Origin: Thiotrichaceae bacterium
GTDB lineage: Bacteria; Pseudomonadota; Gammaproteobacteria; SZUA-140
Assembly (NCBI GenBank): GCA_002401765.2
Contig: NVTY02000086.1
Coordinates: forward strand, 33,631-97,630
Direction: 5' to 3'
DNA: 64,000 nucleotides
Program-made: the position numbers and the translations under genes
The notes under the pieces: generated by a model
The model's database searches: none
What the model was told of the DNA's origin: nothing
Seen by the model: the letters and a program-made list of their open reading frames with translations, nothing else
In this document: positions 1 through 64,000 of the stretch, piece by piece
Layout of the letters: the number at the start of each line of letters is the position of its first letter
Numbering within the stretch: the first letter of the stretch is position 1

Positions 1-343
1 GTAAGCGATTGTTCGATTGGCGCACCATAAAATCAATATCGACCTGATTACCATCTTGATCAATAAAGTCGGCGCAGCTCACATAAAAATCACCTTTATT
101 AACAATTCCGCTGTGTAGTTCTACCAACGTTAGCTGCAACAGTTTTCCTTTAACAGCATCATATACATAAAGATGCTCATTGATTGTTTGCACGTATATA
201 AAATCCGCCATCGACTGCTGCACATTTCTCCTCAAATCGCCTTTAATAGAAGGATCGTTCGCTGAATACGCAACCCCAGAAAAGGTGAAGGCAGCCAGCA
301 GTAATCCCATACTAGTTATTTTAATAAATACCAATGATTTCAT
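1..343 (-). CDS. Secreted hypothetical protein, C-terminus outside window
   Basis: An open frame runs from an ATG at 343 off the left edge, giving 114 codons without a stop. The N-terminus is a typical signal peptide: MKS, a hydrophobic stretch (FIKITSMGLLLAAFTFSG) and a small-residue site (AYSA before ND). A GGAGAG ribosome-binding site lies just upstream of the ATG. The visible mature part (LRRNVQQSMADFIYV, then VELHSGIVNKGDFYVSCADF) is unfamiliar to me; it contains one cysteine and looks like a small periplasmic or exported protein. I cannot assign a family. It is divergent from the S51 peptidase gene across about 250 bp of promoter-type sequence. Confidence 0.7.
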   Translation of the reverse strand, partial: MKSLVFIKITSMGLLLAAFTFSGVAYSANDPSIKGDLRRNVQQSMADFIYVQTINEHLYVYDAVKGKLLQLTLVELHSGIVNKGDFYVSCADFIDQDGNQVDIDFMVRQSNNRL

Positions 344-595
344 TCTACTCTCCAGTCAATTAATTCATCCCCGCCTAGATCAGTGACGATACTGTAGTAA
401 CAAATGGCCAGGTGATTTGATTGCACGGTACAGAAATAAATATTCAATAGTAAAACCATAACTTTAGCAGTTTTTTACATGCCTCCACATCAAACCGTTA
501 ATCACCTGTAATAAAAGGATAATTTTTGTGATACAGATCGCACCTTTTTTTACCCCCAGCGTTATAATGAGCACTAAGGTTTAAGAGGGGTTGTC

Positions 596-1306
596 ATGCT
601 TTTTATATACAGTGGGGAAGTGCCCGCGCTTGATCGCCGTTTAAGCTATGAGCTTGGAGTGAACCATCGCTTGCTCACCATTTCATATGCCGTCGATGAA
701 CCCTGTGCAGCGCTCGAAGCCAGAGAGTACTTTAGAGGCTGTGGAATTAATGCACATGCGCTGAGCAAGCGCGCTTGTCACGAGAAATCACAGCTAAGAA
801 ATGAGATCTTCACCTCGGATGCGGTTTATCTCTCCGGTGGCAACACCTATCAATTTCTTGCCTTCGCCAAAGAGATTGGCCTTTTCTCATTGCTACAGAC
901 CTTTGAGTCACTGGGCGGCATCATCGTGGCTGAATCGGCTGGTTCAATCATCCTCTCCTCTGATATTTCCACCGCCGCGATCCCCACCACATGTCCAGAT
1001 GAAAATAATGCCAGCATTACCGACTTCCAGGCGATGGGCCGCCTTTCTTTTCATGTGAGCCCACACTATGATCCTAATGCACCACAAGCAACGGACGAAA
1101 TGAAAGAACTGCAACGACTCGCCAACCTATCTAACACCCCGGTTCTCATTTTACACGACGGCGCGGGTATTATGATGCAAGGTAATGAAGTTGTTTTTTC
1201 AACGGGATCCCCTACCTGGCTCTCAGCGAGCAATGAAAAACCACTAGCAAGCGGTTTCTCAAATAAAATTGATACACAAGCGGAAGTTCACTCTTTAGCG
1301 AGTTAA
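596..1306 (+). CDS. Peptidase S51 (dipeptidase E / cyanophycinase-like) family protein
   Basis: The 236-residue protein has the S51 fold signatures: a YLSGGNTYQFL strand-turn near residues 79-89 and a nucleophile elbow GGIIVAESAGSIIL near residues 107-120, where the serine of ESAGS is the expected nucleophile. A later SFHVSPHYDP segment supplies a histidine. Family members are Ser-His-Glu exopeptidases that cleave Asp-X dipeptides or cyanophycin; the substrate here cannot be told. The start ATG follows an AAGAGGGG ribosome-binding site. The elbow reads AES rather than the more usual GxS before AG, a mild divergence. The 3' end overlaps the convergent DUF455 gene by about 12 bp. Confidence 0.8.
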   Translation: MLFIYSGEVPALDRRLSYELGVNHRLLTISYAVDEPCAALEAREYFRGCGINAHALSKRACHEKSQLRNEIFTSDAVYLSGGNTYQFLAFAKEIGLFSLLQTFESLGGIIVAESAGSIILSSDISTAAIPTTCPDENNASITDFQAMGRLSFHVSPHYDPNAPQATDEMKELQRLANLSNTPVLILHDGAGIMMQGNEVVFSTGSPTWLSASNEKPLASGFSNKIDTQAEVHSLAS

Positions 1307-2115
1307 GCCACTAGCTAACGACTCGAGTGCCTTGAGTTCTTCGATAGAAAACCCCGCCTGCTGGCGTAACTCATAATCAAACGGGCCTCGTAGCTCGCCA
1401 ATAAAATAATCATCGATTAATTTTCGAAAAGTGCTTTCAGAATTCAGTGATCGCTCGTCGCAAAAGTATTTAAACCAGCGCGAACCGATGTCGACATGGC
1501 CGATTTCATCACGTAGGATAATCGCTAAAATATCAACCGTCTCATCGTCACCTACTTTTTTCAGTCGCGCCATCATTCCTGGTGTCACATCAAGACCGCG
1601 TGCCTCTAATACACGTGGCACCAACGCCATCCTCACCATCGGGTCATCGGCAGTCTTTTGTGCCATTGCCCACAAACCGTTATGGGCGGGGAAATCACCA
1701 TACTGGTAACCCATGCTTTGCAAGCGCTTCGACAGCAACTCGAAGTGATAGGCCTCTTCATCCGCTACACGAACCCAGTCATCATAATATTGTTTAGGTA
1801 GGCCACGAAAACGATAGACCGCATCCCATGCCAGATTGATTGCATTAAATTCAATATGGGTGATGGCATGAATCAATGCCGCGCGCCCTTCATCACTACC
1901 CAGGCCACGCCGTGGCACGTTGGCTGGTGTAACGAGCTCTGGGCGCGGTGGGTGCCCAACACACCGATGAGGGCTGCGGCTTGCTGTGTTGCCAGTGTAT
2001 AGCCACCATCACGCCATTGCTGTGCAACATGCCTGGTAAGGCAAAGCTTTTCAGTCACATCACAGGCAGAGAGGCATTGCTGTGCCGCATTGAAGAGATT
2101 CGAAACACTCGTCAC
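1295..2115 (-). pseudogene. DUF455 ferritin-like protein gene, frameshifted
   Basis: Two frames together encode one DUF455 protein (about 272 residues, normal for the family). The N-terminal frame starts at a GTG at 2115 (MTSVSNLFNAAQQCLSACDV) and the C-terminal frame carries PPRPELVTPANVPRRGLGSDEG, then HIEFNAINLAWDAVYRF and DEIGHVDIGSRWF, the Glu/His-rich ferritin-like core. The switch falls at an ACACAC run at 959-964 past position 1000 (1959-1964); removing two bases restores a continuous frame, and the total length (821 nt) is exactly 819 plus 2. Function of the family is unproven; the helical bundle resembles di-iron proteins. Either a recent two-base slippage mutation or a sequencing error; the 207-residue C-terminal part could still start at the GTG at 1918. 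Confidence 0.8.
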
Positions 2116-2231
2116 TTTATCGTCTATATTCTATTGAAGTTAGTTATTATTCAGGCCGCCAGACTGGCGACCTCAACACATTATCACGATAAGATTTAAA
2201 ACGTACGGATGTTTCGCGTTAAGTATGCTTA

Positions 2232-2375
2232 CTAGTAGTTGATTGTGCTAGTTGTTGCAGAGAGGGCTAGCCAAGGCGTCTCGCTATTCACATTTGCATG
2301 CGAGGCAACAGCAAACCATGACACGACAGCAGCAATAATCGCCCCATTCACTAGCGTGATCATCTTTTTCTTCAT
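2232..2375 (-). CDS. Possible 47-residue exported peptide
   Basis: A short frame begins MKKKMITLVNGAIIAAVVSW, with a basic start, a hydrophobic core and an AVASHA site that would fit signal peptidase, leaving a mature peptide of only about 20 residues ending in TINY. A weak AGAGG lies 11 bases before the ATG. It sits alone in the 600-bp gap between the DUF455 and DUF1820 genes. I recognise no family. It may be a genuine small exported peptide or a chance frame. Confidence 0.4.
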   Translation of the reverse strand: MKKKMITLVNGAIIAAVVSWFAVASHANVNSETPWLALSATTSTINY

Positions 2376-2717
2376 TTTCGTTTCAGCCTCTTGGGTTTAC
2401 TGCGCTGAGTCCTAGCGGCTTATCATCTACAGGCCAGAAGTGAACGCTATCTTTAAGCATAAGCGATCCTTGTCGGTACCACCGGGTAATACGAAATACA
2501 ATGTAATATACATTTTCAATCTATATTAACGGCAACGTTAATGCTTACAACAGGTTACGCATCGAATATCCATATCAACCGACGCCAAAGGTATGTTTTT
2601 AATGTCATTTTAAGCAACCACTAAGAATGAGATACCGCCACTCGGAATTATTAGGCGTCACCACCGCTACTCTTCGCTATAATTCGAAATATAATATAAA
2701 AAACCAGAGAAAGGATT
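2376..2717. other. Non-coding gap upstream of DUF1820 gene
   Basis: About 340 bp with no convincing gene on either strand. It becomes A+T-rich towards the DUF1820 start, where a promoter is expected, and an AGAGAAAGG ribosome-binding site precedes the ATG at 2718. No clear terminator, riboswitch or repeat was seen. Confidence 0.5.
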
Positions 2718-3053
2718 ATGAGTAACAAGAGCATTTATAAAATAATTTTCCACAATCAAGGGAAGTTATATGAACTCTATGCTAAAGAGGTCTACCAGGG
2801 TGATCTGTATGGATTTGTTGAGATCGAGGCGCTAATCTTCGGTGAAAATAGCTCGGTAGTGGTTGACCCTGGTGAAGAGCGCCTGAAATCAGAATTTGCC
2901 GATGTTAAAAGAAGCTTCATCCCAATGCACTCCATCGTGCGCATTGATGAGGTTGAAAAAGAGGGGGCAGGAAAAATAACAGAACTATCGAGTAAAGGTG
3001 ATAATGTCACCCAATTTCCAGGGCCAATCTACACCCCGGGAAAAGATAGCTAA
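2718..3053 (+). CDS. DUF1820 family protein
   Basis: A 111-residue cytosolic protein matching the DUF1820 family as I know it from gammaproteobacteria: IYKIIFHNQGKLYELYAKEV at the start, GFVEIEALIFGE, VVVDPGEERLKSEF and the conserved RSFIPMHSIVRIDEVEKEG in the middle. Length is normal (about 100-110). The start is set by AGAAAGG six bases upstream. It appears monocistronic. The family's biochemical role is not known and the neighbours do not suggest one. Confidence 0.85.
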   Translation: MSNKSIYKIIFHNQGKLYELYAKEVYQGDLYGFVEIEALIFGENSSVVVDPGEERLKSEFADVKRSFIPMHSIVRIDEVEKEGAGKITELSSKGDNVTQFPGPIYTPGKDS

Positions 3054-3174
3054 CCTCAGCTTAGCACCACGGCTACTACAGCCCACTTTTAACTTGATAA
3101 TGCAGCGCGCCTGTCGATATTCAATAAAGAATCAACGCTAACAACTTTATTGAAAATCACCTGTGAGCCGGCTT

Positions 3175-4137
3175 ATGCAATGCCCAAAATGCGACTACAC
3201 AAGAGAAGAGAACGAAGCAGCACCTGAATGGCAGTGCCCCAGGTGCGGTATCGCATACCATAAGTTTAAACCCGCAGTGGAACGCCACGCAGATAGATCC
3301 CGGACAGATAAACCTGCACTAGAACTCACCACTGAGACAGCACCCGAAAAAAAGAAAGGCACCACATTTAAAGATGTTCGGGTTGCCATTCTATTGCTGA
3401 TCCTGCTGTTTGTCGCGCTTGATAGTTTTTTCATGAAGGCCAACACCTCAGACTGGGATCAACCGCTCCGAGTGGTCATATATCCAATTAATGGCGATCA
3501 AAGCGATGTCAGCTCGTCATATATTGCCTCACTACAGGAAAGTGGCTTTTCAGCCATTAATCAATTCATGCGGCGTGAAGCCGCGCGGTATGGCATCGCT
3601 ATCAGTGACCCGCTCGATATTCGCATGGGGCCAGTGATCGAAGAAATGCCGCCACTACCACCTAACAATGGCGATGTATTAAAGACTATTTTATGGAGCC
3701 TTAATTTCCGTTACTGGTCTTTTACTGTCGACAACTATGAAGGCCCCAAACCTGACATCAGGATTTTCACCCTCTTCTATGACCCTCAAACACACAAACG
3801 ACTACCGCATTCGACCGGCATTGAACAGGGCATGCTGAGTATCGTCCACGCTTTTTCGAATCGCAAAATGGCAACACAAAATAACTTTGTCATCGCACAT
3901 GAAATGCTGCACACCCTGGGCGCAAGCGATAAATATAATCTTGCAAGCAACCTCCCCATTTTTCCTGATGGCTATGCAGATCCAGACAAAACACCGCGTT
4001 ACCCACAACAGTTTGCAGAGATCATGGGCGGCCGTATTGCCCTTAGCCAGACACAATCTGAAATGCCAGAAGGGTTAAATGAAGCCATTATAGGTAAGTT
4101 AACCGCGTGGGAAATTGGCTGGGTAAAAGGTGAATAA
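3175..4137 (+). CDS. Zinc-ribbon, single-pass membrane protein with metalloprotease-like HExxH motif
   Basis: The N-terminus holds a zinc ribbon (CPKCDY and CPRCGIAYHKF). A charged linker is followed by one membrane segment (VAILLLILLFVALDSFF) near residue 75, so most of the protein is probably periplasmic. Near the end lies IAHEMLHTLGASDKY, an HExxH zinc-protease motif followed by a possible third ligand, and a C-terminal IMGGRIALS segment as in HExxH proteases with a Met-turn-like region. Function is inferred from motif only. I chose the ATG at 3175 because it begins MQCPKC and has a weak GTGAG upstream; a GTG at 3163 would add four residues. Confidence 0.65.
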   Translation: MQCPKCDYTREENEAAPEWQCPRCGIAYHKFKPAVERHADRSRTDKPALELTTETAPEKKKGTTFKDVRVAILLLILLFVALDSFFMKANTSDWDQPLRVVIYPINGDQSDVSSSYIASLQESGFSAINQFMRREAARYGIAISDPLDIRMGPVIEEMPPLPPNNGDVLKTILWSLNFRYWSFTVDNYEGPKPDIRIFTLFYDPQTHKRLPHSTGIEQGMLSIVHAFSNRKMATQNNFVIAHEMLHTLGASDKYNLASNLPIFPDGYADPDKTPRYPQQFAEIMGGRIALSQTQSEMPEGLNEAIIGKLTAWEIGWVKGE

Positions 4138-4294
4138 TAGCGTAAGTAGTCGCAAGCATCTTCTCATTGGATTAGCGGCAGTATAAATCGATTTTATAAT
4201 TAAGGGCCGCTATGTCACGAAACCAGTCATTGATGCTATGAAATCGAACGGGAATTTTGGCCATGAGGAATTGCTCAGTTCGATGTTAAATAGC

Positions 4295-4377
4295 GTAGCC
4301 TGGGCTAAGCTTCCAGCGACACCCGGGGGGCAGTGCTCCAAACCTTCCGGGTTTCGCATAAGCTCAGCCCAGGCTAC
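4295..4377. repeat. 83-bp palindromic repeat, copy 1
   Basis: The ends are inverted repeats (GTAGCCTGGGCTAAGCTTCC at the left, complement of CTCAGCCCAGGCTAC at the right) with inner arms ACCCGG / CCGGGTTTCGC. A second 83-bp copy lies at 63594-63676. A further similar 40-bp stretch lies to the right in both copies (4391-4430 and 63731-63769), so the repeated unit is larger than the palindrome. The rest of the gap 4138-4589 holds no gene that I can support. Confidence 0.75.
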
Positions 4378-4589
4378 AGAATCAAAAGAGTCGTTGGTTT
4401 TGTCAAGAAGGCATAGCGCTTATAAATACCCGAACCCGCTCCTGATCGAAAAACGATATTTCTTCAACCCTATTAACGCATGGTTTTGTTGACCATGGTA
4501 TTCGCTGAACATCCGCTAAAACTAGGTGTGCTCGTTCTTTGAGTATGAGAAAATCAGACCTTCGATTTTTTAGTAATGATGAGGCGGGT

Positions 4590-5351
4590 ATGGCGAACAA
4601 GTTACAGGCGCTAATTTTTGATGTGGACGGCACCCTTGCTGACACCGAACGTGATGGCCACCGTGTGGCATTTAATGCAGCATTTGCAGCGGCGGATTTA
4701 GACTGGGTATGGAGCGAAGCACTCTATGGTGAATTGCTAGCGGTGACTGGCGGCAAAGAACGTATCCGATTTTATCTGGAAAAATTCAACACTGCATTTG
4801 AAAAACCAGCCCAGTTCGATACGTTTGTTGCAGACCTTCATGCGGCTAAGACGCGCCATTTTGTTGCGATGATGCAACGTGGTGAAATACCTTTGCGCCC
4901 CGGTGTTGAGCATCTGATTAAAGAAGCACGTGCCGCTAACATGCGTCTTGCGATCTCAACCACCACCACACCTGCCAATGTTGAAGCATTGATCAGCAGC
5001 ACATTGGGCAGTGAGGCCATGCAGTGGTTTGAAGTGATTGCCGCAGGCGATATTGTCCCCGCTAAAAAACCGGCGCCGGATATTTACGATTACGCACTGG
5101 AAAAAATGGGCCTGCAAGCAAATCAGTGTATCGCCTTTGAAGATTCACGCAATGGCATTTTGTCATCGCAGGCGGCGAAACTTAAAACCATCATCACCGT
5201 GAATGGCTACACCCGTGAAGATGATTTTAGTGGTGCAGTGGTTGTACTGGATCAGATGGGCGAACCGGACGCGCCGTGCAAGGTATTACAGGGTGATGCG
5301 GAAATCAGATGCCTTGATATGGCTGCGGTGAAGAAGCTATTTGAGGCTTAA
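4590..5351 (+). CDS. cbbY: HAD-superfamily phosphatase, CbbY-like
   Basis: A 253-residue HAD hydrolase. Motif I is FDVDGTLADTERDGH near residue 9, the motif II threonine is in AISTTTTPANVE, the motif III lysine in AKKPAPDIYDYAL and the motif IV aspartate in IAFEDSRNGILS. The run ERDGHRVAFNAAFAAADLDW is typical of CbbY, which removes xylulose-1,5-bisphosphate, a Rubisco inhibitor; this agrees with a Calvin-cycle organism but no Rubisco gene is in the window. The start at 4590 follows a GAGGCGGG site; an upstream TTG at 4539 in frame has no ribosome-binding site. Other HAD phosphatases of this subfamily act on beta-phosphoglucomutase-like substrates, so substrate is a likely inference, not certain. 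Confidence 0.82.
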   Translation: MANKLQALIFDVDGTLADTERDGHRVAFNAAFAAADLDWVWSEALYGELLAVTGGKERIRFYLEKFNTAFEKPAQFDTFVADLHAAKTRHFVAMMQRGEIPLRPGVEHLIKEARAANMRLAISTTTTPANVEALISSTLGSEAMQWFEVIAAGDIVPAKKPAPDIYDYALEKMGLQANQCIAFEDSRNGILSSQAAKLKTIITVNGYTREDDFSGAVVVLDQMGEPDAPCKVLQGDAEIRCLDMAAVKKLFEA

Positions 5352-5359
5352 GCTAAGCG

Positions 5360-5400
5360 AGTGTGATGACCGCCCCTCCTGGTCGTCACACTTTTGATTT
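5360..5400 (+). terminator. Rho-independent terminator after cbbY
   Basis: A stem of GTGTGATGACC pairing with GGTCGTCACAC (one G-U pair) and a CGCCCCTCCT-type loop, followed by CTTTTGATTTCTTTTT. It lies directly after the cbbY stop and before the convergent gene at 5862, so it may also serve the opposite strand. Confidence 0.75.
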
Positions 5401-5418
5401 CTTTTTCCCTTTTTTATT

Positions 5419-5862
5419 TTATTTTTTCCCACCCGCCGTCTTACTGGGGTAGCCTTTTTCAGCGCTGATTTTCACCTCGATATCGTACTGCTGCAATGCG
5501 CCGGTTATGTTATAGATCATCGAGTCGCCCGGGATGATCGCACGATAAGGATTTTTAATTTTGTACCAGCAAGGATTGTCCGGTACGGCAGAGTGAATCT
5601 CAAGCGCATTCATTGCGAGCGCATACCAACCATAGCGTTCAACCTCATTGGCAAAGCCTGTCATCCGAGTGGCCGTTGATGCCAGCACCATCTCTACCGC
5701 TTTATCATGCACGCTATTTTGTTGTGCAATATTAAGTTTATTAAAAGTATATTTAGCAAAGACCAAGTTGCTGGCAGCTTTATGGCGACGCTTCATCGAA
5801 AATAGTTTTACCGCAATGATGGTAATAACCAACGCACCTACGCTATATAAGAGGATCTCCAC
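5419..5862 (-). CDS. Hypothetical protein with N-terminal membrane anchor
   Basis: 147 residues. One N-terminal membrane segment (MEILLYSVGALVITIIAVKLF) is followed by a basic KRRHK stop-transfer patch, so the remainder is probably cytoplasmic. The rest (FANEVERYGWYALAMNALEIHS, then NPCWYKIKNPYRAI) is soluble-looking and I do not recognise it. A GTG start at 5862 is supported by AAGGAGTG eight bases upstream. It follows the SPOR protein gene by 15 bp on the same strand, so it is probably the last gene of the argS-SPOR operon. Confidence 0.6.
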   Translation of the reverse strand: MEILLYSVGALVITIIAVKLFSMKRRHKAASNLVFAKYTFNKLNIAQQNSVHDKAVEMVLASTATRMTGFANEVERYGWYALAMNALEIHSAVPDNPCWYKIKNPYRAIIPGDSMIYNITGALQQYDIEVKISAEKGYPSKTAGGKK

Positions 5863-5877
5863 GGGGCCACTCCTTAA

Positions 5878-6486
5878 TTATTTGTCATCCGCTTTTATTT
5901 TTAGCAACATAAACTCAATATTATTTTTTCTAAGTTGCGATCGTGTTTGATTAAGCGTTGGCATTTCGGTGATGGGGCCGATACGCACACGATGCCAGGT
6001 GCTATTGTTGTCAATCGTAATCGTCTGGATCTTTGATTCAAGCCCCTTCAGGGCAAGCTGTGCCTTAAAGGCATCGGCATCTGAAAAATTCCGAAACGAG
6101 CCAACCTGTAATAGATAGGTGCCTGGGCGTTTTATCTTCGGCATCCGAAGCTGCGCCTCTTTATCCCGCTCAGGGATGAAGATTTCCATCTCGGGCAATA
6201 AGGTATAAAAATCAAAACGCGATTTTTCGGGTTCTGCTTCAATCGCACTCGGGTTACGGCTAGTGGCCGAAGCCTTTGTATCAACCGCTGCTTTAGGCGC
6301 CACCACCACATTACTGACTGGCGAATTCCACTGAATATACAAATAGGCACTAAGCGCAATCACTAGCCCAATCAGCATCCCTATCGCCAAAGAGCCCCAA
6401 CCAATACCGCTACCAGCACTCTTTTTGACCGCGGCCTTTTTTTTGCTCGGCTTATACCCGGAGGCCACCTTGTAATCTTTTGTCAC
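5878..6486 (-). CDS. SPOR-domain membrane protein (FtsN-like position)
   Basis: A lysine-rich cytoplasmic start (KPSKKKAAVKKSAG) precedes one membrane helix (WGSLAIGMLIGLVIALSAYLYI), then a low-complexity periplasmic linker and a C-terminal SPOR domain (TYLLQVGSFRNFSDADAFKA through RVRIGPITEM to the end). SPOR domains bind denuded septal peptidoglycan, so the protein probably works in cell division. Placement directly after argS, with a GTG start two bases past the argS stop, matches the conserved argS-SPOR/ftsN arrangement in gammaproteobacteria. At 202 residues it is shorter than Escherichia coli FtsN. Confidence 0.85.
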   Translation of the reverse strand: MTKDYKVASGYKPSKKKAAVKKSAGSGIGWGSLAIGMLIGLVIALSAYLYIQWNSPVSNVVVAPKAAVDTKASATSRNPSAIEAEPEKSRFDFYTLLPEMEIFIPERDKEAQLRMPKIKRPGTYLLQVGSFRNFSDADAFKAQLALKGLESKIQTITIDNNSTWHRVRIGPITEMPTLNQTRSQLRKNNIEFMLLKIKADDK

Positions 6487-6488
6487 GA

Positions 6489-8249
6489 CTACATCTTTTC
6501 AGGTGTGCTAACACCCAGCAGGCCAAGGCCATTACTGATCACCTGCCGTGTCGCCTTAATCAGTGCAATACGTGCATGACGCAGCGCGGCATCATCAACA
6601 ATAAATTGGTGTGCGTTGTAATAGGTGTGAAAGTCATTCGCGAGATCACGCAGGTAATAGGCAAGCTGATGCGGCTCATGAGATAGCGCGGCAGATTCAA
6701 CCACCTCAGGATAACGCGTTAGGCGAGAGATCAATGCCAGCTCATGCTCGTTGTCGAGCAGTGCCAGTGCATCTTCATCTGGCAGCTGCCAGGAAAAGCC
6801 TTTTTCATCCAGTTGACGCAGTACGCTGCAAACACGTGCATGCGCATATTGAATATAGTAAACCGGATTATCATTCGATTGTGACTTGGCCAGATCAAGA
6901 TCGAAATCCATATGCTGCTCACATCTACGCAGCACATAGAAAAAACGCGCGGCATCATTACCGACCTCGTCACGTAGCTGGCGTAATGTGACGAACTCAC
7001 CGCTACGCGTCGACATCTGCGCCTTTACACCGCCACGATATAGAATCGCAAATTGCACCAGCAGTACATCCAGTTTATCAACATCATCACCGAGCGCTTG
7101 CAGTGCCGCTTTCACACGCGGCACATAACCGTGGTGATCGGCACCCCAGACATCAATCACCTGATCAAAACCGCGCTCTAGTTTATCCATGTGATAGGCG
7201 ATATCAGAGGCAAAGTAAGTTGTCTGACCATTTTCACGAATGACCACACGGTCTTTTTCATCACCAAAATCGGTAGAGCGAAACCACCATGCGCCCTTCT
7301 CTTGGTAGAGGTGACCGCTCTCTTTAAGGCGAGCCACGGCACGATCAATTGCGCCAGAGGCAACCAGTGAGTTTTCTGAGAACCACTTTTCATAGATCAC
7401 GCCAAATTCTTGTAGGTCTTCGCGAATATCCTTGAGAATGGTATTCAGTGCCGCATCAAACACTATTTTATAGCCTTCAGCACCCAGCAATGTTTTAGAT
7501 CGTTCGACTAAGGCATCGATATGCAGTTCTTTATCACCATCCGCCTGACCTTCATCCGGGTACAGCTCATTCATCACCGCCGCCGCGCCATGGCGTAGCG
7601 TCTCACCATGTGCCTGTTGTAACTCAGCAGCAATGTCGTAAATATATTGTCCTTTGTAACCATTAACCGGAAAGGTGATCGCTTCGCCGCAGCCTTCGAG
7701 ATAACGCAGCCAGGTACTGGCCGCCAGGATATTCATCTGTCGCCCGGCATCGTTAACATAATATTCGCGGTGCACCTCAAAACCGACAGCGGTCAGTAGG
7801 TCCGCCACCGTTGCGCCGTAAGCAGCGCCGCGCCCATGCCCCACATGCAGCGGGCCAGTTGGATTAGCCGATACAAACTCAACCTGCACACGCTTACCGC
7901 CCCCCACAGCGCTATGGCCAAATGCCTCGCCGGCCTCGAAGATCTTGCCGATCACCGCGCGCGTCGCCCCTTCATTGATGAAGAAGTTAATGAAACCTGG
8001 GCCAGCAATATCCACCTTCGTGACCACCGCTGCTGCGGGTAGTGCTGCAACAATCTTCTCTGCCAGATCACGTGGTTTGCACTTTGCCTGTTTTGAGAGC
8101 ATCAGTGCAATATTGCAGGCGAAATCACCATGGCTTTTATCGCGGGTACGTTCAATCTGAATGTTGAGATTGAGTTCTTGGGACAGATCGCCGTTTTGTT
8201 GCAACGTGGCGATCGACTGGGTGATGAGTGTCTGTATTTGGCTTTTCAT
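6489..8249 (-). CDS. argS: Arginyl-tRNA synthetase
   Basis: 586 residues, normal for ArgRS. It charges tRNA-Arg in the cytosol. The class I HIGH motif is present as [14 protein letters not shown] near residue 128, and the KMSK-equivalent is degenerate ([12 protein letters not shown]), as usual in ArgRS. The N-terminal Add-1 domain ([20 protein letters not shown]) and the C-terminal anticodon-binding DALR domain ([28 protein letters not shown]) are complete. Upstream is priA on the same strand with a 116-bp gap; downstream is the SPOR gene with only a 2-bp gap. Confidence 0.97.
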
Positions 8250-8365
8250 TAACGCTTTGAACTGTCGGTGAGTTTTAGATTAGGTGCCGCTGACGGCAGG
8301 TCGATCTATTATCCGGGGTCTGGCCCAATATTCAAGGGTTTGACAGGATTAATCCTCCAGACTGG

Positions 8366-10582
8366 TTAGCTCAGCTCCATCGCGTCGACATCGATCGACC
8401 AGCGCACCTTTTTTGCCAATGGCAGTTGTCCCAGCTGCGGCAGCCACTGGCGCAAAAAGTTGTGCAGGCGCGCACGATCATCGGCTTGAATCAGCAGCTG
8501 CGCACGATAACGCCCTGCGCGCTTCTCCATCCCCGCCGGAATCGGCCCCAGCAGTTCAGCTGGATTAGCGAGCTGGAATCCCATATCACGTGCCGCACTG
8601 AGGAATTCATTGGGCATTTCTCGACTACTCGCCTCAGCACGTAGCAGTGCGATATGGCGAAATGGCGGCAACATCGCCTGTGAGCGCTCCAGTAATAGAT
8701 CGCTAGCAAAGCGGCCGTAGTCATGCGTGATGATGCCGTTGAGCAGCGGATGCTCCGGATGATGGGTCTGAATCAGCACCTCGCCACGACTGTCACCACG
8801 CCCGGCCCGCCCGGCCACCTGAATAATCAGCTGCCCCATGCGCTCGCTGGAACGAAAATCGAGCCCAAACAGTCCCTGATCAGCATCGAGTATCCCAACC
8901 AGCGTGACATTGGGCAGATGATGCCCCTTGGCCAGCATCTGGGTGCCTAGTAAAATCTGCCCCCGACCATCTTCCACCTGTTTTAGCAGCGCCTGCAGCG
9001 CCCCTTTGCGGCGGGTGCTATCACGATCGATGCGGATAATTTCATTGTTGGGAAAGCGTTCGCTCAACGCCTCCGCCGCGCGCTCAGTACCCTGGCCCAG
9101 CGGGCGCAGATCGACACTGCCGCAGTCAGGACATTGGCTATCAATACGCCGCTGGCTGTCACAATGGTGACAACGCAGCAGGTGCCGTGATTTGTGCAGG
9201 ATCATATGCGCATCACAGCGCTGGCAGTTGGCAAGCCAGCCACAGTCGTGGCAGATCAGGGTCGGCGCATAGCCGCGGCGGTTGAGAAACAATAGTACTT
9301 GCTGGCCCTTATCGAGGTGGTGCTGGATGGCCTGCAACATCATCGATGAGAAACCTTCCGTCAATTTCTGCTGGCATACATCGAGCAGCCGAATCGTGGG
9401 TGGTATCGCATTACCGGCTCGTTCTGGCAGCGTCAGGTGCTGGAAGCGCCCTTGCCTTGCGTTGTGCAGGCTTTCCAATGAGGGTGTGGCCGATCCCAGT
9501 ACAATCGGGATACCCGCCTGCTGTGCGCGCCGAATCGCTACATCGCGTGCGTGGTAGCGAAATCCATCCTGTTGTTTAAATGAGAGGTCGTGCTCTTCAT
9601 CAATCAGGATAATGCCAAGATTTCTCATCGGCGTGAACACCGCAGAGCGGGTACCAATGACGATAGGGGCATCGCCCGCCTTTGCCTGCAGCCAGCTATT
9701 CTTGCGTGCCTTATCATTGAGGCCCGAATGCAGCAGTGCAATCGGCACCGAAAAGCGCGCCTGAAAGCGCCTTAGCAGCTGTGGCGTGAGCCCAATCTCC
9801 GGCACCAGGATCAGCGCCTGCTGCCCTTTTTGTAGTACTTTCTCTACTGCGCTAAAATAGACCTCTGTCTTGCCGCTGCCAGTGACACCATCAAGCAACA
9901 GCGACTGAAAGCCGCCAAGCGCGCTACCAATCGCATCGCAGGCCGATTGCTGTGCGTCATTCAGCGGCGGCGGTGTATCTGTTTCAGTGGTGGGTACTAA
10001 AAGCGTGGTCTGCTCTTGCGTTTCGATCCAGCCTTTATCCACCAACGAGCGCATTATGCCGCGCCAATTCTCAAACTGCAGCTCTAGTGCGCTGGCATTG
10101 AGCGGCTTGTCAGCCTTTTGCAGCAGCTGCAGCAACCCCAGCTGCCGTGGTGCGCGCATGAGGCTATTAGGCTCAACCGCCATCCCCGCCGCATTTAATG
10201 CCCAGACCTTTTCCCCCGAAACGTGTGCCGCCTCACCTTTACGCAGCAGCGTCGGCAGCGTCGCGGCCAGCACCTCACCAAGCGGATAGTGATAATAACG
10301 GCTAGCCCATTGCGCCAACGATTGAATCTCCGCTGACACCAGGGCAGTGTCATCTAACAGCTCAAATACTGGCTTGAGGCGAGCGCGCTCAAACTGACTA
10401 TCGTTGGCAAGGGCCACAATCACCCCGATTTTCTGGCTTCGCCCAAATGGCACGCGTACCCGCATGCCTGGCACAATTTGCGCCATTACACTATTCGCTG
10501 GCAACAGATAATCGAAGATTTGCGGTAATGGGGAGGGGATGGCGACCTGTAAAACGCCCGCGAAGTCACTGACTGTTTGCAT
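8366..10582 (-). CDS. priA: Primosomal protein N' (replication restart helicase)
   Basis: 738 residues, full length. PriA recognises stalled forks and reloads the replisome. The N-terminal DNA-binding domain begins LQVAIPSPLPQIFDYLLP; the helicase core has GVTGSGKTEVYF (Walker A), IDEEHDLSFKQQDGFRYHARD (DEEH box) and QVAGRAGRGDSRGEVLIQT (motif VI); the zinc-binding region has the expected eight cysteines (CHDCGWLANCQRCD, then CHHCDSQRRIDSQCPDCGS). The start at 10582 gives the family N-terminus. It heads a minus-strand cluster with argS and the SPOR gene and lies beside a DnaA-box cluster. Confidence 0.97.
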   Translation of the reverse strand: MQTVSDFAGVLQVAIPSPLPQIFDYLLPANSVMAQIVPGMRVRVPFGRSQKIGVIVALANDSQFERARLKPVFELLDDTALVSAEIQSLAQWASRYYHYPLGEVLAATLPTLLRKGEAAHVSGEKVWALNAAGMAVEPNSLMRAPRQLGLLQLLQKADKPLNASALELQFENWRGIMRSLVDKGWIETQEQTTLLVPTTETDTPPPLNDAQQSACDAIGSALGGFQSLLLDGVTGSGKTEVYFSAVEKVLQKGQQALILVPEIGLTPQLLRRFQARFSVPIALLHSGLNDKARKNSWLQAKAGDAPIVIGTRSAVFTPMRNLGIILIDEEHDLSFKQQDGFRYHARDVAIRRAQQAGIPIVLGSATPSLESLHNARQGRFQHLTLPERAGNAIPPTIRLLDVCQQKLTEGFSSMMLQAIQHHLDKGQQVLLFLNRRGYAPTLICHDCGWLANCQRCDAHMILHKSRHLLRCHHCDSQRRIDSQCPDCGSVDLRPLGQGTERAAEALSERFPNNEIIRIDRDSTRRKGALQALLKQVEDGRGQILLGTQMLAKGHHLPNVTLVGILDADQGLFGLDFRSSERMGQLIIQVAGRAGRGDSRGEVLIQTHHPEHPLLNGIITHDYGRFASDLLLERSQAMLPPFRHIALLRAEASSREMPNEFLSAARDMGFQLANPAELLGPIPAGMEKRAGRYRAQLLIQADDRARLHNFLRQWLPQLGQLPLAKKVRWSIDVDAMELS

Positions 10583-10705
10583 GGCGCGGACTCTACCATG
10601 TTCACCCGCAGGAACCCATGATTCCAGAGGGCAATATTACGTTCGAATGCTTATGAAAACTCTAGCAAAAGAACGTAACTCCTTGTGAGGCAAGAGAATA
10701 CGAGG

Positions 10706-10990
10706 TTATCCACAAAATCTGTGGATAACTCTGTGGAAGAATTGGGGTCATCGTTACGAAACCCTCGTTTTTATTGGCTTTGTGTCAAATTGAGGGCATT
10801 TTAGCCGATAGTATTAATTACAAAAAAATCAAACAGTTATGAATCGTTTACCCATTCATGGCATGGCTTAAACAGCATGTTGTGAATTTATCATTGAAAT
10901 AAAATTTAGCTGTGCATAAGATTTTTGATTGACATCGAAAAACCCCTGTCCACTTAACGAGATAGAGAGGTAGCCTACGACTTATCCCCA
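10706..10990. other. Cluster of DnaA boxes between priA and hemJ (possible origin or DnaA-titration site)
   Basis: The 487-bp gap 10583-11069 has no gene but contains TTATCCACA at 10706-10714 and its inverted partner TGTGGATAA at 10720-10728 separated by five bases, TGTGCATAA at 10911-10919 (TTATGCACA on the other strand) and a one-mismatch box TTATCCCCA at 10982-10990. The sequence between is A+T-rich. Perfect TTATNCACA boxes in this number in a short gap suggest DnaA binding. Whether it is oriC, a datA-like site or chance cannot be settled here; dnaA, dnaN and gidA are not in the window. Confidence 0.4.
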
Positions 10991-11069
10991 GCAACAAGCG
11001 ATAAACGAAGCGTGGGCCTGACTCATCTCGCGAACAAAAGACCGACTAAAACAGTCAACCTTTGTGCCG

Positions 11070-11495
11070 CTAGAATGGCTTAACAACCACCAGAATAATG
11101 ACCGCGACAAGCAATAAAACGGGTAATTCGTTAAACCAGCGATAGAAAACATCGCCTCGCTGATTAATATCCTGCTTGAACTCTTTAACGATCTTGCCGC
11201 AGTAGAAATGATAGCCCACCAGGATTACAACCATCAGCAGTTTAAGATGTAACCACCCCATGCTGGCATAAAGTGCCCAACCATAATCAAAGAGCATCCA
11301 CAGGCCAAAGATGATGGTCAAGACAGCACCCGGCGTCATGATGCCAAAATAGAGCTTTCGCTCCATCACTTTAAAGCGCTCATTGCTGATTTGGTCACTG
11401 CTCATCGCATGGTAGACAAACAGCCGCGGCAAATAAAATAGCGCAGCAAACCAGGTGACCATGAAAATAACATGGAAGGCTTGTACCCACAGCAT
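11070..11495 (-). CDS. hemJ: Protoporphyrinogen IX oxidase HemJ
   Basis: 141 residues with four predicted membrane helices, normal for the HemJ (UPF0093) family, which oxidises protoporphyrinogen IX in haem synthesis at the inner membrane. The N-terminus has the conserved histidine (WVQAFHVIFMVTWFAALFYLPRLFVYH), followed by KLYFGIMTPGAVLTIIFGLW and GWLHLKLLMVVILVGYHFYCG, including the conserved lysine. hemB, encoding an earlier step, lies at 20.8 kb but is not linked. The gene appears to be transcribed alone. Confidence 0.92.
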   Translation of the reverse strand: MLWVQAFHVIFMVTWFAALFYLPRLFVYHAMSSDQISNERFKVMERKLYFGIMTPGAVLTIIFGLWMLFDYGWALYASMGWLHLKLLMVVILVGYHFYCGKIVKEFKQDINQRGDVFYRWFNELPVLLLVAVIILVVVKPF

Positions 11496-11568
11496 CTTGG
11501 AATCCCTGAAGTTAAAATTTCAGGGCTAGTATATAGGTTTGGATGAAATCCAACCGGGAGATTTAGCG

Positions 11569-12027
11569 CTACTTACACCAATCCGAAACAGATGCGCGCG
11601 CATCCGCGAGTTGCTGAACCCGAGCCTCATCAGAAACATAGGTACGGACACCCTTTTCATCTTCAGAGTAAAGCCGGCTAACCGTCTGTAGTTTGCCAAG
11701 GTATGACGTTGCCTTTGTGCAATTTTCAGCGCGCATTGCCTGAAGCGCTTTTAGATCTTTCTGGGCGTTCTGGGTATTTTTTGCATCGCCCTTCTGGGCA
11801 GCATCCTTTCCAGCCCTCTGTGCGCCCGGCACCGCGGGTGCTGGCACATCAGGGGTAAAAACCTTTACATCGATCTGTTCAGATGATGCATTAGTCGGGC
11901 GATCACTAAAAACAACCTCACCATTTTCATCGATCGATTGGTAAAAACGCAGCGCGCTCGCATCAAATGAAACCAGTAACATTAAACTACTCATTGCGAT
12001 CGCTAAACCAGCCGTCCCTCTTAACAT
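11569..12027 (-). CDS. DUF4124-domain exported protein
   Basis: About 152 residues. The N-terminus is a signal peptide (MLRGTAGLAIAMSSLMLLVSFDASA) followed by a DUF4124 segment (LRFYQSIDENGEVVFSDRPTN), the short beta motif this family shows right after its signal peptide. An Ala/Pro/Lys-rich linker (VPAPAVPGAQRAGKDAAQKG) leads to a helical C-terminus (LKALQAMRAENCTKATSYLGKL). I start at 12027; an ATG at 12048 would add seven residues but has no ribosome-binding site. Function of the family is unknown. Confidence 0.8.
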   Translation of the reverse strand: MLRGTAGLAIAMSSLMLLVSFDASALRFYQSIDENGEVVFSDRPTNASSEQIDVKVFTPDVPAPAVPGAQRAGKDAAQKGDAKNTQNAQKDLKALQAMRAENCTKATSYLGKLQTVSRLYSEDEKGVRTYVSDEARVQQLADARASVSDWCK

Positions 12028-12083
12028 ATTGGGCTTTTCTCTCATCATGTGAATGGAATATCCTGTATATCGGCACTTTATTT

Positions 12084-12385
12084 CTAGGCAATAGCCTTTT
12101 GTAGTCGATCTAAACGCAGCCTTTCTCTGCCGTCAAAAAGATGCCTCGCACCCATTGTTACTGCAAAGATAGTACCGAAGCCTGTTCCGGCGGTCACCAT
12201 ATACATAATCAGTATTTGATAATTAACCGCCTCCATGGGCGCGGTTCCGGCAAGAATTTTCCCGGTCATCATCCCTGGCAGGCTCACAATGCCGGCCACT
12301 GCCATTGCATTGATGAACAGCTCAAAGCAGCGCTTCCTTTTTTCGCTGGAATTTTCATATAGTATAGCGAGTGAAGCGAACAGAC
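12084..12385 (-). pseudogene. fetB: Remnant of FetB/YbbM-type ABC transporter permease
   Basis: The last 73-80 residues are the C-terminal end of a UPF0014/FetB permease: INAMAVAGIVSLPGMMTGKI, then AVNYQILIMYMVTAGTGFGT and RLRLDRLQ. Upstream the same frame reads SLAILYENSSEKRKRCFEL, which resembles the cytoplasmic loop before it but lacks the roughly 25 residues that should link the two. The rest of the permease (about 170 residues) is missing, and the plus-strand CDGSH gene begins where it should be. Intact family members export iron with an ATPase partner, which is also absent. Extent of the 5' end is approximate. Confidence 0.7.
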
Positions 12386-12407
12386 ATCATCATAAATGGA
12401 GTCAGGA

Positions 12408-12644
12408 ATGGACAAGGCTGTGGTGGCAAAAAAAGGGCCATATGAACTGACACTAGCAGCGGGGCGTTATCAATACTGCAGCTGCGGGCGGTCTAAAAAC
12501 CAACCACTCTGCGATGGCTCGCATGCTGGCACCTCTTTTATCCCGCTCATCTTTGTGCTGGATAAAAAAACCCTCGTCACTCTGTGTGGTTGCAAACAGA
12601 GCAGCGTGCCACCTCATTGCGATGGCAGTCACGAAGGTATCTAA
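12408..12644 (+). CDS. CDGSH iron-sulfur domain protein (two motifs)
   Basis: A 78-residue protein with two CDGSH-type [2Fe-2S] sites: [17 protein letters not shown] and [18 protein letters not shown]. Each has three Cys and one His ligand. Such small MitoNEET-like proteins carry electrons or Fe-S clusters. The start at 12408 follows AGTCAGGA; an ATG at 12396 would add four residues. A second two-motif CDGSH protein is encoded at 62495-62728. It ends at a bidirectional terminator shared with amtB. Confidence 0.88.
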
Positions 12645-12673
12645 GATGTCACTTTGATTAAACTCTGCGTATA

Positions 12674-12701
12674 AAAAAAGGGTGCCAATGGCACCCTTTT
12701 T
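12674..12701. terminator. Bidirectional rho-independent terminator
   Basis: AAAAAAGGGTGCC, loop AAT, GGCACCCTTTTT forms a strong stem with A and T tracts on either side. It sits between the convergent CDGSH gene and amtB and can stop both. Confidence 0.9.
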
Positions 12702-12725
12702 CATTTGCTGCTTTACTGGTTGGTC

Positions 12726-13997
12726 TTAGTTATGACCACGTGCACCGGTAAATTCAGGATAGGCTTCCAGACCACAATCTGTGATGTCGAGGCCCTGGTA
12801 CTCTTCTTCTTCGGTGACTCGGATACCCACCACTGCCTTGATGATTGCCCAGGTTGCCAGACTTGCGACGAATACCCAACCAAAGATCACCGCAACACCG
12901 GTCAACTGCCCCATGAAGGTTGCATCAGCACTCGAGAGGATAACCGCCATCACACCCCAGATGCCGACCACGCCATGAACCGAAATCGCACCGACGGGAT
13001 CATCGATTTTAATTTTATCCAGACCGAGGATAGAAAAGACCACGAGTACGCCACCGATGGCACCGATACCGGTGGCCAGCAGTGGGCTTGGGTCGAGCGG
13101 CTGTGCGGTAATGGCAACCAGTCCTGCGAGCGCACCATTCAGTATCATGGTGAGATCGGCTTTACCAAACATCAAACGCGCGGTCAGTAGTGCGGCAATC
13201 ACACCACCTGCTGCTGCTGCGTTGGTGTTAACAAAGACTTTAGCCACTGCGTTTGCTTCGCCGACATCAGAGAGTTTAAGTTCTGAACCACCGTTGAAAC
13301 CGAACCAGCCTAACCACAGGATAAAAGTACCCAGGGTCGCCAGCGGCATGTTCGCACCCGTAATCGGGTTGATTTGGCCGTTCGGGCCATATTTACCTTT
13401 ACGTGCACCCAGTAATAGAACGCCCGCTAATGCCGCTGCAGCACCCGCCAGATGAACGGTACCCGAACCGGCGAAATCGACATACCCCACACCACCTTCA
13501 GCCGTTAGGAAGCCACCGCCCCAGTTCCAGAAACCCTGCAAAGGGTAGATAAAGCCAGTCATCACCACACAGAAGACCAGAAAGGCCCAAAGCTTCATGC
13601 GCTCCGCTACTGCACCTGAAACGATTGACATCGCCGTTGCAACAAACACGGCCTGAAAAAAGAAATCAGAAAGATTCGAGTAGTAGATATCGCCGCCGCT
13701 GGCGATCACATCCACCGCGCTGTTATCTCCATCACCCAGAATACCATGCAGTCCAGGCCAGAAGGTGCTTGAAGCACCATCACCCGGATACATAATACCG
13801 TATCCCATTAATAGGTACATAAAGCAGGCGATTGAATAGAGTGAAATGTTTTTGGTTAAAATTTCAGTGGTGTTTTTGGCTCGCACCATGCCGGCTTCCA
13901 GCATGGTAAAACCCGCTGCCATCCACATCACGAGTGCGCCGCAGACCAGAAAATAAAAGGTATCGAGCGCGTATTGTACTTCTGTTATTGCTTCCAC
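12726..13997 (-). CDS. amtB: Ammonium transporter
   Basis: 423 residues with eleven hydrophobic segments. The protein conducts ammonium across the inner membrane. Family blocks are present: FTMLEAGMVRAKNTTEILTK, FFFQAVFVATAMSIVSGAVAER, the twin-His pore region (TVHLAGAAAALAGVLLLGAR and SVHGVVGIWGVMAV) and GWFGFNGGSEL. The frame stays open upstream into glnK, but a GTG at 13997 lies seven bases after GGAGGA and gives the expected N-terminus (MEAITEVQYALDTFYFLVCG), with no cleavable signal peptide. glnK precedes it by 37 bp in the same operon, so GlnK gating is expected. Confidence 0.95.
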   Translation of the reverse strand: MEAITEVQYALDTFYFLVCGALVMWMAAGFTMLEAGMVRAKNTTEILTKNISLYSIACFMYLLMGYGIMYPGDGASSTFWPGLHGILGDGDNSAVDVIASGGDIYYSNLSDFFFQAVFVATAMSIVSGAVAERMKLWAFLVFCVVMTGFIYPLQGFWNWGGGFLTAEGGVGYVDFAGSGTVHLAGAAAALAGVLLLGARKGKYGPNGQINPITGANMPLATLGTFILWLGWFGFNGGSELKLSDVGEANAVAKVFVNTNAAAAGGVIAALLTARLMFGKADLTMILNGALAGLVAITAQPLDPSPLLATGIGAIGGVLVVFSILGLDKIKIDDPVGAISVHGVVGIWGVMAVILSSADATFMGQLTGVAVIFGWVFVASLATWAIIKAVVGIRVTEEEEYQGLDITDCGLEAYPEFTGARGHN

Positions 13998-14034
13998 GTT
14001 TACATCCTCCAACAATAGAGATGAGTGTTTTGGA

Positions 14035-14445
<411 letters not shown>

Positions 14446-14488
14446 TCATTCGATTGGTGCACTGGCAGGAATAACAAATTCTATTCTC

Positions 14489-14504
14489 TGCACGCCCCGT
14501 GCCA
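14489..14504 (-). promoter_or_regulatory. Sigma-54 promoter of glnK-amtB
   Basis: Read on the minus strand the site is TGGCACGGGGCGTGCA, which has the -24 GG and -12 GC dinucleotides ten bases apart and fits TGGCACN5TTGCA with one difference. Transcription would start near 14477, leaving a leader of about 100 nt before glnK. Confidence 0.8.
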
Positions 14505-14568
14505 AACACAAAAAATAAAATTAAAACAAATAGATAGAGAGAATGGCTGGCCATTTCAATTTCATCAC

Positions 14569-14616
14569 TGCACCATTAGCGAATACTCTTCACCAACGAA
14601 AGCACTAAAGTGGTGC
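14569..14616. promoter_or_regulatory. NtrC-type binding sites upstream of the sigma-54 promoter
   Basis: GCACTAAAGTGGTGC at 14602-14616 fits the NtrC dyad (GCACCA, three bases, TGGTGC) with one change. A half-site TGCACCA lies at 14569-14575, and another GCACCA near 14625. They are about 65-120 bp upstream of the -24 element, the normal enhancer distance. Confidence 0.65.
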
Positions 14617-14732
14617 GTCGCAAGCGCACCAACAGATGAGGGATGAAATCTGCGGGAAATTGCGTACACTACAGGTTCATAACTAACAGCAGCCCACCCT
14701 AATTTACGGGCCATGGCTTAATGGGAAGAATC

Positions 14733-14978
14733 ATGATCGACGCTAAAACAGTAGAGGCGTTCGCCAGGCATATTTCAGATGCGCTACCGCAAGGCGCGCA
14801 GGTGCTACAGCAGGATATTGAAAAGAATGTGCGCGCCGTGGTCAGTAGCGGCTTTGAAAAGCTGGATCTGGTATCGCGCGAAGAGTTTGAGGTGCAGAGT
14901 GCCGTGTTAATGCGCACCCGTGAAAAATTAGAGTCGCTTGAAAAACAGGTCGCGGCACTCGAGGCCAACGCCCAATAG
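14733..14978 (+). CDS. ubiK: Ubiquinone biosynthesis accessory factor UbiK (BMFP coiled coil)
   Basis: 81 residues from the ATG at 14733, which follows GGGAAG; an in-frame ATG at 14721 would add four. The protein starts MIDAKTVEAFARHISDALPQG and ends in a heptad-patterned coiled coil (LMRTREKLESLEKQVAALEANA), as in YqiC/UbiK, which trimerises and assists UbiJ and the aerobic ubiquinone complex. It precedes yifB by 60 bp on the same strand; ubiK-yifB adjacency with glnK nearby is common in gammaproteobacteria. Confidence 0.9.
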   Translation: MIDAKTVEAFARHISDALPQGAQVLQQDIEKNVRAVVSSGFEKLDLVSREEFEVQSAVLMRTREKLESLEKQVAALEANAQ

Positions 14979-14988
14979 CATCATCATT

Positions 14989-15013
14989 AACCTGCCACAG
15001 GATGTGACAGGTT
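14989..15013 (+). terminator. Stem-loop between ubiK and yifB
   Basis: AACCTG-C-CACA, loop GGA, TGTG-A-CAGGTT forms a hairpin directly after ubiK. There is only a short T run, so it may attenuate rather than fully terminate before yifB. Confidence 0.5.
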
Positions 15014-15038
15014 TGACATTCAGCAATGGAGTGCAAAT

Positions 15039-16553
15039 ATGTCACTTGCCACCCTTTATAGTCGAGCCCAGGCCGGGGTTAACGCCCCGCTGGTAACTGT
15101 TGAAGTACATCTCGCCAACGGACTGCCCGCGCTATCAATCGTTGGGCTTCCTGAAACCGCAGTCAAAGAGAGCAAAGACCGCGTACGCGGGGCACTGATC
15201 AATAGCCATTTTGAATTTCCAGCACGGCGCATCACCATCAACCTGGCCCCGGCGGACCTGCCCAAAGATGGTGGGCGCTATGATCTTGCGATTGCACTTG
15301 GCATCCTGGCGGCCTCTGGGCAGATTCCCAGCCAGCAACTGGGTGATTATGAGTTTATCGGTGAGCTCGCCTTAAGCGGCGAACTGCGCGCCGTACGCGG
15401 GGTGCTACCCGTTTCAATGCAGGCATGCGCAAGCGGTCGCATCCTGATGGTGCCAATCGAAAACAGCAATGAGGCAGCGCTGGTTGAAGAGGCCACGGTG
15501 CTGGGCGCCCGCCACTTATTAGATGTCTGTGGCCATCTGCACGGTAATAACCGCCTTAAGCCCCATGTCTATATCAATAACGGCGCCATTGAAAACGACT
15601 ATCCTAATCTTTCCGATATCCGAGGCCAACACCATGCCAAACGTGCGCTGGAGATCTCCGCCGCTGGTGGCCATAGCTTATTGATGATTGGCCCACCCGG
15701 AACAGGTAAAAGCATGCTAGCGAGCCGCCTTCCCGGCATCCTACCTCGGATGAGCAAAAAAGAGGCGCTTGAATCAGCGGCAATCAATTCCATCAGCCAC
15801 AACGGCTTTATCCCCGCGACACTCAACCAACGCCCCTTTCGCAGCCCTCATCACACCGCCTCAGGAGTGGCGCTAGTCGGCGGCGGCAGCCAACCACGGC
15901 CCGGTGAAATTTCATTATCGCATAACGGCGTGATGTTTTTGGATGAACTACCCGAATTTGACCGGCGCGTATTAGAGGTGCTGCGTGAACCACTGGAATC
16001 AGGCAAGATCATCATCTCACGCGCGGCGCGTCAGGCAGAATTCCCCGCTCGATTTCAACTTATCGCGGCAATGAACCCATGCCCCTGCGGTTATCTGGGT
16101 GATAAAAACGGGCGCTGCCAGTGCAGCCATGAGCAGGTTCGGCGCTATCGAGCGCGTATTTCAGGGCCGCTCTTAGACCGTATCGATATGCATATTGAAG
16201 TGCCAGCAGTGCCTTTTGAAGAGTTAAAAACACCGCCAGATCGCTCCGAAGATTTAAGCATGCAAGCAAGAGAGCGGGTGCAAACTGCGCGTGATTGCCA
16301 GCTAGCGCGCTGCGGTAAAGCCAATCATGCAATGGGGATACGAGATATCGAAAATAGCTGCCAACTCAGCACAGAAAGCGCTCGCCTGCTAGAGCAGGCG
16401 AGCCAGCAACTAGGGCTTTCAGCGCGCGTCTATCACCGGATTTTAAAGGTTGCGCGTACCATTGCAGATTTAGCAGGTGTCGATGAGATCACCACACAAC
16501 ATATTAGTGAGGCAATCTCCTATCGCCGCCTTGATCGGCGAATGGCTAACTAG
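15039..16553 (+). CDS. comM: YifB/ComM family AAA+ ATPase (Mg-chelatase-like)
   Basis: 504 residues, full length. The N-terminal S5-like domain (VNAPLVTVEVHLANGLPALSIVGLPETAVKESKDRVR is its signature region) is followed by an AAA+ core with GPPGTGKSMLASRLP near residue 217, VMFLDELPEFDRRVLEVLREPLE (Walker B) and a Cys cluster (MNPCPCGYLGDKNGRCQCS), then a C-terminal helical domain. ComM is a helicase that extends heteroduplex formation in natural transformation; the protein is often present without competence. Its stop is followed at once by a 137-bp palindromic element. Confidence 0.93.
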   Translation: MSLATLYSRAQAGVNAPLVTVEVHLANGLPALSIVGLPETAVKESKDRVRGALINSHFEFPARRITINLAPADLPKDGGRYDLAIALGILAASGQIPSQQLGDYEFIGELALSGELRAVRGVLPVSMQACASGRILMVPIENSNEAALVEEATVLGARHLLDVCGHLHGNNRLKPHVYINNGAIENDYPNLSDIRGQHHAKRALEISAAGGHSLLMIGPPGTGKSMLASRLPGILPRMSKKEALESAAINSISHNGFIPATLNQRPFRSPHHTASGVALVGGGSQPRPGEISLSHNGVMFLDELPEFDRRVLEVLREPLESGKIIISRAARQAEFPARFQLIAAMNPCPCGYLGDKNGRCQCSHEQVRRYRARISGPLLDRIDMHIEVPAVPFEELKTPPDRSEDLSMQARERVQTARDCQLARCGKANHAMGIRDIENSCQLSTESARLLEQASQQLGLSARVYHRILKVARTIADLAGVDEITTQHISEAISYRRLDRRMAN

Positions 16554-16690
16554 AGACCTTTGCACGAGCCGGAATTTTGCTCTCTGACAAGGCAAAAGCG
16601 CACTGAATGAGGGAGTTTATAGCTATAAATGACCGATTGAGTACGCTTTTAACGCGGTCAGAGGGCAAAAGAACAATCGTGCAAAGGTCT
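16554..16690. repeat. 137-bp MITE-like palindromic element
   Basis: Perfect 14-bp terminal inverted repeats, AGACCTTTGCACGA at the left and its complement at 16677-16690. The interior continues as an imperfect palindrome: TTTTGCTCTCTGAC with GGTCAGAGGGCAAAA, and AAAAGCGCACTGAAT with GAGTACGCTTTT. No gene inside. The end sequence resembles an insertion-sequence end, suggesting a non-autonomous element, but I see no clear target-site duplication. Its position between convergent genes would also let it act as a terminator. Confidence 0.7.
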
Positions 16691-16698
16691 TCAATTAA

Positions 16699-17169
16699 TT
16701 ACTTTGTTTCTGCCTTTTCTACCGCGTCACTAAGCTGCGTATTGACTCTGGCGCGAGCCAGGTTGATTTTATGAGAGGCAATTTCTATTTCTTTGTCATC
16801 CACGTGTAAAAACAGCGTTAAAATCTCATCGGCCGCCTGGTCGCCGTAGCGGGTACTGATCTGATAAATATAGAATTTTCCACTGAACACGGTGTTGACC
16901 ATATTACTTTTAAAAGAATATTTCGTCATCAGGCCTAGCTTTTTCATATTGCCGTGCAAGAACCTCGCCCAGTGGCCTTGTTGATTCACCTCAAAAAGCG
17001 CAACAGCACCATCAAACTCACCATTTTGCAGCATTGAATAGTAACTTTCAGCGATGCGCATGGCCTCATCTTCATCACCGACGGGCACATTACCAGTACA
17101 GCCACTCAATGCCATCAACAGCGCAATCAGTGGCAATGAAAAACGTTTTAAACAGGTGTTGAAAATCAT
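16699..17169 (-). CDS. Lipoprotein of unknown function
   Basis: 156 residues from the ATG at 17169, chosen because GGGAG lies just upstream and because the signal peptide then reads MIFNTCLKRFSLPLIALLMALSGC with a clear lipobox (ALSGC). The mature part begins TGNVPVGDEDEAMRIAESYYSMLQNGEFDGAVALF, which resembles NTF2-like or DUF4864/DUF3887-type small periplasmic domains, and is mostly alpha/beta. No specific family was recognised. It is preceded by the receiver gene on the same strand, 140 bp away. Confidence 0.75.
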   Translation of the reverse strand: MIFNTCLKRFSLPLIALLMALSGCTGNVPVGDEDEAMRIAESYYSMLQNGEFDGAVALFEVNQQGHWARFLHGNMKKLGLMTKYSFKSNMVNTVFSGKFYIYQISTRYGDQAADEILTLFLHVDDKEIEIASHKINLARARVNTQLSDAVEKAETK

Positions 17170-17311
17170 GATTTCTCCCAAACGGTGCAAAAATGTCTGG
17201 GCGTGATTATAGGCAAATCTCGGCGGTAATTATACTGCTATCAAACCCTCTTATTTGTTGCGGGGCTATGTTTTCTGTGTTGTCAGCTCAAACAGCTCAA
17301 TTTCCAAGGTA

Positions 17312-17722
17312 TCAGGCCGTCGCTTCCATATGGTCAAGCAAAATTGTTTGGATTGACTGAGACAGGCTCATCGGATCAAACGGCTTAGGAATAACATCCA
17401 GTGCCCCCATCGCCTTAAAGTCTGCCACTTCATGCGGCTGAACCTTGGCCGTCATGAAAATCACTGGCGTATCGACAAAATCGCGCTCTTTACGCAATGC
17501 TTCCAGTGTACTGGGACCATCCATCCCCGGCATCATCACATCAAGTAAAATAACATCCGGGTTAAACGACTTAATTTCATCGAGATGATCCATCGCATCA
17601 CTACCAGAATTATAAATCTGAACCTCAAAGCCGCCAACCGCTTCTAACGCCACCCGAGCCACCGCTTGAATATCGGGCTCATCTTCGACATAGAGTACCC
17701 GTTCTATGTTTGCTTCACTCAT
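17312..17722 (-). CDS. Single-domain response regulator
   Basis: 136 residues forming one receiver domain and nothing else. The acidic pocket is in LYVEDEPDIQ, the phosphoacceptor is the aspartate of VILLDVMMPGMDGP, the switch threonine is in IFMTAKVQP and the lysine in DVIPKPFDPMSL. There is no output domain, so it acts through protein contact or phosphorelay. No kinase gene is adjacent. The start follows AGAAGGAGT. Confidence 0.9.
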   Translation of the reverse strand: MSEANIERVLYVEDEPDIQAVARVALEAVGGFEVQIYNSGSDAMDHLDEIKSFNPDVILLDVMMPGMDGPSTLEALRKERDFVDTPVIFMTAKVQPHEVADFKAMGALDVIPKPFDPMSLSQSIQTILLDHMEATA

Positions 17723-18039
17723 TGCATACTCCTTCTCTCATAAATAAACAGGCATTCATTCGACTGGCGAACTTTGCTCACTTTTATCGCTAGCATGAAT
17801 TATCGAAGAATTACGGAAGGCTTGCTGGTTTTCAGCAGATCTGATGTTTCATCACCCATCAGCATCCTTGCATAACAACTCAATGGCTTAGGTTTTTGTT
17901 TAATCCATTAAACGCCCAAATGTTCTTGCTTCAACTCAGTTATCGACAGAGTCTTCGCCATTCTTAACCCACTGAGCCGAAATACTCAAAAATATAATAA
18001 CCCACTGAATAGGTTGACGATTTAAAATTATAACGGCAC
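17723..18039. other. Gap between pfp and the receiver gene
   Basis: About 317 bp without a supported gene. It must hold the receiver-gene promoter and the pfp 3' end. A ten-base direct repeat AACCCACTGA occurs near 17967 and 18000. I see no clear terminator or structured RNA. Confidence 0.4.
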
Positions 18040-19305
18040 TCACTTCACTTTAAAATTGGTATTAAGGCGCTTTTTAACGGCCACTTTTTTCAGCTGAACA
18101 TACTGCGGCAGGCCATTTTTATAAGGAGGATAATCTTCACCCTTAATCAATGGCGCAAGATAAGTACGACAGCGAGGAGTGATGCCAAAACCATCTTTGG
18201 TAATAAAACTCGCTGGCATCATTTTCTCAACATTAGCAACGCGGGACAGTTTAGCCTCGCCTATTTTCCAACGATATGGGGCGTTAGAGGTGCGCACGAT
18301 CGTTGTCATCACCGCATTTTTCCCTGCCAATGCGAATTCAACCGCCGCCTTACCAACGGCATAAGCCTGCTCAACATCGGTTTTCGAGGCGATATGCCGC
18401 GCCGCGCGTTGCAGATAATCGGCCACTGCCCAGTGGTATTTGTAACCCAGCTTCGATTTAATCAATTCTGCCACCACTGGCGCCGCGCCCCCGAGCTGCG
18501 CATGCCCAAAGGCATCTTTTGTACCAGACTCTGCCAGAAACTGCCCCGTTGAATGACGCACCCCTTCGGAGACGACAATCGCGCAATAGCCATACTTCTT
18601 AACACACTCTTTTACTTTAGCGAGAAACTTGGCCTGATTAAAACGCAGCTCTGGAAAGAGGATAATATGCGGTGCATCCCCCTTGTTCTCCGCCGCAAGG
18701 CCACCGGCTGCGGCGATCCATCCGGCATGGCGCCCCATTACTTCCATCACAAAAACTTTAGTGGATGATTTACACATGGAGGCAACATCAAAGCCCGCTT
18801 CGCGAATCGAAACCGCCACATATTTAGCAACCGAGCCAAAACCAGGGCAATTGTCAGTGAGCGGCAGATCATTATCAACGGTTTTAGGGATGCCGATACA
18901 GGTGATCGGATAGCCCAGTTCCTTTGATATTTGTGACACCTTATGGGTCGTATCCTGAGAGTCACCGCCGCCATTGTAGAAAAAATAACCGATATTGTGC
19001 GCCTTAAAGACCGCGATCAAACGCTCATACTCTGCGCGGTTCTCATCAAGCCCCTTCAGTTTGTAGCGACAGGAGCCAAATGCACCGCTGGGAGTATGAC
19101 GCAGCGCGGCGATAGCGCGGGCCGACTCTTTGCTAGTATCAATCAGCTCTTCAGTCAGTGCACCGATGATGCCATCACGCCCGGCATACACCTTACCCAT
19201 TTTATCTTTATGCTGACGGGCTGTCTCAATCACACCGCAGGCACTGGCATTGATCACCGCAGTGACCCCACCAGACTGTGCATAAAAGGCATTTTTCTTT
19301 GACAT
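18040..19305 (-). CDS. pfp: Pyrophosphate-dependent phosphofructokinase
   Basis: 421 residues. It interconverts fructose-6-phosphate and fructose-1,6-bisphosphate with pyrophosphate as phosphoryl donor, reversibly. The N-terminal AQSGGVTAVINASACGVIE loop, FYNGGGDSQDTTHK and CIGIPKTVDNDLPLTDNCPGFGS (lysine and aspartates of the PPi type), and MEVMGRHAGWIAA are seen; the acidic residue in GGGDS is typical of PPi rather than ATP enzymes. Such enzymes replace ATP-PFK and fructose bisphosphatase in several methanotrophs and sulfur oxidisers. Divergent from adk across 246 bp. Confidence 0.9.
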   Translation of the reverse strand: MSKKNAFYAQSGGVTAVINASACGVIETARQHKDKMGKVYAGRDGIIGALTEELIDTSKESARAIAALRHTPSGAFGSCRYKLKGLDENRAEYERLIAVFKAHNIGYFFYNGGGDSQDTTHKVSQISKELGYPITCIGIPKTVDNDLPLTDNCPGFGSVAKYVAVSIREAGFDVASMCKSSTKVFVMEVMGRHAGWIAAAGGLAAENKGDAPHIILFPELRFNQAKFLAKVKECVKKYGYCAIVVSEGVRHSTGQFLAESGTKDAFGHAQLGGAAPVVAELIKSKLGYKYHWAVADYLQRAARHIASKTDVEQAYAVGKAAVEFALAGKNAVMTTIVRTSNAPYRWKIGEAKLSRVANVEKMMPASFITKDGFGITPRCRTYLAPLIKGEDYPPYKNGLPQYVQLKKVAVKKRLNTNFKVK

Positions 19306-19551
19306 TAACAGCTCCTGGTTTTGAATACGACACCGCGTTTATTGAACCAATAAACGTGAGTAAATCAGACAAGCCAACCGAATGAAAACTATGACCTACC
19401 GTTGACTTAACCATGTCAGTAAAGTAGTTTTACCATCGATGACAGGGTTTCGCCAGCACCGCAATACTGCACTCACGTGGTCAGGCATAACCTTATGGAA
19501 ATTAAAGACAAAATAATAAACATCAGACATCCATCTGATTAGGATCAATGA

Positions 19552-20763
19552 ATGAAAATTGTACTGCTAGGCGCACCAGGCTCAGGAAAAGGCACTCAGG
19601 CTAAACAGCTGACCACCCAGTATGGTGTCCCACAGATTTCAACAGGCGATCTACTGCGTGCAGCGGTTAAGGCTGGCTCGCTTCTAGGCGTACAGGCCAA
19701 AGCAGCAATGGATGCTGGACGGCTGGTGTCAGATGAAATCGTACTCGCCATGATCAAAGAGCGCCTGGCACAACCGGATGCCAAAAATGGCTTTATTCTG
19801 GATGGTTTTCCACGCAACATCCCGCAAGCCGAAGCGCTGGACATTATGCTGGATAAAGTCAACCAGCCGCTACAGAGTGCACTACTGATTGACGTTGATT
19901 TTGACTCCCTGATTCAACGCCTAACCGGCCGCCGCACCTGTGAATCATGTGGCCAGATGTACAACATTTATACCTCACCGTCTAAATTAGATGATCAGTG
20001 CGACAAATGCGGCGGCAACCTGCATCATCGTACGGATGACAATGAAGAGACTATCGGCAATCGACTACGTGTTTATGAAGCGCAAACTGCGCCACTCATT
20101 GGTTACTACAAAGCACAAAACCGATTGCGTACCATCGAGGGCATTGGCGACATTAGCGATATTTTCAGCGCCGTTTGTAAAGTGACCAAAGAACTGCCCG
20201 ACAGGGTCGAATTCACGCTACCCATCATTGAAGACTTAACCACAGGCACGCCTGTAGCAGCAAAACCAGCGGTGATTAAGCGCAAAATAAAGGCGCCAGC
20301 GCCAATGGCTGAAAAAGCAGCAGCAACTAAAATCACACCTAAAAAGAAGGCGACAGGCAAAAAGAAAGCCATGGTGAAGAAAATAGCCGTGAAAAAGCCA
20401 GCGACTAAGAAAGCCCCAGCCAAAAAGGCCGTTAAAAAGGAAGTCGTCACTAAAAAGGCAACCACAAAGAAGAAAGCGATCACTAAGGCAAAAACCACCG
20501 CCAAAAAGAAAGTGACGGCGAAGAAAAAGGTTGTCACCCAGAAAAAAACAATAAAGAAAGCCACTGCAAAGAAAGCCCCCGCGAAAAAATCAGCCGTTAA
20601 AAAGAAAATAGTGGCGGCCAAAAAGAAAGCCATTAAAAAGGTGGCCTCTAAAAAGAAGACGGCGGTCAAGAAAAAGGTCGCTACTAAGAAAAAAGCAGCG
20701 GTGAAAAAGCCGAGCACTAAAAAGACAGCAGCGGCAAAGAAAAAAGGCGCTAAGCGACGATAA
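19552..20763 (+). CDS. adk: Adenylate kinase with long Lys/Ala-rich histone-H1-like C-terminal tail
   Basis: Residues 1 to about 218 are a complete long-form adenylate kinase: GAPGSGKGTQAKQL P-loop, STGDLLRAAV, DGFPRNIPQAEAL, RLTGRRTCESCG with a four-Cys zinc LID (CESCG and CDKCGG) and RLRVYEAQTAPLIGYY. The usual length is about 215. Here the frame continues for some 185 further residues, mostly repeats such as KKPATKKAPAKKAVKK and ending KKKGAKRR, like histone H1-like AlgP/Hc proteins. An internal ATG at 20305 (M252, MAEKAAATKITPKKK) could give a separate basic protein. No frameshift is visible. Function of the tail is unknown; DNA or RNA binding is inferred from charge. Confidence 0.9.
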   Translation: MKIVLLGAPGSGKGTQAKQLTTQYGVPQISTGDLLRAAVKAGSLLGVQAKAAMDAGRLVSDEIVLAMIKERLAQPDAKNGFILDGFPRNIPQAEALDIMLDKVNQPLQSALLIDVDFDSLIQRLTGRRTCESCGQMYNIYTSPSKLDDQCDKCGGNLHHRTDDNEETIGNRLRVYEAQTAPLIGYYKAQNRLRTIEGIGDISDIFSAVCKVTKELPDRVEFTLPIIEDLTTGTPVAAKPAVIKRKIKAPAPMAEKAAATKITPKKKATGKKKAMVKKIAVKKPATKKAPAKKAVKKEVVTKKATTKKKAITKAKTTAKKKVTAKKKVVTQKKTIKKATAKKAPAKKSAVKKKIVAAKKKAIKKVASKKKTAVKKKVATKKKAAVKKPSTKKTAAAKKKGAKRR

Positions 20764-21828
<1,065 letters not shown>

Positions 21829-21921
21829 CCGCTCTATTTTATGGTGCACCAGCTATGATGGCTTTTCTGCTATCATCCTGCGCTATTCAACGAAGTTCAA
21901 TTCGGTTATCAAGGACTACTT

Positions 21922-22596
21922 ATGTCTAATTATGTCTATCGCATGTTTGGCGGCTCACCCATGCAACCGCTGCAAGACCACATGGCACAAGTTCACCTGT
22001 GCGCCTCAGAGCTGGTCATCTTTTTTGAGGCAGTGATTGACCAGGACAGCGCGCGTATTCAAGCAGCACAAGCAGCAATAGTCGACTTCGAACACGAGGC
22101 TGACAAATTAAAAAAGTCGCTTCGTCTCAGCCTGCCTAAGGGGATGTTTCTACCGGTATCACGCCATGATCTCCTAGATATGTTGACGATGCAGGACAAT
22201 ATCGCCAACAAAAGTAAAGATATTGCTGGCCTGATGCTGGGGCGCCAGATGGTGCTACCAGAAAGTATCGCAGCACTTTTTCTGACCTATGTAAAACGTA
22301 GTATCGATGCCATCGCCCAGGCCGACACCGCCATTAACGAACTGGATGAGCTGGTTGAGACCGGTTTCCGTGGGCGTGAAGTTAAAGTGGTTCAGAAGAT
22401 GATCACAACCTTGAATCAGATTGAAAGTGACACCGATGCGATTCAGATTCAGATTCGCGCCATCATGTTTAAAATCGAAACAGACCTACCGCCCATTGAT
22501 GCCATGTTTATCTATCGCATCATCGAGTGGGTCGGCGACCTTGCTGATCTTGCTCAGCGTGTCGGCAGTCGCTTGCAGTTGATGCTGGCCAAATAA
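21922..22596 (+). CDS. DUF47 (TIGR00153, PhoU-like) phosphate transport accessory protein
   Basis: 224 residues, almost all helical. It matches the TIGR00153 family: MFGGSPMQPLQDHMAQVHLCA at the start, FEHEADKLKKSLRLSLPKGMFLPVSRHDLLDML in the core, then NIANKSKDIAGLML and FIYRIIEWVGDLADLAQRVGSRLQ. These PhoU-like proteins are encoded next to Pit transporters and are thought to regulate them. Here the pit gene follows by 22 bp in the same direction. Confidence 0.92.
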   Translation: MSNYVYRMFGGSPMQPLQDHMAQVHLCASELVIFFEAVIDQDSARIQAAQAAIVDFEHEADKLKKSLRLSLPKGMFLPVSRHDLLDMLTMQDNIANKSKDIAGLMLGRQMVLPESIAALFLTYVKRSIDAIAQADTAINELDELVETGFRGREVKVVQKMITTLNQIESDTDAIQIQIRAIMFKIETDLPPIDAMFIYRIIEWVGDLADLAQRVGSRLQLMLAK

Positions 22597-22618
22597 ATTT
22601 AGGAAGAGGTCGTCGCTC

Positions 22619-23872
22619 GTGGAATACGCATATACTTTTATTGTTCTGGCCTGCATCTTTGGCTTTTTCATGGCATGGGGCATTGGCGCTAATGATGTCG
22701 CCAACGCAATGGGTACCTCTGTCGGCTCTGGTGCCATCACCATTAAACAGGCGATTATTATCGCCGCGATCTTTGAATTCAGTGGTGCGTTACTCGCCGG
22801 TGGCGAGGTCACAGAGACCATTCGCAAAGGGATGATCGATACGTCTTCGATTGCCAGCACCCCAGAGCTACTGGTGTATGGCATGCTAGCCGCACTACTT
22901 GCTGCGGCAGTGTGGTTATTAGTCGCCTCTTATCATGGCTGGCCAGTCTCAACGACTCATTCGATTGTCGGCGCGATTGTCGGTTTTGCCGCGGTTGGTA
23001 TCGGCATGGAAGCGGTGATGTGGGGCAAAGTTGGCACCATTGCGATGAGCTGGATTATCTCGCCGCTCATTGCGGGGGTGCTCGCCTACACGCTCTTTAT
23101 GAGCGTGCAAAAGCTGATCATTGATACCGACGATCCGTTTGCCAACGCTAAACGCTATGTGCCGTTCTATATTTTTCTGGTCGGCTTTATTATTTCACTG
23201 GTCACCATGTTTAAAGGGCTCAAGCACGTTGGACTTGAGCTAACCACCGTTCAGGCCTATCTGTTCTCGGCAATGATTGGTGTTTGCATGGCGTTGATCA
23301 GTAAGTATTTCATCAACCGCATCAAGCACGACCCCTCTGCAGATAAAGATTTTCACTACACCAATGTCGAAAAAGTCTTTGCGGTGTTGATGATTGTGAC
23401 CGCCTGTGCGATGGCCTTTGCACATGGCTCAAACGATGTGGCCAATGCCGTTGGCCCGATTGCAGCGATTGTCAGCATTGTTGGTAGTGGTGGTGAGATT
23501 GCCGCGAAATCGGCGCTGCCAATCTGGGTTCTCATGCTGGGTGGTGTTGGCATCGTGATTGGGCTGGTGACCTATGGCCATCGAGTAATTGCTACCATCG
23601 GCTCTAACATTACCGAGCTGACACCTAGCCGTGGTTTTGCGGCAACGTTGGCGGCAGCGACTACCGTAGTGGTCGCCTCTGGCACGGGCATGCCAATCTC
23701 AACCACCCATACATTGGTGGGTGGCGTATTAGGCGTGGGGTTGGCGCGCGGTATAGGCGCGCTTAACATGCGCGTGATTCGCACCATCTTTATGTCGTGG
23801 GTGATCACATTGCCAGCAGGCGCGGGGCTTGCGATCCTCTTTTTCTTTATTTTGAAGGCAATCTTTGAATAA
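22619..23872 (+). CDS. pit: PiT-family inorganic phosphate transporter
   Basis: 417 residues with about ten membrane helices. Both PiT signature repeats are present: WGIGANDVANAMGTSVGSGAIT near the start and FAHGSNDVANAVGPIAAIV in the second half, with matching GWPVSTTHSIVGAIVG and GMPISTTHTLVGGVLG. It moves phosphate (or metal-phosphate) into the cell with protons or sodium. The GTG start is preceded by AGGAAGAGG. Directly follows its DUF47 partner; aroE comes 28 bp later. Confidence 0.93.
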   Translation: MEYAYTFIVLACIFGFFMAWGIGANDVANAMGTSVGSGAITIKQAIIIAAIFEFSGALLAGGEVTETIRKGMIDTSSIASTPELLVYGMLAALLAAAVWLLVASYHGWPVSTTHSIVGAIVGFAAVGIGMEAVMWGKVGTIAMSWIISPLIAGVLAYTLFMSVQKLIIDTDDPFANAKRYVPFYIFLVGFIISLVTMFKGLKHVGLELTTVQAYLFSAMIGVCMALISKYFINRIKHDPSADKDFHYTNVEKVFAVLMIVTACAMAFAHGSNDVANAVGPIAAIVSIVGSGGEIAAKSALPIWVLMLGGVGIVIGLVTYGHRVIATIGSNITELTPSRGFAATLAAATTVVVASGTGMPISTTHTLVGGVLGVGLARGIGALNMRVIRTIFMSWVITLPAGAGLAILFFFILKAIFE

Positions 23873-23900
23873 TTGGGAATAACGGGATGGGTGTTCATTA

Positions 23901-24749
23901 ATGTCTTCACTGTTTGATTTTGATGCCAAGCCGGATGCCTATGCGGTGATGGGCAACCCCATCTCGCATAGCAAATCACCGCTGATTCATACTGAGTTTG
24001 CCAAACAGACTCAGCAGCGCCTCAACTACAGCGCCATTCAGGTCGATGCGGGTGGTTTTGAACAAGCCGTCGGTAATTTTCGTGCCAACGGTGGCAAAGG
24101 GCTGAATATCACCGTGCCGTTTAAACAGGAGGCATGGGAGTTTGTCGATGAACATAGCGAGCGCGCAATTCAAGCAGGCGCGGTGAATACCATCAGTTTT
24201 AATGACGATGGGCGTTGCGTGGGTGATAACACCGATGGCGTAGGGCTAGTACGTGATCTAATCGACAACCATTCCGTTGAACTGGCGGGTAAACGTATTT
24301 TGATACTCGGCGCAGGTGGCGCAGTACGTGGCGTACTCGGGCCGATGTTGGCGCTGCAACCATCGGCAATAGTGATCGCCAATCGCACCGAAGAGAAGGC
24401 AGTTGCGCTTGCAGATGAATTTGATCGAGGTGAGCAGCTACGCGGCTGCGGCTTTCCATCGATTGATGACCAGCCCTTTGACCTGATTATCAATGGCACT
24501 GCTGCCAGCCTACAGGGTGAGCTGCCGCCCATCCCAACCACCGCCATCAGTAACAGCACCTGCTGTTACGACATGATGTATGGCAAAGCGCCCACGGTCT
24601 TTATGGCCTGGGCGTCTGAACACGGCGCGCTAAAAGTACTCGATGGCCTCGGCATGTTGGTAGAGCAAGCGGCAGAATCTTTTTTTATCTGGCGCGGGGT
24701 ACGGCCTGATACGAGTGAGGTGATTGCGTCGGTGAAGGCGGGGTTGTAG
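23901..24749 (+). CDS. aroE: Shikimate dehydrogenase
   Basis: 282 residues. It reduces 3-dehydroshikimate to shikimate with NADPH. The substrate site is AVMGNPISHSKSPLIH, the catalytic lysine and aspartate are in NITVPFKQEAW and GDNTDGVGLVRDL, and the nucleotide-binding loop is ILILGAGGAVRGVLGPM with the NRTEEKA NADPH-phosphate motif. It is the last conserved gene before the accessory island. Confidence 0.95.
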   Translation: MSSLFDFDAKPDAYAVMGNPISHSKSPLIHTEFAKQTQQRLNYSAIQVDAGGFEQAVGNFRANGGKGLNITVPFKQEAWEFVDEHSERAIQAGAVNTISFNDDGRCVGDNTDGVGLVRDLIDNHSVELAGKRILILGAGGAVRGVLGPMLALQPSAIVIANRTEEKAVALADEFDRGEQLRGCGFPSIDDQPFDLIINGTAASLQGELPPIPTTAISNSTCCYDMMYGKAPTVFMAWASEHGALKVLDGLGMLVEQAAESFFIWRGVRPDTSEVIASVKAGL

Positions 24750-25141
24750 TGTTTGTTAGTATTGTAAGCTGACAAAGTTCAGACAGTGCCTGTTTGGTTA
24801 GCGCTTGCTCAATATTCATCAGCGGTTATTGTAGCAAGTTGTCTGTCAGTTATAGTCAGTGGTAGGTGGCTATCGACCCAAATCGGACACCAGTGTTATA
24901 GACTGTCGCTAAACGTCGTCATCCGTCATACTGGCGTAGGTGACCGAAGGAAATGCCCTCGGGTACCGGTATCCAGAGACCACTAAACTAGCAGCGCTAA
25001 TTGCTGGTACTTTAAGCGCTTACGCAGGTTCATAGTAAAAAACATGCCTCATCGGAATACCGGCTGCACTGTTATTTTTGATTATAAATTTAATCACTAT
25101 AAGTAAAGATTTGAGCGATTAAGACCCTTTCGGTGTAGATA
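24750..25141. other. Left boundary of the island, with a diverged dispersed hairpin repeat
   Basis: No gene in 392 bp. A repeat-like hairpin at 24924-24984 starts CGTCATACTGGCGTAGG and ends CCGGTATCCAGAGACCACT; the outer parts match the inverted copies at 59951 and 63790 but the middle is different. The last 70 bp are A+T-rich and should hold the island promoter. I see no tRNA or direct repeat that would mark an attachment site. Confidence 0.5.
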
Positions 25142-25327
25142 ATGACTGATGAAATTTTAACCTTGAAAGAGGTTGCCAGCTATTTGAAATTAGCGGAAAA
25201 AACAGCGTACCGCCTAGCGTCTGATGGTCAACTAAAAGGCTTTAAGATAGGAGGGAGCTGGAGGTTTCGGAGAGACGAAATTGAAAGGCTAACCAAGGGT
25301 GAAAAGTCGAATATGAAAGCCAAGTGA
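25142..25327 (+). CDS. Excisionase-type helix-turn-helix DNA-binding protein
   Basis: 61 residues forming a MerR-like/HTH_17 winged helix: EILTLKEVASYLKLAEKTAY, then SDGQLKGFKIGGSWRFRRDE. Such small proteins act as excisionases or, when encoded at the head of defence and restriction clusters, as transcription regulators. There is no integrase in the window, so a regulatory role is more likely. It lies 4 bp before the helicase gene and leads the whole plus-strand cluster. Confidence 0.85.
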   Translation: MTDEILTLKEVASYLKLAEKTAYRLASDGQLKGFKIGGSWRFRRDEIERLTKGEKSNMKAK

Positions 25328-25331
25328 AGCT

Positions 25332-28300
25332 ATGGAAATTATTGACAATATAAATAACCTGCTAGGGGATAATATAAAGCAGGAGCTAAAAAAAGGCTCA
25401 AAGCTGAAAATCGCCGCATCGTGCTTTTCCATTTATGCATTTGAAGCATTAAAGGACGAATTGCAGAAGATCGAATCTTTAGAGTTCATTTTCACATCCC
25501 CCACGTTTGTTCCCGAAGAAACCGTTGATAAGATCAAAAAAGAACACCGTAAGTTCCACATTCCACGAGCCGAGAGGGAACGCAATTTCTACGGTAGTGA
25601 TTTTGAGATACAGCTAAAAAATAAATTGACCCAACGAGCGATTGCAAAAGAATGCGCTCAATGGATAAAGAGTAAAGCCCGCTTTAGATCAAATAGTGGC
25701 AAAGCCTCCATGCAACAATTTGCTTGCATAGAAAACGATAAAACCCCTCTCGGTCAGGATAGAAATTCTGCTTATCTCCCCCTTCACGGTTTTACTACTG
25801 TAGACCTTGGCTATCAACAGGGGGATGCAGTATCAAATATCATCACCAAGCTTGACGAACCAGAAAGTACGCAAGTCTATTTGAATCTGTTTAATCAAAT
25901 CTGGGATGATCCTGAAAAGATAGAAGATGTAACAGATCAATTATGTGACCACATTGCCAGTGTCTATAAGGAAAATCCGCCCGAACAAGTCTATTTCTTC
26001 ATGCTCTACAATATTTTCAATGAGTTCCTAGAAGACATTAACGAAGATGTACTCCCTAATGATCTTACGGGTTATCAAGACAGCCTGATTTGGAAAAAGC
26101 TCTACAATTTTCAAAAAGATGGGGCGACAGGGATTATCAACAAGCTTGAAACCTATAACGGTTGCATTCTGGCTGATAGTGTTGGTTTGGGTAAAACATT
26201 TACCGCCCTTGCCGTGGTTAAATATTACGAGTTACGAAATAAATCTGTCCTTGTCCTTTGCCCGAAAAAATTGGCAAATAACTGGCTGAACTACAATAGA
26301 AATCTGAAAACAAATATCTTCTCCAAAGACCGTTTTAACTATGACGTGCTATGTCATACCGACCTTCAACGAACCAGAGGTGAGTCTTTTGGTACACCCT
26401 TGGATAGAATAAATTGGGGAAACTATGATCTTATTGTGATCGATGAGTCACACAACTTTCGCAATAATGATGCCTTTAAGGATAAAGAAACCCGATACGA
26501 AAAATTGATGAACTCCGTTATCAAGGAGGGAGTGAAAACCAAGGTCTTGATGCTATCGGCAACGCCTGTCAATAATCGCTTCATGGATCTTCGCAATCAG
26601 CTTGCATTGGCCTACGAAGGCGATGCCTCAAACATGAATAATAAACTTCGCACAACCAAGGGCGTTGACGAGATATTCCGACAAGTGCAGGCTACATTCA
26701 ATGTTTGGGCAAAGCTTCCACCAGAAGAACGCACAACGGATGCCATACTAAAGGCATTGGACTTTGATTTTTTTGAGTTGCTAGATAGTGTAACTATCGC
26801 TAGGTCACGTAAGCACATTCAAACATTCTACGACACCACTGAGATAGGGAGCTTTCCAGAGCGTAGAAAACCCATCTCATATCACAGTCCTTTGACAAAC
26901 AGAACGGATGTCATGGGCTTCAACGATATTTTCAGGGAGCTGTCTTTACTAAAGTTATCCATCTACGCCCCTGTTAGTTATATCTTACCCAGTCGCATTG
27001 CAAAATATGAAGACCTCTATGACACAGAGGTGAGTGGCGGTAAGAGCAAGCTTCGCCAAGCTGATCGTGAGAGAAGCCTTCAAGCCCTGATGACGACCAA
27101 CTTGCTGAAAAGGCTGGAAAGCTCCGTTGAGTCATTTCGCATTACCTTAAATAAGCTGAAAACCAAGCATTCGGAGATGTTGTCAAAAATTGAGCTTTAT
27201 ACACAACGTGGCGAAGATAAAGGCGTGGCAGGCGATGTTATTGAAGACCGGGCGGCCTACTATGAAAATGCAGAACCCGATGATGACAATTTTTTGGAAA
27301 TGGAAGAGCTGGAATCCGAAGAGGATAGTACGGGCGGAAAAGTTCAAATCAAGTTATCCGATATGGACTTGCCATCATGGGAACATGACCTAAGAGTGGA
27401 CATTGCTATTGTCGATGCGCTACTTGTTGAAATGCAAAAAATAACACCTGACGATGATACCAAGCTCCAACATCTAAAAAATCAAATTGATGAAAAGATT
27501 GCCAATCCTATAAACCCAAACAATAAGAAGATACTTATTTTCACAGCCTTCGCTGATACCGCTAATTATCTCTACGATAATTTATCGGCAAGCCTAAAAG
27601 AAACGCAGGGCATTCATACAGGAAGGATAACAGGAAGTTCATCACCCCGATCAACCTTAGGGACTACAATCGCAAAAAGCTACGATTTTGAATCGCTACT
27701 GACACTGTTTTCCCCGCGCTCAAAAGAGAAAGATGTTGTCCTACCCAATGAACCAGACGAGCTGGATATTCTGATAGCAACGGATTGCATATCAGAAGGC
27801 CAAAACCTGCAAGATTGTGATTATGTGATTAACTACGATATTCACTGGAATCCAGTGCGGATTATTCAACGCTTTGGACGGATAGACCGTATTGGCTCTA
27901 TCAACACCACTATCCAGCTTATGAACTATTGGCCAGATATTTCCCTTGATGAATATATCAATCTTAAAGAGCGTGTTGAAAGCCGTATGGTGATTGCCGA
28001 TATGACGGCAACGGGTGATGACAATGTACTAAGCGCAAAAGCAAACGATATATCCTACCGCAAAGATCAATTAAAACGCCTTCAAGAAGAAGTGATTGAA
28101 ATGGAAGACCTCAAAACAGGGGTGTCAATTACCGACCTTGGTTTGAACGATTTTCGTATGGACTTGCTGGGCTATATTAAAGAAAACGGCGAACTATCCA
28201 ATATCCCTAATGGGTTGCACGCGGTTGTGCCTGCCGACCCCGATAAGGGCTTAAGCTCAGGGGTTATCTTTACGCTATGCAACCGTAACCATAGCGTTAA

Positions 28301-28667
28301 TATCAACCAGCACAATCGCCTGCACCCATACTACCTTGTCTATATTGGCCTTGATGGTGAAATTATCGCCGATCACAGCGAAATAAAAAGGCTTTTGGAC
28401 TTGGTAAGAAGCACCTGCAAAGGCCAGAGTAAACCGCTTGATGCAATATGCCGTCTGTTTAACCAAGAAACAGATGATGGCCGTGATATGAGCGTTTACT
28501 CCGACCTGCTAAAACAATCCATAGGCTCAATTATAGAGCTGAAAGAAGACAAGGACATAGACAGCCTCTTTAGTGGCGAGCGAACAACCGCGCTGATTGA
28601 GTCAGTGGCAGGCCTTGATGATTTTGAGTTAATTAACTTTCTTGTCATTCAAGATGGTGAGGCTTGA
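25332..28667 (+). CDS. SNF2-type DEAD/DEAH helicase with PLD-like N-terminal domain
   Basis: 1111 residues. The first 150 or so (KIAASCFSIYAFEALKDELQ, then LEFIFTSPTFV) resemble the PLD-like N-terminal domain seen on bacterial SNF2 helicases. The helicase core has ILADSVGLGKTFTALAVV near residue 279 (Walker A), LIVIDESHNFRN near 369 (DESH box), VLMLSATPVNNRFMDLRNQL near 408, and the second half motifs IATDCISEGQNLQDCDYVINYD and RIIQRFGRIDRIG near 845. A long acidic insert (NAEPDDDNFLEMEELESEED) splits the lobes. It probably translocates on duplex DNA in a defence or restriction complex. DUF4391 follows with overlapping stop/start. Confidence 0.9.
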   Translation: MEIIDNINNLLGDNIKQELKKGSKLKIAASCFSIYAFEALKDELQKIESLEFIFTSPTFVPEETVDKIKKEHRKFHIPRAERERNFYGSDFEIQLKNKLTQRAIAKECAQWIKSKARFRSNSGKASMQQFACIENDKTPLGQDRNSAYLPLHGFTTVDLGYQQGDAVSNIITKLDEPESTQVYLNLFNQIWDDPEKIEDVTDQLCDHIASVYKENPPEQVYFFMLYNIFNEFLEDINEDVLPNDLTGYQDSLIWKKLYNFQKDGATGIINKLETYNGCILADSVGLGKTFTALAVVKYYELRNKSVLVLCPKKLANNWLNYNRNLKTNIFSKDRFNYDVLCHTDLQRTRGESFGTPLDRINWGNYDLIVIDESHNFRNNDAFKDKETRYEKLMNSVIKEGVKTKVLMLSATPVNNRFMDLRNQLALAYEGDASNMNNKLRTTKGVDEIFRQVQATFNVWAKLPPEERTTDAILKALDFDFFELLDSVTIARSRKHIQTFYDTTEIGSFPERRKPISYHSPLTNRTDVMGFNDIFRELSLLKLSIYAPVSYILPSRIAKYEDLYDTEVSGGKSKLRQADRERSLQALMTTNLLKRLESSVESFRITLNKLKTKHSEMLSKIELYTQRGEDKGVAGDVIEDRAAYYENAEPDDDNFLEMEELESEEDSTGGKVQIKLSDMDLPSWEHDLRVDIAIVDALLVEMQKITPDDDTKLQHLKNQIDEKIANPINPNNKKILIFTAFADTANYLYDNLSASLKETQGIHTGRITGSSSPRSTLGTTIAKSYDFESLLTLFSPRSKEKDVVLPNEPDELDILIATDCISEGQNLQDCDYVINYDIHWNPVRIIQRFGRIDRIGSINTTIQLMNYWPDISLDEYINLKERVESRMVIADMTATGDDNVLSAKANDISYRKDQLKRLQEEVIEMEDLKTGVSITDLGLNDFRMDLLGYIKENGELSNIPNGLHAVVPADPDKGLSSGVIFTLCNRNHSVNINQHNRLHPYYLVYIGLDGEIIADHSEIKRLLDLVRSTCKGQSKPLDAICRLFNQETDDGRDMSVYSDLLKQSIGSIIELKEDKDIDSLFSGERTTALIESVAGLDDFELINFLVIQDGEA

Positions 28668-29344
28668 TGACGGCATTATTTGAGTACCCGAAAAATGCGG
28701 AGTTTGGTCGTATTGTTGCTAAAAGCAAAATATTTGAGCGTGTAAAACCTAACCGACAATTACAGGAGGCGTTTGCCTCGCAGGTTAAAAAGATAGTTTG
28801 GCGATATAAGCTTTCCCCAAAGACGATTAACCTCGCTGAAACGGACAAGCTTAAAGAAATAGAAATATTCGAGTTGCCATTGAAAACATCACTTAAAAAA
28901 GAGCAATTCGACACTAAAATTTTGCACTGTATTGATAAGGCTATCGGCCACCCAATAGTTTTTCACCTTACCCATGCAGACAGGATCAAGGTTGTTGCCA
29001 CATACAAGCGACCCAGTGAAGCAGATGCCAATAAATGGGTTGTTGATAACGAATATTTTGAAACAGATTGGTTGCCCGAAAAATCAGTGCGCCAAAATTT
29101 GCCTGTTGTGCTTAACCTGTCTGGCTTGTATGAAACTATATTGCGCGAACTTATACCACTGGACTCAAGGAAAGATGAAAGCTTGGATGCCCATATAGAG
29201 CGAATGGGGCAAGTCCTTGCCAAGCGTAGAGAATACGGAAAGCTGGAAACACGCATGAGTAAAGAAAAGCAATACAACCGAAAAGTTGAAATGAATGCAG
29301 GCTTGCGAAAATTGCAGACTGAAATAGAAAGATTAAAAGCATGA
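28667..29344 (+). CDS. DUF4391 domain protein
   Basis: 225 residues. I assign it to DUF4391 from its sequence style (LFEYPKNAEFGRIVAKSKIFE at the start, VHRIKVVATYK-like middle written here as DRIKVVATYKRP, and the C-terminal coiled coil YNRKVEMNAGLRKLQTEIERL) and from its place directly after an SNF2 helicase and before a type III methylase, where this domain is commonly found. The ATG overlaps the helicase stop (TGATG), so translation is coupled. Biochemical role is unknown. An alternate TTG lies three bases upstream. Confidence 0.75.
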   Translation: MTALFEYPKNAEFGRIVAKSKIFERVKPNRQLQEAFASQVKKIVWRYKLSPKTINLAETDKLKEIEIFELPLKTSLKKEQFDTKILHCIDKAIGHPIVFHLTHADRIKVVATYKRPSEADANKWVVDNEYFETDWLPEKSVRQNLPVVLNLSGLYETILRELIPLDSRKDESLDAHIERMGQVLAKRREYGKLETRMSKEKQYNRKVEMNAGLRKLQTEIERLKA

Positions 29345-29739
29345 ACCACGAAAGACACGAAAAAGAAAAAATACTGTATAAGGATGAATGTTATCGGATT
29401 CAGGGCGCTATTTTTGAGGTTTATCGTGAGATGGGCTGTGGGTTTTTGGAGGCGGTTTATCAGGAGTGTTTGGAGAAAGAGCTTTCTATGCGAGGGATTC
29501 CTTTTGTCAGCCAACAAGAGTTAAGCTTGGTTTTTAAGGGTGAGAAGTTAAATCAAAAATACAGTCCGGATTTAATTTGTGATGGCAAAATAATACTTGA
29601 GTTGAAAGCAGTTAAAGAAATAGCAAAAGAGCATGAAGCGCAGTTGCACAATTACTTGAAAGCTTCCGGGCTGCGGCTGGGCTTACTGGTAAACTTTGGG
29701 CATTATCCCAAGGTACAAATTAAACGAATTATTTTATGA
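29341..29739 (+). CDS. GxxExxY family PD-(D/E)XK nuclease-like protein
   Basis: 132 residues. The family name motif is present as GCGFLEAVYQECLEKEL, and the nuclease-like core reads YSPDLICDGKIILELKAVKEI, that is PD, then E-x-K, the PD-(D/E)XK arrangement. The ATG overlaps the DUF4391 stop. The first codons (MNHERHEKE) are written by an 18-base sequence that also forms the arms of a hairpin at 31773-31856, so a repeat supplies the protein's N-terminus. Activity and role are unknown; these genes often travel with such hairpins and may have inserted into the operon. Confidence 0.85.
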   Translation: MNHERHEKEKILYKDECYRIQGAIFEVYREMGCGFLEAVYQECLEKELSMRGIPFVSQQELSLVFKGEKLNQKYSPDLICDGKIILELKAVKEIAKEHEAQLHNYLKASGLRLGLLVNFGHYPKVQIKRIIL

Positions 29740-29760
29740 ACCACGGACAAAGATATATGA

Positions 29761-29841
29761 CCACGAAATACACAAAAAGCACGAAAAAAGATAAAAAGAG
29801 CTTTTTGTTTTTAACTTTCGAGTATTTCGTGTGTTTCGTGG
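29761..29841. repeat. Inverted repeat between GxxExxY and the methylase gene
   Basis: CCACGAAATACAC at 29761-29773 pairs with GTGTGTTTCGTGG at 29829-29841 (12 of 13 matching). The inner part is A-rich then T-rich (AAAAAGC / GCTTTTT). A member of the same family as the hairpin at 31773-31856. Confidence 0.8.
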
Positions 29842-29855
29842 TTAGAGGAATTTAA

Positions 29856-31757
29856 ATGGAAAAGCTAGACTTGAAAGCACCTAATTTCACCAGTGAGAAT
29901 ATCGAAAAAATAGCCGATCTATTTCCAAATTGCGTCACTGAAAAGAGAAGTGAAAGAGGCGAAGTTGAGCGGTCAATTGATTTTGATACCTTGCGCCAAG
30001 AATTATCGGCCTCGATAGTCGAGGGTTCGCAGGAGCGTTATAGCCTCAATTGGCCGGGCAAGCGTGAGGCATTAGTTACTGCCAATAGCCCCATTTCCAA
30101 AACACTGCGTCCTTGCTATGAAGAGAGCGTGGACTTTGATAACACCAAGAATATTTTTATTGAGGGCGATAATCTTGATGCTCTAAAACTTCTACAAGAA
30201 ACCTATCTCAGTAAAATCAAAATGATCTATATAGACCCGCCCTATAATACGGGTAATGATTTTGTTTATAACGATAATTTTACAGCAGATAGAGAAGAGT
30301 ATGACGAAGCCTCTGGTCAGCGTGATGAAGAGGGTGGCCGTCTTGTAGCTAATCCTGATAGTAATGGGCGCTTTCATTCTGACTGGCTTTCTATGATATA
30401 CCCGCGCTTGAAATTGGCACGGAATTTATTGCGTGAAGATGGAATAGTTTTTATTTCAATAGACGATAATGAATATACAAATACGAAAAAGATTTGCGAT
30501 GAGATCTTCGGAGAAGATCGCTTTGTTGGTACTGCGGCATGGAAAAATAAATATGGTGCGGGAGCTAAAACCAAAGGTTTTATTGATGTGCACGAATATA
30601 TTCTTTGTTATTCCAAAAGTTCGATAGAAAACATTTCTTCAAAGTTATCTGATGAGCAAACAAAAAGTTATAACAAAAAAGACGATAAGTTTGATTTAAG
30701 AGGGGGGTATTTCACGCAACCTCTCATGACAACAAGTATGGATGACAGGCCAAATCTACAATATGATATAGAGTATAAAGGGGAAGTTATTAAGCCTATT
30801 AAGCAATGGGTGTGGGGAAAAGAACGCTTATTAAATGCTATTGAGAGTAATGAGGTAGTATTTAGTAAAAAAACTGATGGCTCATATAGCGTTAGATATA
30901 AAGTTTATTTGATAGGAGAGAATGGAGATAAGAGAAAAGGCAAACCAATGTCACTTCTAAATGGGCCGTTTAATCAAGAAGGCACCAAAGAGGTTGAACA
31001 ACTCATTGGGCCTGCGATCTTTAGTTTTCCTAAACCCTCGGCGTTAATAGCGCATTTCCTCTCTTTTGATGTAAATGACAAATCTGAAAAAGACGGCCTT
31101 TATTTGGATTTCTTTGCTGGTTCTGGGACGACTGCTCATGCTGTTATGAAGTTGAACGCTGATGATGGGGGGCAGCGAAAATGTATTTCTATCCAACTAT
31201 CGGAAGAATGTGATCCAAAAACCGTAGCATTTAAGAAAGGCTATAAAAATATCGCTGAAATATCCAAAGAACGAATTCGTCGTGCGGGCAAGAAAGTAAA
31301 GGAAGATAATGCGGGCAAAGAAGGTATAGAAAACCTCGACACAGGTTTCCGTGTTTTTAAAATTGATAGTACCAATATGGTAGATGTGCACGTCTCCCCC
31401 GATGATGCCAGCCCTGAACTATTTGACACCCACATTGAAAATATCAAAAAAGATAGAACGTCAGAAGACCTGCTGTTTCAAGTGCTACTAGATTGGGGCG
31501 TGGATTTATCACTTCCCATTATCCGTGAAGAGATTGCTGGCAAGGAAGTCTTCTCTGTTGATGACAATGCACTGGTTGCCTGCTTTGATGAAGGTATCAA
31601 TGAAGAATTTGTCACCCAACTTGCGATAAGAAAACCCCTGCGTGTTGTCTTTCGTGATGATGGTTTTGGGTCGGGTAAGGATGGAGACAGCGTTAAAATC
31701 AATGTAGAGCAAGTCTTTAAATTAAAATCGCCAGCAACGGACATCAAGGTTATTTAG
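29856..31757 (+). CDS. Type III restriction-modification DNA methyltransferase (Mod)
   Basis: 633 residues, normal for Mod. It should methylate adenine N6 at the recognition site. The order of motifs is beta-class: IYIDPPYNTGNDFVYND near residue 126 (motif IV, DPPY) comes before LDFFAGSGTTAHAVMKLN near 417 (motif I, FxGxG). The variable central part (residues 250-370) would be the target-recognition domain. The C-terminus SPDDASPELFDTHIENIKKD and LLFQVLLDWGVDLSLPI is typical of type III Mod. Ribosome-binding site AGAGGAA. A hairpin repeat separates it from the upstream gene and another from the downstream Fic gene. Confidence 0.94.
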   Translation: MEKLDLKAPNFTSENIEKIADLFPNCVTEKRSERGEVERSIDFDTLRQELSASIVEGSQERYSLNWPGKREALVTANSPISKTLRPCYEESVDFDNTKNIFIEGDNLDALKLLQETYLSKIKMIYIDPPYNTGNDFVYNDNFTADREEYDEASGQRDEEGGRLVANPDSNGRFHSDWLSMIYPRLKLARNLLREDGIVFISIDDNEYTNTKKICDEIFGEDRFVGTAAWKNKYGAGAKTKGFIDVHEYILCYSKSSIENISSKLSDEQTKSYNKKDDKFDLRGGYFTQPLMTTSMDDRPNLQYDIEYKGEVIKPIKQWVWGKERLLNAIESNEVVFSKKTDGSYSVRYKVYLIGENGDKRKGKPMSLLNGPFNQEGTKEVEQLIGPAIFSFPKPSALIAHFLSFDVNDKSEKDGLYLDFFAGSGTTAHAVMKLNADDGGQRKCISIQLSEECDPKTVAFKKGYKNIAEISKERIRRAGKKVKEDNAGKEGIENLDTGFRVFKIDSTNMVDVHVSPDDASPELFDTHIENIKKDRTSEDLLFQVLLDWGVDLSLPIIREEIAGKEVFSVDDNALVACFDEGINEEFVTQLAIRKPLRVVFRDDGFGSGKDGDSVKINVEQVFKLKSPATDIKVI

Positions 31758-31772
31758 GTGAATAACATATTA

Positions 31773-31856
31773 ACCACGAAAGACACGAAATACTCGAAAA
31801 TTAAAAACAAAAAAAGTCTTTTGACCATCTTTCGTGCTTTTCGTGTCTTTCGTGGT
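31773..31856. repeat. Hairpin with perfect 18-bp inverted arms
   Basis: ACCACGAAAGACACGAAA at 31773-31790 and its exact complement at 31839-31856, with an A-rich left and T-rich right inner part. The same 18-mer starts the GxxExxY gene (29345-29362). It lies between Mod and Fic and could terminate or modulate transcription. Confidence 0.9.
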
Positions 31857-31876
31857 AAAAAAATAATGGAGTCTAA

Positions 31877-32992
31877 ATGAAGCCTTACATTCCAAATGAA
31901 TTACCTTTGCAGGGCTTGGATTATCAAGCCTTATTCAATGTGGTTGGTAATGCCAATGCAGAGCTGGCACGATATGATGGTTTGTTACAGGGCATCCCAA
32001 ACCCAGAAGTGATGCTGTCACCCTTAACAACGCAAGAGGCCGTATTATCGTCAAAAATTGAAGGTACTCAAGCAACGGTTGATGAGGTGCTAGAGCATGA
32101 AGCGGGAATCATCGCGCAAGGTGAAAAAGAAAAAGATATTCAAGGAATTTTGAATTATCGCCATGCCTTATTTCAATCACGCGAGCATTTAAAAGACTAC
32201 CCAATACGGCTGGGCTTTATTTGTGAGTTGCATAAAATATTGTTAGATAGTGTGCGAGGTAAAGACAAGACACCCGGTGAATTCCGTAAGGATCAAAATT
32301 GGATTGGTCGAGCAGGTTGCGCAATAGACGAAGCCAGCTTTGTTCCTCCTTCACCTCTCGTGTTAGATGAGTTTCTGAAAAAATGGGAAACTTATATGAG
32401 TTTTGATGATACAGATTTTTTGCTACAAATAGCCGTCATTCATGCTTATTTTGAATTATTACATCCCTTTAAAGACGGCAACGGTCGTATCGGGCGTTTA
32501 TTAATCCCACTCTTCTTGTATCAGAAAAAAGCATTATCCCAGCCGATGTTTTATTTAAGTGAATATTTAGAGCTGCATAGGGAGGAATATTATCAGCGGC
32601 TAAAAGCGATTTCTGAAGACGGGGACTGGAATGGTTGGATATTGTTCTTTTTAAAAGCCGTAGCCGTGCAAGCTAAGCAAAACAGTACCCGCGTTCGGTC
32701 TATTATGGATTTATACGAAGAGATTAAAACGCAAATACACGAAATAACCCATTCCCAATATTCTATCTATTTATTGGATGCTATTTTTAGCAAGCCCATT
32801 TTTCAAGTGTCTGATTTGGTTAAAACGCTGAACAAAGAATGTGGTATCCATGAAAAGACAACGCCAGAACTATTACGAAAATTAAAGGATGCTAATATTT
32901 TACGTGAGCTACAGCCTGCTAGAGGTCGAAAATCGGCGGTTCTTTATTTTCCGCGTTTAATTAATCGGGCTGAGGGGAGAGAAATAACATAA
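31877..32992 (+). CDS. Fic-family protein with N-terminal inhibitory helix and C-terminal winged helix
   Basis: 371 residues. The catalytic loop is LLHPFKDGNGRIGRLLIPLF near residue 195, a perfect HPFxDGNGRxGR, so it is probably an active AMP-transferase (Fic domain). The self-inhibitory motif (S/T)xxxE(G/N) is present as SSKIEG near residue 58, making it a class II Fic. The last 80 residues (HSQYSIYLLDAIFSKPIFQVSDL, then TPELLRKLKDANILREL) look like a winged helix. RBS GGAGTC is seven bases from the ATG. It interrupts the usual mod-res order; such Fic genes are often mobile cargo. Confidence 0.93.
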   Translation: MKPYIPNELPLQGLDYQALFNVVGNANAELARYDGLLQGIPNPEVMLSPLTTQEAVLSSKIEGTQATVDEVLEHEAGIIAQGEKEKDIQGILNYRHALFQSREHLKDYPIRLGFICELHKILLDSVRGKDKTPGEFRKDQNWIGRAGCAIDEASFVPPSPLVLDEFLKKWETYMSFDDTDFLLQIAVIHAYFELLHPFKDGNGRIGRLLIPLFLYQKKALSQPMFYLSEYLELHREEYYQRLKAISEDGDWNGWILFFLKAVAVQAKQNSTRVRSIMDLYEEIKTQIHEITHSQYSIYLLDAIFSKPIFQVSDLVKTLNKECGIHEKTTPELLRKLKDANILRELQPARGRKSAVLYFPRLINRAEGREIT

Positions 32993-33464
32993 CAATTTGT
33001 GGAGTATATTTGTCGATTTAGACTCCTCAAGTTGGTTTGAGGAGTCTCGAGGCTCCTCAAGTTTGTTTGTGGAGTGCATTTCGCCGTTAACGCTCCTCCA
33101 GAATACAAAGTAGTTTGCTTGATGGTTGTTTGATTGAGAGGCTGTATTTAACGAGGGGATATTTGTAAGTCATTGAAAAATAACGAGTAATAATTATTTT
33201 TTTGTTTGATATTGTATGAGATATGCAATAAAAACAGCTCCTGAGTGGAGGCTTACAGTTGAGTCAAAAAAATGAGTAAGATTGAGAAAGAATGAGTAAG
33301 AACGCAGGATAAAAGACACGTATATTGTTGATTTATATAGAAATATATATCTTTAGTGGTTGATAAAATGAGTAAGATCAAGAGTGATTGCAGAAAGAAA
33401 GTAATCGTAACTAATTGTATTTAAAGTATATTTAACTATTTTTTGTGCAGAAAGAAAGGGTCAT
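32993..33464. other. Repeat-rich, A+T-rich gap between Fic and Res
   Basis: No gene in 470 bp. Two 35-bp similar units, each with GTGGAGT near one end and a CTCCTC motif near the other, lie at 32996-33030 and 33066-33100; between them GACTCCTCAA pairs perfectly with TTGAGGAGTC (33021-33046). Further on, AATGAGTAAG occurs at 33271 and 33291 and ATGAGTAAGA again at 33368. This may be an operator region, a Fic-associated repeat, or the scar of an insertion. The Res promoter must lie here if Res is transcribed separately. Confidence 0.55.
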
Positions 33465-36400
33465 ATGAAGAGCTTAAAATTTAAACATCTACCTTATCAA
33501 ACCGAGGCTATGGAAGCCGTGGTGGACTGTTTTGCGGGGCAACCTAAGCTTGCCACGTTATCGTATCGTATCGATCCTGGCAGAGAAGCTAAAAAAGGCG
33601 AAACAATAAAAGTAGATATGTTGTCGGATGGTTTTAAAAACACCGATCTTATGCTCACGCATGAGCAAGTGTTCACCAATATCGAAAATGTACAGCAAAA
33701 GTAAAACTTGCCCATCTCTGATGCGCTGGTAAAAACAAAATCCTGCGCTATCAATCTTGATACCGAAATGGAAACAGGCACGGGTAAAACATACTGTTAT
33801 ATCAAAACCATGTTTGAAATGAATAAACGCTATGGCTGGAACAAGTTCATCGTTGTTGTTCCAAGCATTGCTATTCGTGAAGGCGTGTATCAATCACTCA
33901 AGGGCATGGCCGATCATTTTTTGGAGGAGTACGGTACAAGGGCTAAGACATTTATCTATAACTCGAAGTCACTGCATGAGATTGAAAACTACTCTTCGGA
34001 TGCTGGTATCAATGTCATGATTATTAATGTGCAAGCCTTTAATGCACGGGGCAAGGATGCTCGTCGTATTTACGAAGAGCTGGATGATTTTCAATCTCGA
34101 CGGCCTATTGATGTTATTAAAGCTAATCGTCCTATCATGATTTTGGATGAACCCCAGAAAATGGAAGGTAAGAAAAGTACAGAGGCATTGGCTGAGTTTA
34201 ATCCTTTGTTCACTTTGCGTTATTCCGCTACCCACAAAACAGAACATAATAAAATTCATCGTCTTGATGCGTTAGATGCTTATAACCAGAAGCTGGTTAA
34301 GAAAATTGCAGTGAGGGGAATATCAGTAAAAGGGTTAAGTGGTACAAATGCCTATCTCTATCTGCAATCCATTGAAGTTTCCGCAACCAAGCCACCCGTG
34401 GCGCGCGTTGAGTTTGAAGTTAAGCAAAAAAATGGCATTAAGCGCATTGTCAGAAAAATTGGCAAAGGGATTAACTTGTTCGATGAGTCTCAGGGCTTGG
34501 AACAGTACAAAGAATTTGTGGTATCTGATATTGATGCGCTTAAAGACACGTTGAGCTTTACCAACGGTGTCGAAATGATGGTGGGTGACGCATTAGGTGA
34601 TGTCAATGAAGAGGCTTTACGGCGTATTCAAATCAGAGAAACAATTAAGGCGCATTTTGATAAGGAACGCGAACTCTTTCATCAGGGTATAAAGGTTCTC
34701 TCTCTTTTCTTTATTGATGAAGTAGCCAAGTACCGAAATTACGCTAAATCTATTGATGAGGTTGAAAATATAGATCAAATACTGCATGTAGACCTTTTAG
34801 ATACGAATGGCGAATATGCAAAGGTATTTGAAGAAGAGTATAACCTATATCTAAATGAAGTCTTGACGCTAGACGATACAGAGTACAATCAGTACCTAAA
34901 AAATATTCCAGTTGAAAAGACTCATAATGGATATTTTGCGGTTGATAAAAAGAAAAATTATGTTAATCCCAGTATTCAAAAGTCAGGCGAAACCAAAGGT
35001 GAGTCCAATGACGTTGATGCCTATGACTTAATACTGAGAGATAAAGAAAGGCTTCTATCTTTTGAGGAGCCTGTACGGTTTATCTTCTCGCACTCGGCTT
35101 TACGAGAGGGCTGGGATAATCCAAATGTATTTACGATCTGTGCTTTGAAGCATAGCGATAACACTATTTCACGACGACAGGAAGTGGGTCGTGGTCTGCG
35201 CCTTGCGGTAAACCAAAACGGTGACCGCATGGATAATCCATTGAACGTACATCAACTCAATGTACTGACAGTGGTTGCCAGTGAAAGCTATAAAGATTTT
35301 GTAAAAGCCCTGCAAACGGATATTGGAAACTCACTTTCTGCGCGACCAAAATCAGCCGATGAAGACTATTTCAAAGGTAAGACGATAAAAACAGAAGATG
35401 GAACGCTGAAAGTTGACGATAAGATGGCGAAACAAATTTACCGCTATTTGATTAAAAATGACTATACAGATGATAGCGATATGATTGTTGATACCTATCA
35501 TGAAGCCAAGCGAGATGGAACGCTGGCAGACTTTAGCGATGATCTGAAACCCTATACCGAAGAAATACATAAATTGATTAGCGGTGTGTTTAGTGCATCC
35601 TTATTGCCAAGTATTGACGATGGGCGCAAGGCAAAAGAAAATCCCCTGAACGCAAACTTTAGTAAGAAAGAGTTTCAGCAACTTTGGAACAAAATCAATA
35701 GGAAAGCCGTGTACACGGTGAGCTTTGATTCAGGTGAGCTTATTGAAAAATGTGTCAAGGCACTCAATGAAAAAGGCAGACTAAAAATATCACCTTTGCA
35801 ATATATCATTGAATCTGGCGCACAGGTTGAAGCCTCCACGTATGAAAAGATTAAAGACGGCACAGCTTTTAAAGTTTCGGAAACAAAAACAGAAAAATAT
35901 AACAGCTCAATTAAATCATCGGTTAAATACAATTTAATTGGTCAAATATCTGATGAGACTAAACTAACCCGACGAACGATAGCGAGTATTTTAAAGCAAA
36001 TTAATACAGCCGTTTTTAGCCTATACCGAAGCAACCCAGAAGATTTTATTGCCAAGGTGTCGGAACTAATTAATGAGCAAAAGGCAACCGCCATTATTGA
36101 GCATTTATCCTATGATCCAGTGGATGAGGTTTATGAGAGTGATATTTTTACCGCTGAAAAGCCAAAGGATGATTTTAGTAAGGCGATAAAGGTAGATCAT
36201 CATATTTACGATTATGTGTTTACCGATTCAAAGGTTGAAACAAATTTTGTGAAAGAATTAGATGTTAGCTCTGAGGTGGTTGTATATGCAAAACTGCCAA
36301 GAGGGTTTTCTATACCAACGCCAGTAGGTAACTATAACCCTGATTGGGCTATTTCCTTTAAAGAAGGCACGATGAAGCATGTCTATTTTGTGGCTGAAAC

Positions 36401-36551
36401 GAAAGGCTCAATGAGTTCTTTGCAGTTAAAGGAAATTGAAAACATTAAGATAAAATGCGCCAAAAAGTTTTTCAAAAAAATCACCTCGGATCAGGTGGTC
36501 TACGATGTAGTCAATAGCTACGAAAAGCTTATGGAAGTCGTGCAAGGCTAG
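33465..36551 (+). pseudogene. Type III restriction endonuclease subunit (Res), interrupted by one in-frame stop
   Basis: A TAA at 33702-33704 splits one continuous frame: 79 codons before it (LKFKHLPYQTEAMEAVVDCF, ending ENVQQK) and 947 after it ([11 protein letters not shown] onward). Both halves are in the same frame, 243 bp apart, and together resemble full-length Res (about 1028 codons). After the stop come [13 protein letters not shown] (Walker A), [12 protein letters not shown] (DEPQ box), [18 protein letters not shown] and [14 protein letters not shown], and a C-terminal PD-(D/E)XK site (NPDWAISF, then AETKGSM). A TTG at 33708 could restart translation. A single C-to-T change (CAA to TAA) would explain the stop. 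It is either inactive, read through, or restarted. Confidence 0.88.
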
Positions 36552-36617
36552 GGGTTAAGAATATTTTAGTGAAATATCAATATATTGGGTAGTTAACAGC
36601 GGAAAGGAATTATTTCA

Positions 36618-38624
36618 ATGAGTAACGTAAATATTAGGAGAGCCGTAGAAAACATCAGGTCTGGCACTAATGTTTATACGCCTCTTGTTGAGGTGATTGT
36701 AAACGCCATTCAAGCTATCGAAAGTAACGCCCAAAGTGATGGAGAGATAACGATAGTTGTAAAACGATCCACCCAAATGGAAATGGAGGATTCGTTACCT
36801 GCTGTTGAAGATTTTGAGGTTAGGGATAATGGCATTGGCTTCAACGAAGCTAATAGGGAGTCTTTTGATACCCTCTACTCTGACCAGAAAATTAGTGAAG
36901 GGGGCAAGGGGTTTGGTCGCTTTACCTGCCTAAAATATTTTGACGATTTGAGGATAGAAAGTGTCTTTGAGGATAGCGGAAAGTTTCAAAAACGTAGCTT
37001 TTCTATGGGAAAGTCTAACGACATCATTGTAAATGAAAATATTGATGAAACAGATGAAGTAAACACAGGAACAGTTGTCTACTTGGATAGGTACAAAAAT
37101 GATAAGTCTTTTGACAAGAAGCTGGTCACTATTTCTAGGAAGTTGGTCGAGAAACTTTTGCCGTATTTTATTACTGATGATTATTCCTGTCCCAAGATAG
37201 AAATTGTAGAAGCTGACAATAGCAACCCCATAATTTTGAATGACTATGTAAGTAACGAAATTTCAGGTGCTATACAGGAAATGGCCATTGATGATAAAGA
37301 GTTTGTTTTAGGTAGAAAACCTAATGAGCATGATTTCAACGTCAGAGTGTTCAAATTTTATTCGCCCAAAAGCCAGTCAAGCAAAGTTAGCCTTGTAGCG
37401 CATAAGCGCGAGGTGACAGAGACATCTATCCATAACTATATCCCTGAGTTCATCGATGAGTTTTATGATAAAAATCCTGAGGGTGACGCTTCCAGTGGCA
37501 GAAACTACATCATAAAAGCATATGTTTTCGGTGATTACCTAGATACTCATGTTGCGTATGAGCGGAGTGGTTTTGAGTTTCCGAAGGATAGTAATTTATA
37601 TTCTGATGTGGCTCAGAATGAAATTGAAGTTAAAGCCTCTGAAATAGCCAAGCAAGCCGTAGGCGAGGATATAACTGCCCGCCAAGAAAAGAAAGTTGAG
37701 CGTATTAAATCCTATGTAGATGAGGAAGCTCCTTGGCATCGCGATATACTCAAGGATATTGACCTTTCAACAATGCCCTACAACCCGTCCTCCGAAGAGA
37801 TAGAGGCGCGGTTACAGAAGGAAAAGCACGAGCAGGAAGTATCAATAAGACGAGAAGTCACTGCCTTGCTAGAAGATAGTAATACCGACAATCTTAAAGA
37901 GAACGTAGGAGAGATCGTTAGTAAAATATCTGAAAATGGAAAAAATGATCTGACGCACTATATTGCATCAAGGCGACATGTTTTAAATATTTTTAGAAAA
38001 AGTCTAGAACTTGACCCTGATGGGAAATATTCATCGGAAGGGGTGGTTCACGATATTATTTTCCCCCGCCACGGTGACACTGAAAAAACGCCTTTCTCGG
38101 ATCACAATTTATGGATAATTGACGAGCGTTTAAATTTCACCAACTATGTATCTTCCGATAACCCTTTGAATGGTGGTAACTCGGAACGCCCTGATTTATT
38201 AGCTTATGATAAAAGAGTGCTATTCAGGGGCGATAATGAAGCCAGTAATCCCGTTACTATATTTGAATTTAAAAAACTCCAGAGAGATAATTTTGTTAAT
38301 CCGTCATCTAAAGAAGACCCTGTTCAGCAAATCGTTCGATATGTAAACAGCATTAAGGAGGGAGATTTTAAAACTCCCCAAGGACGAAAAATGTTAGTAG
38401 CAGAAAACACACCTTTCTATGGGTATGTTGTTTGTGACCTGACAAAAAAAGTTGAAAAATGGCTCAAGACAGAAAAGAATTTTAAACCGATGCCTGATTC
38501 GCTCGGATGGTTTTGGTGGCATGAAAATATAAATTTATATGTAGAGGTTATCAGTTGGGACAAAACTCTTAAAGATGCTGATATGAGGAACAAAATATTC
38601 TTCCATAAACTTGGGATTGCGTAG
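36618..38624 (+). CDS. GHKL-type ATPase with C-terminal PD-(D/E)XK-like nuclease domain
   Basis: 668 residues. The N-terminal third is a GHKL/HATPase domain: EVIVNAIQAIESNA (N-box near residue 28), RDNGIGFNEANRESF (G1 box near 70) and SEGGKGFGRFTCLKYF (G2 near 95), as in MutL, Hsp90 and MORC proteins. A middle helical region (RQEKKVERIKSY, LQKEKHEQEVSIRREVTALL) may be coiled coil. The C-terminal part has ERPDLLAYDKRVLFRG then TIFEFKKLQRD near residue 547, an arrangement that fits PD-(D/E)XK nucleases. RBS GGAAAGGAA. It closes the island cluster. I know GHKL proteins in bacterial defence loci, but not this fusion by name. Confidence 0.8.
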   Translation: MSNVNIRRAVENIRSGTNVYTPLVEVIVNAIQAIESNAQSDGEITIVVKRSTQMEMEDSLPAVEDFEVRDNGIGFNEANRESFDTLYSDQKISEGGKGFGRFTCLKYFDDLRIESVFEDSGKFQKRSFSMGKSNDIIVNENIDETDEVNTGTVVYLDRYKNDKSFDKKLVTISRKLVEKLLPYFITDDYSCPKIEIVEADNSNPIILNDYVSNEISGAIQEMAIDDKEFVLGRKPNEHDFNVRVFKFYSPKSQSSKVSLVAHKREVTETSIHNYIPEFIDEFYDKNPEGDASSGRNYIIKAYVFGDYLDTHVAYERSGFEFPKDSNLYSDVAQNEIEVKASEIAKQAVGEDITARQEKKVERIKSYVDEEAPWHRDILKDIDLSTMPYNPSSEEIEARLQKEKHEQEVSIRREVTALLEDSNTDNLKENVGEIVSKISENGKNDLTHYIASRRHVLNIFRKSLELDPDGKYSSEGVVHDIIFPRHGDTEKTPFSDHNLWIIDERLNFTNYVSSDNPLNGGNSERPDLLAYDKRVLFRGDNEASNPVTIFEFKKLQRDNFVNPSSKEDPVQQIVRYVNSIKEGDFKTPQGRKMLVAENTPFYGYVVCDLTKKVEKWLKTEKNFKPMPDSLGWFWWHENINLYVEVISWDKTLKDADMRNKIFFHKLGIA

Positions 38625-38634
38625 CGGGAAGCGC

Positions 38635-38670
38635 GTAGGGCAGATTAGCGTAGCGTAATCTGCCGCATGT
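38635..38670 (+). repeat. REP palindrome, left copy
   Basis: 36 bp, GTAGGGCAGATTAGCGTAGC and onward, with an internal palindrome. It matches the reverse complement of 39041-39076 with three differences, so the two copies flank the RAYT remnant in inverted orientation. Confidence 0.85.
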
Positions 38671-38711
38671 TATACTAGCAACCGACCACTTAGTTAAAGG
38701 ATTAACTAAAA

Positions 38712-39039
38712 ACACCCAATTATCGACGCAATCATCTCGAAGGTGGTTGCTACTTTTTCACGGTCAACCTTCTTGAGCGCAAGCACAACCCCTTGCTTGT
38801 GAGTAATATCGATCTGCTGCGAGAGGTTACAAAGAAAGTCCGACAACGCCATCCTTTATGATGAAGATGACTATGCGGCGTGCATGGACTATTTGCACTA
38901 TAACCCAGTGAAGCACGGCTATGTGGATCGTGTTGGCGATTGGCCTCATTCGACGTTCCACTCCCTGGTGAACAAAGAAATTTATCCAAAGAATTGGGCA
39001 GCATCGGAGTTGACGCTCTCGGTAGGAGAGTCGGTGTAA
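38712..39039 (+). pseudogene. REP-associated tyrosine transposase (RAYT), internally deleted
   Basis: Two pieces of one RAYT are visible in different frames. The first reads PNYRRNHLEGGCYFFTVNLL, then [20 protein letters not shown] (38715-38855), the second [20 protein letters not shown], then [20 protein letters not shown] to the stop at 39037-39039. The roughly 80 central residues, including the HUH motif region (DHLH-type), are missing, and the codon where ATG should be is ACA (38712-38714). RAYTs are domesticated IS200-like transposases that mobilise REP sequences. REP copies lie on both sides. The copy cannot be active. Confidence 0.88.
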
Positions 39040-39040
39040 T

Positions 39041-39076
39041 ACATGCGGCGGATTACGCTTCGCTAATCCGCCCTAC
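39041..39076 (-). repeat. REP palindrome, right copy
   Basis: 36 bp beginning ACATGCGGCGGATTACGC two bases after the RAYT stop. It is the inverted partner of the copy at 38635-38670 (33 of 36 bases). Confidence 0.85.
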
Positions 39077-39144
39077 AAAACCAGCGTAAATCATTAATTT
39101 AGCGTTAATAAAAGTAATACAGTTGTGGCTTGTACCCACCCACC

Positions 39145-39825
39145 TCATTTTAACAACGTCTTCCTATAAACATCTGTAATCCCAACCCCATCCCAAACAT
39201 ACGATAGATGCGCCCCTTGTTTTGGAATGCTCACCGCTGGTGGGCGCAGTGCCGCGATGCACTCCCCACCAGCATCTCTAACAGAACGATAAACAATGCC
39301 CCATGAGTGGATCGTTTTCATCGCTTGCCCAAAGGCTTGGCCTGCCGTCCAGTCATCTGGGTCGTGCAGGTGCTCAAAACTACCACCCCGAACATCATGC
39401 ATCGGTTTGATGACTTTACCAATGTACACCCGCATGGAGATCTCTCCGGCATCTTCATTGGTATAAGAAAGAAAGCGGGCGCGGTGGTATTGGGTCTCTT
39501 CAATCGCCGTTTCAACTGTTTTACTGGCGTAGTAGATACCGTAGCTGCCATCGCTAAAACGGCTAGGGCTGTCCACGCTGGCGTGGGTAAATGCCGCCAT
39601 CACGGGCGAGGCACCGGGGCCGGTGATACGATCTTCTGCCGGAACCAGTGCAATGTCGCCTGCTTCATCGCGCAGTCTGTCATTGGTGAGTGATTCGAGG
39701 TGGTAGAGTTCATCCATTAACTCTGGATCAACGAGCTGTTCAAAAAAATTGATGGGTGGATATTCGGAAGAGATAACCCGGTATTGGTGTGACCAGTCGA
39801 GTTCCGTGACTGGTGGGTGATTCAC
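39145..39825 (-). CDS. RES-domain toxin
   Basis: 226 residues. The RES signature residues are seen: HQYRVISSEYPP, SRFSDGSYGIYYASKTVETAIEETQYHR and GIVYRSVRDAGGE. RES toxins degrade NAD+ (phosphorolysis) or modify nucleotide enzymes by ADP-ribosylation. The GTG start follows the antitoxin stop with no gap (TAA then GTG), so the pair is translated together. It is a little longer than the 150-180 residues common for RES, with extra N-terminal sequence. I cannot tell which reaction it performs. Confidence 0.9.
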   Translation of the reverse strand: MNHPPVTELDWSHQYRVISSEYPPINFFEQLVDPELMDELYHLESLTNDRLRDEAGDIALVPAEDRITGPGASPVMAAFTHASVDSPSRFSDGSYGIYYASKTVETAIEETQYHRARFLSYTNEDAGEISMRVYIGKVIKPMHDVRGGSFEHLHDPDDWTAGQAFGQAMKTIHSWGIVYRSVRDAGGECIAALRPPAVSIPKQGAHLSYVWDGVGITDVYRKTLLK

Positions 39826-40227
39826 TTACAGCCCTCGCTGCGCATCAAGATAGCGCCGCACATCGGCCAGGTCGACAATGCTGCCAGCGAGCATCCTTTC
39901 TAGTGCACTCTGATTATTAAATGCGGGCGCGGCATTGGGTTGTCGCACCCATTCATCTGCGGCTCGAGGGGAGGGGAGCAGTATGTTTAGGGCCTTGTAA
40001 ATACCGAGCAGGTAGCTGATGCGCTCCAGTGCATCCCGGCTCATACGGGCAGCAGATTTTTCGGCCTTCCATTTATAGAAGGTTGATTCGGGCGGCGCCC
40101 CTAGCAGAGTGCGTTCTTCGGCAACAGAGAGTTTCCAGTGGGCAGACAAGTTGAAGAATGCCTGCAAGGCGGCACTGGCCACTCGTTTTGGGTCATGCTG
40201 AGTTTGGTGTTGGGCTGCTGTTACCAT
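39826..40227 (-). CDS. Xre/MbcA/ParS antitoxin (DUF2384-type)
   Basis: 133 residues. An N-terminal Xre-like HTH (LSVAEERTLLGAPPESTFYKWK) is followed by the MbcA/ParS/Xre toxin-binding region (LERISYLLGIYKALNILLPS, then EWVRQPNAAPAFNNQSALERMLAGSIVDLADVRRYLD). This pairs with RES toxins and usually autoregulates the operon. It precedes the RES gene with 0 bp between. The start at 40227 lies in a likely operator region. Confidence 0.93.
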   Translation of the reverse strand: MVTAAQHQTQHDPKRVASAALQAFFNLSAHWKLSVAEERTLLGAPPESTFYKWKAEKSAARMSRDALERISYLLGIYKALNILLPSPRAADEWVRQPNAAPAFNNQSALERMLAGSIVDLADVRRYLDAQRGL

Positions 40228-40414
40228 TAATAACGCCTCCGGTCGTAGAGTGTATCGGCATTATACTCCATAGCTAGAGGTCTTTCGAGTTTTAGAAGAT
40301 GCGCGATCTCGGTGGAGAGGCGTGATAGCCGGTCAATTATGTAAGTTAAAGCAACATAATTAGCAGAGCGCTTTCACTTCCGTCTAGAGCCCCCAGTCCT
40401 CTGGCGAGAGAAAA

Positions 40415-41341
40415 CTAAAGCGTACTACGCGCTGCCAGCTCACGCGCCAGTGTCTCAATGTGCTGTGTGTTCTCTAAACGACGCTGCCAGTGCGGCGGAA
40501 TCGCTTCACTGCCGAGATAGGCACCGGCCATGGCGCCGACCATCGCGCCCATCGTACCGCGATCTCCACCCTGCGATACCACACACAATACACACTCAAC
40601 AAAGGTGTGTGGGTGGGTCAAAAAACAGAACAGTGCAAAGGCCATCGATTCATTAACGGACGATTGTGTGCCCAGTTCTTTGGCGGCTTCTTCAACTGTG
40701 GCATGTGCTGCCACCAGCTTTAATACTTGCCGTAGTTTCTCTTTAAGGCAGGGGGTCTCTGCAAAGTCAACCAGGCGAGCACCGTAGACCTGCGGTGCAA
40801 AGGGGCGCTGGCTATTAAGGTGCAGTGACATCGCGACCGCTTTAGCGAGTACCGCCGCACCATCAATTCCAACGGGATGGGCATGGGTGATTTCGGCGGC
40901 CTTTTTAGCCATGTTATAGAGTTCAGGTGAGCGGTGAAAATAGAGCCCTAGCGGCGCAACGCGCATTGCAGCGCCATTGCCAAATGAGCCACTACCATCA
41001 CATAGGCGCAACGCGGCAGCCGTGTAGTCAATCGCTTCATTTTCGACGATATTAAAAACACTAGAGGTGACGACGCCATAATTACGCCACGGCTCCTCTT
41101 TGTGGTATTTACGAAACTTGTCACCCAACAGCTGTTGATCAATTGAGCCCTGGCTAACTAATAGCTCTGCTGTCGCGAGCGACATCACGGTGTCATCGGT
41201 GTAGCAGAGTTCATTGTCACCATTGATAAACGCCAGCAGATCCTCTCGGTCAGTGATCTCAAGTGCGCGCTCGCCAATCGCATCGCCCAGTGCGCTGCCG
41301 ATCATGGTGCCCATAAAACGTGTGTGTAAATCAATCGCCAT
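40415..41341 (-). CDS. ADP-ribosylglycohydrolase family protein
   Basis: 308 residues. The N-terminal metal site is CYTDDTVMSLATAELL and the fold blocks GTMIGSALGDAIGE, GNGAAMRVAPLGLY and AAEITHAHPVGIDG match the family, which removes ADP-ribose from proteins or nucleic acids. The second metal site should be GGDTDTxG but reads GGDRGTMGAM here, losing one aspartate, so activity may be changed. It lies 188 bp upstream of the antitoxin on the same strand; whether it counters the RES toxin is unknown. Confidence 0.85.
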   Translation of the reverse strand: MAIDLHTRFMGTMIGSALGDAIGERALEITDREDLLAFINGDNELCYTDDTVMSLATAELLVSQGSIDQQLLGDKFRKYHKEEPWRNYGVVTSSVFNIVENEAIDYTAAALRLCDGSGSFGNGAAMRVAPLGLYFHRSPELYNMAKKAAEITHAHPVGIDGAAVLAKAVAMSLHLNSQRPFAPQVYGARLVDFAETPCLKEKLRQVLKLVAAHATVEEAAKELGTQSSVNESMAFALFCFLTHPHTFVECVLCVVSQGGDRGTMGAMVGAMAGAYLGSEAIPPHWQRRLENTQHIETLARELAARSTL

Positions 41342-41460
41342 CAGTTACCCAGTATTGCTAAGAAATCGTCGAAAAAAGAGATTATACCTGTTTGTCAGCC
41401 GCGTTGGTTGTTTAGCAACAAAGCGAAGGGATATGATGTGGCTAGGAATTATTGAGGAAG

Positions 41461-42291
41461 ATGCCATTGACCACTTTTTTATTGATCATTACCGCAGCAG
41501 TAGCACTCTACCTGCTGTTTATTGCATACCTCTATCTGGTGCAGGCACGTCATATCTACTGTCCAACAGCGGAAATTGCCACTACACCTGATAAACACGG
41601 GCTCAAGTTTGAGTCCGTCAATTTCGAGAGTAGCGATGGCCTGATGTTGCACGGCTGGTTTGTACCTCGGCCCTCTATCGATGCTGAAAAAGAGCGTGTG
41701 GTGCTCTTTTTTCACGGCAATACCGGTAATATCTCCGATTGCATCACGACTCTGGAGATGTTTCACCACCTCGGGCTAGCGACCTTTATCTTTGATTACC
41801 GCGGTTATGGTCAGAGTCAGGGCAGCCCGACCGAACAGGGAACCTATGATGATGCCGAAGCGGCGTGGGCCTATTTGCTACGTGATCGCGGCATCAAACC
41901 CGAAGATGTAGTGGTACTTGGGCGCTCACTCGGGGCCGCCATTGCATCGGCACAGGCGGCACGCCACCCGCCAGGGGCACTGGTGATCGAGTCAACATTT
42001 ACCTCAGCGCCAGAATTGGCGGCCGAGATGTTTCGCATTTTTCCTGCGCGCCTGATGAGTCGTTTCAAATATAGCGTCAGGGACAATGTTGCGAACATTC
42101 ACTGCCCAATATTAATCGTACATAGCAATGACGATGACGTGATCCCCTTTCATCATGGTACACGGCTCTATGAGGCTGCCAATGAGCCTAAGACCTTTAT
42201 GGAGATTAGCGGCGAACACGCACAAGGATTTCATACCTCAGGGCCGCAATATCTCGATGGCTTAAAACAGTTTCTGAAGGGGGCGCTTTAA
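41461..42291 (+). CDS. Membrane-anchored alpha/beta hydrolase (BEM46-like)
   Basis: 276 residues. A single N-terminal membrane segment (FLLIITAAVALYLLFIAYLY) anchors an alpha/beta hydrolase: oxyanion loop FFHGNTGNIS, nucleophile elbow VLGRSLGAAIA, and a later acid in SNDDDVIPF and His in GEHAQGFHTSG. Substrate is not known. I start at the ATG at 41461 behind GAGGAAG; an in-frame TTG at 41452 would add three residues. Convergent with MgtC, with 6 bp between stops. Confidence 0.85.
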   Translation: MPLTTFLLIITAAVALYLLFIAYLYLVQARHIYCPTAEIATTPDKHGLKFESVNFESSDGLMLHGWFVPRPSIDAEKERVVLFFHGNTGNISDCITTLEMFHHLGLATFIFDYRGYGQSQGSPTEQGTYDDAEAAWAYLLRDRGIKPEDVVVLGRSLGAAIASAQAARHPPGALVIESTFTSAPELAAEMFRIFPARLMSRFKYSVRDNVANIHCPILIVHSNDDDVIPFHHGTRLYEAANEPKTFMEISGEHAQGFHTSGPQYLDGLKQFLKGAL

Positions 42292-42297
42292 CACCCA

Positions 42298-42990
42298 TTA
42301 ATCTCCCGTTGGCACCAACGTAAACTCTAGTACGCTCTCCATATTGGTTAGGGTTTCGGTGAGCCTCTTGAAGTTTGTGGTATCAATCGCATCAATCGTC
42401 ATTTGGTATTGAAAGATCTTTCCTTCTCGCTCGAGTTGATAACTTAGCTTTGCACTATTAATCGTATGTTCACTGATCAACGCCCTTAAATCATCCTCAG
42501 GCATAATCTCATGGCGTGGAAAGCGCACCACTAACTGGCCATAGTGTACCGATGGGATCACCCGCTCAACCCAACGAAAGAGAGACAGAATGCCAAGGGT
42601 AATCATGGTTGCGAGGAAACCGGCATAATAAAGCCCCATGCCGATCACGACACCAATCGACGCGGTCATCCAGATTGATGCGGCGGTGGTTAGGCCGCGC
42701 ACTGATAAGCGTTCTTTGAAAATAACACCGGCGCCAAGAAAGCCGATACCGGTCATAATCCCCTGTGCCATTCGGGTGGGGTCGACGCGAATCGTTTCAA
42801 TCGGGGCGTGCTGCACCAGGTCCCACTGAAAAACACCCAGTACCATTAACAATGCAGCGGAAACGCAGACTAGGGTATGTGTACGAAAACCAGCGGGGCG
42901 ACCATGATGTGAACGTTCAAGACCAATCAATCCGCCTGCGAGGGCCGCTAGAAATAACCTAACGGTGGTGACTACTAATTCGTTTTCCAT
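42298..42990 (-). CDS. MgtC/SapB family membrane protein
   Basis: 230 residues with about five N-terminal helices and a soluble C-terminal ACT-like part. The MgtC block is intact: RLFLAALAGGLIGLERSHHG, AGFRTHTLVCVSAALLM, MTGIGFLGAGVIFKER and VRGLTTAASIWMTASIGVVIG. Members are linked to Mg2+ stress and F-ATPase control, but many homologues have unknown roles. The ATG at 42990 follows AGAGCC; an in-frame TTG precedes it. Confidence 0.93.
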   Translation of the reverse strand: MENELVVTTVRLFLAALAGGLIGLERSHHGRPAGFRTHTLVCVSAALLMVLGVFQWDLVQHAPIETIRVDPTRMAQGIMTGIGFLGAGVIFKERLSVRGLTTAASIWMTASIGVVIGMGLYYAGFLATMITLGILSLFRWVERVIPSVHYGQLVVRFPRHEIMPEDDLRALISEHTINSAKLSYQLEREGKIFQYQMTIDAIDTTNFKRLTETLTNMESVLEFTLVPTGD

Positions 42991-43077
42991 CAATGGCTCT
43001 GTTTTGCGCTGCTTCCGTGATTGCTTTACTCTCTTATTGCTTAACGGCAGGCGGTAAACATTTGCTACCTCTTTATC

Positions 43078-44256
43078 TTACTTCGCCTTTTTTTCTGAAT
43101 TAAACAAATTCAAAATCTCGTCCTTTGAGTTCATTGCGTCTTTATAACCAAGCGAAATCAACTCGCGGCAAAAGGCTTTTTCAAACAGTAGATAACTGAC
43201 TAGTGTGGAGCCATGTTTCCCATATGCTCCCACGCCACGCAGTAAAAAACGCAGTGAACGCGGCAGCAGGTGAGAATAACGCCCAGCAATTTCATCAATA
43301 TCACGACTGGGTGAAATACAGAGCACTTCAACCGGGCGTAACGTCACACCACCACGTTCTAATTTTCGTGTTGGAATCAGGCGGATGGTTTTATTGATCC
43401 GTTCGATACGCTCCAGATCAGAATCGAGCCCATCAAGAAAAATACTATTCATCACATGCCCTAGAATATCGGCTATCGGCGGATAGTCGGTAACAGTCTT
43501 GCGCTCATGCGCTGGCGGCTTTGATTCCTGTACGCCAACCACCAACACCCGGTCTGCACCCAGGTGCAGTGCAGAACTCAGCGGTGCGGTCTGACGCATT
43601 GAACCATCGCCAAAATATTCACGATTAAGCTTAATCGCAGAAAATAACAATGGTATCGCCGATGATGCCATTAAATGTGTGATATTAAGTTCTGTCGGGC
43701 AACCCACGCGGCGCTCACGAGACCATGGTTCAATCGAATCCGCACCCTGATAAAAAGTCACCGACTGGCCAGAAGAGTACCCCGAGGCGGTGATCCCTAG
43801 TGCGTGTAGATGGCCATCATCAATCGCCTTCTGAATCTTGCTGTAATCGAAATATTGATTCAATAGGCCAACGAGTGGCTCGCGGTCCAGTAATGAATGG
43901 GGATTATATTTCCCCAGTCCACCCAGCATCATCGCCGCGAGCCAGTGCGCGCCCGTCTTAAAGATGCCCACCGTGTCGGTACGAAAGACCTGCTCCGCTT
44001 CGAAATTTGTCCACACATGGCTGAGGCGCATCACCCCCTGGCGGAAATGGTCGGCGTGAATGGCGAGCGCCGTGGCGTTGATCGAACCGGCCGAGGTGCC
44101 GGTGATCACAGAGAAGGGGCTGCTGGTGCCGTAACTTTTAGGTAACACCCTTGCCACCGCTTTAAGCACGCCAACCTGATAAGCGCCACGTGCACCGCCA
44201 CCGGGCAATACCAGTCCGACACGTGATTCAGGGCTATTTTTTTGTAACCACTTCAT
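43078..44256 (-). CDS. Patatin-like phospholipase
   Basis: 392 residues. The oxyanion loop is VLPGGGARGAYQVGVLKAV, the nucleophile is the serine of TGTSAGSINATAL, and the dyad aspartate is in FGDGSMRQTAPLS (DGS instead of DGG). This is a complete Ser-Asp lipase site. It probably deacylates lipids and may be cytosolic or secreted; no signal peptide is visible. Its ribosome-binding site is weak. Confidence 0.9.
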   Translation of the reverse strand: MKWLQKNSPESRVGLVLPGGGARGAYQVGVLKAVARVLPKSYGTSSPFSVITGTSAGSINATALAIHADHFRQGVMRLSHVWTNFEAEQVFRTDTVGIFKTGAHWLAAMMLGGLGKYNPHSLLDREPLVGLLNQYFDYSKIQKAIDDGHLHALGITASGYSSGQSVTFYQGADSIEPWSRERRVGCPTELNITHLMASSAIPLLFSAIKLNREYFGDGSMRQTAPLSSALHLGADRVLVVGVQESKPPAHERKTVTDYPPIADILGHVMNSIFLDGLDSDLERIERINKTIRLIPTRKLERGGVTLRPVEVLCISPSRDIDEIAGRYSHLLPRSLRFLLRGVGAYGKHGSTLVSYLLFEKAFCRELISLGYKDAMNSKDEILNLFNSEKKAK

Positions 44257-44391
44257 TAATTCGTTGGTCTTTTAGCTATCTCTTGTCATTGCCGATTAAG
44301 GTGATTATTCTATTTTGATCAAAAAGTTATTCGAATAATCCTGATAAAGGCAAGATAACACCGCGGCGCTAAAGGCGCAAAAATAAAGCGC

Positions 44392-45870
44392 TTAATTTTT
44401 CGTCGCTGGGATACCCAATGACGCCCACATGGTGTCAACACGTGCTTTCACGGCCTCATCCATAGTGATTGGCTCACCCCATTCTCGGCTGGTTTCTCCC
44501 TGCCATTTATTGGTCGCATCAAGTCCCATCTTGGAGCCAAGACCTGAGACAGGCGAGGCAAAATCGAGATAGTCGATCGGGGTGTTTTCAATCATGGTGG
44601 TATCACGCGAAGGGTCCATGCGGGTGGTGATGGCCCAGATGACATCTTCCCATTCACGGATATTGATATCATCGTCGGTCACAATCACAAACTTGGTGTA
44701 CATAAACTGACGCAGGAATGACCAGATGCCAAGCATCACCCGCTTGGCATGACCGGGATACTGTTTTTTAATGCTGACAATGGCGAGCCGATACGAGCAC
44801 CCTTCTGGCGGCAGGTAAAAATCGACAATCTCTGGGAACTGCTTTTGCAGGATCGGCACAAAGACCTCATTCAGTGCCACACCGAGCACCGCCGGTTCAT
44901 CCGGCGGGCGCCCGGTGTAGGTGCTGTGGTAGATCGGATCGGTTCGATGGGTAATGCGCTCAATGGTAAAGACAGGGAAGGTATCGACCTCATTGTAGTA
45001 ACCGGTGTGATCGCCAAAGGGGCCTTCCAGTGCCTCTTCCCCTGGCTCAAGATAACCTTCCAGCACATATTCGGCGCTGGCGGGTACTTGAAGGTCACTG
45101 CCGATGCAGCGTGCCACCTCGGTTTTAGAACCGCGCAGCAAACCGGCAAAGGCAAATTCTGAAAGGGTATCCGGTACGGGTGTCACCGCAGCGAGAATGG
45201 TGGCCGGGTCTGCCCCCAATGCGACCGCCACTGGAAAGCGTTCACCGGGATGTGCCTTCTGCCAATCGCGAAAATCAAGCGCGCCACCACGGTGCGAGAG
45301 CCAGCGCATAATCACCTTATTTTTACCCATCACCTGCTGGCGATAGATGCCGATGTTCTGGCGCTCCTTTTCTGGCCCCTTGGTGACGACCAGCGCCCAG
45401 GTGATCAATGGCCCCACATCACCCGGCCAACAGGTCTGCACCGGAATTTTTGACAGATCAACATCATCGCCTTCGATGACATGCTGCTGGCAAGCTGCCT
45501 TTTTAACAAATTTAGGCGCCATGTTGAGCACCTGCTTATAGATAGGCAGCTTTTCCCACGCATCCATTATTCCGGTGGGTGGTTCCGGCTCTTTGAGTGC
45601 CGAGAGCAGTTTGCCTACATCGCGCAATGCGGCTACGGAGTCTTGCCCCATTCCCATCGCTACTCGTTTAGGGGTGCCGAAAAGATTGCCAAGCACGGGC
45701 ACGTCATACCCTTTGGGATTTTCGAATAGCAGTGCAGGGCCGCCCGCCCGCAGGGTACGGTCACAGATCTCAGTCATTTCAAGGTTGGGGTCGACCTCGG
45801 CTTTGATCCGAACCAGTTCGCCATCTTTTTCAAGGCGTGCGATAAAATCACGTAAGTCTTTATACTTCAT
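44392..45870 (-). CDS. ubiD: 4-hydroxy-3-polyprenylbenzoate decarboxylase UbiD
   Basis: 492 residues, as expected. It decarboxylates the ubiquinone precursor using prenylated FMN from UbiX. Sequence marks include [69 protein letters not shown] and [19 protein letters not shown] start at ATG 45870 (MKYKD); an upstream TTG at 45888 lies inside the xthA remnant. ubiX is not nearby. Confidence 0.94.
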
Positions 45871-45884
45871 AGCGGATGTTTTAC

Positions 45885-46216
45885 TCAATCTGAAAATTCG
45901 GCAACCATCGGGGCGTGATCTGAAGGGCGATCAAGGCCGCGTAGCGAGGTATCAATATGACATGATACGGCATGTTTGCACAGCGCTTCAACTGGCCAGA
46001 ATCAGATCAATGTGCAGGCCAAGATTGCGCGGGAAGGCATTCGCGCGGTAATCCCACCCGCTAAAACACTCATCGGCCGGCTCAAAAAGGCGAAGCTATC
46101 TTGCAAACCGGCAGGCCTTTATCTGTTGTCGCATTTCGCGCTCTTGATCACTACAGCAGTTACGGCATACGCACATGCAGTGAGTTGACATTCCAGGTAA
46201 CAATTTTTTTATTCAT
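45885..46216 (-). pseudogene. xthA: Exodeoxyribonuclease III remnant
   Basis: Reading the minus strand from an ATG at 46216 gives MNKKIVTWNVNSLHVRMP then a stop, the true ExoIII N-terminus. Further on, GLQDSF, then (shifted) RLFEPADECFSGWDYRANAF with PRNLGLHIDLILAS, then (shifted again) [20 protein letters not shown] and [14 protein letters not shown] follow up to a TGA at 45885-45887. The catalytic middle of about 140 residues is missing and at least two frameshifts are present. The gene is dead. It overlaps the first bases before ubiD and was probably once co-transcribed with it. Confidence 0.88.
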
Positions 46217-46433
46217 AGCAATTGGTTTTGGTTAGGCGATAAGATGGTAGCCACTATAACAGCGGCATCGACTACTAAAAAAAATCTTAAGCAGCCATGT
46301 TTCAGAAAAGCATTGCCCCGCCGATAGGAAAAGTGCACACCTTAATAATAAAAAACACTTTAAAACTAAAAATATAGCCACTATTGTGTTATATAACGAA
46401 ACTGTAGAACACTAGCTCAGAAGGGACGAGAAC

Positions 46434-48863
46434 ATGGAAATGCTTGCCTGGTTTGCAGGATTTGCTGTTGTAGTCGGTACCTCTGCGTATCAACGCATAC
46501 CGCTCATTTTATCGACACTACTGGTACTGATCTTTTTGATCTGCTGGAGTACATTTTTTGTTCCAACCGGCCCATCATTCTATCTCGTCTGGAGCACTTT
46601 TTTACTGATAGTGATTCCAGTTAACATCCCGCCACTGCGCCAGCGGTTAATCAGTCATTATATCCTGCGTGCTTTCCGTAAGGCTCTGCCATCGATGTCA
46701 CAAACTGAAAGAGAAGCACTAGAGGCCGGTTCCGTATGGTGGGATGGCGAGCTCTTTAGTGGCCGCCCCAACTGGCAGCGCCTACTTTCATTCCCTGCAC
46801 CACGCCTCTCTGCAGAAGAACGTGCCTTTCTAGATGGCCCGGTTGACGACCTGTGTCATATGATCAACGACTGGCAAGTGACTGAAGAACTACATGACCT
46901 TCCGCCAGAAGTTTGGCAGTTTATAAAGGACAAAGGTTTCTTTGGCATGATCATCCCCAAGAAATATGGCGGCCTTGAATTCTCAGCACTGGCACACTCC
47001 GCAGTCGTGATGAAGATCTCTAGTCGCAGCACCACCGCAGCGGTAACCGTGATGGTGCCAAACTCACTTGGCCCAGCAGAGCTACTGCTGCACTACGGCA
47101 CCGATGCGCAGAAAGACCATTATCTACCACGCCTAGCACGTGGCGAAGAGGTGCCCTGTTTTGCGCTGACTGGCCCGGATGCCGGTAGCGATGCCAGTAG
47201 CATGCCGGATATCGGCATCGTTGAGAAAGGCATGTTCGACGGTAAAGAGGTGGTGGGCATCCGCCTGAACTGGGCCAAACGTTATATCACACTCGGACCG
47301 GTTGCGACCGTGCTTGGGCTCGCCTTTAAACTACAGGATCCCAACCAACTGTTGGGCGATAAAGAAGAGCTTGGTATTACGCTCGCATTGATTCCAACCG
47401 ACACCTCGGGCATTTCGATTGGCACACGCCATGCGCCACTTAATATCATGTTCCAGAATGGTCCTAACTGGGGCAAAGACGTGTTCATCCCGATGGAATG
47501 GGTGATTGGCGATAAAAGCGGTATCGGTAATGGCTGGCGGATGTTGATGGAAAGCCTGGCTGCTGGGCGCTCAATTTCACTCCCGGCACTCAGCACTGGC
47601 GGTGGTAAACTGGCCTGCCGTGCAACGGGCGGTTATGCGCGCATTCGTAAACAGTTCCGAACACCCATTGGTAAATTCGAAGGGATTGAAGAGGCGCTCA
47701 CGCGCATTGCCGGTAACACTTATATGATGGATGCGGCACGCACCATCACCGCGAGTGCGGTTGATCTGGGTGAAAAACCATCGGTTGCCTCGGCCATCGT
47801 CAAATACAACCTGACGGAACGCATGCGTTCCGTGATCAACGATGCGATGGATATACAGGGTGGTGCTGGCATCTGCATGGGGCCCCGCAACCTCATCGGT
47901 CGTATCTATCAGGCAATTCCGATTAGCATTACGGTTGAAGGGGCCAATATTTTAACCCGCACTCTGATCACCTTTGGTCAAGGCGCAGTGCGTTGTCATC
48001 CCTATATATTAAAAGAAATACGGGCAGTGAGGGATAGCGATACCAAGCGCGGCGCAATTGATTTTGATCGTGCATTTTTTGGCCACATCGGTTTTACCAT
48101 TAGCAATATGGTAAGGGCCTTTTACCTTGGCATTACCGGTGCTCGATTTGTGCGTGTACCGGGCGACAAACGCGCCAAAAAATACTACCAACAATTGACG
48201 CGTATGAGCGCGGCCTTTGCACTGGCCTCTGATATCGCCATGCTGGTACTCGGCGGTGAACTGAAGCGTAAAGAGAAACTATCCGGTCGCCTGGCCGATG
48301 TGCTGAGTCACCTCTATTTAGGTTCAGCAGTACTGAAGCGCTTTGAAGATCAAAAATGCCCCGATGAAGATTGGCCGCTGTTAGAGTGGTCTTGCCAGGA
48401 ATCGCTTTACATCATTCAGAACCGACTACATGAGTTGTTGGCAAATTTTCCGAATCGCAGCGCTGCTCGCTGCCTGCGCCTCTTGATCTTCCCGCTCGGA
48501 AAGCCCTATGCAGGGCCGGATGACCGCCTCGGCCATAAAGTCGCGGGGATAATCCTTGAGCCATCTGAGGCGCGCGACCGCCTAACCCGCGGTGTATTCA
48601 CCACCAATGATACCAATGAAGCAATGGGGCGTATCGAAGATGGCCTGGTCAAAGTGATACTGGCGGAACCAGTCGAGAAAAAGATTCAGCAGGCTCAGCG
48701 CAAAGGTGAGTTGCCTACAGGCATGATGGATGAAGCGATGTTACAGACTGCCATTCAGCACGGAACGATCGATGAAAAAGAGGCCGTACTGGTTCGCAAT
48801 GCAACTTCGGCAAGAAGCGAAGTGATCAAGGTTGATGATTTTCCAGCGGATTATTGGAAGTAG
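46434..48863 (+). CDS. fadE: Acyl-CoA dehydrogenase FadE
   Basis: 809 residues, the long FadE form. It makes the first step of beta-oxidation. Two hydrophobic N-terminal stretches (WFAGFAVVVGTSAYQRIPL, then TLLVLIFLICWSTFFVP) are typical. The ACAD core includes FALTGPDAGSDASSMPD, YMMDAARTITASAV, DIQGGAGICMGPRNLIGRIY and ITVEGANILTRTLITFGQGA. Start at 46434 follows AGAAGGGACG. The DUF1974 C-terminal region is complete. fadI follows in 31 bp. Confidence 0.95.
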   Translation: MEMLAWFAGFAVVVGTSAYQRIPLILSTLLVLIFLICWSTFFVPTGPSFYLVWSTFLLIVIPVNIPPLRQRLISHYILRAFRKALPSMSQTEREALEAGSVWWDGELFSGRPNWQRLLSFPAPRLSAEERAFLDGPVDDLCHMINDWQVTEELHDLPPEVWQFIKDKGFFGMIIPKKYGGLEFSALAHSAVVMKISSRSTTAAVTVMVPNSLGPAELLLHYGTDAQKDHYLPRLARGEEVPCFALTGPDAGSDASSMPDIGIVEKGMFDGKEVVGIRLNWAKRYITLGPVATVLGLAFKLQDPNQLLGDKEELGITLALIPTDTSGISIGTRHAPLNIMFQNGPNWGKDVFIPMEWVIGDKSGIGNGWRMLMESLAAGRSISLPALSTGGGKLACRATGGYARIRKQFRTPIGKFEGIEEALTRIAGNTYMMDAARTITASAVDLGEKPSVASAIVKYNLTERMRSVINDAMDIQGGAGICMGPRNLIGRIYQAIPISITVEGANILTRTLITFGQGAVRCHPYILKEIRAVRDSDTKRGAIDFDRAFFGHIGFTISNMVRAFYLGITGARFVRVPGDKRAKKYYQQLTRMSAAFALASDIAMLVLGGELKRKEKLSGRLADVLSHLYLGSAVLKRFEDQKCPDEDWPLLEWSCQESLYIIQNRLHELLANFPNRSAARCLRLLIFPLGKPYAGPDDRLGHKVAGIILEPSEARDRLTRGVFTTNDTNEAMGRIEDGLVKVILAEPVEKKIQQAQRKGELPTGMMDEAMLQTAIQHGTIDEKEAVLVRNATSARSEVIKVDDFPADYWK

Positions 48864-48894
48864 CGCTCATATAAAGCATAGAGGACGCATATAG

Positions 48895-50220
48895 ATGACG
48901 GCACGTAAAAAGAAAAAGGCCGGCGGCGCGGTATACATTGTGGATGGCAGCCGCACCCCGTTTTTAAAAGTAAAGGCGGCCCCCGGCCCTTTTCTCGCAT
49001 CGGACCTTGCTGTTGCTGCATCGCGACCGCTACTGGCACGTCAACCATTTGAGATTTCAGCGCTTGATGAGGTGATCGTTGGTTGCGTGATGCCAACCCC
49101 GGATGAGGTCAATGTCGCACGCATCATCGCCCTGCGCTTAGGTTGCGATGAAAGCCTGCCAGCCTGGACAGTGCAACGTAACTGCGCCTCGGGGCTGCAA
49201 GCACTCGACTGCGCCTATCAAAATATTAAAGACGGCCGTTCCGATCTGGTATTGGCAGGAGGGGCCGAATCCATGAGCCATGCACCGGTGTTGTTAAACG
49301 ACAAAATGGTCGGCTGGCTTGGTGAATGGGCCGGTGCAAAAAAGTTTGGCCAAAAAATACAGGCATTAGGAAAACTTCGCGGCGGCCATTTGAAACCCAT
49401 TATCGGACTATTGCGTGGCCTAAGTGATCCCGTGATTGGTCTCTCAATGGGGCAGACCGCCGAAAACCTTGCGTACCGTTTTGGTATTAGTCGTGAAACA
49501 ATGGATGCCTTTGCCGTCGATAGCCATAAACGATTGATTGCCGCGCAGGAGGGTGGTTATCTTGACGATGAGATTGAAGCCGTCTATGACAGTCGCGGTA
49601 AAAGCTATCAGCACGATGATGGCGCGCGCGCGGACAGCGCTGTCGATAAGCTGGGGAAATTACGTCCGGTATTTGATCGTAAGTTTGGCAAAGTCACCGC
49701 CGGTAACAGTGCACAGATCACCGACGGTGCCGCGATGTTACTGCTGGCCAGTGAATACGCCGTTGAAAAGTATGATCTGAAGGTGATGGGGCATATCGTC
49801 GATAGCGAATGGGCAGGCCTTGATCCTGCACAGATGGGGCTCGGCCCCGTGCATGCGATGGCGCCGATCCTTAAACGGCAAAAAATGGCGATCAACGATA
49901 TCGATTACTGGGAGATTAACGAAGCCTTTGCGACTCAAGTACTCGCCTGTGTTGAGGCCTGGCAGGATGAGAATTACTGCAAAAATGAATTGGGATTAAA
50001 AGGCCCGCTTGGTAAAATTGATCGTGCACGGCTAAACATCGATGGCGGTGGTGTTAGCCTCGGCCACCCAGTCGGTGCCAGTGGCGCGCGCATCGTACTG
50101 CATATATTAAATATTCTAGAGCGTAATGATGCGCAGTATGGCATGGCCAGCCTCTGCATTGGCGGCGGGCAAGGCGGTGCAATGTTAGTCAGCCGTGATG
50201 TTAACAGAGACAAGGGATAG
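48895..50220 (+). CDS. fadI: 3-ketoacyl-CoA thiolase (FadI type)
   Basis: 441 residues, close to FadI. It cleaves 3-ketoacyl-CoA. The nucleophilic cysteine is in QRNCASGLQALDCAYQNI, and the catalytic His and second Cys are in NIDGGGVSLGHPVGASGAR and ASLCIGGGQGGAML. The gene is followed after 6 bp by the hydratase/dehydrogenase gene, so the two proteins form the beta-oxidation complex. Confidence 0.93.
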   Translation: MTARKKKKAGGAVYIVDGSRTPFLKVKAAPGPFLASDLAVAASRPLLARQPFEISALDEVIVGCVMPTPDEVNVARIIALRLGCDESLPAWTVQRNCASGLQALDCAYQNIKDGRSDLVLAGGAESMSHAPVLLNDKMVGWLGEWAGAKKFGQKIQALGKLRGGHLKPIIGLLRGLSDPVIGLSMGQTAENLAYRFGISRETMDAFAVDSHKRLIAAQEGGYLDDEIEAVYDSRGKSYQHDDGARADSAVDKLGKLRPVFDRKFGKVTAGNSAQITDGAAMLLLASEYAVEKYDLKVMGHIVDSEWAGLDPAQMGLGPVHAMAPILKRQKMAINDIDYWEINEAFATQVLACVEAWQDENYCKNELGLKGPLGKIDRARLNIDGGGVSLGHPVGASGARIVLHILNILERNDAQYGMASLCIGGGQGGAMLVSRDVNRDKG

Positions 50221-50226
50221 GCAGCT

Positions 50227-52248
50227 ATGACAGAGAATAAGCATTGGCGAACAGCGCGTGATGCCGACGGCATCGCATGGTTGCACTTTGATATGGCAGA
50301 GACCAGCACCAATGTGCTGTCGGTTGAAACCATTGCCGAATTCGATGCACACCTGCGTGACCTCGAATCAAACCCACCCAAAGGACTGGTGATTCTATCG
50401 GACAAAGAAAGCGGTTTCATCGCGGGAGCCGACATCAAAGGCTTTACCAGCATGGAGAGCGTGGAGCATGCCGCAGAGTTTATGCGCGGCATGCATACCG
50501 TGCTGAATCGACTCGAAGCCTTCACATTCCCGACGGTTAGCCTGATTCATGGTTTTTGCCTCGGTGGTGGCATGGAGTTAGCACTGGCAACGCGCTATCG
50601 AATCGCCGATGAAGACCCCAAAACACGCCTTGGCCTGCCGGAGGTGCGACTCGGCATCCATCCCGGCTTTGGTGGCACCGTGCGCGCACCACGTCTTCTC
50701 GGCGCACCCACTGCGATGAACATGATGCTAAGCGGACGCGCACTGAGTGCACGTGCCGCCAAGAAGGTGGGCTTAATTGATTACGCCGTGCCAGAAAGAC
50801 AACTGCTGCGCGCTGCGAGGATGATGATCGCTGAAGCACCGCCTGCTCATCGCCCCGGTCGATTAGCGCGTCTTTCGAATCATCCATTAGTCCGCCCACT
50901 ACTGGCGAAATATCTAAAACGTACCGTGGCGAAAAAAGCGAACCCAGAGCACTACCCCGCACCTTATGCAATGATTGACCTGTGGTCTAAATATTTTGAT
51001 AACCCCAACAAGATGTACGCCGAAGAGGTACTCTCAGTTGCCCATTTGGTAGTGGGTGATACGGCGCAGAACCTGATCCGTGTCTTCTTTTTGCAGGAAG
51101 AGATGAAGGCACTGGGACGTAAAAATAGATTCCATGCAGACCGCGTTCACGTGATTGGTGCTGGCGTCATGGGCGGCGATATTGCCGCATGGTGCGCACT
51201 GCGCGGCCTACACGTTACCTTGCAGGACCAGTCACCAGAGCGCATTGCACCCGCAATGAAACGTGCCCACGCACTATTCAAAAAGAAACTACGTCAACCA
51301 CGTCTGATACAGGCCGCAATGGACCGACTAATGCCGGATATCAACGGCGTCGGTGTTGAGCGTGCGGATGTGATCATCGAAGCAATCTTTGAAAATGCCG
51401 AAGCAAAGCAAAACCTATATCGTGCGCTTGAACCTCGTATGAAACCAGGCGCGCTGTTAACCACCAATACGTCATCAATTCCATTAGAAGTATTGAGTGA
51501 AGCGTTAGCAGATCCCAAGCGCTTAGTGGGCCTTCATTTCTTTAACCCTGTGGCACAGATGCAACTGGTAGAGATTGTGAAAGGTAAACAGACCAGCCAA
51601 TCGGTCGCCAATCAGGCTGCTGCATTTGCACGCCAGATTGACCGCCTGCCGTTACCGGTTAAAAGTAGCCCAGGGTTTTTGGTCAATAGAATTTTGATGC
51701 CCTATCTATTAGAGGCCGTGGTACTAGAGAGCGAAGGGGTACGACCAGAATTGATCGATAAAGCAGCCACTGATTTTGGTATGCCGATGGGGCCAATCGA
51801 ACTCGCAGACACCGTCGGCCTCGACATCTGCCTCGCCGTTGCTGAGACACTAGCCCAAAGCCTAGACGTTGAGGTGCCCGCCAAATTACGCTCAATGGTC
51901 AGTGCAGGCAACCTTGGCCGTAAGAGTGGTAAAGGATTTTATCGCTATTGCAAAGGCAAGCCAGAGAAGGCCAAGTGTGAAGGTGAAAGTATGCCTGCAG
52001 ACCTCACTGATCGGATGATGTTTCGCATGCTCAATGAATCAATGGCCTGCCTAAGAGAGGGCGTTGTTGAAAGCGGCGACCTGCTCGATGCTGGCGTGAT
52101 CTTCGGCACTGGCTTCGCACCATTCCGCGGCGGCCCAATGCATTACATTCACACTAGCGGCAGTCAATCGATGAAAGATAAAATCGATCGTCTGAGCCAA
52201 AAGTATGATGGCCGCTTTGAACCTGACGCAGCCTGGGGAAACTTATAA
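50227..52248 (+). CDS. fadJ: Bifunctional enoyl-CoA hydratase / 3-hydroxyacyl-CoA dehydrogenase
   Basis: 673 residues. The crotonase half has SGFIAGADIKGFTS and GFCLGGGMELALATRYRIADED then LGLPEVRLGIHPGFGGTVRAPR (the two oxyanion glycines and Glu pair). The dehydrogenase half has HVIGAGVMGGDIAAWCALRG (NAD loop) and GLHFFNPVAQMQLVEIVKG with the catalytic histidine. It is shorter than FadB/FadJ of E. coli (about 715-730), but both catalytic domains are present. Follows fadI in operon; a stem-loop lies just after its stop. Confidence 0.92.
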   Translation: MTENKHWRTARDADGIAWLHFDMAETSTNVLSVETIAEFDAHLRDLESNPPKGLVILSDKESGFIAGADIKGFTSMESVEHAAEFMRGMHTVLNRLEAFTFPTVSLIHGFCLGGGMELALATRYRIADEDPKTRLGLPEVRLGIHPGFGGTVRAPRLLGAPTAMNMMLSGRALSARAAKKVGLIDYAVPERQLLRAARMMIAEAPPAHRPGRLARLSNHPLVRPLLAKYLKRTVAKKANPEHYPAPYAMIDLWSKYFDNPNKMYAEEVLSVAHLVVGDTAQNLIRVFFLQEEMKALGRKNRFHADRVHVIGAGVMGGDIAAWCALRGLHVTLQDQSPERIAPAMKRAHALFKKKLRQPRLIQAAMDRLMPDINGVGVERADVIIEAIFENAEAKQNLYRALEPRMKPGALLTTNTSSIPLEVLSEALADPKRLVGLHFFNPVAQMQLVEIVKGKQTSQSVANQAAAFARQIDRLPLPVKSSPGFLVNRILMPYLLEAVVLESEGVRPELIDKAATDFGMPMGPIELADTVGLDICLAVAETLAQSLDVEVPAKLRSMVSAGNLGRKSGKGFYRYCKGKPEKAKCEGESMPADLTDRMMFRMLNESMACLREGVVESGDLLDAGVIFGTGFAPFRGGPMHYIHTSGSQSMKDKIDRLSQKYDGRFEPDAAWGNL

Positions 52249-52258
52249 CGCTTTCCCA

Positions 52259-52284
52259 CCCGGCCTGCTCAAACTCAGGCCGGG
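52259..52284 (+). terminator. Stem-loop after fadJ
   Basis: CCCGGCCTG, loop of eight bases, CAGGCCGGG: a perfect 9-bp stem. No T tract follows, so it is either a weak terminator or an RNA-stability hairpin. Confidence 0.5.
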
Positions 52285-52369
52285 CACACCCCATTACGCT
52301 GGTGTCTTTATTGGGCACCCGCGTAGCATCCATTTAATCGTTAATTAATTATTGTCTACCGTGAACTCT

Positions 52370-54184
52370 ATGACAAACACAATTTCGCCAATCATCACTC
52401 CCGAACAGGCTGGCACATTAGCCGGTCTATTGCGTGAACGCATCAAACGCACCCCTCAACGCGTTGCATATCGCTATTTCATTAATCATGAAAACCGCTG
52501 GGTAATGCTCACCTGGCATGAGATGGGTCGTCGTGTGATTAAATGGCAGATCGCATTAAAGAGCGAAGGGTTACAGCCTGGTGATCGTGTCGCTATCATG
52601 CTGCGCAATAGTGTTCAGTGGGTCGCATTTGAACAGGCAGCACTTGGGCTCGGGCTGGTAGTGGTACCACTCTACGTCAATGATCGCCCCGATAATATTC
52701 TCTACATCTTGCAAGATACGGGTGCCAAGGTACTGCTGCTCGAAGGCCGTGAACAATGGCATCAATTTTCGTCTGTGATCGATCAAGCAAAGGGTTTAAA
52801 ACGCGTGGTCAGTCTGCATCCCACTATCAATGAAAAAACGCATCCCTTGCTGCGTGCTAAAAAAACGTGGCTACCGAGCGATGTGATGACCAGTGGTGAG
52901 ACGCTTGAGACTATGGATGCGGACCCAGACGCACTGGCTACTATTGTTTACACATCCGGCACCTCCGGCCGCCCCAAAGGGGTGATGTTGAGTCACCATA
53001 ACATCCTGTGGAATGCGCATGCCGGATTAAACGTAGCGGCGATTAACCAGGAGGATCTATTCCTCTCTTTTTTACCGCTCTCTCATATGTTTGAACGTAC
53101 TGCAGGATATTACTTACCGATGATGTGTGGCGCCACGGTTGCCTATTCACGCTCGATCACATTGTTGGGCGATGATCTTGAAATTATAAAACCCACCGTG
53201 TTGATTTCAGTGCCACGCATCTTTGAGCGCGTACAGGGCAAGGTGTTGGCAAAACTAGAGCTGCGTCCACCGCTGGCACAAAAATTATTTCACACCGCGG
53301 TGAAAGTGGGCTGGGATTATTTTAACTATGAGCAGGGGCGTGCTAAGTGGCAGCCCATGTTCCTGCTTTGGCCGTTGTTAAAAAAACTAGTCGCCGACAA
53401 AGTGATGGTAAAACTAGGCGGCCGTGTACGCGTAACCGTGTGCGGCGGCGCACCACTTTCAAGCGGTGTCTCAAAAATGTTTATCGGCCTTGGCCTACCA
53501 ATGATTCAAGGGTATGGCCTCACTGAAACCGGCCCCGTGATTAGCTGTAATAAAATTGAAAAGAATGACCCGCTGAGTGTTGGCCCGCTGCTCAACAATG
53601 TAGAAGCTAAAATCACCGATACCGGCGAGTTAATTATTCGCAGCCCTGGTGTCATGCACGGCTACTGGAATAACCAGCAAGGGACAAATGAGGTGATCAA
53701 GGATGGCTGGTTTCATACCGGGGATAAAGCGGAGCTACGAAAAGGCGTGCTCTATATCACCGGACGCCTGAAAGATATCATTGTCCTTTCAAATGGAGAA
53801 AAGGTGCCGCCATCCGATATGGAACTGGCGGTGATGCAAGACCCACTGTTTGAGCAAGTGATGATCATCGGCGAAGGTCGGCCCTATCTTGCCGCGCTGT
53901 TGGCGCTAGACCCTCAACAATGGAGGACATTCGCCAAACAGCATAATGTTGAGCACGAAGATCCAGCATCACTGCGCATTACAGCTATTGAAAAAGCATT
54001 AACAAAACGTGTTGGCACCATGCTCAAAGATTTCCCGGGCTATGCCCAGATACGCCGTATCTCTGCACAGCTGGAACCGTGGTCAATCGAAAATGAGATG
54101 CAGACACCGACACTGAAGTTAAAGCGCAACAAGATCCTCGAACATCAGACAGCTGATGTTGCACGCATCTATGAAGGTCACTAA
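52370..54184 (+). CDS. Long-chain fatty-acid-CoA ligase
   Basis: About 604 residues. It activates fatty acids as acyl-CoA for the adjacent fad genes. AMP-binding motifs: IVYTSGTSGRPKGVMLSHHN (P-loop), YGLTETGPVISCN and GWFHTGDKAELRKGVLYITGRLKDIIV; the C-terminal lysine-bearing region includes SNGEKVPPSDME. It resembles the FAA1/AMP-dependent type more than E. coli FadD. I start at ATG 52370; in-frame TTG (52352) and GTG (52361) also exist and no strong ribosome-binding site separates them. Confidence 0.93.
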   Translation: MTNTISPIITPEQAGTLAGLLRERIKRTPQRVAYRYFINHENRWVMLTWHEMGRRVIKWQIALKSEGLQPGDRVAIMLRNSVQWVAFEQAALGLGLVVVPLYVNDRPDNILYILQDTGAKVLLLEGREQWHQFSSVIDQAKGLKRVVSLHPTINEKTHPLLRAKKTWLPSDVMTSGETLETMDADPDALATIVYTSGTSGRPKGVMLSHHNILWNAHAGLNVAAINQEDLFLSFLPLSHMFERTAGYYLPMMCGATVAYSRSITLLGDDLEIIKPTVLISVPRIFERVQGKVLAKLELRPPLAQKLFHTAVKVGWDYFNYEQGRAKWQPMFLLWPLLKKLVADKVMVKLGGRVRVTVCGGAPLSSGVSKMFIGLGLPMIQGYGLTETGPVISCNKIEKNDPLSVGPLLNNVEAKITDTGELIIRSPGVMHGYWNNQQGTNEVIKDGWFHTGDKAELRKGVLYITGRLKDIIVLSNGEKVPPSDMELAVMQDPLFEQVMIIGEGRPYLAALLALDPQQWRTFAKQHNVEHEDPASLRITAIEKALTKRVGTMLKDFPGYAQIRRISAQLEPWSIENEMQTPTLKLKRNKILEHQTADVARIYEGH

Positions 54185-54591
54185 TGAACAGCCCAACCAG
54201 TAAACAACTACCGCTAGACAAACAGCCCACCACCCGCATGGCCGCACGCCCGGCGGATACCAATGCTGCAGGCGATATCTTTGGCGGCTGGATTATGTCG
54301 CAGGTCGATATTGCTGGCAGCATCGCCGCCTACCGCCGCGCCAAAGGGCGCGTCGTGACCGTCGCCGTCAATGAGTTTCAATTCCATAAGCCAGTCTTTG
54401 TCGGTGATCTGATTAGCTGTTACGCCGAAGTTGCTAAGGTAGGGCGCACCTCTATTACAGTTGATGTTGAAGTCTATGCCGAACGCCACCGCGCCGGTGA
54501 TGACGATGATGTGATCAAAGTGACGGAGGCAACACTGACCTTTGTCGCTGTTTGTGATGACCGGCAGCCGCGGGTTGTGCCTGCTGAATAA
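54184..54591 (+). CDS. Hotdog-fold acyl-CoA thioesterase (YciA-like)
   Basis: 135 residues. The hotdog acyl-CoA thioesterase motif is ARPADTNAAGDIFGGWIMSQVDIAGSIAA, and NEFQFHKPVFVGDLISCYAEV matches YciA-type enzymes that hydrolyse acyl-CoA. Its ATG overlaps the ligase stop by one base, so it is translationally coupled to the fatty-acid operon and may recover CoA. Confidence 0.93.
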   Translation: MNSPTSKQLPLDKQPTTRMAARPADTNAAGDIFGGWIMSQVDIAGSIAAYRRAKGRVVTVAVNEFQFHKPVFVGDLISCYAEVAKVGRTSITVDVEVYAERHRAGDDDDVIKVTEATLTFVAVCDDRQPRVVPAE

Positions 54592-54632
54592 ATGTTTTAT
54601 TGTTTCATTTTTCACCTGATGGACGTTGCCTA

Positions 54633-54947
54633 ATGCTCATTACCGCCACACAAATAAAAATCACCAGCATCCTCGGCTACCTACGGTTTTTTCCAGTGGC
54701 GGGTCGAACAAAAAAACAACTGGCTGAAGTTGATGGGCTGCTATTTTTTAGGCTCAAAGGGTTACGCACCCTTTCTGGCTGGGAGTCTCGCGAGGCTATG
54801 ATCGCGTTTAGAAACAACGGACATCACCTTGAGGCGATGAAAAAAACAAAGCAAATGGGGTTTGTTAAAAGCATTACCTGGGAAGCGGAGATTGAACCTT
54901 CCTGGGCTGAAGCAAAAAAACGGTTGCTGTCAGTTGAATTTAAGTAG
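54633..54947 (+). CDS. Small alpha/beta-barrel protein, antibiotic-monooxygenase/DUF3291-like
   Basis: 104 residues. The pattern TGxxGYLRFF-type start (TSILGYLRFFPVAGRTKKQL), LFFRLKGLRTLSGWESREAMIAFRNNGHHLEAMKKTKQMGFVKS, with the conserved W and HHxEAM-like segment, resembles dimeric alpha+beta barrel proteins (spheroidene monooxygenase or DUF3291 relatives). No catalytic residues can be named. The ATG at 54633 is preceded by GATGGACG. Function is unknown. Confidence 0.7.
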   Translation: MLITATQIKITSILGYLRFFPVAGRTKKQLAEVDGLLFFRLKGLRTLSGWESREAMIAFRNNGHHLEAMKKTKQMGFVKSITWEAEIEPSWAEAKKRLLSVEFK

Positions 54948-54977
54948 TGAACAGATAAATATCTTGGAGCACATTAA

Positions 54978-55418
54978 ATGAGCTGGACGGTTTACCTCTC
55001 GGGCGAAATACACACAGACTGGCGTGAACAGATCATTAAAGGCTCTGAAGCGGCTGGCTTGCCGGTTCAGTTTACCTCAGCAGTCACCGATCACACTGCT
55101 AGTGATGCGGCAGGGGATTGTCTCGGCAATGAAACCAATAATTTCTGGCGTGACCATCAATCAGCCAAGGTAAATTCGATCCGCACTAAGACATTGATCG
55201 AAATGGCGGATATTGTTGTCATCCGCTTTGGTGATCAATACAAACAATGGAACGCAGCATTTGATGCGGGGTTTTGTGCCGCTCTTGGTAAGCCTTATAT
55301 CACGTTACATGATGAAAAAATCATTCACCCATTAAAAGAGGTCGATGGTTCTGCAATGGCGTGGGCTCAATCACCTCAGCAGGTGGTTGATGTCTTAAAA
55401 TATGCCACCAGAAAATAG
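54978..55418 (+). CDS. ytoQ: YtoQ family protein
   Basis: 146 residues. It matches the YtoQ family closely: MSWTVYLSGEIHTDWREQII, GLPVQFTSAVTDHTASDAAGD, and the NFWRDHQSAKVNSIRTKTLIEMADIVVIRFGDQYKQWNAAFDAG block, which looks like a nucleoside 2-deoxyribosyltransferase-related fold. The physiological role is not established. CTTGGAGC precedes the ATG. A stem-loop follows the stop. Confidence 0.88.
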   Translation: MSWTVYLSGEIHTDWREQIIKGSEAAGLPVQFTSAVTDHTASDAAGDCLGNETNNFWRDHQSAKVNSIRTKTLIEMADIVVIRFGDQYKQWNAAFDAGFCAALGKPYITLHDEKIIHPLKEVDGSAMAWAQSPQQVVDVLKYATRK

Positions 55419-55427
55419 CTGAGGATA

Positions 55428-55463
55428 TTATTCATTGATCTCCAGGCGGAGACCAATGAATAA
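55428..55463 (+). terminator. Stem-loop after ytoQ
   Basis: TTATTCATTGATCTCC pairs with GGAGACCAATGAATAA around a short loop (one mismatch). No T tract follows; it lies between the convergent ytoQ and chemoreceptor genes. Confidence 0.5.
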
Positions 55464-55530
55464 AGAACAGCTGCATAACTTAATTGATAGATTTTTGCTG
55501 TGATGCCGCCGCAATGTAAGAGCGAAGCAA

Positions 55531-57708
55531 TTACTTTACTTTAAAGAATGCCATTAACTCGGTGAGTGCATTAGACTCATCACTCATTGATTCACTAACA
55601 GCTGATGCTTGCTCAACGAGCGCAGCATTTTGCTGCGTCACTTTATCCATTTGAACAATAGCCTTATTAACCTGGTCGATACCTGCCGATTGCTCCTGAG
55701 AGGCACTCGATATTTTTGCAATAATAGAACTCACTTTTTGTACGGCAGCTACGATAGAGGTTAGGGTTTCACCAGACTTGTCAACCAGACGAGAGCCTTC
55801 TTCAACTTTTTGAACACTATCGTTAATCAATGCTTTAATCTCTTTAGCGGCCCCTGCACTGCGCTGCGCAAGGTTACGCACTTCACTGGCAACCACTGCA
55901 AATCCACGGCCTTGCTCACCTGCGCGCGCCGCCTCTACTGCCGCATTCAATGCAAGTAAATTTGTTTGAAAGGCAATTTCATCAATGACACTAATGATGT
56001 CCGCAATTTTCTTGCTGGAAGTGTTGATTTCACTCATAGCAGTGATCGCTTCGGTAACTACAATGCCTCCTTTTTCTGCTTCAGTATGAGCTTCTTTTGC
56101 CAGCTGATCTGCTTCACGTGCATTGTCAGCCGTTTGTTTGACAGTGCCAGTGAGCTCTTCCATCGATGACGCTGTCTCTTCAAGCGATGAGGCTTGCTCT
56201 TCTGTACGCTGGCTTAAGTCTTCGTTTCCTTTTGCTATTTCGCTCGCAGAACCGCTCAGTGATGCGGACCCTGCGAGTATTTCCGTTGCCATCTTTGAGA
56301 TATTATCCAGGCAAGCATTGACCGAATTGCTGAGTACCGCGAACTCACCTTCAAATTCTTCGCTGGCACGGTCTGTCAGGTCGCCATCTGCCATTTTTTT
56401 TACCACCCTTGAAGTTTCATGCAGTGGCTCGGTAATCACATCCATCATCGAGTTAATATCATCACTTAGCTGCCTAACAAAGCCATCATAGTATTCAGCA
56501 TTAATGCGCATTCCCAGGTCGCCGTGTTTAACTGACTCAATTAGTTTTGCAATTTGAGTCAGTGCATCTTTTTGGCCAGTGATGTCAGTGGCATATTTAA
56601 CCACTTTAAATGGCTTTCCATTGAGGTCCATAATTGGATTGTATGATGCCTGTATCCAGACCTCTTTGCCGCCCTTACCAAGTCGTTTGTATTCACCCGA
56701 GTCATACTCTCCACGGTTGAGCTTTTCCCAGAACTGCCTGTATTCTTGACTATTGGCATAGCCAGAATCTGCAAACATGCGATGGTGCTGACCCTGTATA
56801 TCTGCCAGGGTGTAGTCGAGCGTATTTAAAAAATTATCATTGGCGGTGATGATGGTACCATCCATATTAAATTCGATTACTGCTTGAGATTTTCCGATCG
56901 CATCAATTTGGCCACTAAAATCCGCACTCAATAATTTATCAGCGGTGATATCAGTGGCATATTTAACAACCTTGCATAGTGCGCCGCTTGCATCACTAAT
57001 GGGATTATACGATGCCTGAATCCAAATCTCTTTACCGCCTTTTCCTATGCGCTTATATTCACCTGAGTCGTATTCACCTCGATTAAGTTTCTCCCAGAAC
57101 AAGCGGTATTCCGGCGAGTTTGCATAGGCTTCCTCGGCAAACATACGATGATGTTTACCCTGGATTTCATCCAGCGTATAGCCTAGTGCCTGTAGGAAAT
57201 TTTCATTGGCATTGATAATGGTACCGTCGAGATTGAACTCAATCACTGCCTGCGATTTTCCGATGGCATTGATTTGCCCCTTGTAGTCGGCATTAAGGTC
57301 GTCTAGCTCGCGCTGTTTAGTGACATCTTGCCACTCTAATGTGGTACCAATATAACTGCCATGATCATCAATCTGCGCTGAGATATTGAGATTGAAGATC
57401 AGCGGCCCGACGCTAATATCGGTTGAGTAAGGAAGGTTGGCTGGGTTATCCAGGATTTTTCGCTGGTGAGAGGGGGTTTTGTGAAACATGTCAATACAGG
57501 TTCCAATAATGTCATCCGCTTTAAATCCTGGATAGAGAGATTGCAAAACTGTCTCATTTTTTTTGAGCAGTGACAAAGCGGATTTATTGGCATACGTAAC
57601 CACTAAATCTCTATCGACCATCATAATTGCCGTGATTGCGCCTTCGATAGCAGAGCGCATTTGTATCAGCTCTCGAGATTCAATGTCGTTTGCAGAAGTT
57701 GCATTCAT
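55531..57708 (-). CDS. Soluble methyl-accepting chemotaxis protein with three PAS domains
   Basis: 725 residues from ATG 57708, chosen because AAGGAAGC precedes it. There is no membrane segment. PAS1 is near residues 15-120; PAS2 and PAS3 are consecutive, nearly identical copies ([12 protein letters not shown] with [18 protein letters not shown], and then again with [18 protein letters not shown]), each ending with a PAC segment. A short HAMP-like linker leads to the signalling hairpin [18 protein letters not shown] near 575-595. PAS pockets usually bind flavin or haem, so this is probably an Aer-like energy or redox sensor. No other che gene is adjacent. Confidence 0.92.
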
Positions 57709-57967
57709 AATTGCTTCCTTTCTTCTATTTTTTAGGGCCTTTATTCTGATATTTGGTGTCAGCCACATCACGTATTCAGATGCTTATCTCAGCCCATAAG
57801 TCGGCTTGTATACGATGAACTTAAATTATTATTCGTGTGATATACCTACAAATATCAATACTAGAAGTCGGTGTACTAGCTAGTACAATAATTTATCTGG
57901 GGAAATAAAGGAGGCCTGTACATGTCGCAAATAGAATCGATGCAGTCGCACGTGCGGGTATTTAATC

Positions 57968-58152
57968 TTAAGGGCCGCTCTATTCATTCATGAACGCAGC
58001 GCTTCAACCCCCAATCCGCTACATCAGCGTTGCCCATTTTGGCAATAGTCCCGCTACGGTGTGCCCCTTGGGTATTACCTGCTATTGACGCCTTGAGGTA
58101 ACGAATTGGGCATTCAATCTGCCGCGCTCAGCATTAATAGAGCTGCCCTTAA
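57968..58152. repeat. 185-bp inverted-repeat element
   Basis: Ends TTAAGGGCCGCTCTATT at 57968-57984 and AATAGAGCTGCCCTTAA at 58136-58152 are inverted with one difference. The inner arms continue to pair (CCCAATCCGCTACATCA with the complement of TGAGGTAACGAATTGGG), and the core includes TTGCCCATTTTGGCAA. No gene inside. TAAGGGCCGCT occurs again near 4201 and a variant near 59425, so it may be a dispersed family. Confidence 0.65.
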
Positions 58153-58279
58153 ATAGCATTTAAGATTTAGTAATTCTGGCCGAAACCTAAAATAACAACA
58201 TGTAGCCTCCTAACATCAACTAAGGAACTATATGTAGTAGTTGTTGAGATTAATTACTTCAACGCATGGAGCATGTGAC

Positions 58280-58918
58280 ATGACAAATCGTGATTTGAAT
58301 CTAATGGTTGGTGTAGGGCTCCAATTAGAGAAAAATGACAGTGGTGCACGCTATTTTGTTGAGTTACTGGGGTATCGTGTGGGTGAAGGGGTGATCATCT
58401 CAGCGCCACTGGAACATGATAATCGGCTATCACTAGCGCACGGTGACGAGGTGACAGTGCGCTACCTCGGTGGCGTAAGCCAATATGCCTTTAGAACCAA
58501 GGTGACACATATCTCAACCGCCCCCTATCTACATGTACATCTTGAATACCCGGGGGGGATCGAAGCAACCATGACACGGCGGGCAGTGCGCATGCCAGTG
58601 AAAGAATCGGTCATTAGACTAGCGATGGATGATGATGGGCATAAGCTACCAGTGGAAATGAAGAATATCAGCATGGGCGGTGCAAACCTTATCGCCCCCG
58701 TAAAACTAGGTGAGTTAGGCGAACGCTTTAGTATCGATATGCCAACCTTGTCACCCGATAAAAAAAAGGCCATTACCCTGCCCTGTGTGGTTCGGCATAT
58801 CTCCACCCAACGTCAAGGTGAAGCCTCTATTTTTCACCATGGAGTAGAATTCATCGATGTCGATAGTCTTGCTAGAGATTTTATCGGGCGCTACATCGAG
58901 TACCGTTCAGCCGGGTAA
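58280..58918 (+). CDS. PilZ-domain protein, YcgR-like flagellar brake
   Basis: 212 residues from ATG 58280, preceded by GGAGCATG. The N-terminal YcgR_2/PilZN domain (LMVGVGLQLEKNDSGARYFVELLGYR) is followed by a PilZ domain with the cyclic-di-GMP motif RRAVRMPV (RxxxR-type) and NISMGGANL (D/NxSxxG), then a long C-terminal helix. PilZ/YcgR proteins slow flagellar motors when c-di-GMP is high. No flagellar genes are adjacent. The 13-codon upstream extension to 58241 is not supported. Confidence 0.85.
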   Translation: MTNRDLNLMVGVGLQLEKNDSGARYFVELLGYRVGEGVIISAPLEHDNRLSLAHGDEVTVRYLGGVSQYAFRTKVTHISTAPYLHVHLEYPGGIEATMTRRAVRMPVKESVIRLAMDDDGHKLPVEMKNISMGGANLIAPVKLGELGERFSIDMPTLSPDKKKAITLPCVVRHISTQRQGEASIFHHGVEFIDVDSLARDFIGRYIEYRSAG

Positions 58919-59079
58919 CCCCGGTAGCTCCTAAGTGCATCATTTCATGCCCTGATTCACCTGGAAACGACTGCTCGGCTGATACTTGCCATGCTAGATC
59001 GCGCCGCGTTAATACTTCATTAGCGCCGCGCAATCTATTTTAAAATCCTATTTATATTGGTTCAGCTTTCAGAAAAAAC

Positions 59080-59424
59080 ATGATGCGGCTTATCTGCCAG
59101 TCATCTTGCCCATTTAATCTAGCACTCAGGATAAGAAAACTGTTCTGCGGGAGTGATAATGATACAGCTGAAAAAAAGAGGGTGTGGAACCTACCGACGA
59201 GACTGTTTCACTGCTTGATGGTGCTGGCCTTTGCGCTCGCCTGGGCAACATATGATGATAGCCGCCATCTCGATATTCATACAACCTCTGGTTATACTTT
59301 TTTTGGCCTGTTACTGTTTCGCCTCGTTTGGATTGAGCTGACGAACTACGCGCGGGAAAATTCAGCAGAAAATAAACAAGCAGAAGCGGCGTGGAAGATC
59401 AATCGATCTGTAATGAAAAATTAA
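59080..59424 (+). pseudogene. Cytochrome b561-type fragment (first helices only)
   Basis: The central stretch KKRVWNLPTRLFHCLMVLAFALAWAT, then HLDIHTTSGYTFFGLLLFRLVW is the N-terminal end of a b561/Ni-Fe hydrogenase-type cytochrome b, including histidines that would bind haem. After LVW the sequence turns into unrelated IELTNYARENSAENKQ and stops; the missing 100+ residues include the last two helices. The 5' limit is uncertain, because the first 30 codons do not look like the family. I regard it as a truncated gene. The next 150 bp up to ppnP hold short unresolved frames only. Confidence 0.6.
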
Positions 59425-59582
59425 AGGCCGCTACAGATCACTTCGGTTACCTATTGGAAAGACAAGCACAGTGATATTTCTGATGCGCTGTGGCATTGAT
59501 ATTCCCGGTTATGGTAAGTGGGAAGATTAATGAATGTCAGCGGAGCTGGCTAAGTCGTTCCGCTAAATAGTAGTGCTGATGA

Positions 59583-59897
59583 TCAATCAATATATGAACA
59601 GCAGTAATCCGTCAGGCTGAGTGCTTTAACCTTGAATGAGGCATTGGCTGCAACATGAAATGATTCACCCACTGAGTACCGATGCCATTCTGACTCGCCT
59701 GGTAGCAGTACTTCTACTTCACCGAGCTGAATTTCCATCAGCTCTTTTTTATCGGTATTAAATTCATAGTCGCCGGATTGCATGATGCCGAGGGTTTTTA
59801 CTTCACCGTTCGCGAAGTGAATGGTTCGACTGGTAACCGCACCATCAAAGTAGACCTTGGATTTTTTATCAATAGTGATATTTTTAAAGTGACTCAT
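59583..59897 (-). CDS. ppnP: Pyrimidine/purine nucleoside phosphorylase PpnP
   Basis: 104 residues, the standard length of the PpnP/DUF1255 cupin family (E. coli YaiE). Phosphorolyses a wide range of nucleosides. Conserved blocks: KKSKVYFDGAVTSRTIHFANGEVKTLGIM, EVLLPGESEWHRYSVGESFHVAANASFKVKALSLTDYCCSY. The start is ATG 59897 with AGAGAAAA upstream. Confidence 0.93.
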   Translation of the reverse strand: MSHFKNITIDKKSKVYFDGAVTSRTIHFANGEVKTLGIMQSGDYEFNTDKKELMEIQLGEVEVLLPGESEWHRYSVGESFHVAANASFKVKALSLTDYCCSYID

Positions 59898-59950
59898 ATT
59901 TTTTCTCTTGTGCTTAAGTGTTAGTACATATGTTTGTTATTGTGGTGCAG

Positions 59951-60007
59951 GCCGAAATCCAGTGGCCGTCTTATTTCGCTGGGTCCCGGCCTTCGCCGGG
60001 ATGACGG
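59951..60007. repeat. Dispersed short palindrome (ATCCAG...CTTCGCCGGGATGACGG type), copy A
   Basis: Contains AATCCAGTGGCCGTC and CCCGGCCTTCGCCGGGATGA, which pair with themselves. The same family lies at 63790-63828 and, diverged, at 24924-24984. Repeats encoding VIPAKAGIQ-like frames are abundant in proteobacteria. Located just downstream of the LysR gene. Confidence 0.75.
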
Positions 60008-60028
60008 CAAAAAAATATTTGATAAATA

Positions 60029-60916
60029 TCAGCGCGGGCAGTTTTCACGCAGTATCGCTGCCAGTTTTTGTGTGGCTGGGCCAGCCCTTTCTGATTGGCC
60101 AAAAACCATAAACAGGTGTATCTTTCTGCGCTGACCTTCTCGTAATGGTAGTGGCGCTAGTTCACCTGATTCGATATATGGTATTGCGTGATGGAGTGGC
60201 ACCCAACCAAAACCCAATCCGCCAACCAGCGCATCGGTTGCTTTATCGATGCTGGTGACGGTCCAGCGATGAGAGGAGCCGAGCCAGCCGACATCGCGTT
60301 TTAATTGTACGCCGGAGTCACGAATCACCACCTGAATTTCGCGCCGTAGATCTTCATCAGTCAAATCACGTTTCAATTGGTGTAGCGGGTGATCACGATG
60401 TGCAACGGCAATAAATTCAACCTCGATTAATTGATCGCCAAGAAAACCCTGTGGCACATGGCCGCAAATGACCAGATCGGCCCTGCCTTCAAGCAGTGCT
60501 TCGTCGGCACCAGAAAGCACGACTTCGTTTAATTGCACGCGGGTACCACGGCTAAGTGGAATAAATGCCTTTAATGCCGCCATCAGGTGTGCGCTAGGGA
60601 AGGCGGCATCCACTACCACGTTAATCTCTGGTTCCCACCCTTGATCCAGATTATGAGCAACGGCTTCCAGTTCGGCGGCATCATTAACCAATTGGCGCGA
60701 GCGACGTAACAGCACCTCCCCCGCGGGGGTTAATACTGCCTTACGCCCTTCGATCCGCAACAGTGCCATGCCCAACTGCTGCTGTAACTTGGCAACGGTA
60801 TAGCTCAGCGATGACTGGCTGCGATGCAGCTTTTCAGCAGCCTGTGCATAACCACCATGATCGATGACCGCCTGTAACGTACGCCACTGCTCTAATGTGA
60901 CTCGAGGATGATTCAT
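60029..60916 (-). CDS. yhaJ: LysR-family transcriptional regulator (YhaJ-like)
   Basis: 295 residues from ATG 60916. The HTH reads VTLEQWRTLQAVIDHGGYAQAAEKLHRSQSSLSYTVAKLQQQLGMALL, followed by an effector-binding domain. The N-terminal 30 codons further upstream (from 61006) are not supported by a ribosome-binding site. It is divergent from a DoxX/YqjG/CDGSH/pirin operon, the same gene company (yqjF, yqjG, yhaK) controlled by E. coli YhaJ, which responds to quinone-type aromatic stress. The name is by this synteny and similarity, not by test. Confidence 0.85.
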   Translation of the reverse strand: MNHPRVTLEQWRTLQAVIDHGGYAQAAEKLHRSQSSLSYTVAKLQQQLGMALLRIEGRKAVLTPAGEVLLRRSRQLVNDAAELEAVAHNLDQGWEPEINVVVDAAFPSAHLMAALKAFIPLSRGTRVQLNEVVLSGADEALLEGRADLVICGHVPQGFLGDQLIEVEFIAVAHRDHPLHQLKRDLTDEDLRREIQVVIRDSGVQLKRDVGWLGSSHRWTVTSIDKATDALVGGLGFGWVPLHHAIPYIESGELAPLPLREGQRRKIHLFMVFGQSERAGPATQKLAAILRENCPR

Positions 60917-60924
60917 GACGCTAT

Positions 60925-60960
60925 TATCGAATAATTCGATAGTTTTTAGCAAATATTTGC
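60925..60960. promoter_or_regulatory. Candidate LysR operator in divergent promoter region
   Basis: TATCGAATAATTCGATA (60925-60941) is a dyad of the type ATC-N9-GAT and holds the T-N11-A LysR signature. GCAAATATTTGC (60949-60960) is a second perfect palindrome. Both are between the start of the LysR gene and the doxX start. Confidence 0.55.
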
Positions 60961-61055
60961 GCTTTTTAATCGAATTCATATGGCGATAATAGTCCACATC
61001 GAACAACGAGGCAGGTCAGCGCTTCAATCCGACAACAATAAACAGGGGCAAACCC

Positions 61056-61469
61056 ATGAAAAAGGCAGCAACATTAATCGGGCGTATTCTTCTTCGGCAT
61101 ATTTTTTTACTGGCGGGTATCAGCAAGATGGGTGGTTGTGCTGCGACACAGGGCTGGATGGAGGCGATGGGAGTATCGGGTGCATTGCTTCCGCTGATGA
61201 TTGCACTGGAGATTGGCGCTGGGTTTGCGTTGATATTGGGTTTTCAGGCACGCTTAACGGCACTGGGATTGGCTGGTTTTAGTATTATCTCGGCAGTGAT
61301 ATTTCATGCCAATCTCAGCGACCAAGTTCAGTCAATTATGTTTATGAAAAACTTTTCGATAGCAGGCGGCCTATTTTATGTCGCCGCACTAGGTGCTGGT
61401 GAATGGAGCATTGATAGCTGGATTAAGCAGAAAGGAAGTGATAAACCAGTTAAAGTAGCCACCGCGTAG
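61056..61469 (+). CDS. DoxX family membrane protein
   Basis: 137 residues with four hydrophobic segments: GRILLRHIFLLAGISKMGG, LLPLMIALEIGAGFALILGF, LGLAGFSIISAVIFH and the final MKNFSIAGGLFYVAALGAG. DoxX relatives carry out quinone-linked or membrane redox tasks. It corresponds to E. coli YqjF, the first gene of the YhaJ-controlled set. The start follows CAGGGGC. Confidence 0.9.
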   Translation: MKKAATLIGRILLRHIFLLAGISKMGGCAATQGWMEAMGVSGALLPLMIALEIGAGFALILGFQARLTALGLAGFSIISAVIFHANLSDQVQSIMFMKNFSIAGGLFYVAALGAGEWSIDSWIKQKGSDKPVKVATA

Positions 61470-61496
61470 TTTGCCATAACGGTTAGGGGATCAGTC

Positions 61497-62468
61497 ATGG
61501 GATTATTGGTAAAGGGTGTGTGGCGTGATGAATGGTATGACACCACCGAGAGTGGCGGTACGTTTGTGCGCAACGATGCGCAATTCAGAAATTGGGTAAC
61601 GGCTGATGGCAGTGCTGGCCCGGGCGGCAAAGCCGGGTTTGTGGCCGAGCCAGGACGATATCATCTTTATGTGTCACTCGCCTGTCCCTGGGCCCATCGT
61701 ACCTTGATCTTCCGCCAACTAAAACAGTTGCAAGATGCGATCAGTGTGTCGGTGGTTGACCCGCATATGCTGCAACAAGGCTGGCTCTTTAGCGGTCACT
61801 TTGAGAGCACGCTGGATGAGGTGAACAAACACAACACCCTTTATCAACTCTATCTGCAGGCACAGCCTGATTACAGTGGCCGAGTCACGGTGCCCGTATT
61901 ATGGGATAAGCAATTGCAAACGATTGTGAGTAATGAATCATCAGAGATTATTCGCATGTTTAATAGTGCCTTTGATGCGCATACCCGCATTAAGGATGAC
62001 TACTATCCCCAACCGCTACGTGAAGAGATAGATGAGATCAATGCCATGGTGTACGACAATATTAATAATGGCGTCTATCGATGTGGTTTTGCGACCACCC
62101 AAGCAGCCTATGAAAAGGCATTTGAGAAACTGTTTAATGCGCTGGATGAAGTGGAGCTATGCTTGAGTCAGCAGCGCTATTTAGTTGGCGAGCAGATCAC
62201 AGAGGCAGACTGGCGACTCTTTACCACGCTAGTGCGCTTTGATGCGGTTTATGTGGGTCACTTTAAATGCAATAAACAACGGATTGCTGATTACCCGAAT
62301 CTCAGTCATTATTTAAGAGCACTCTATCAACAGACGGGTATTGCGGGAACCGTTAACATGATTCACATTAAGCAGCACTACTATTATAGTCACGATACGA
62401 TTAACCCAACACGGGTCGTGCCGATGGGACCGCAGCAAGATTTTAATGCCGCGCATGATCGTGATTGA
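61497..62468 (+). CDS. yqjG: Glutathionyl-hydroquinone reductase (YqjG/ECM4 family)
   Basis: 323 residues. The catalytic cysteine is in LYVSLACPWAHRTLIFRQL, the CPWAHR motif of Xi-class glutathione transferases that remove glutathione from glutathionyl-hydroquinones. GSGGTFVRN-type N-terminus (TTESGGTFVRNDAQFRNWV), ESSEIIRMFNSAFD and LSQQRYLVGEQITEADWRLFTTLVRFDAVYVGHFKCN are typical. Co-transcribed with doxX (27 bp). Confidence 0.94.
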   Translation: MGLLVKGVWRDEWYDTTESGGTFVRNDAQFRNWVTADGSAGPGGKAGFVAEPGRYHLYVSLACPWAHRTLIFRQLKQLQDAISVSVVDPHMLQQGWLFSGHFESTLDEVNKHNTLYQLYLQAQPDYSGRVTVPVLWDKQLQTIVSNESSEIIRMFNSAFDAHTRIKDDYYPQPLREEIDEINAMVYDNINNGVYRCGFATTQAAYEKAFEKLFNALDEVELCLSQQRYLVGEQITEADWRLFTTLVRFDAVYVGHFKCNKQRIADYPNLSHYLRALYQQTGIAGTVNMIHIKQHYYYSHDTINPTRVVPMGPQQDFNAAHDRD

Positions 62469-62494
62469 ATTTTTTCAACAAAAGGAGTTTAACA

Positions 62495-62728
62495 ATGAGT
62501 ATGTATGACAAAGGTTTTCCGTACATGGTGAAGGTGACTGCGGGCGACAGCATTCATCTATGTCAATGTGGTCATAGTAAAAACCCACCTTATTGCGATG
62601 GTTCTCATGGTGCGCACCCAACCGGTGAACCACTCAACTATACCACGCAGAAAGATGAAACACTACGTGTCTGTGGATGTGGAAAAACAGGCAATGCCCC
62701 CATGTGCGATGGGAGTCATAACAGATAA
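62495..62728 (+). CDS. CDGSH iron-sulfur domain protein (two motifs), second copy
   Basis: 77 residues with CQCGHSKNPPYCDGSHG and VCGCGKTGNAPMCDGSH. Each motif has three Cys and one His, so it holds two [2Fe-2S] sites. The ATG at 62495 follows AAAGGAGT; an in-frame ATG at 62465 lies in the YqjG end. Pairs with the CDGSH protein at 12408 but is only distantly alike. In this operon it is likely to serve redox stress. Confidence 0.9.
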   Translation: MSMYDKGFPYMVKVTAGDSIHLCQCGHSKNPPYCDGSHGAHPTGEPLNYTTQKDETLRVCGCGKTGNAPMCDGSHNR

Positions 62729-62750
62729 GCGTATATCACAGGAGAAAATT

Positions 62751-63476
62751 ATGATTAAGCGACACAAGGCACTAGAGATGAAAGAGGGCGATGGTGTTAA
62801 CGTGAAGCGCTTAATGCCCATTGCCGGATTCCGCAACTATGACCCATTTGTACTGTGGGATGATTTTACGATTACACCCGGCAATGGTTTTCCTGACCAC
62901 CCACACCGCGGCTTTGAGGCGATTACCTATCTCTATAATGGCTCGATTAAACATACCGATAATCTCGGTAACAGCTCTACGGTCACCGGTGGTGGTGCGC
63001 AACGTTTTACGGCTGGCGAAGGCATCGTCCATTCTGAGATGCCGCATGAGGAGTCGCCAACGCGTGGTATTCAGCTCTGGATTAATCTTCCTGGACACCT
63101 GAAGCAAGTTGAGCCTGAGTACCAGCAGGTTGATGACGGTGAGTTTCCTGTGCATGAAATCGATAGCGCTCGGATTAAAGTACTGGTGGGGGGTGATTCA
63201 CCACTGAAGATTAAGACAGCGATACGCTACCTGGATATTGAGTTGCCTGCTGATGGCTCACATGTTGAAACGATTCCAACGGGTATGCGTGGTTTTGTTT
63301 ATGTTGCGGATGGCGATGTGGCGATTAACAAACAGCCCTATCGCTCAGGTGAAAGCGCCTTCTTTGATGGTGAAGATGAAGTGGTGATTAGCGTAGCGAA
63401 AACAGCGCGAGTGATGCTGGCGTATGGCTCACCTCACGGCGAACCCATTATTCAGCATGGGCCTTATGTTGATTAG
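62751..63476 (+). CDS. Pirin family protein (YhaK-like)
   Basis: 241 residues. The bicupin metal site is FPDHPHRGFEAITYLYNGSIKHTDNLG, with GGAQRFTAGEGIVHSEMP, the standard pirin residues (His/His/His/Glu). E. coli YhaK is the closest functional model: a pirin that responds to oxidants. ATG 62751 is preceded by AGGAGAAAA; a longer upstream frame overlaps the CDGSH gene and is not supported. It closes the operon. Confidence 0.93.
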   Translation: MIKRHKALEMKEGDGVNVKRLMPIAGFRNYDPFVLWDDFTITPGNGFPDHPHRGFEAITYLYNGSIKHTDNLGNSSTVTGGGAQRFTAGEGIVHSEMPHEESPTRGIQLWINLPGHLKQVEPEYQQVDDGEFPVHEIDSARIKVLVGGDSPLKIKTAIRYLDIELPADGSHVETIPTGMRGFVYVADGDVAINKQPYRSGESAFFDGEDEVVISVAKTARVMLAYGSPHGEPIIQHGPYVD

Positions 63477-63593
63477 TATGTTTGAGGTCAGTGTGAAAAC
63501 GTATGAATGCTTTCACATAGGAAGGCCATCAAGGATGGTTATTGGTTCACACAATCTTGCATAGGTTTCTTGGTAGAGTTGGCATCTGGCGAC

Positions 63594-63676
63594 GTAGCCC
63601 GGGCTGAGCTTCCAGCGAAACCCGGGAGAACAACGCTACGCATCCCCGGGTTTCGCATAGACTCAGCCCAGGCTAC
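63594..63676. repeat. 83-bp palindromic repeat, copy 2
   Basis: Starts GTAGCCCGGGCTGAGCTTCC and ends with CTCAGCCCAGGCTAC, with GCGAAACCCGGG and CCCGGGTTTCGC inside. Same length as copy 1 at 4295-4377. The right flank (63731-63769) is also similar to 4391-4430. The rest of 63477-64000 has no gene I can support. Confidence 0.75.
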
Positions 63677-63789
63677 AAAAGAATCAATGACTAGAATGCG
63701 GCATCAAATCCGGAATCTAAAGGGTCAGATTCGTTGATTTGGTCAAGGAGGTAGGATGCTTGAAATACCAGTATCGATCACTGCTAGAA

Positions 63790-63828
63790 CAGTGGCCTCT
63801 GGATTCCGGCCTTCGCCGGAATGACGGG
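63790..63828. repeat. Dispersed short palindrome, copy B
   Basis: CAGTGGCCTCTGGATTCCGG, then CCTTCGCCGGAATGACGGG: ends invert around CGGCCTTCGCCG. Same family as 59951-60007. Confidence 0.75.
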
Positions 63829-64000
63829 TGTTAGTAGTAGTGTGAAAAATTCTAGTGACTGATTTTGGCACTTAGGGACGTGCACGAAACAAGTTTCGGG
63901 TATGGCGCTCAGATTTAGTTCGTATTTGTTCGTTCTGATTGAGCAAAATCGTAGGAATAGTGGTTCTATTTTGAGGTTTTGAGATTGAAGAACGGGCAAA

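Follow-up and report, generated by a model that had tools for sequence, protein, structure and literature searches.

The window analyzed here is a stretch of 64,000 nucleotides from an assembly of 3.39 Mb in 88 contigs, and open reading frame calls and translations place eight genes, all on the plus strand, at its positions 25142–38624. Gene identities were assigned from Pfam, PADLOC, and NCBIfam profile matches. At the head lies an HTH regulator of the HTH_17/excisionase family (25142–25327; PF12728, 56 bits; TIGR01764, 43 bits with a cutoff of 28.8), which is also MAD1-like (NF047737 MAD1, 70 bits, under the cutoff of 80). It is followed by a SNF2 helicase (25332–28667; SNF2-rel_dom/Helicase_C in Pfam), a DUF4391 protein with a TTG start (28664–29344; PF14335, 172.6 bits), a GxxExxY PD-(D/E)XK protein (29341–29739; PF13366; TIGR04256, 147.7 bits), the type III DNA methyltransferase Mod (29856–31757; PF01555; MTase_III, 734 bits over 1–633), a Fic protein of the SoFic type (31877–32992; PF02661/PF13784; SoFic, 383 bits), res in two pieces (33465–33704 and 33708–36551), and a GHKL ATPase with a C-terminal PD-(D/E)XK-like nuclease domain (36618–38624; PF02518, 28.6 bits with a cutoff of 26.4). 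SNF2, DUF4391, Mod, and Res are, in this order, the four core genes of the analyses below, and the GxxExxY, Fic (in the Mod–Res slot), and GHKL (3' of Res) genes are treated as their cargo.

An earlier note on this DNA had described eight plus-strand genes, richer in A+T than their flanks and headed by an excisionase-type regulator, and our analyses agree: the G+C content is 38–43% in the cluster versus 47–54% in the flanks (17 to 25 kb and 39 to 55 kb), with another drop to 44% at ∼57 kb. The overlapping or short joins that it reported apply to the front of the cluster, where the HTH and SNF2 genes are 4 bases apart and SNF2/DUF4391 and DUF4391/GxxExxY overlap by 4 bases, but the later gaps are wider (GxxExxY–Mod, 116 bases; Mod–Fic, 119; Fic–Res, 472; Res–GHKL, 66). 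The left flank contains ALAD (hemB), a DUF47/PhoU-like protein, a phosphate transporter, and shikimate dehydrogenase, and the right flank a repeat-bounded stretch and a RES–Xre toxin–antitoxin pair. The former lies directly 3' of the GHKL gene (38635–39076), where a 41-base inverted repeat (88%) encloses 360 bases that presumably resemble the tail of a REP-associated transposase; the latter, a RES toxin with an Xre/MbcA antitoxin (39145–40227, minus strand), stands at the right edge of the island. Within the Fic–Res gap, positions 32996–33101 hold repeated, partly palindromic CTCCTCAAG-type units (families D7 and D10).

The two pieces of res share a reading frame and are separated by one stop at 33702–33704, which is codon 80 of the gene. 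The upstream piece, 79 codons followed by the stop, matches positions 2–72 of the REase_III profile, and the downstream piece (PF04851 and PF19778; REase_III, 1028 bits) carries the helicase and PD-(D/E)XK endonuclease domains; against the EcoP15I Res structure 4zcf_C, the window Res aligns over 17–928 (E = 4.8e-69). The assignment of Mod and Res to type III restriction-modification in the earlier note is thus borne out by the profile scores, but Res is not the single open gene that it was taken for, the stop having been missed. Close relatives encode Res without an internal stop (L124, 1017 aa; L125, 1011 aa), and the Mod, SNF2, and DUF4391 frames of the window are open although res is broken. 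Given the in-frame stop after codon 79, restriction by the window copy is predicted to be off, and it probably is so unless the stop codon was introduced by an assembly error or can be bypassed; methylation would then likely be the sole working activity left. Another close relative, L126, has a decayed SNF2 and a split Res, and with the stop in the window, decay of the operon has been seen more than once.

Using an alignment of seven SNF2 proteins as the query, we scanned public genomes and confirmed at least 557 relatives among 590 matched stretches. The best 80 of these form our locus set and, as the nearest of the confirmed relatives, lean towards window-like loci. The order SNF2, DUF4391, Mod, and Res on one strand was found in 71 of the 80, and eight of the remaining nine reach a contig end no more than 583 bases past the last core match. 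The ninth, L059, has only a fragment of Mod, with 2.8 kb still left to the end of the fetched flank; at 13279–15441, this locus encodes a 720-residue protein with DUF4391 at the N terminus and no Pfam match over the rest. SNF2 and DUF4391 matches are at most 110 bases apart in 68 of the 78 loci having both. The conserved order spans at least nine phyla or candidate divisions, the core-locus Res rows coming from Pseudomonadota, Thermodesulfobacteriota, Acidobacteriota, Planctomycetota, Verrucomicrobiota, Spirochaetota, Actinomycetota, Bacillota, and the candidate division FCPU426.

All four genes are also found on named plasmids of Methylotuvimicrobium alcaliphilum 20Z, E. coli, E. asburiae, A. 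baumannii, Phaeobacter porticola, and Aeromonas media, and among the matches listed, compared by eye, 24 of the 25 plasmid records for Res recur among the 30 for SNF2, with similar E. coli plasmids making up more than half of the shared records. A near match to the L003 locus is present in 10 of 5426 E. coli genomes, plasmid-borne in 10 of 11 places, and in 8 of the 10 rows, the annotation under the match names a WYL or BrxR regulator. On an A. veronii plasmid (L004), Mod and Res occur without SNF2 and DUF4391 and the sister locus L013 has SNF2, indicating that Mod–Res can exist without SNF2. The core order, judged by position, was recovered in 47 of 76 IMG/VR loci; SNF2 stood alone in 14, of which 10 end within 1.4 kb of SNF2 and four (L243, L246, L250, and L259) belong to the methylase-fused family described below. 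Permuted arrangements were seen as well: L137 keeps all four genes in the order Mod–Res–SNF2–DUF4391, and L260 has SNF2–DUF4391 preceded by a Res that the locus end truncates. In L241 (5858–12114), SNF2 and Res overlap by a single base and neither Mod nor DUF4391 was matched in the vicinity, which may be a further rearrangement of the core operon.

We also approached the association from the other genes. Searching 398 genomes of the phylum for DUF4391 gave matches in 23, and we fetched 20 stretches representing 21 of the 26 match rows, the window itself and L129, already in the sample, being among the other five. All four core genes were present in 14 of the 20 stretches, and five were cut by contig ends (L171, L173, L175, L180, and L186), including one in which the SNF2 match stops before a RhuM match, 170 bases from the contig end (L171). 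The exception, L176, has DUF4391 at the contig start, and the 9 kb that follow contain no match to Mod or Res. Starting from Res, 26 of 369 genomes of the class, that of the window included, had a match, and 20 stretches were fetched from 19. SNF2 was found in eight of these, one of them decayed (L126); L136 has weak SNF2 fragments only, six have no SNF2 match (L128, L132, L135, L140, L141, and L143), and five are cut off (L124, L125, L127, L131, and L138). The link to SNF2 is weaker from the Res side than from the DUF4391 side. In a midpoint-rooted tree built from 98 Res proteins, of which 84 have SNF2 and 14 do not (6 of these cut by contig ends), the presence of SNF2 changed 8 times in comparison with 13.3 in shuffles, none of the 500 being as low, although the clustering is partly by design as most SNF2 rows were collected through SNF2. 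The Res proteins of L140, L141, and L143 have very long branches and lie apart from the remaining 95.

The best PADLOC match of the window SNF2 is C3a139 (HKD+Snf2; 433 bits over 2–1106), but the motif HxKxxxxD occurs within the first 245 residues in none of 39 aligned SNF2 sequences and HxK alone in six. The protein is also related to DrmD and further defense helicases; as the HKD residues are missing, it is probably a motor and not a nuclease. The earlier note had counted the helicase with DUF4391 and the GHKL protein among extra effectors; for SNF2, a role as nuclease effector is unlikely. DUF4391 is named once, in a table, in a literature of 5.39 million papers, and its structure model has a mean pLDDT of 95.9. 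A clue to its role comes from four IMG/VR loci (L243, L246, L250, and L259), in which a more distant SNF2 (39–40% identity in the best segment) is followed by an Eco57I/type IIG methylase of 1200–1560 residues. A KilA-N protein lies between the two in L250, and an SMC-like ATPase is also present in L243 and L259. All three type IIG methylases scanned have a DUF4391 Pfam match near the N terminus, below the cutoff, and a profile–profile comparison of DUF4391 with the four N termini gave E = 3.7e-5, as a single comparison, and a probability of 71%. We regard these loci as a candidate sister system, for which we found no name, and the apparent fusion of a DUF4391-like domain to a methylase is our best clue to a contact between DUF4391 and the methylase.

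To quantify joint divergence, we correlated pairwise distances among the 67 loci in which each of the four genes is full-length, using 999 permutations and leaving the host phylogeny in. The correlation was 0.948 for SNF2–Res, 0.865 for SNF2–DUF4391, and 0.835 for DUF4391–Res, that of whole Mod with the other core proteins being 0.585–0.670 (each p 0.001). The correlation of DUF4391 with Res fell to 0.096 once SNF2 was held fixed. Mod itself is heterogeneous: its C terminus follows SNF2 (0.811), Res (0.806), and DUF4391 (0.701), its N-terminal core gave 0.601 with SNF2, and the middle, target-recognition (TRD) region, with a mean identity of 22%, gave −0.13 to −0.14. Among the four whole proteins, SNF2 is the most conserved (mean identity 69%) and DUF4391 the least (44%). 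We read SNF2, DUF4391, Res, and the C terminus of Mod as parts of what may be one machine, with specificity apparently exchanged freely. From the joint divergence and the conserved order, SNF2 and DUF4391 are most likely extra type III subunits.

The remaining genes behave differently. One or more same-strand frames of at least 85 residues separate core genes in 40 of the 71 complete loci, the occupied slots being Mod–Res (35), DUF4391–Mod (11), and SNF2–DUF4391 (7). With clusters named through representatives and some small frames possibly spurious, the cargo comprises Schlafen AlbA_2 proteins with HATPase_c_4 (16, one a fragment), RhuM (5), 23S-IVP (5), Bro-N (4, one short), YhcG (3), GmrSD (2, not clustered), and one each of UvrD, DUF2130, SIR2_2 with HerA, AAA_21 with DUF4276, and DUF3800; several large cargo frames have no clear Pfam match. 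Fic occupies the Mod–Res slot in 1 of the 80 loci, and a fragment does so in L039. The Fic of L014 is 86% identical to that of the window and in the same slot; in L124, with a Res that beyond the stop shares 92% identity with the window Res, a Schlafen-type protein takes the place that Fic has in the window and L014. The window Fic carries HPFKDGNGR, which we take to be its motif. At L132 (10133–15108), a Fic 71% identical to that of the window lies directly before Res, with a PAS protein upstream and no Mod detected.

GxxExxY is present in 2 of the 80 loci, in the same slot as in the window (L088) and between Mod and Res (L081). Its first codons in the window lie within a repeat copy (29345–29362), and inverted repeat pairs of one family, found by a repeat search, follow GxxExxY (29760–29844) and mod (31771–31859). 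Allowing at most two mismatches, the repeat ACCACGAAAGACACGAAA has five copies in the 3.39-Mb assembly, all within 29345–31859, at the first codons of GxxExxY and in the hairpins 3' of GxxExxY and 3' of mod; among 265 fetched loci, an exact copy was found only in L163, which is the window's own genome. The repeat positions suggest that GxxExxY may have entered as a repeat-bounded cassette.

The GHKL protein had been called a GHKL-nuclease in the earlier note, rightly so: in 15 aligned sequences including that of the window, the GHKL motif residues N29, D70, G72, and G74 are invariant, as are D526, E550, K552, and Q571 of the PD-(D/E)XK-like C terminus. A GHKL gene 3' of Res was found in none of the 80 genome loci; L014 has one upstream on the other strand, and L265 has a relative with 31% identity 3' of Res. 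Closer relatives on plasmids adjoin other genes, and in L005–L009, neither Mod nor Res was matched next to GHKL. On a Celeribacter plasmid (L005, 8677–16004), Fic, an Eco57I-type methylase, and the GHKL nuclease stand in a row, so that the nuclease may be a general restriction accessory. Since their slots are filled otherwise or are empty elsewhere, GxxExxY, Fic, and GHKL are best seen as cargo, and they are likely swappable side-effectors. The neighborhood search across genomes that the earlier note had proposed therefore upholds the core order, not a fixed place for these three, and of its expanded restriction-type system, SNF2 and DUF4391 stand as real additions, though the eight genes do not make up a single fixed system.

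The cluster core is a genuine type III restriction-modification variant that is widespread, carries two additional conserved genes, and has slots for cargo. In functional terms, we think it probable, judging from conservation and codivergence, that SNF2–DUF4391–Mod–Res would act as a four-subunit type III enzyme with a second ATP-driven DNA motor, the cargo genes being swappable. Under the proposed mechanism, Mod would read the target site and methylate self DNA, while the SNF2–DUF4391 pair would dock on Res and the C terminus of Mod, DUF4391 serving as an adaptor that links motor and methylase. By translocating along DNA or clearing it, the pair would license Res to cleave phage or plasmid DNA that lacks methylation, and the side-effectors would act once restriction is overrun.

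Defense genes cluster in islands, and SNF2–DUF4391 could be an independent two-gene defense system that is often found beside type III restriction-modification. We hold this to be unlikely: in the 80 loci and in the 20 stretches fetched through DUF4391, a pair lacking Mod–Res was explained by contig ends except in L059 and L176, the linkage stays where the order is permuted (L137), and SNF2 and Res diverge in close parallel, although independence would suit the type III loci with no SNF2 match (L004, L128, L132, L135, L140, L141, and L143) and the pairing of the related SNF2 with type IIG methylases instead. We give little credence to the idea that the pair serves not restriction but modification or regulation, for instance by loading Mod or by clearing DNA so that it can be methylated. 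The DUF4391-like domain fused to a methylase in the related type IIG family and the open Mod, SNF2, and DUF4391 frames beside a broken res are in its favor, but SNF2 tracks Res more closely than it does either the N-terminal core or the C terminus of Mod. That the whole set is a defense island of chance neighbors, the alternative raised in the earlier note, is very improbable: for the core, it is refuted by the order conserved in 71 of 80 loci across at least nine phyla or candidate divisions, and it fits only the cargo, with GHKL lacking Mod and Res in L005–L009, GxxExxY in 2 of 80 loci, and Fic in 1 of 80.

The four-subunit reading may extend further. Tentatively, SNF2 and DUF4391, the latter possibly a new fold, could be a portable motor–adaptor module that couples to type III Mod–Res or, when fused, to type IIG methylases, making large restriction machines whose operon slots take exchangeable anti-phage effectors. 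If a widespread clade of type III enzymes keeps two further genes, many of the annotated enzymes would have been studied with half of their parts missing. The four-gene reading would also give DUF4391 a testable function, and the fixed cargo slots are a place to look for new anti-phage effectors.

Several known systems resemble parts of the cluster. C3a139 of PADLOC, whose name presumably refers to accessory clusters of type III CRISPR, models one protein family and not an operon such as the one here. The earlier note was right to set BREX aside, as no PglZ or BrxC appears in the nine cluster frames among the Pfam, PADLOC, and NCBIfam matches listed. For MADS, the regulator scores 70 of the 80 bits required for MAD1, and no other mad row was among the PADLOC matches listed for the window genes. 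The SNF2 protein is distantly related to DrmD of DISARM (144 bits with a cutoff of 610), but the Pfam, PADLOC, and NCBIfam matches listed include no DrmB, and DrmA only as a weak match to the same SNF2 protein (63 bits). The Hma system, described in the available part of PMC8565338 as a helicase, an m5C methylase, and an ATPase, likewise combines a SNF2-type helicase with a methylase; here, however, SNF2 scores 94 bits for HmaA versus 433 for C3a139, the methylase belongs to the type III Mod family, Res is present, and neither HmaB nor HmaC is among the PADLOC matches listed (for Mod, the best 25 of 28). GHKL ATPases beside helicases, including type III-like ones, methylases, and nucleases are reported in the accessible text of PMC2292703, and the MORC/paraMORC proteins treated there share with ours the GHKL ATPase motifs, a restriction-type nuclease domain, and restriction-operon neighbors. 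In our loci, GHKL is optional cargo, and the likeness is at the level of GHKL ATPases.

The four-gene set is not described in the portions available of PMC10853773, PMC12839542, PMC2292703, PMC10059834, PMC12255303, PMC8565338, PMC12458937, and PMC7784981. Our literature search found no paper describing SNF2–DUF4391–Mod–Res, and we found no named system that matches it, in line with the earlier note, which knew of none with the full composition. Descriptions of type III restriction-modification usually give it two genes, mod and res; its cleavage needs two inversely oriented asymmetric sites. The cluster shares Mod (PF01555, 112 bits, with a DPPY motif, besides the MTase_III match) and a Res consisting of an SF2 helicase and a C-terminal PD-(D/E)XK endonuclease; the relatives L140, L141, and L143, with their very long Res branches, are type III loci with no SNF2 or DUF4391 match. 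What differs is the addition of SNF2 and DUF4391, and because these are kept in 71 of the 80 loci, we file the system as a type III variant.
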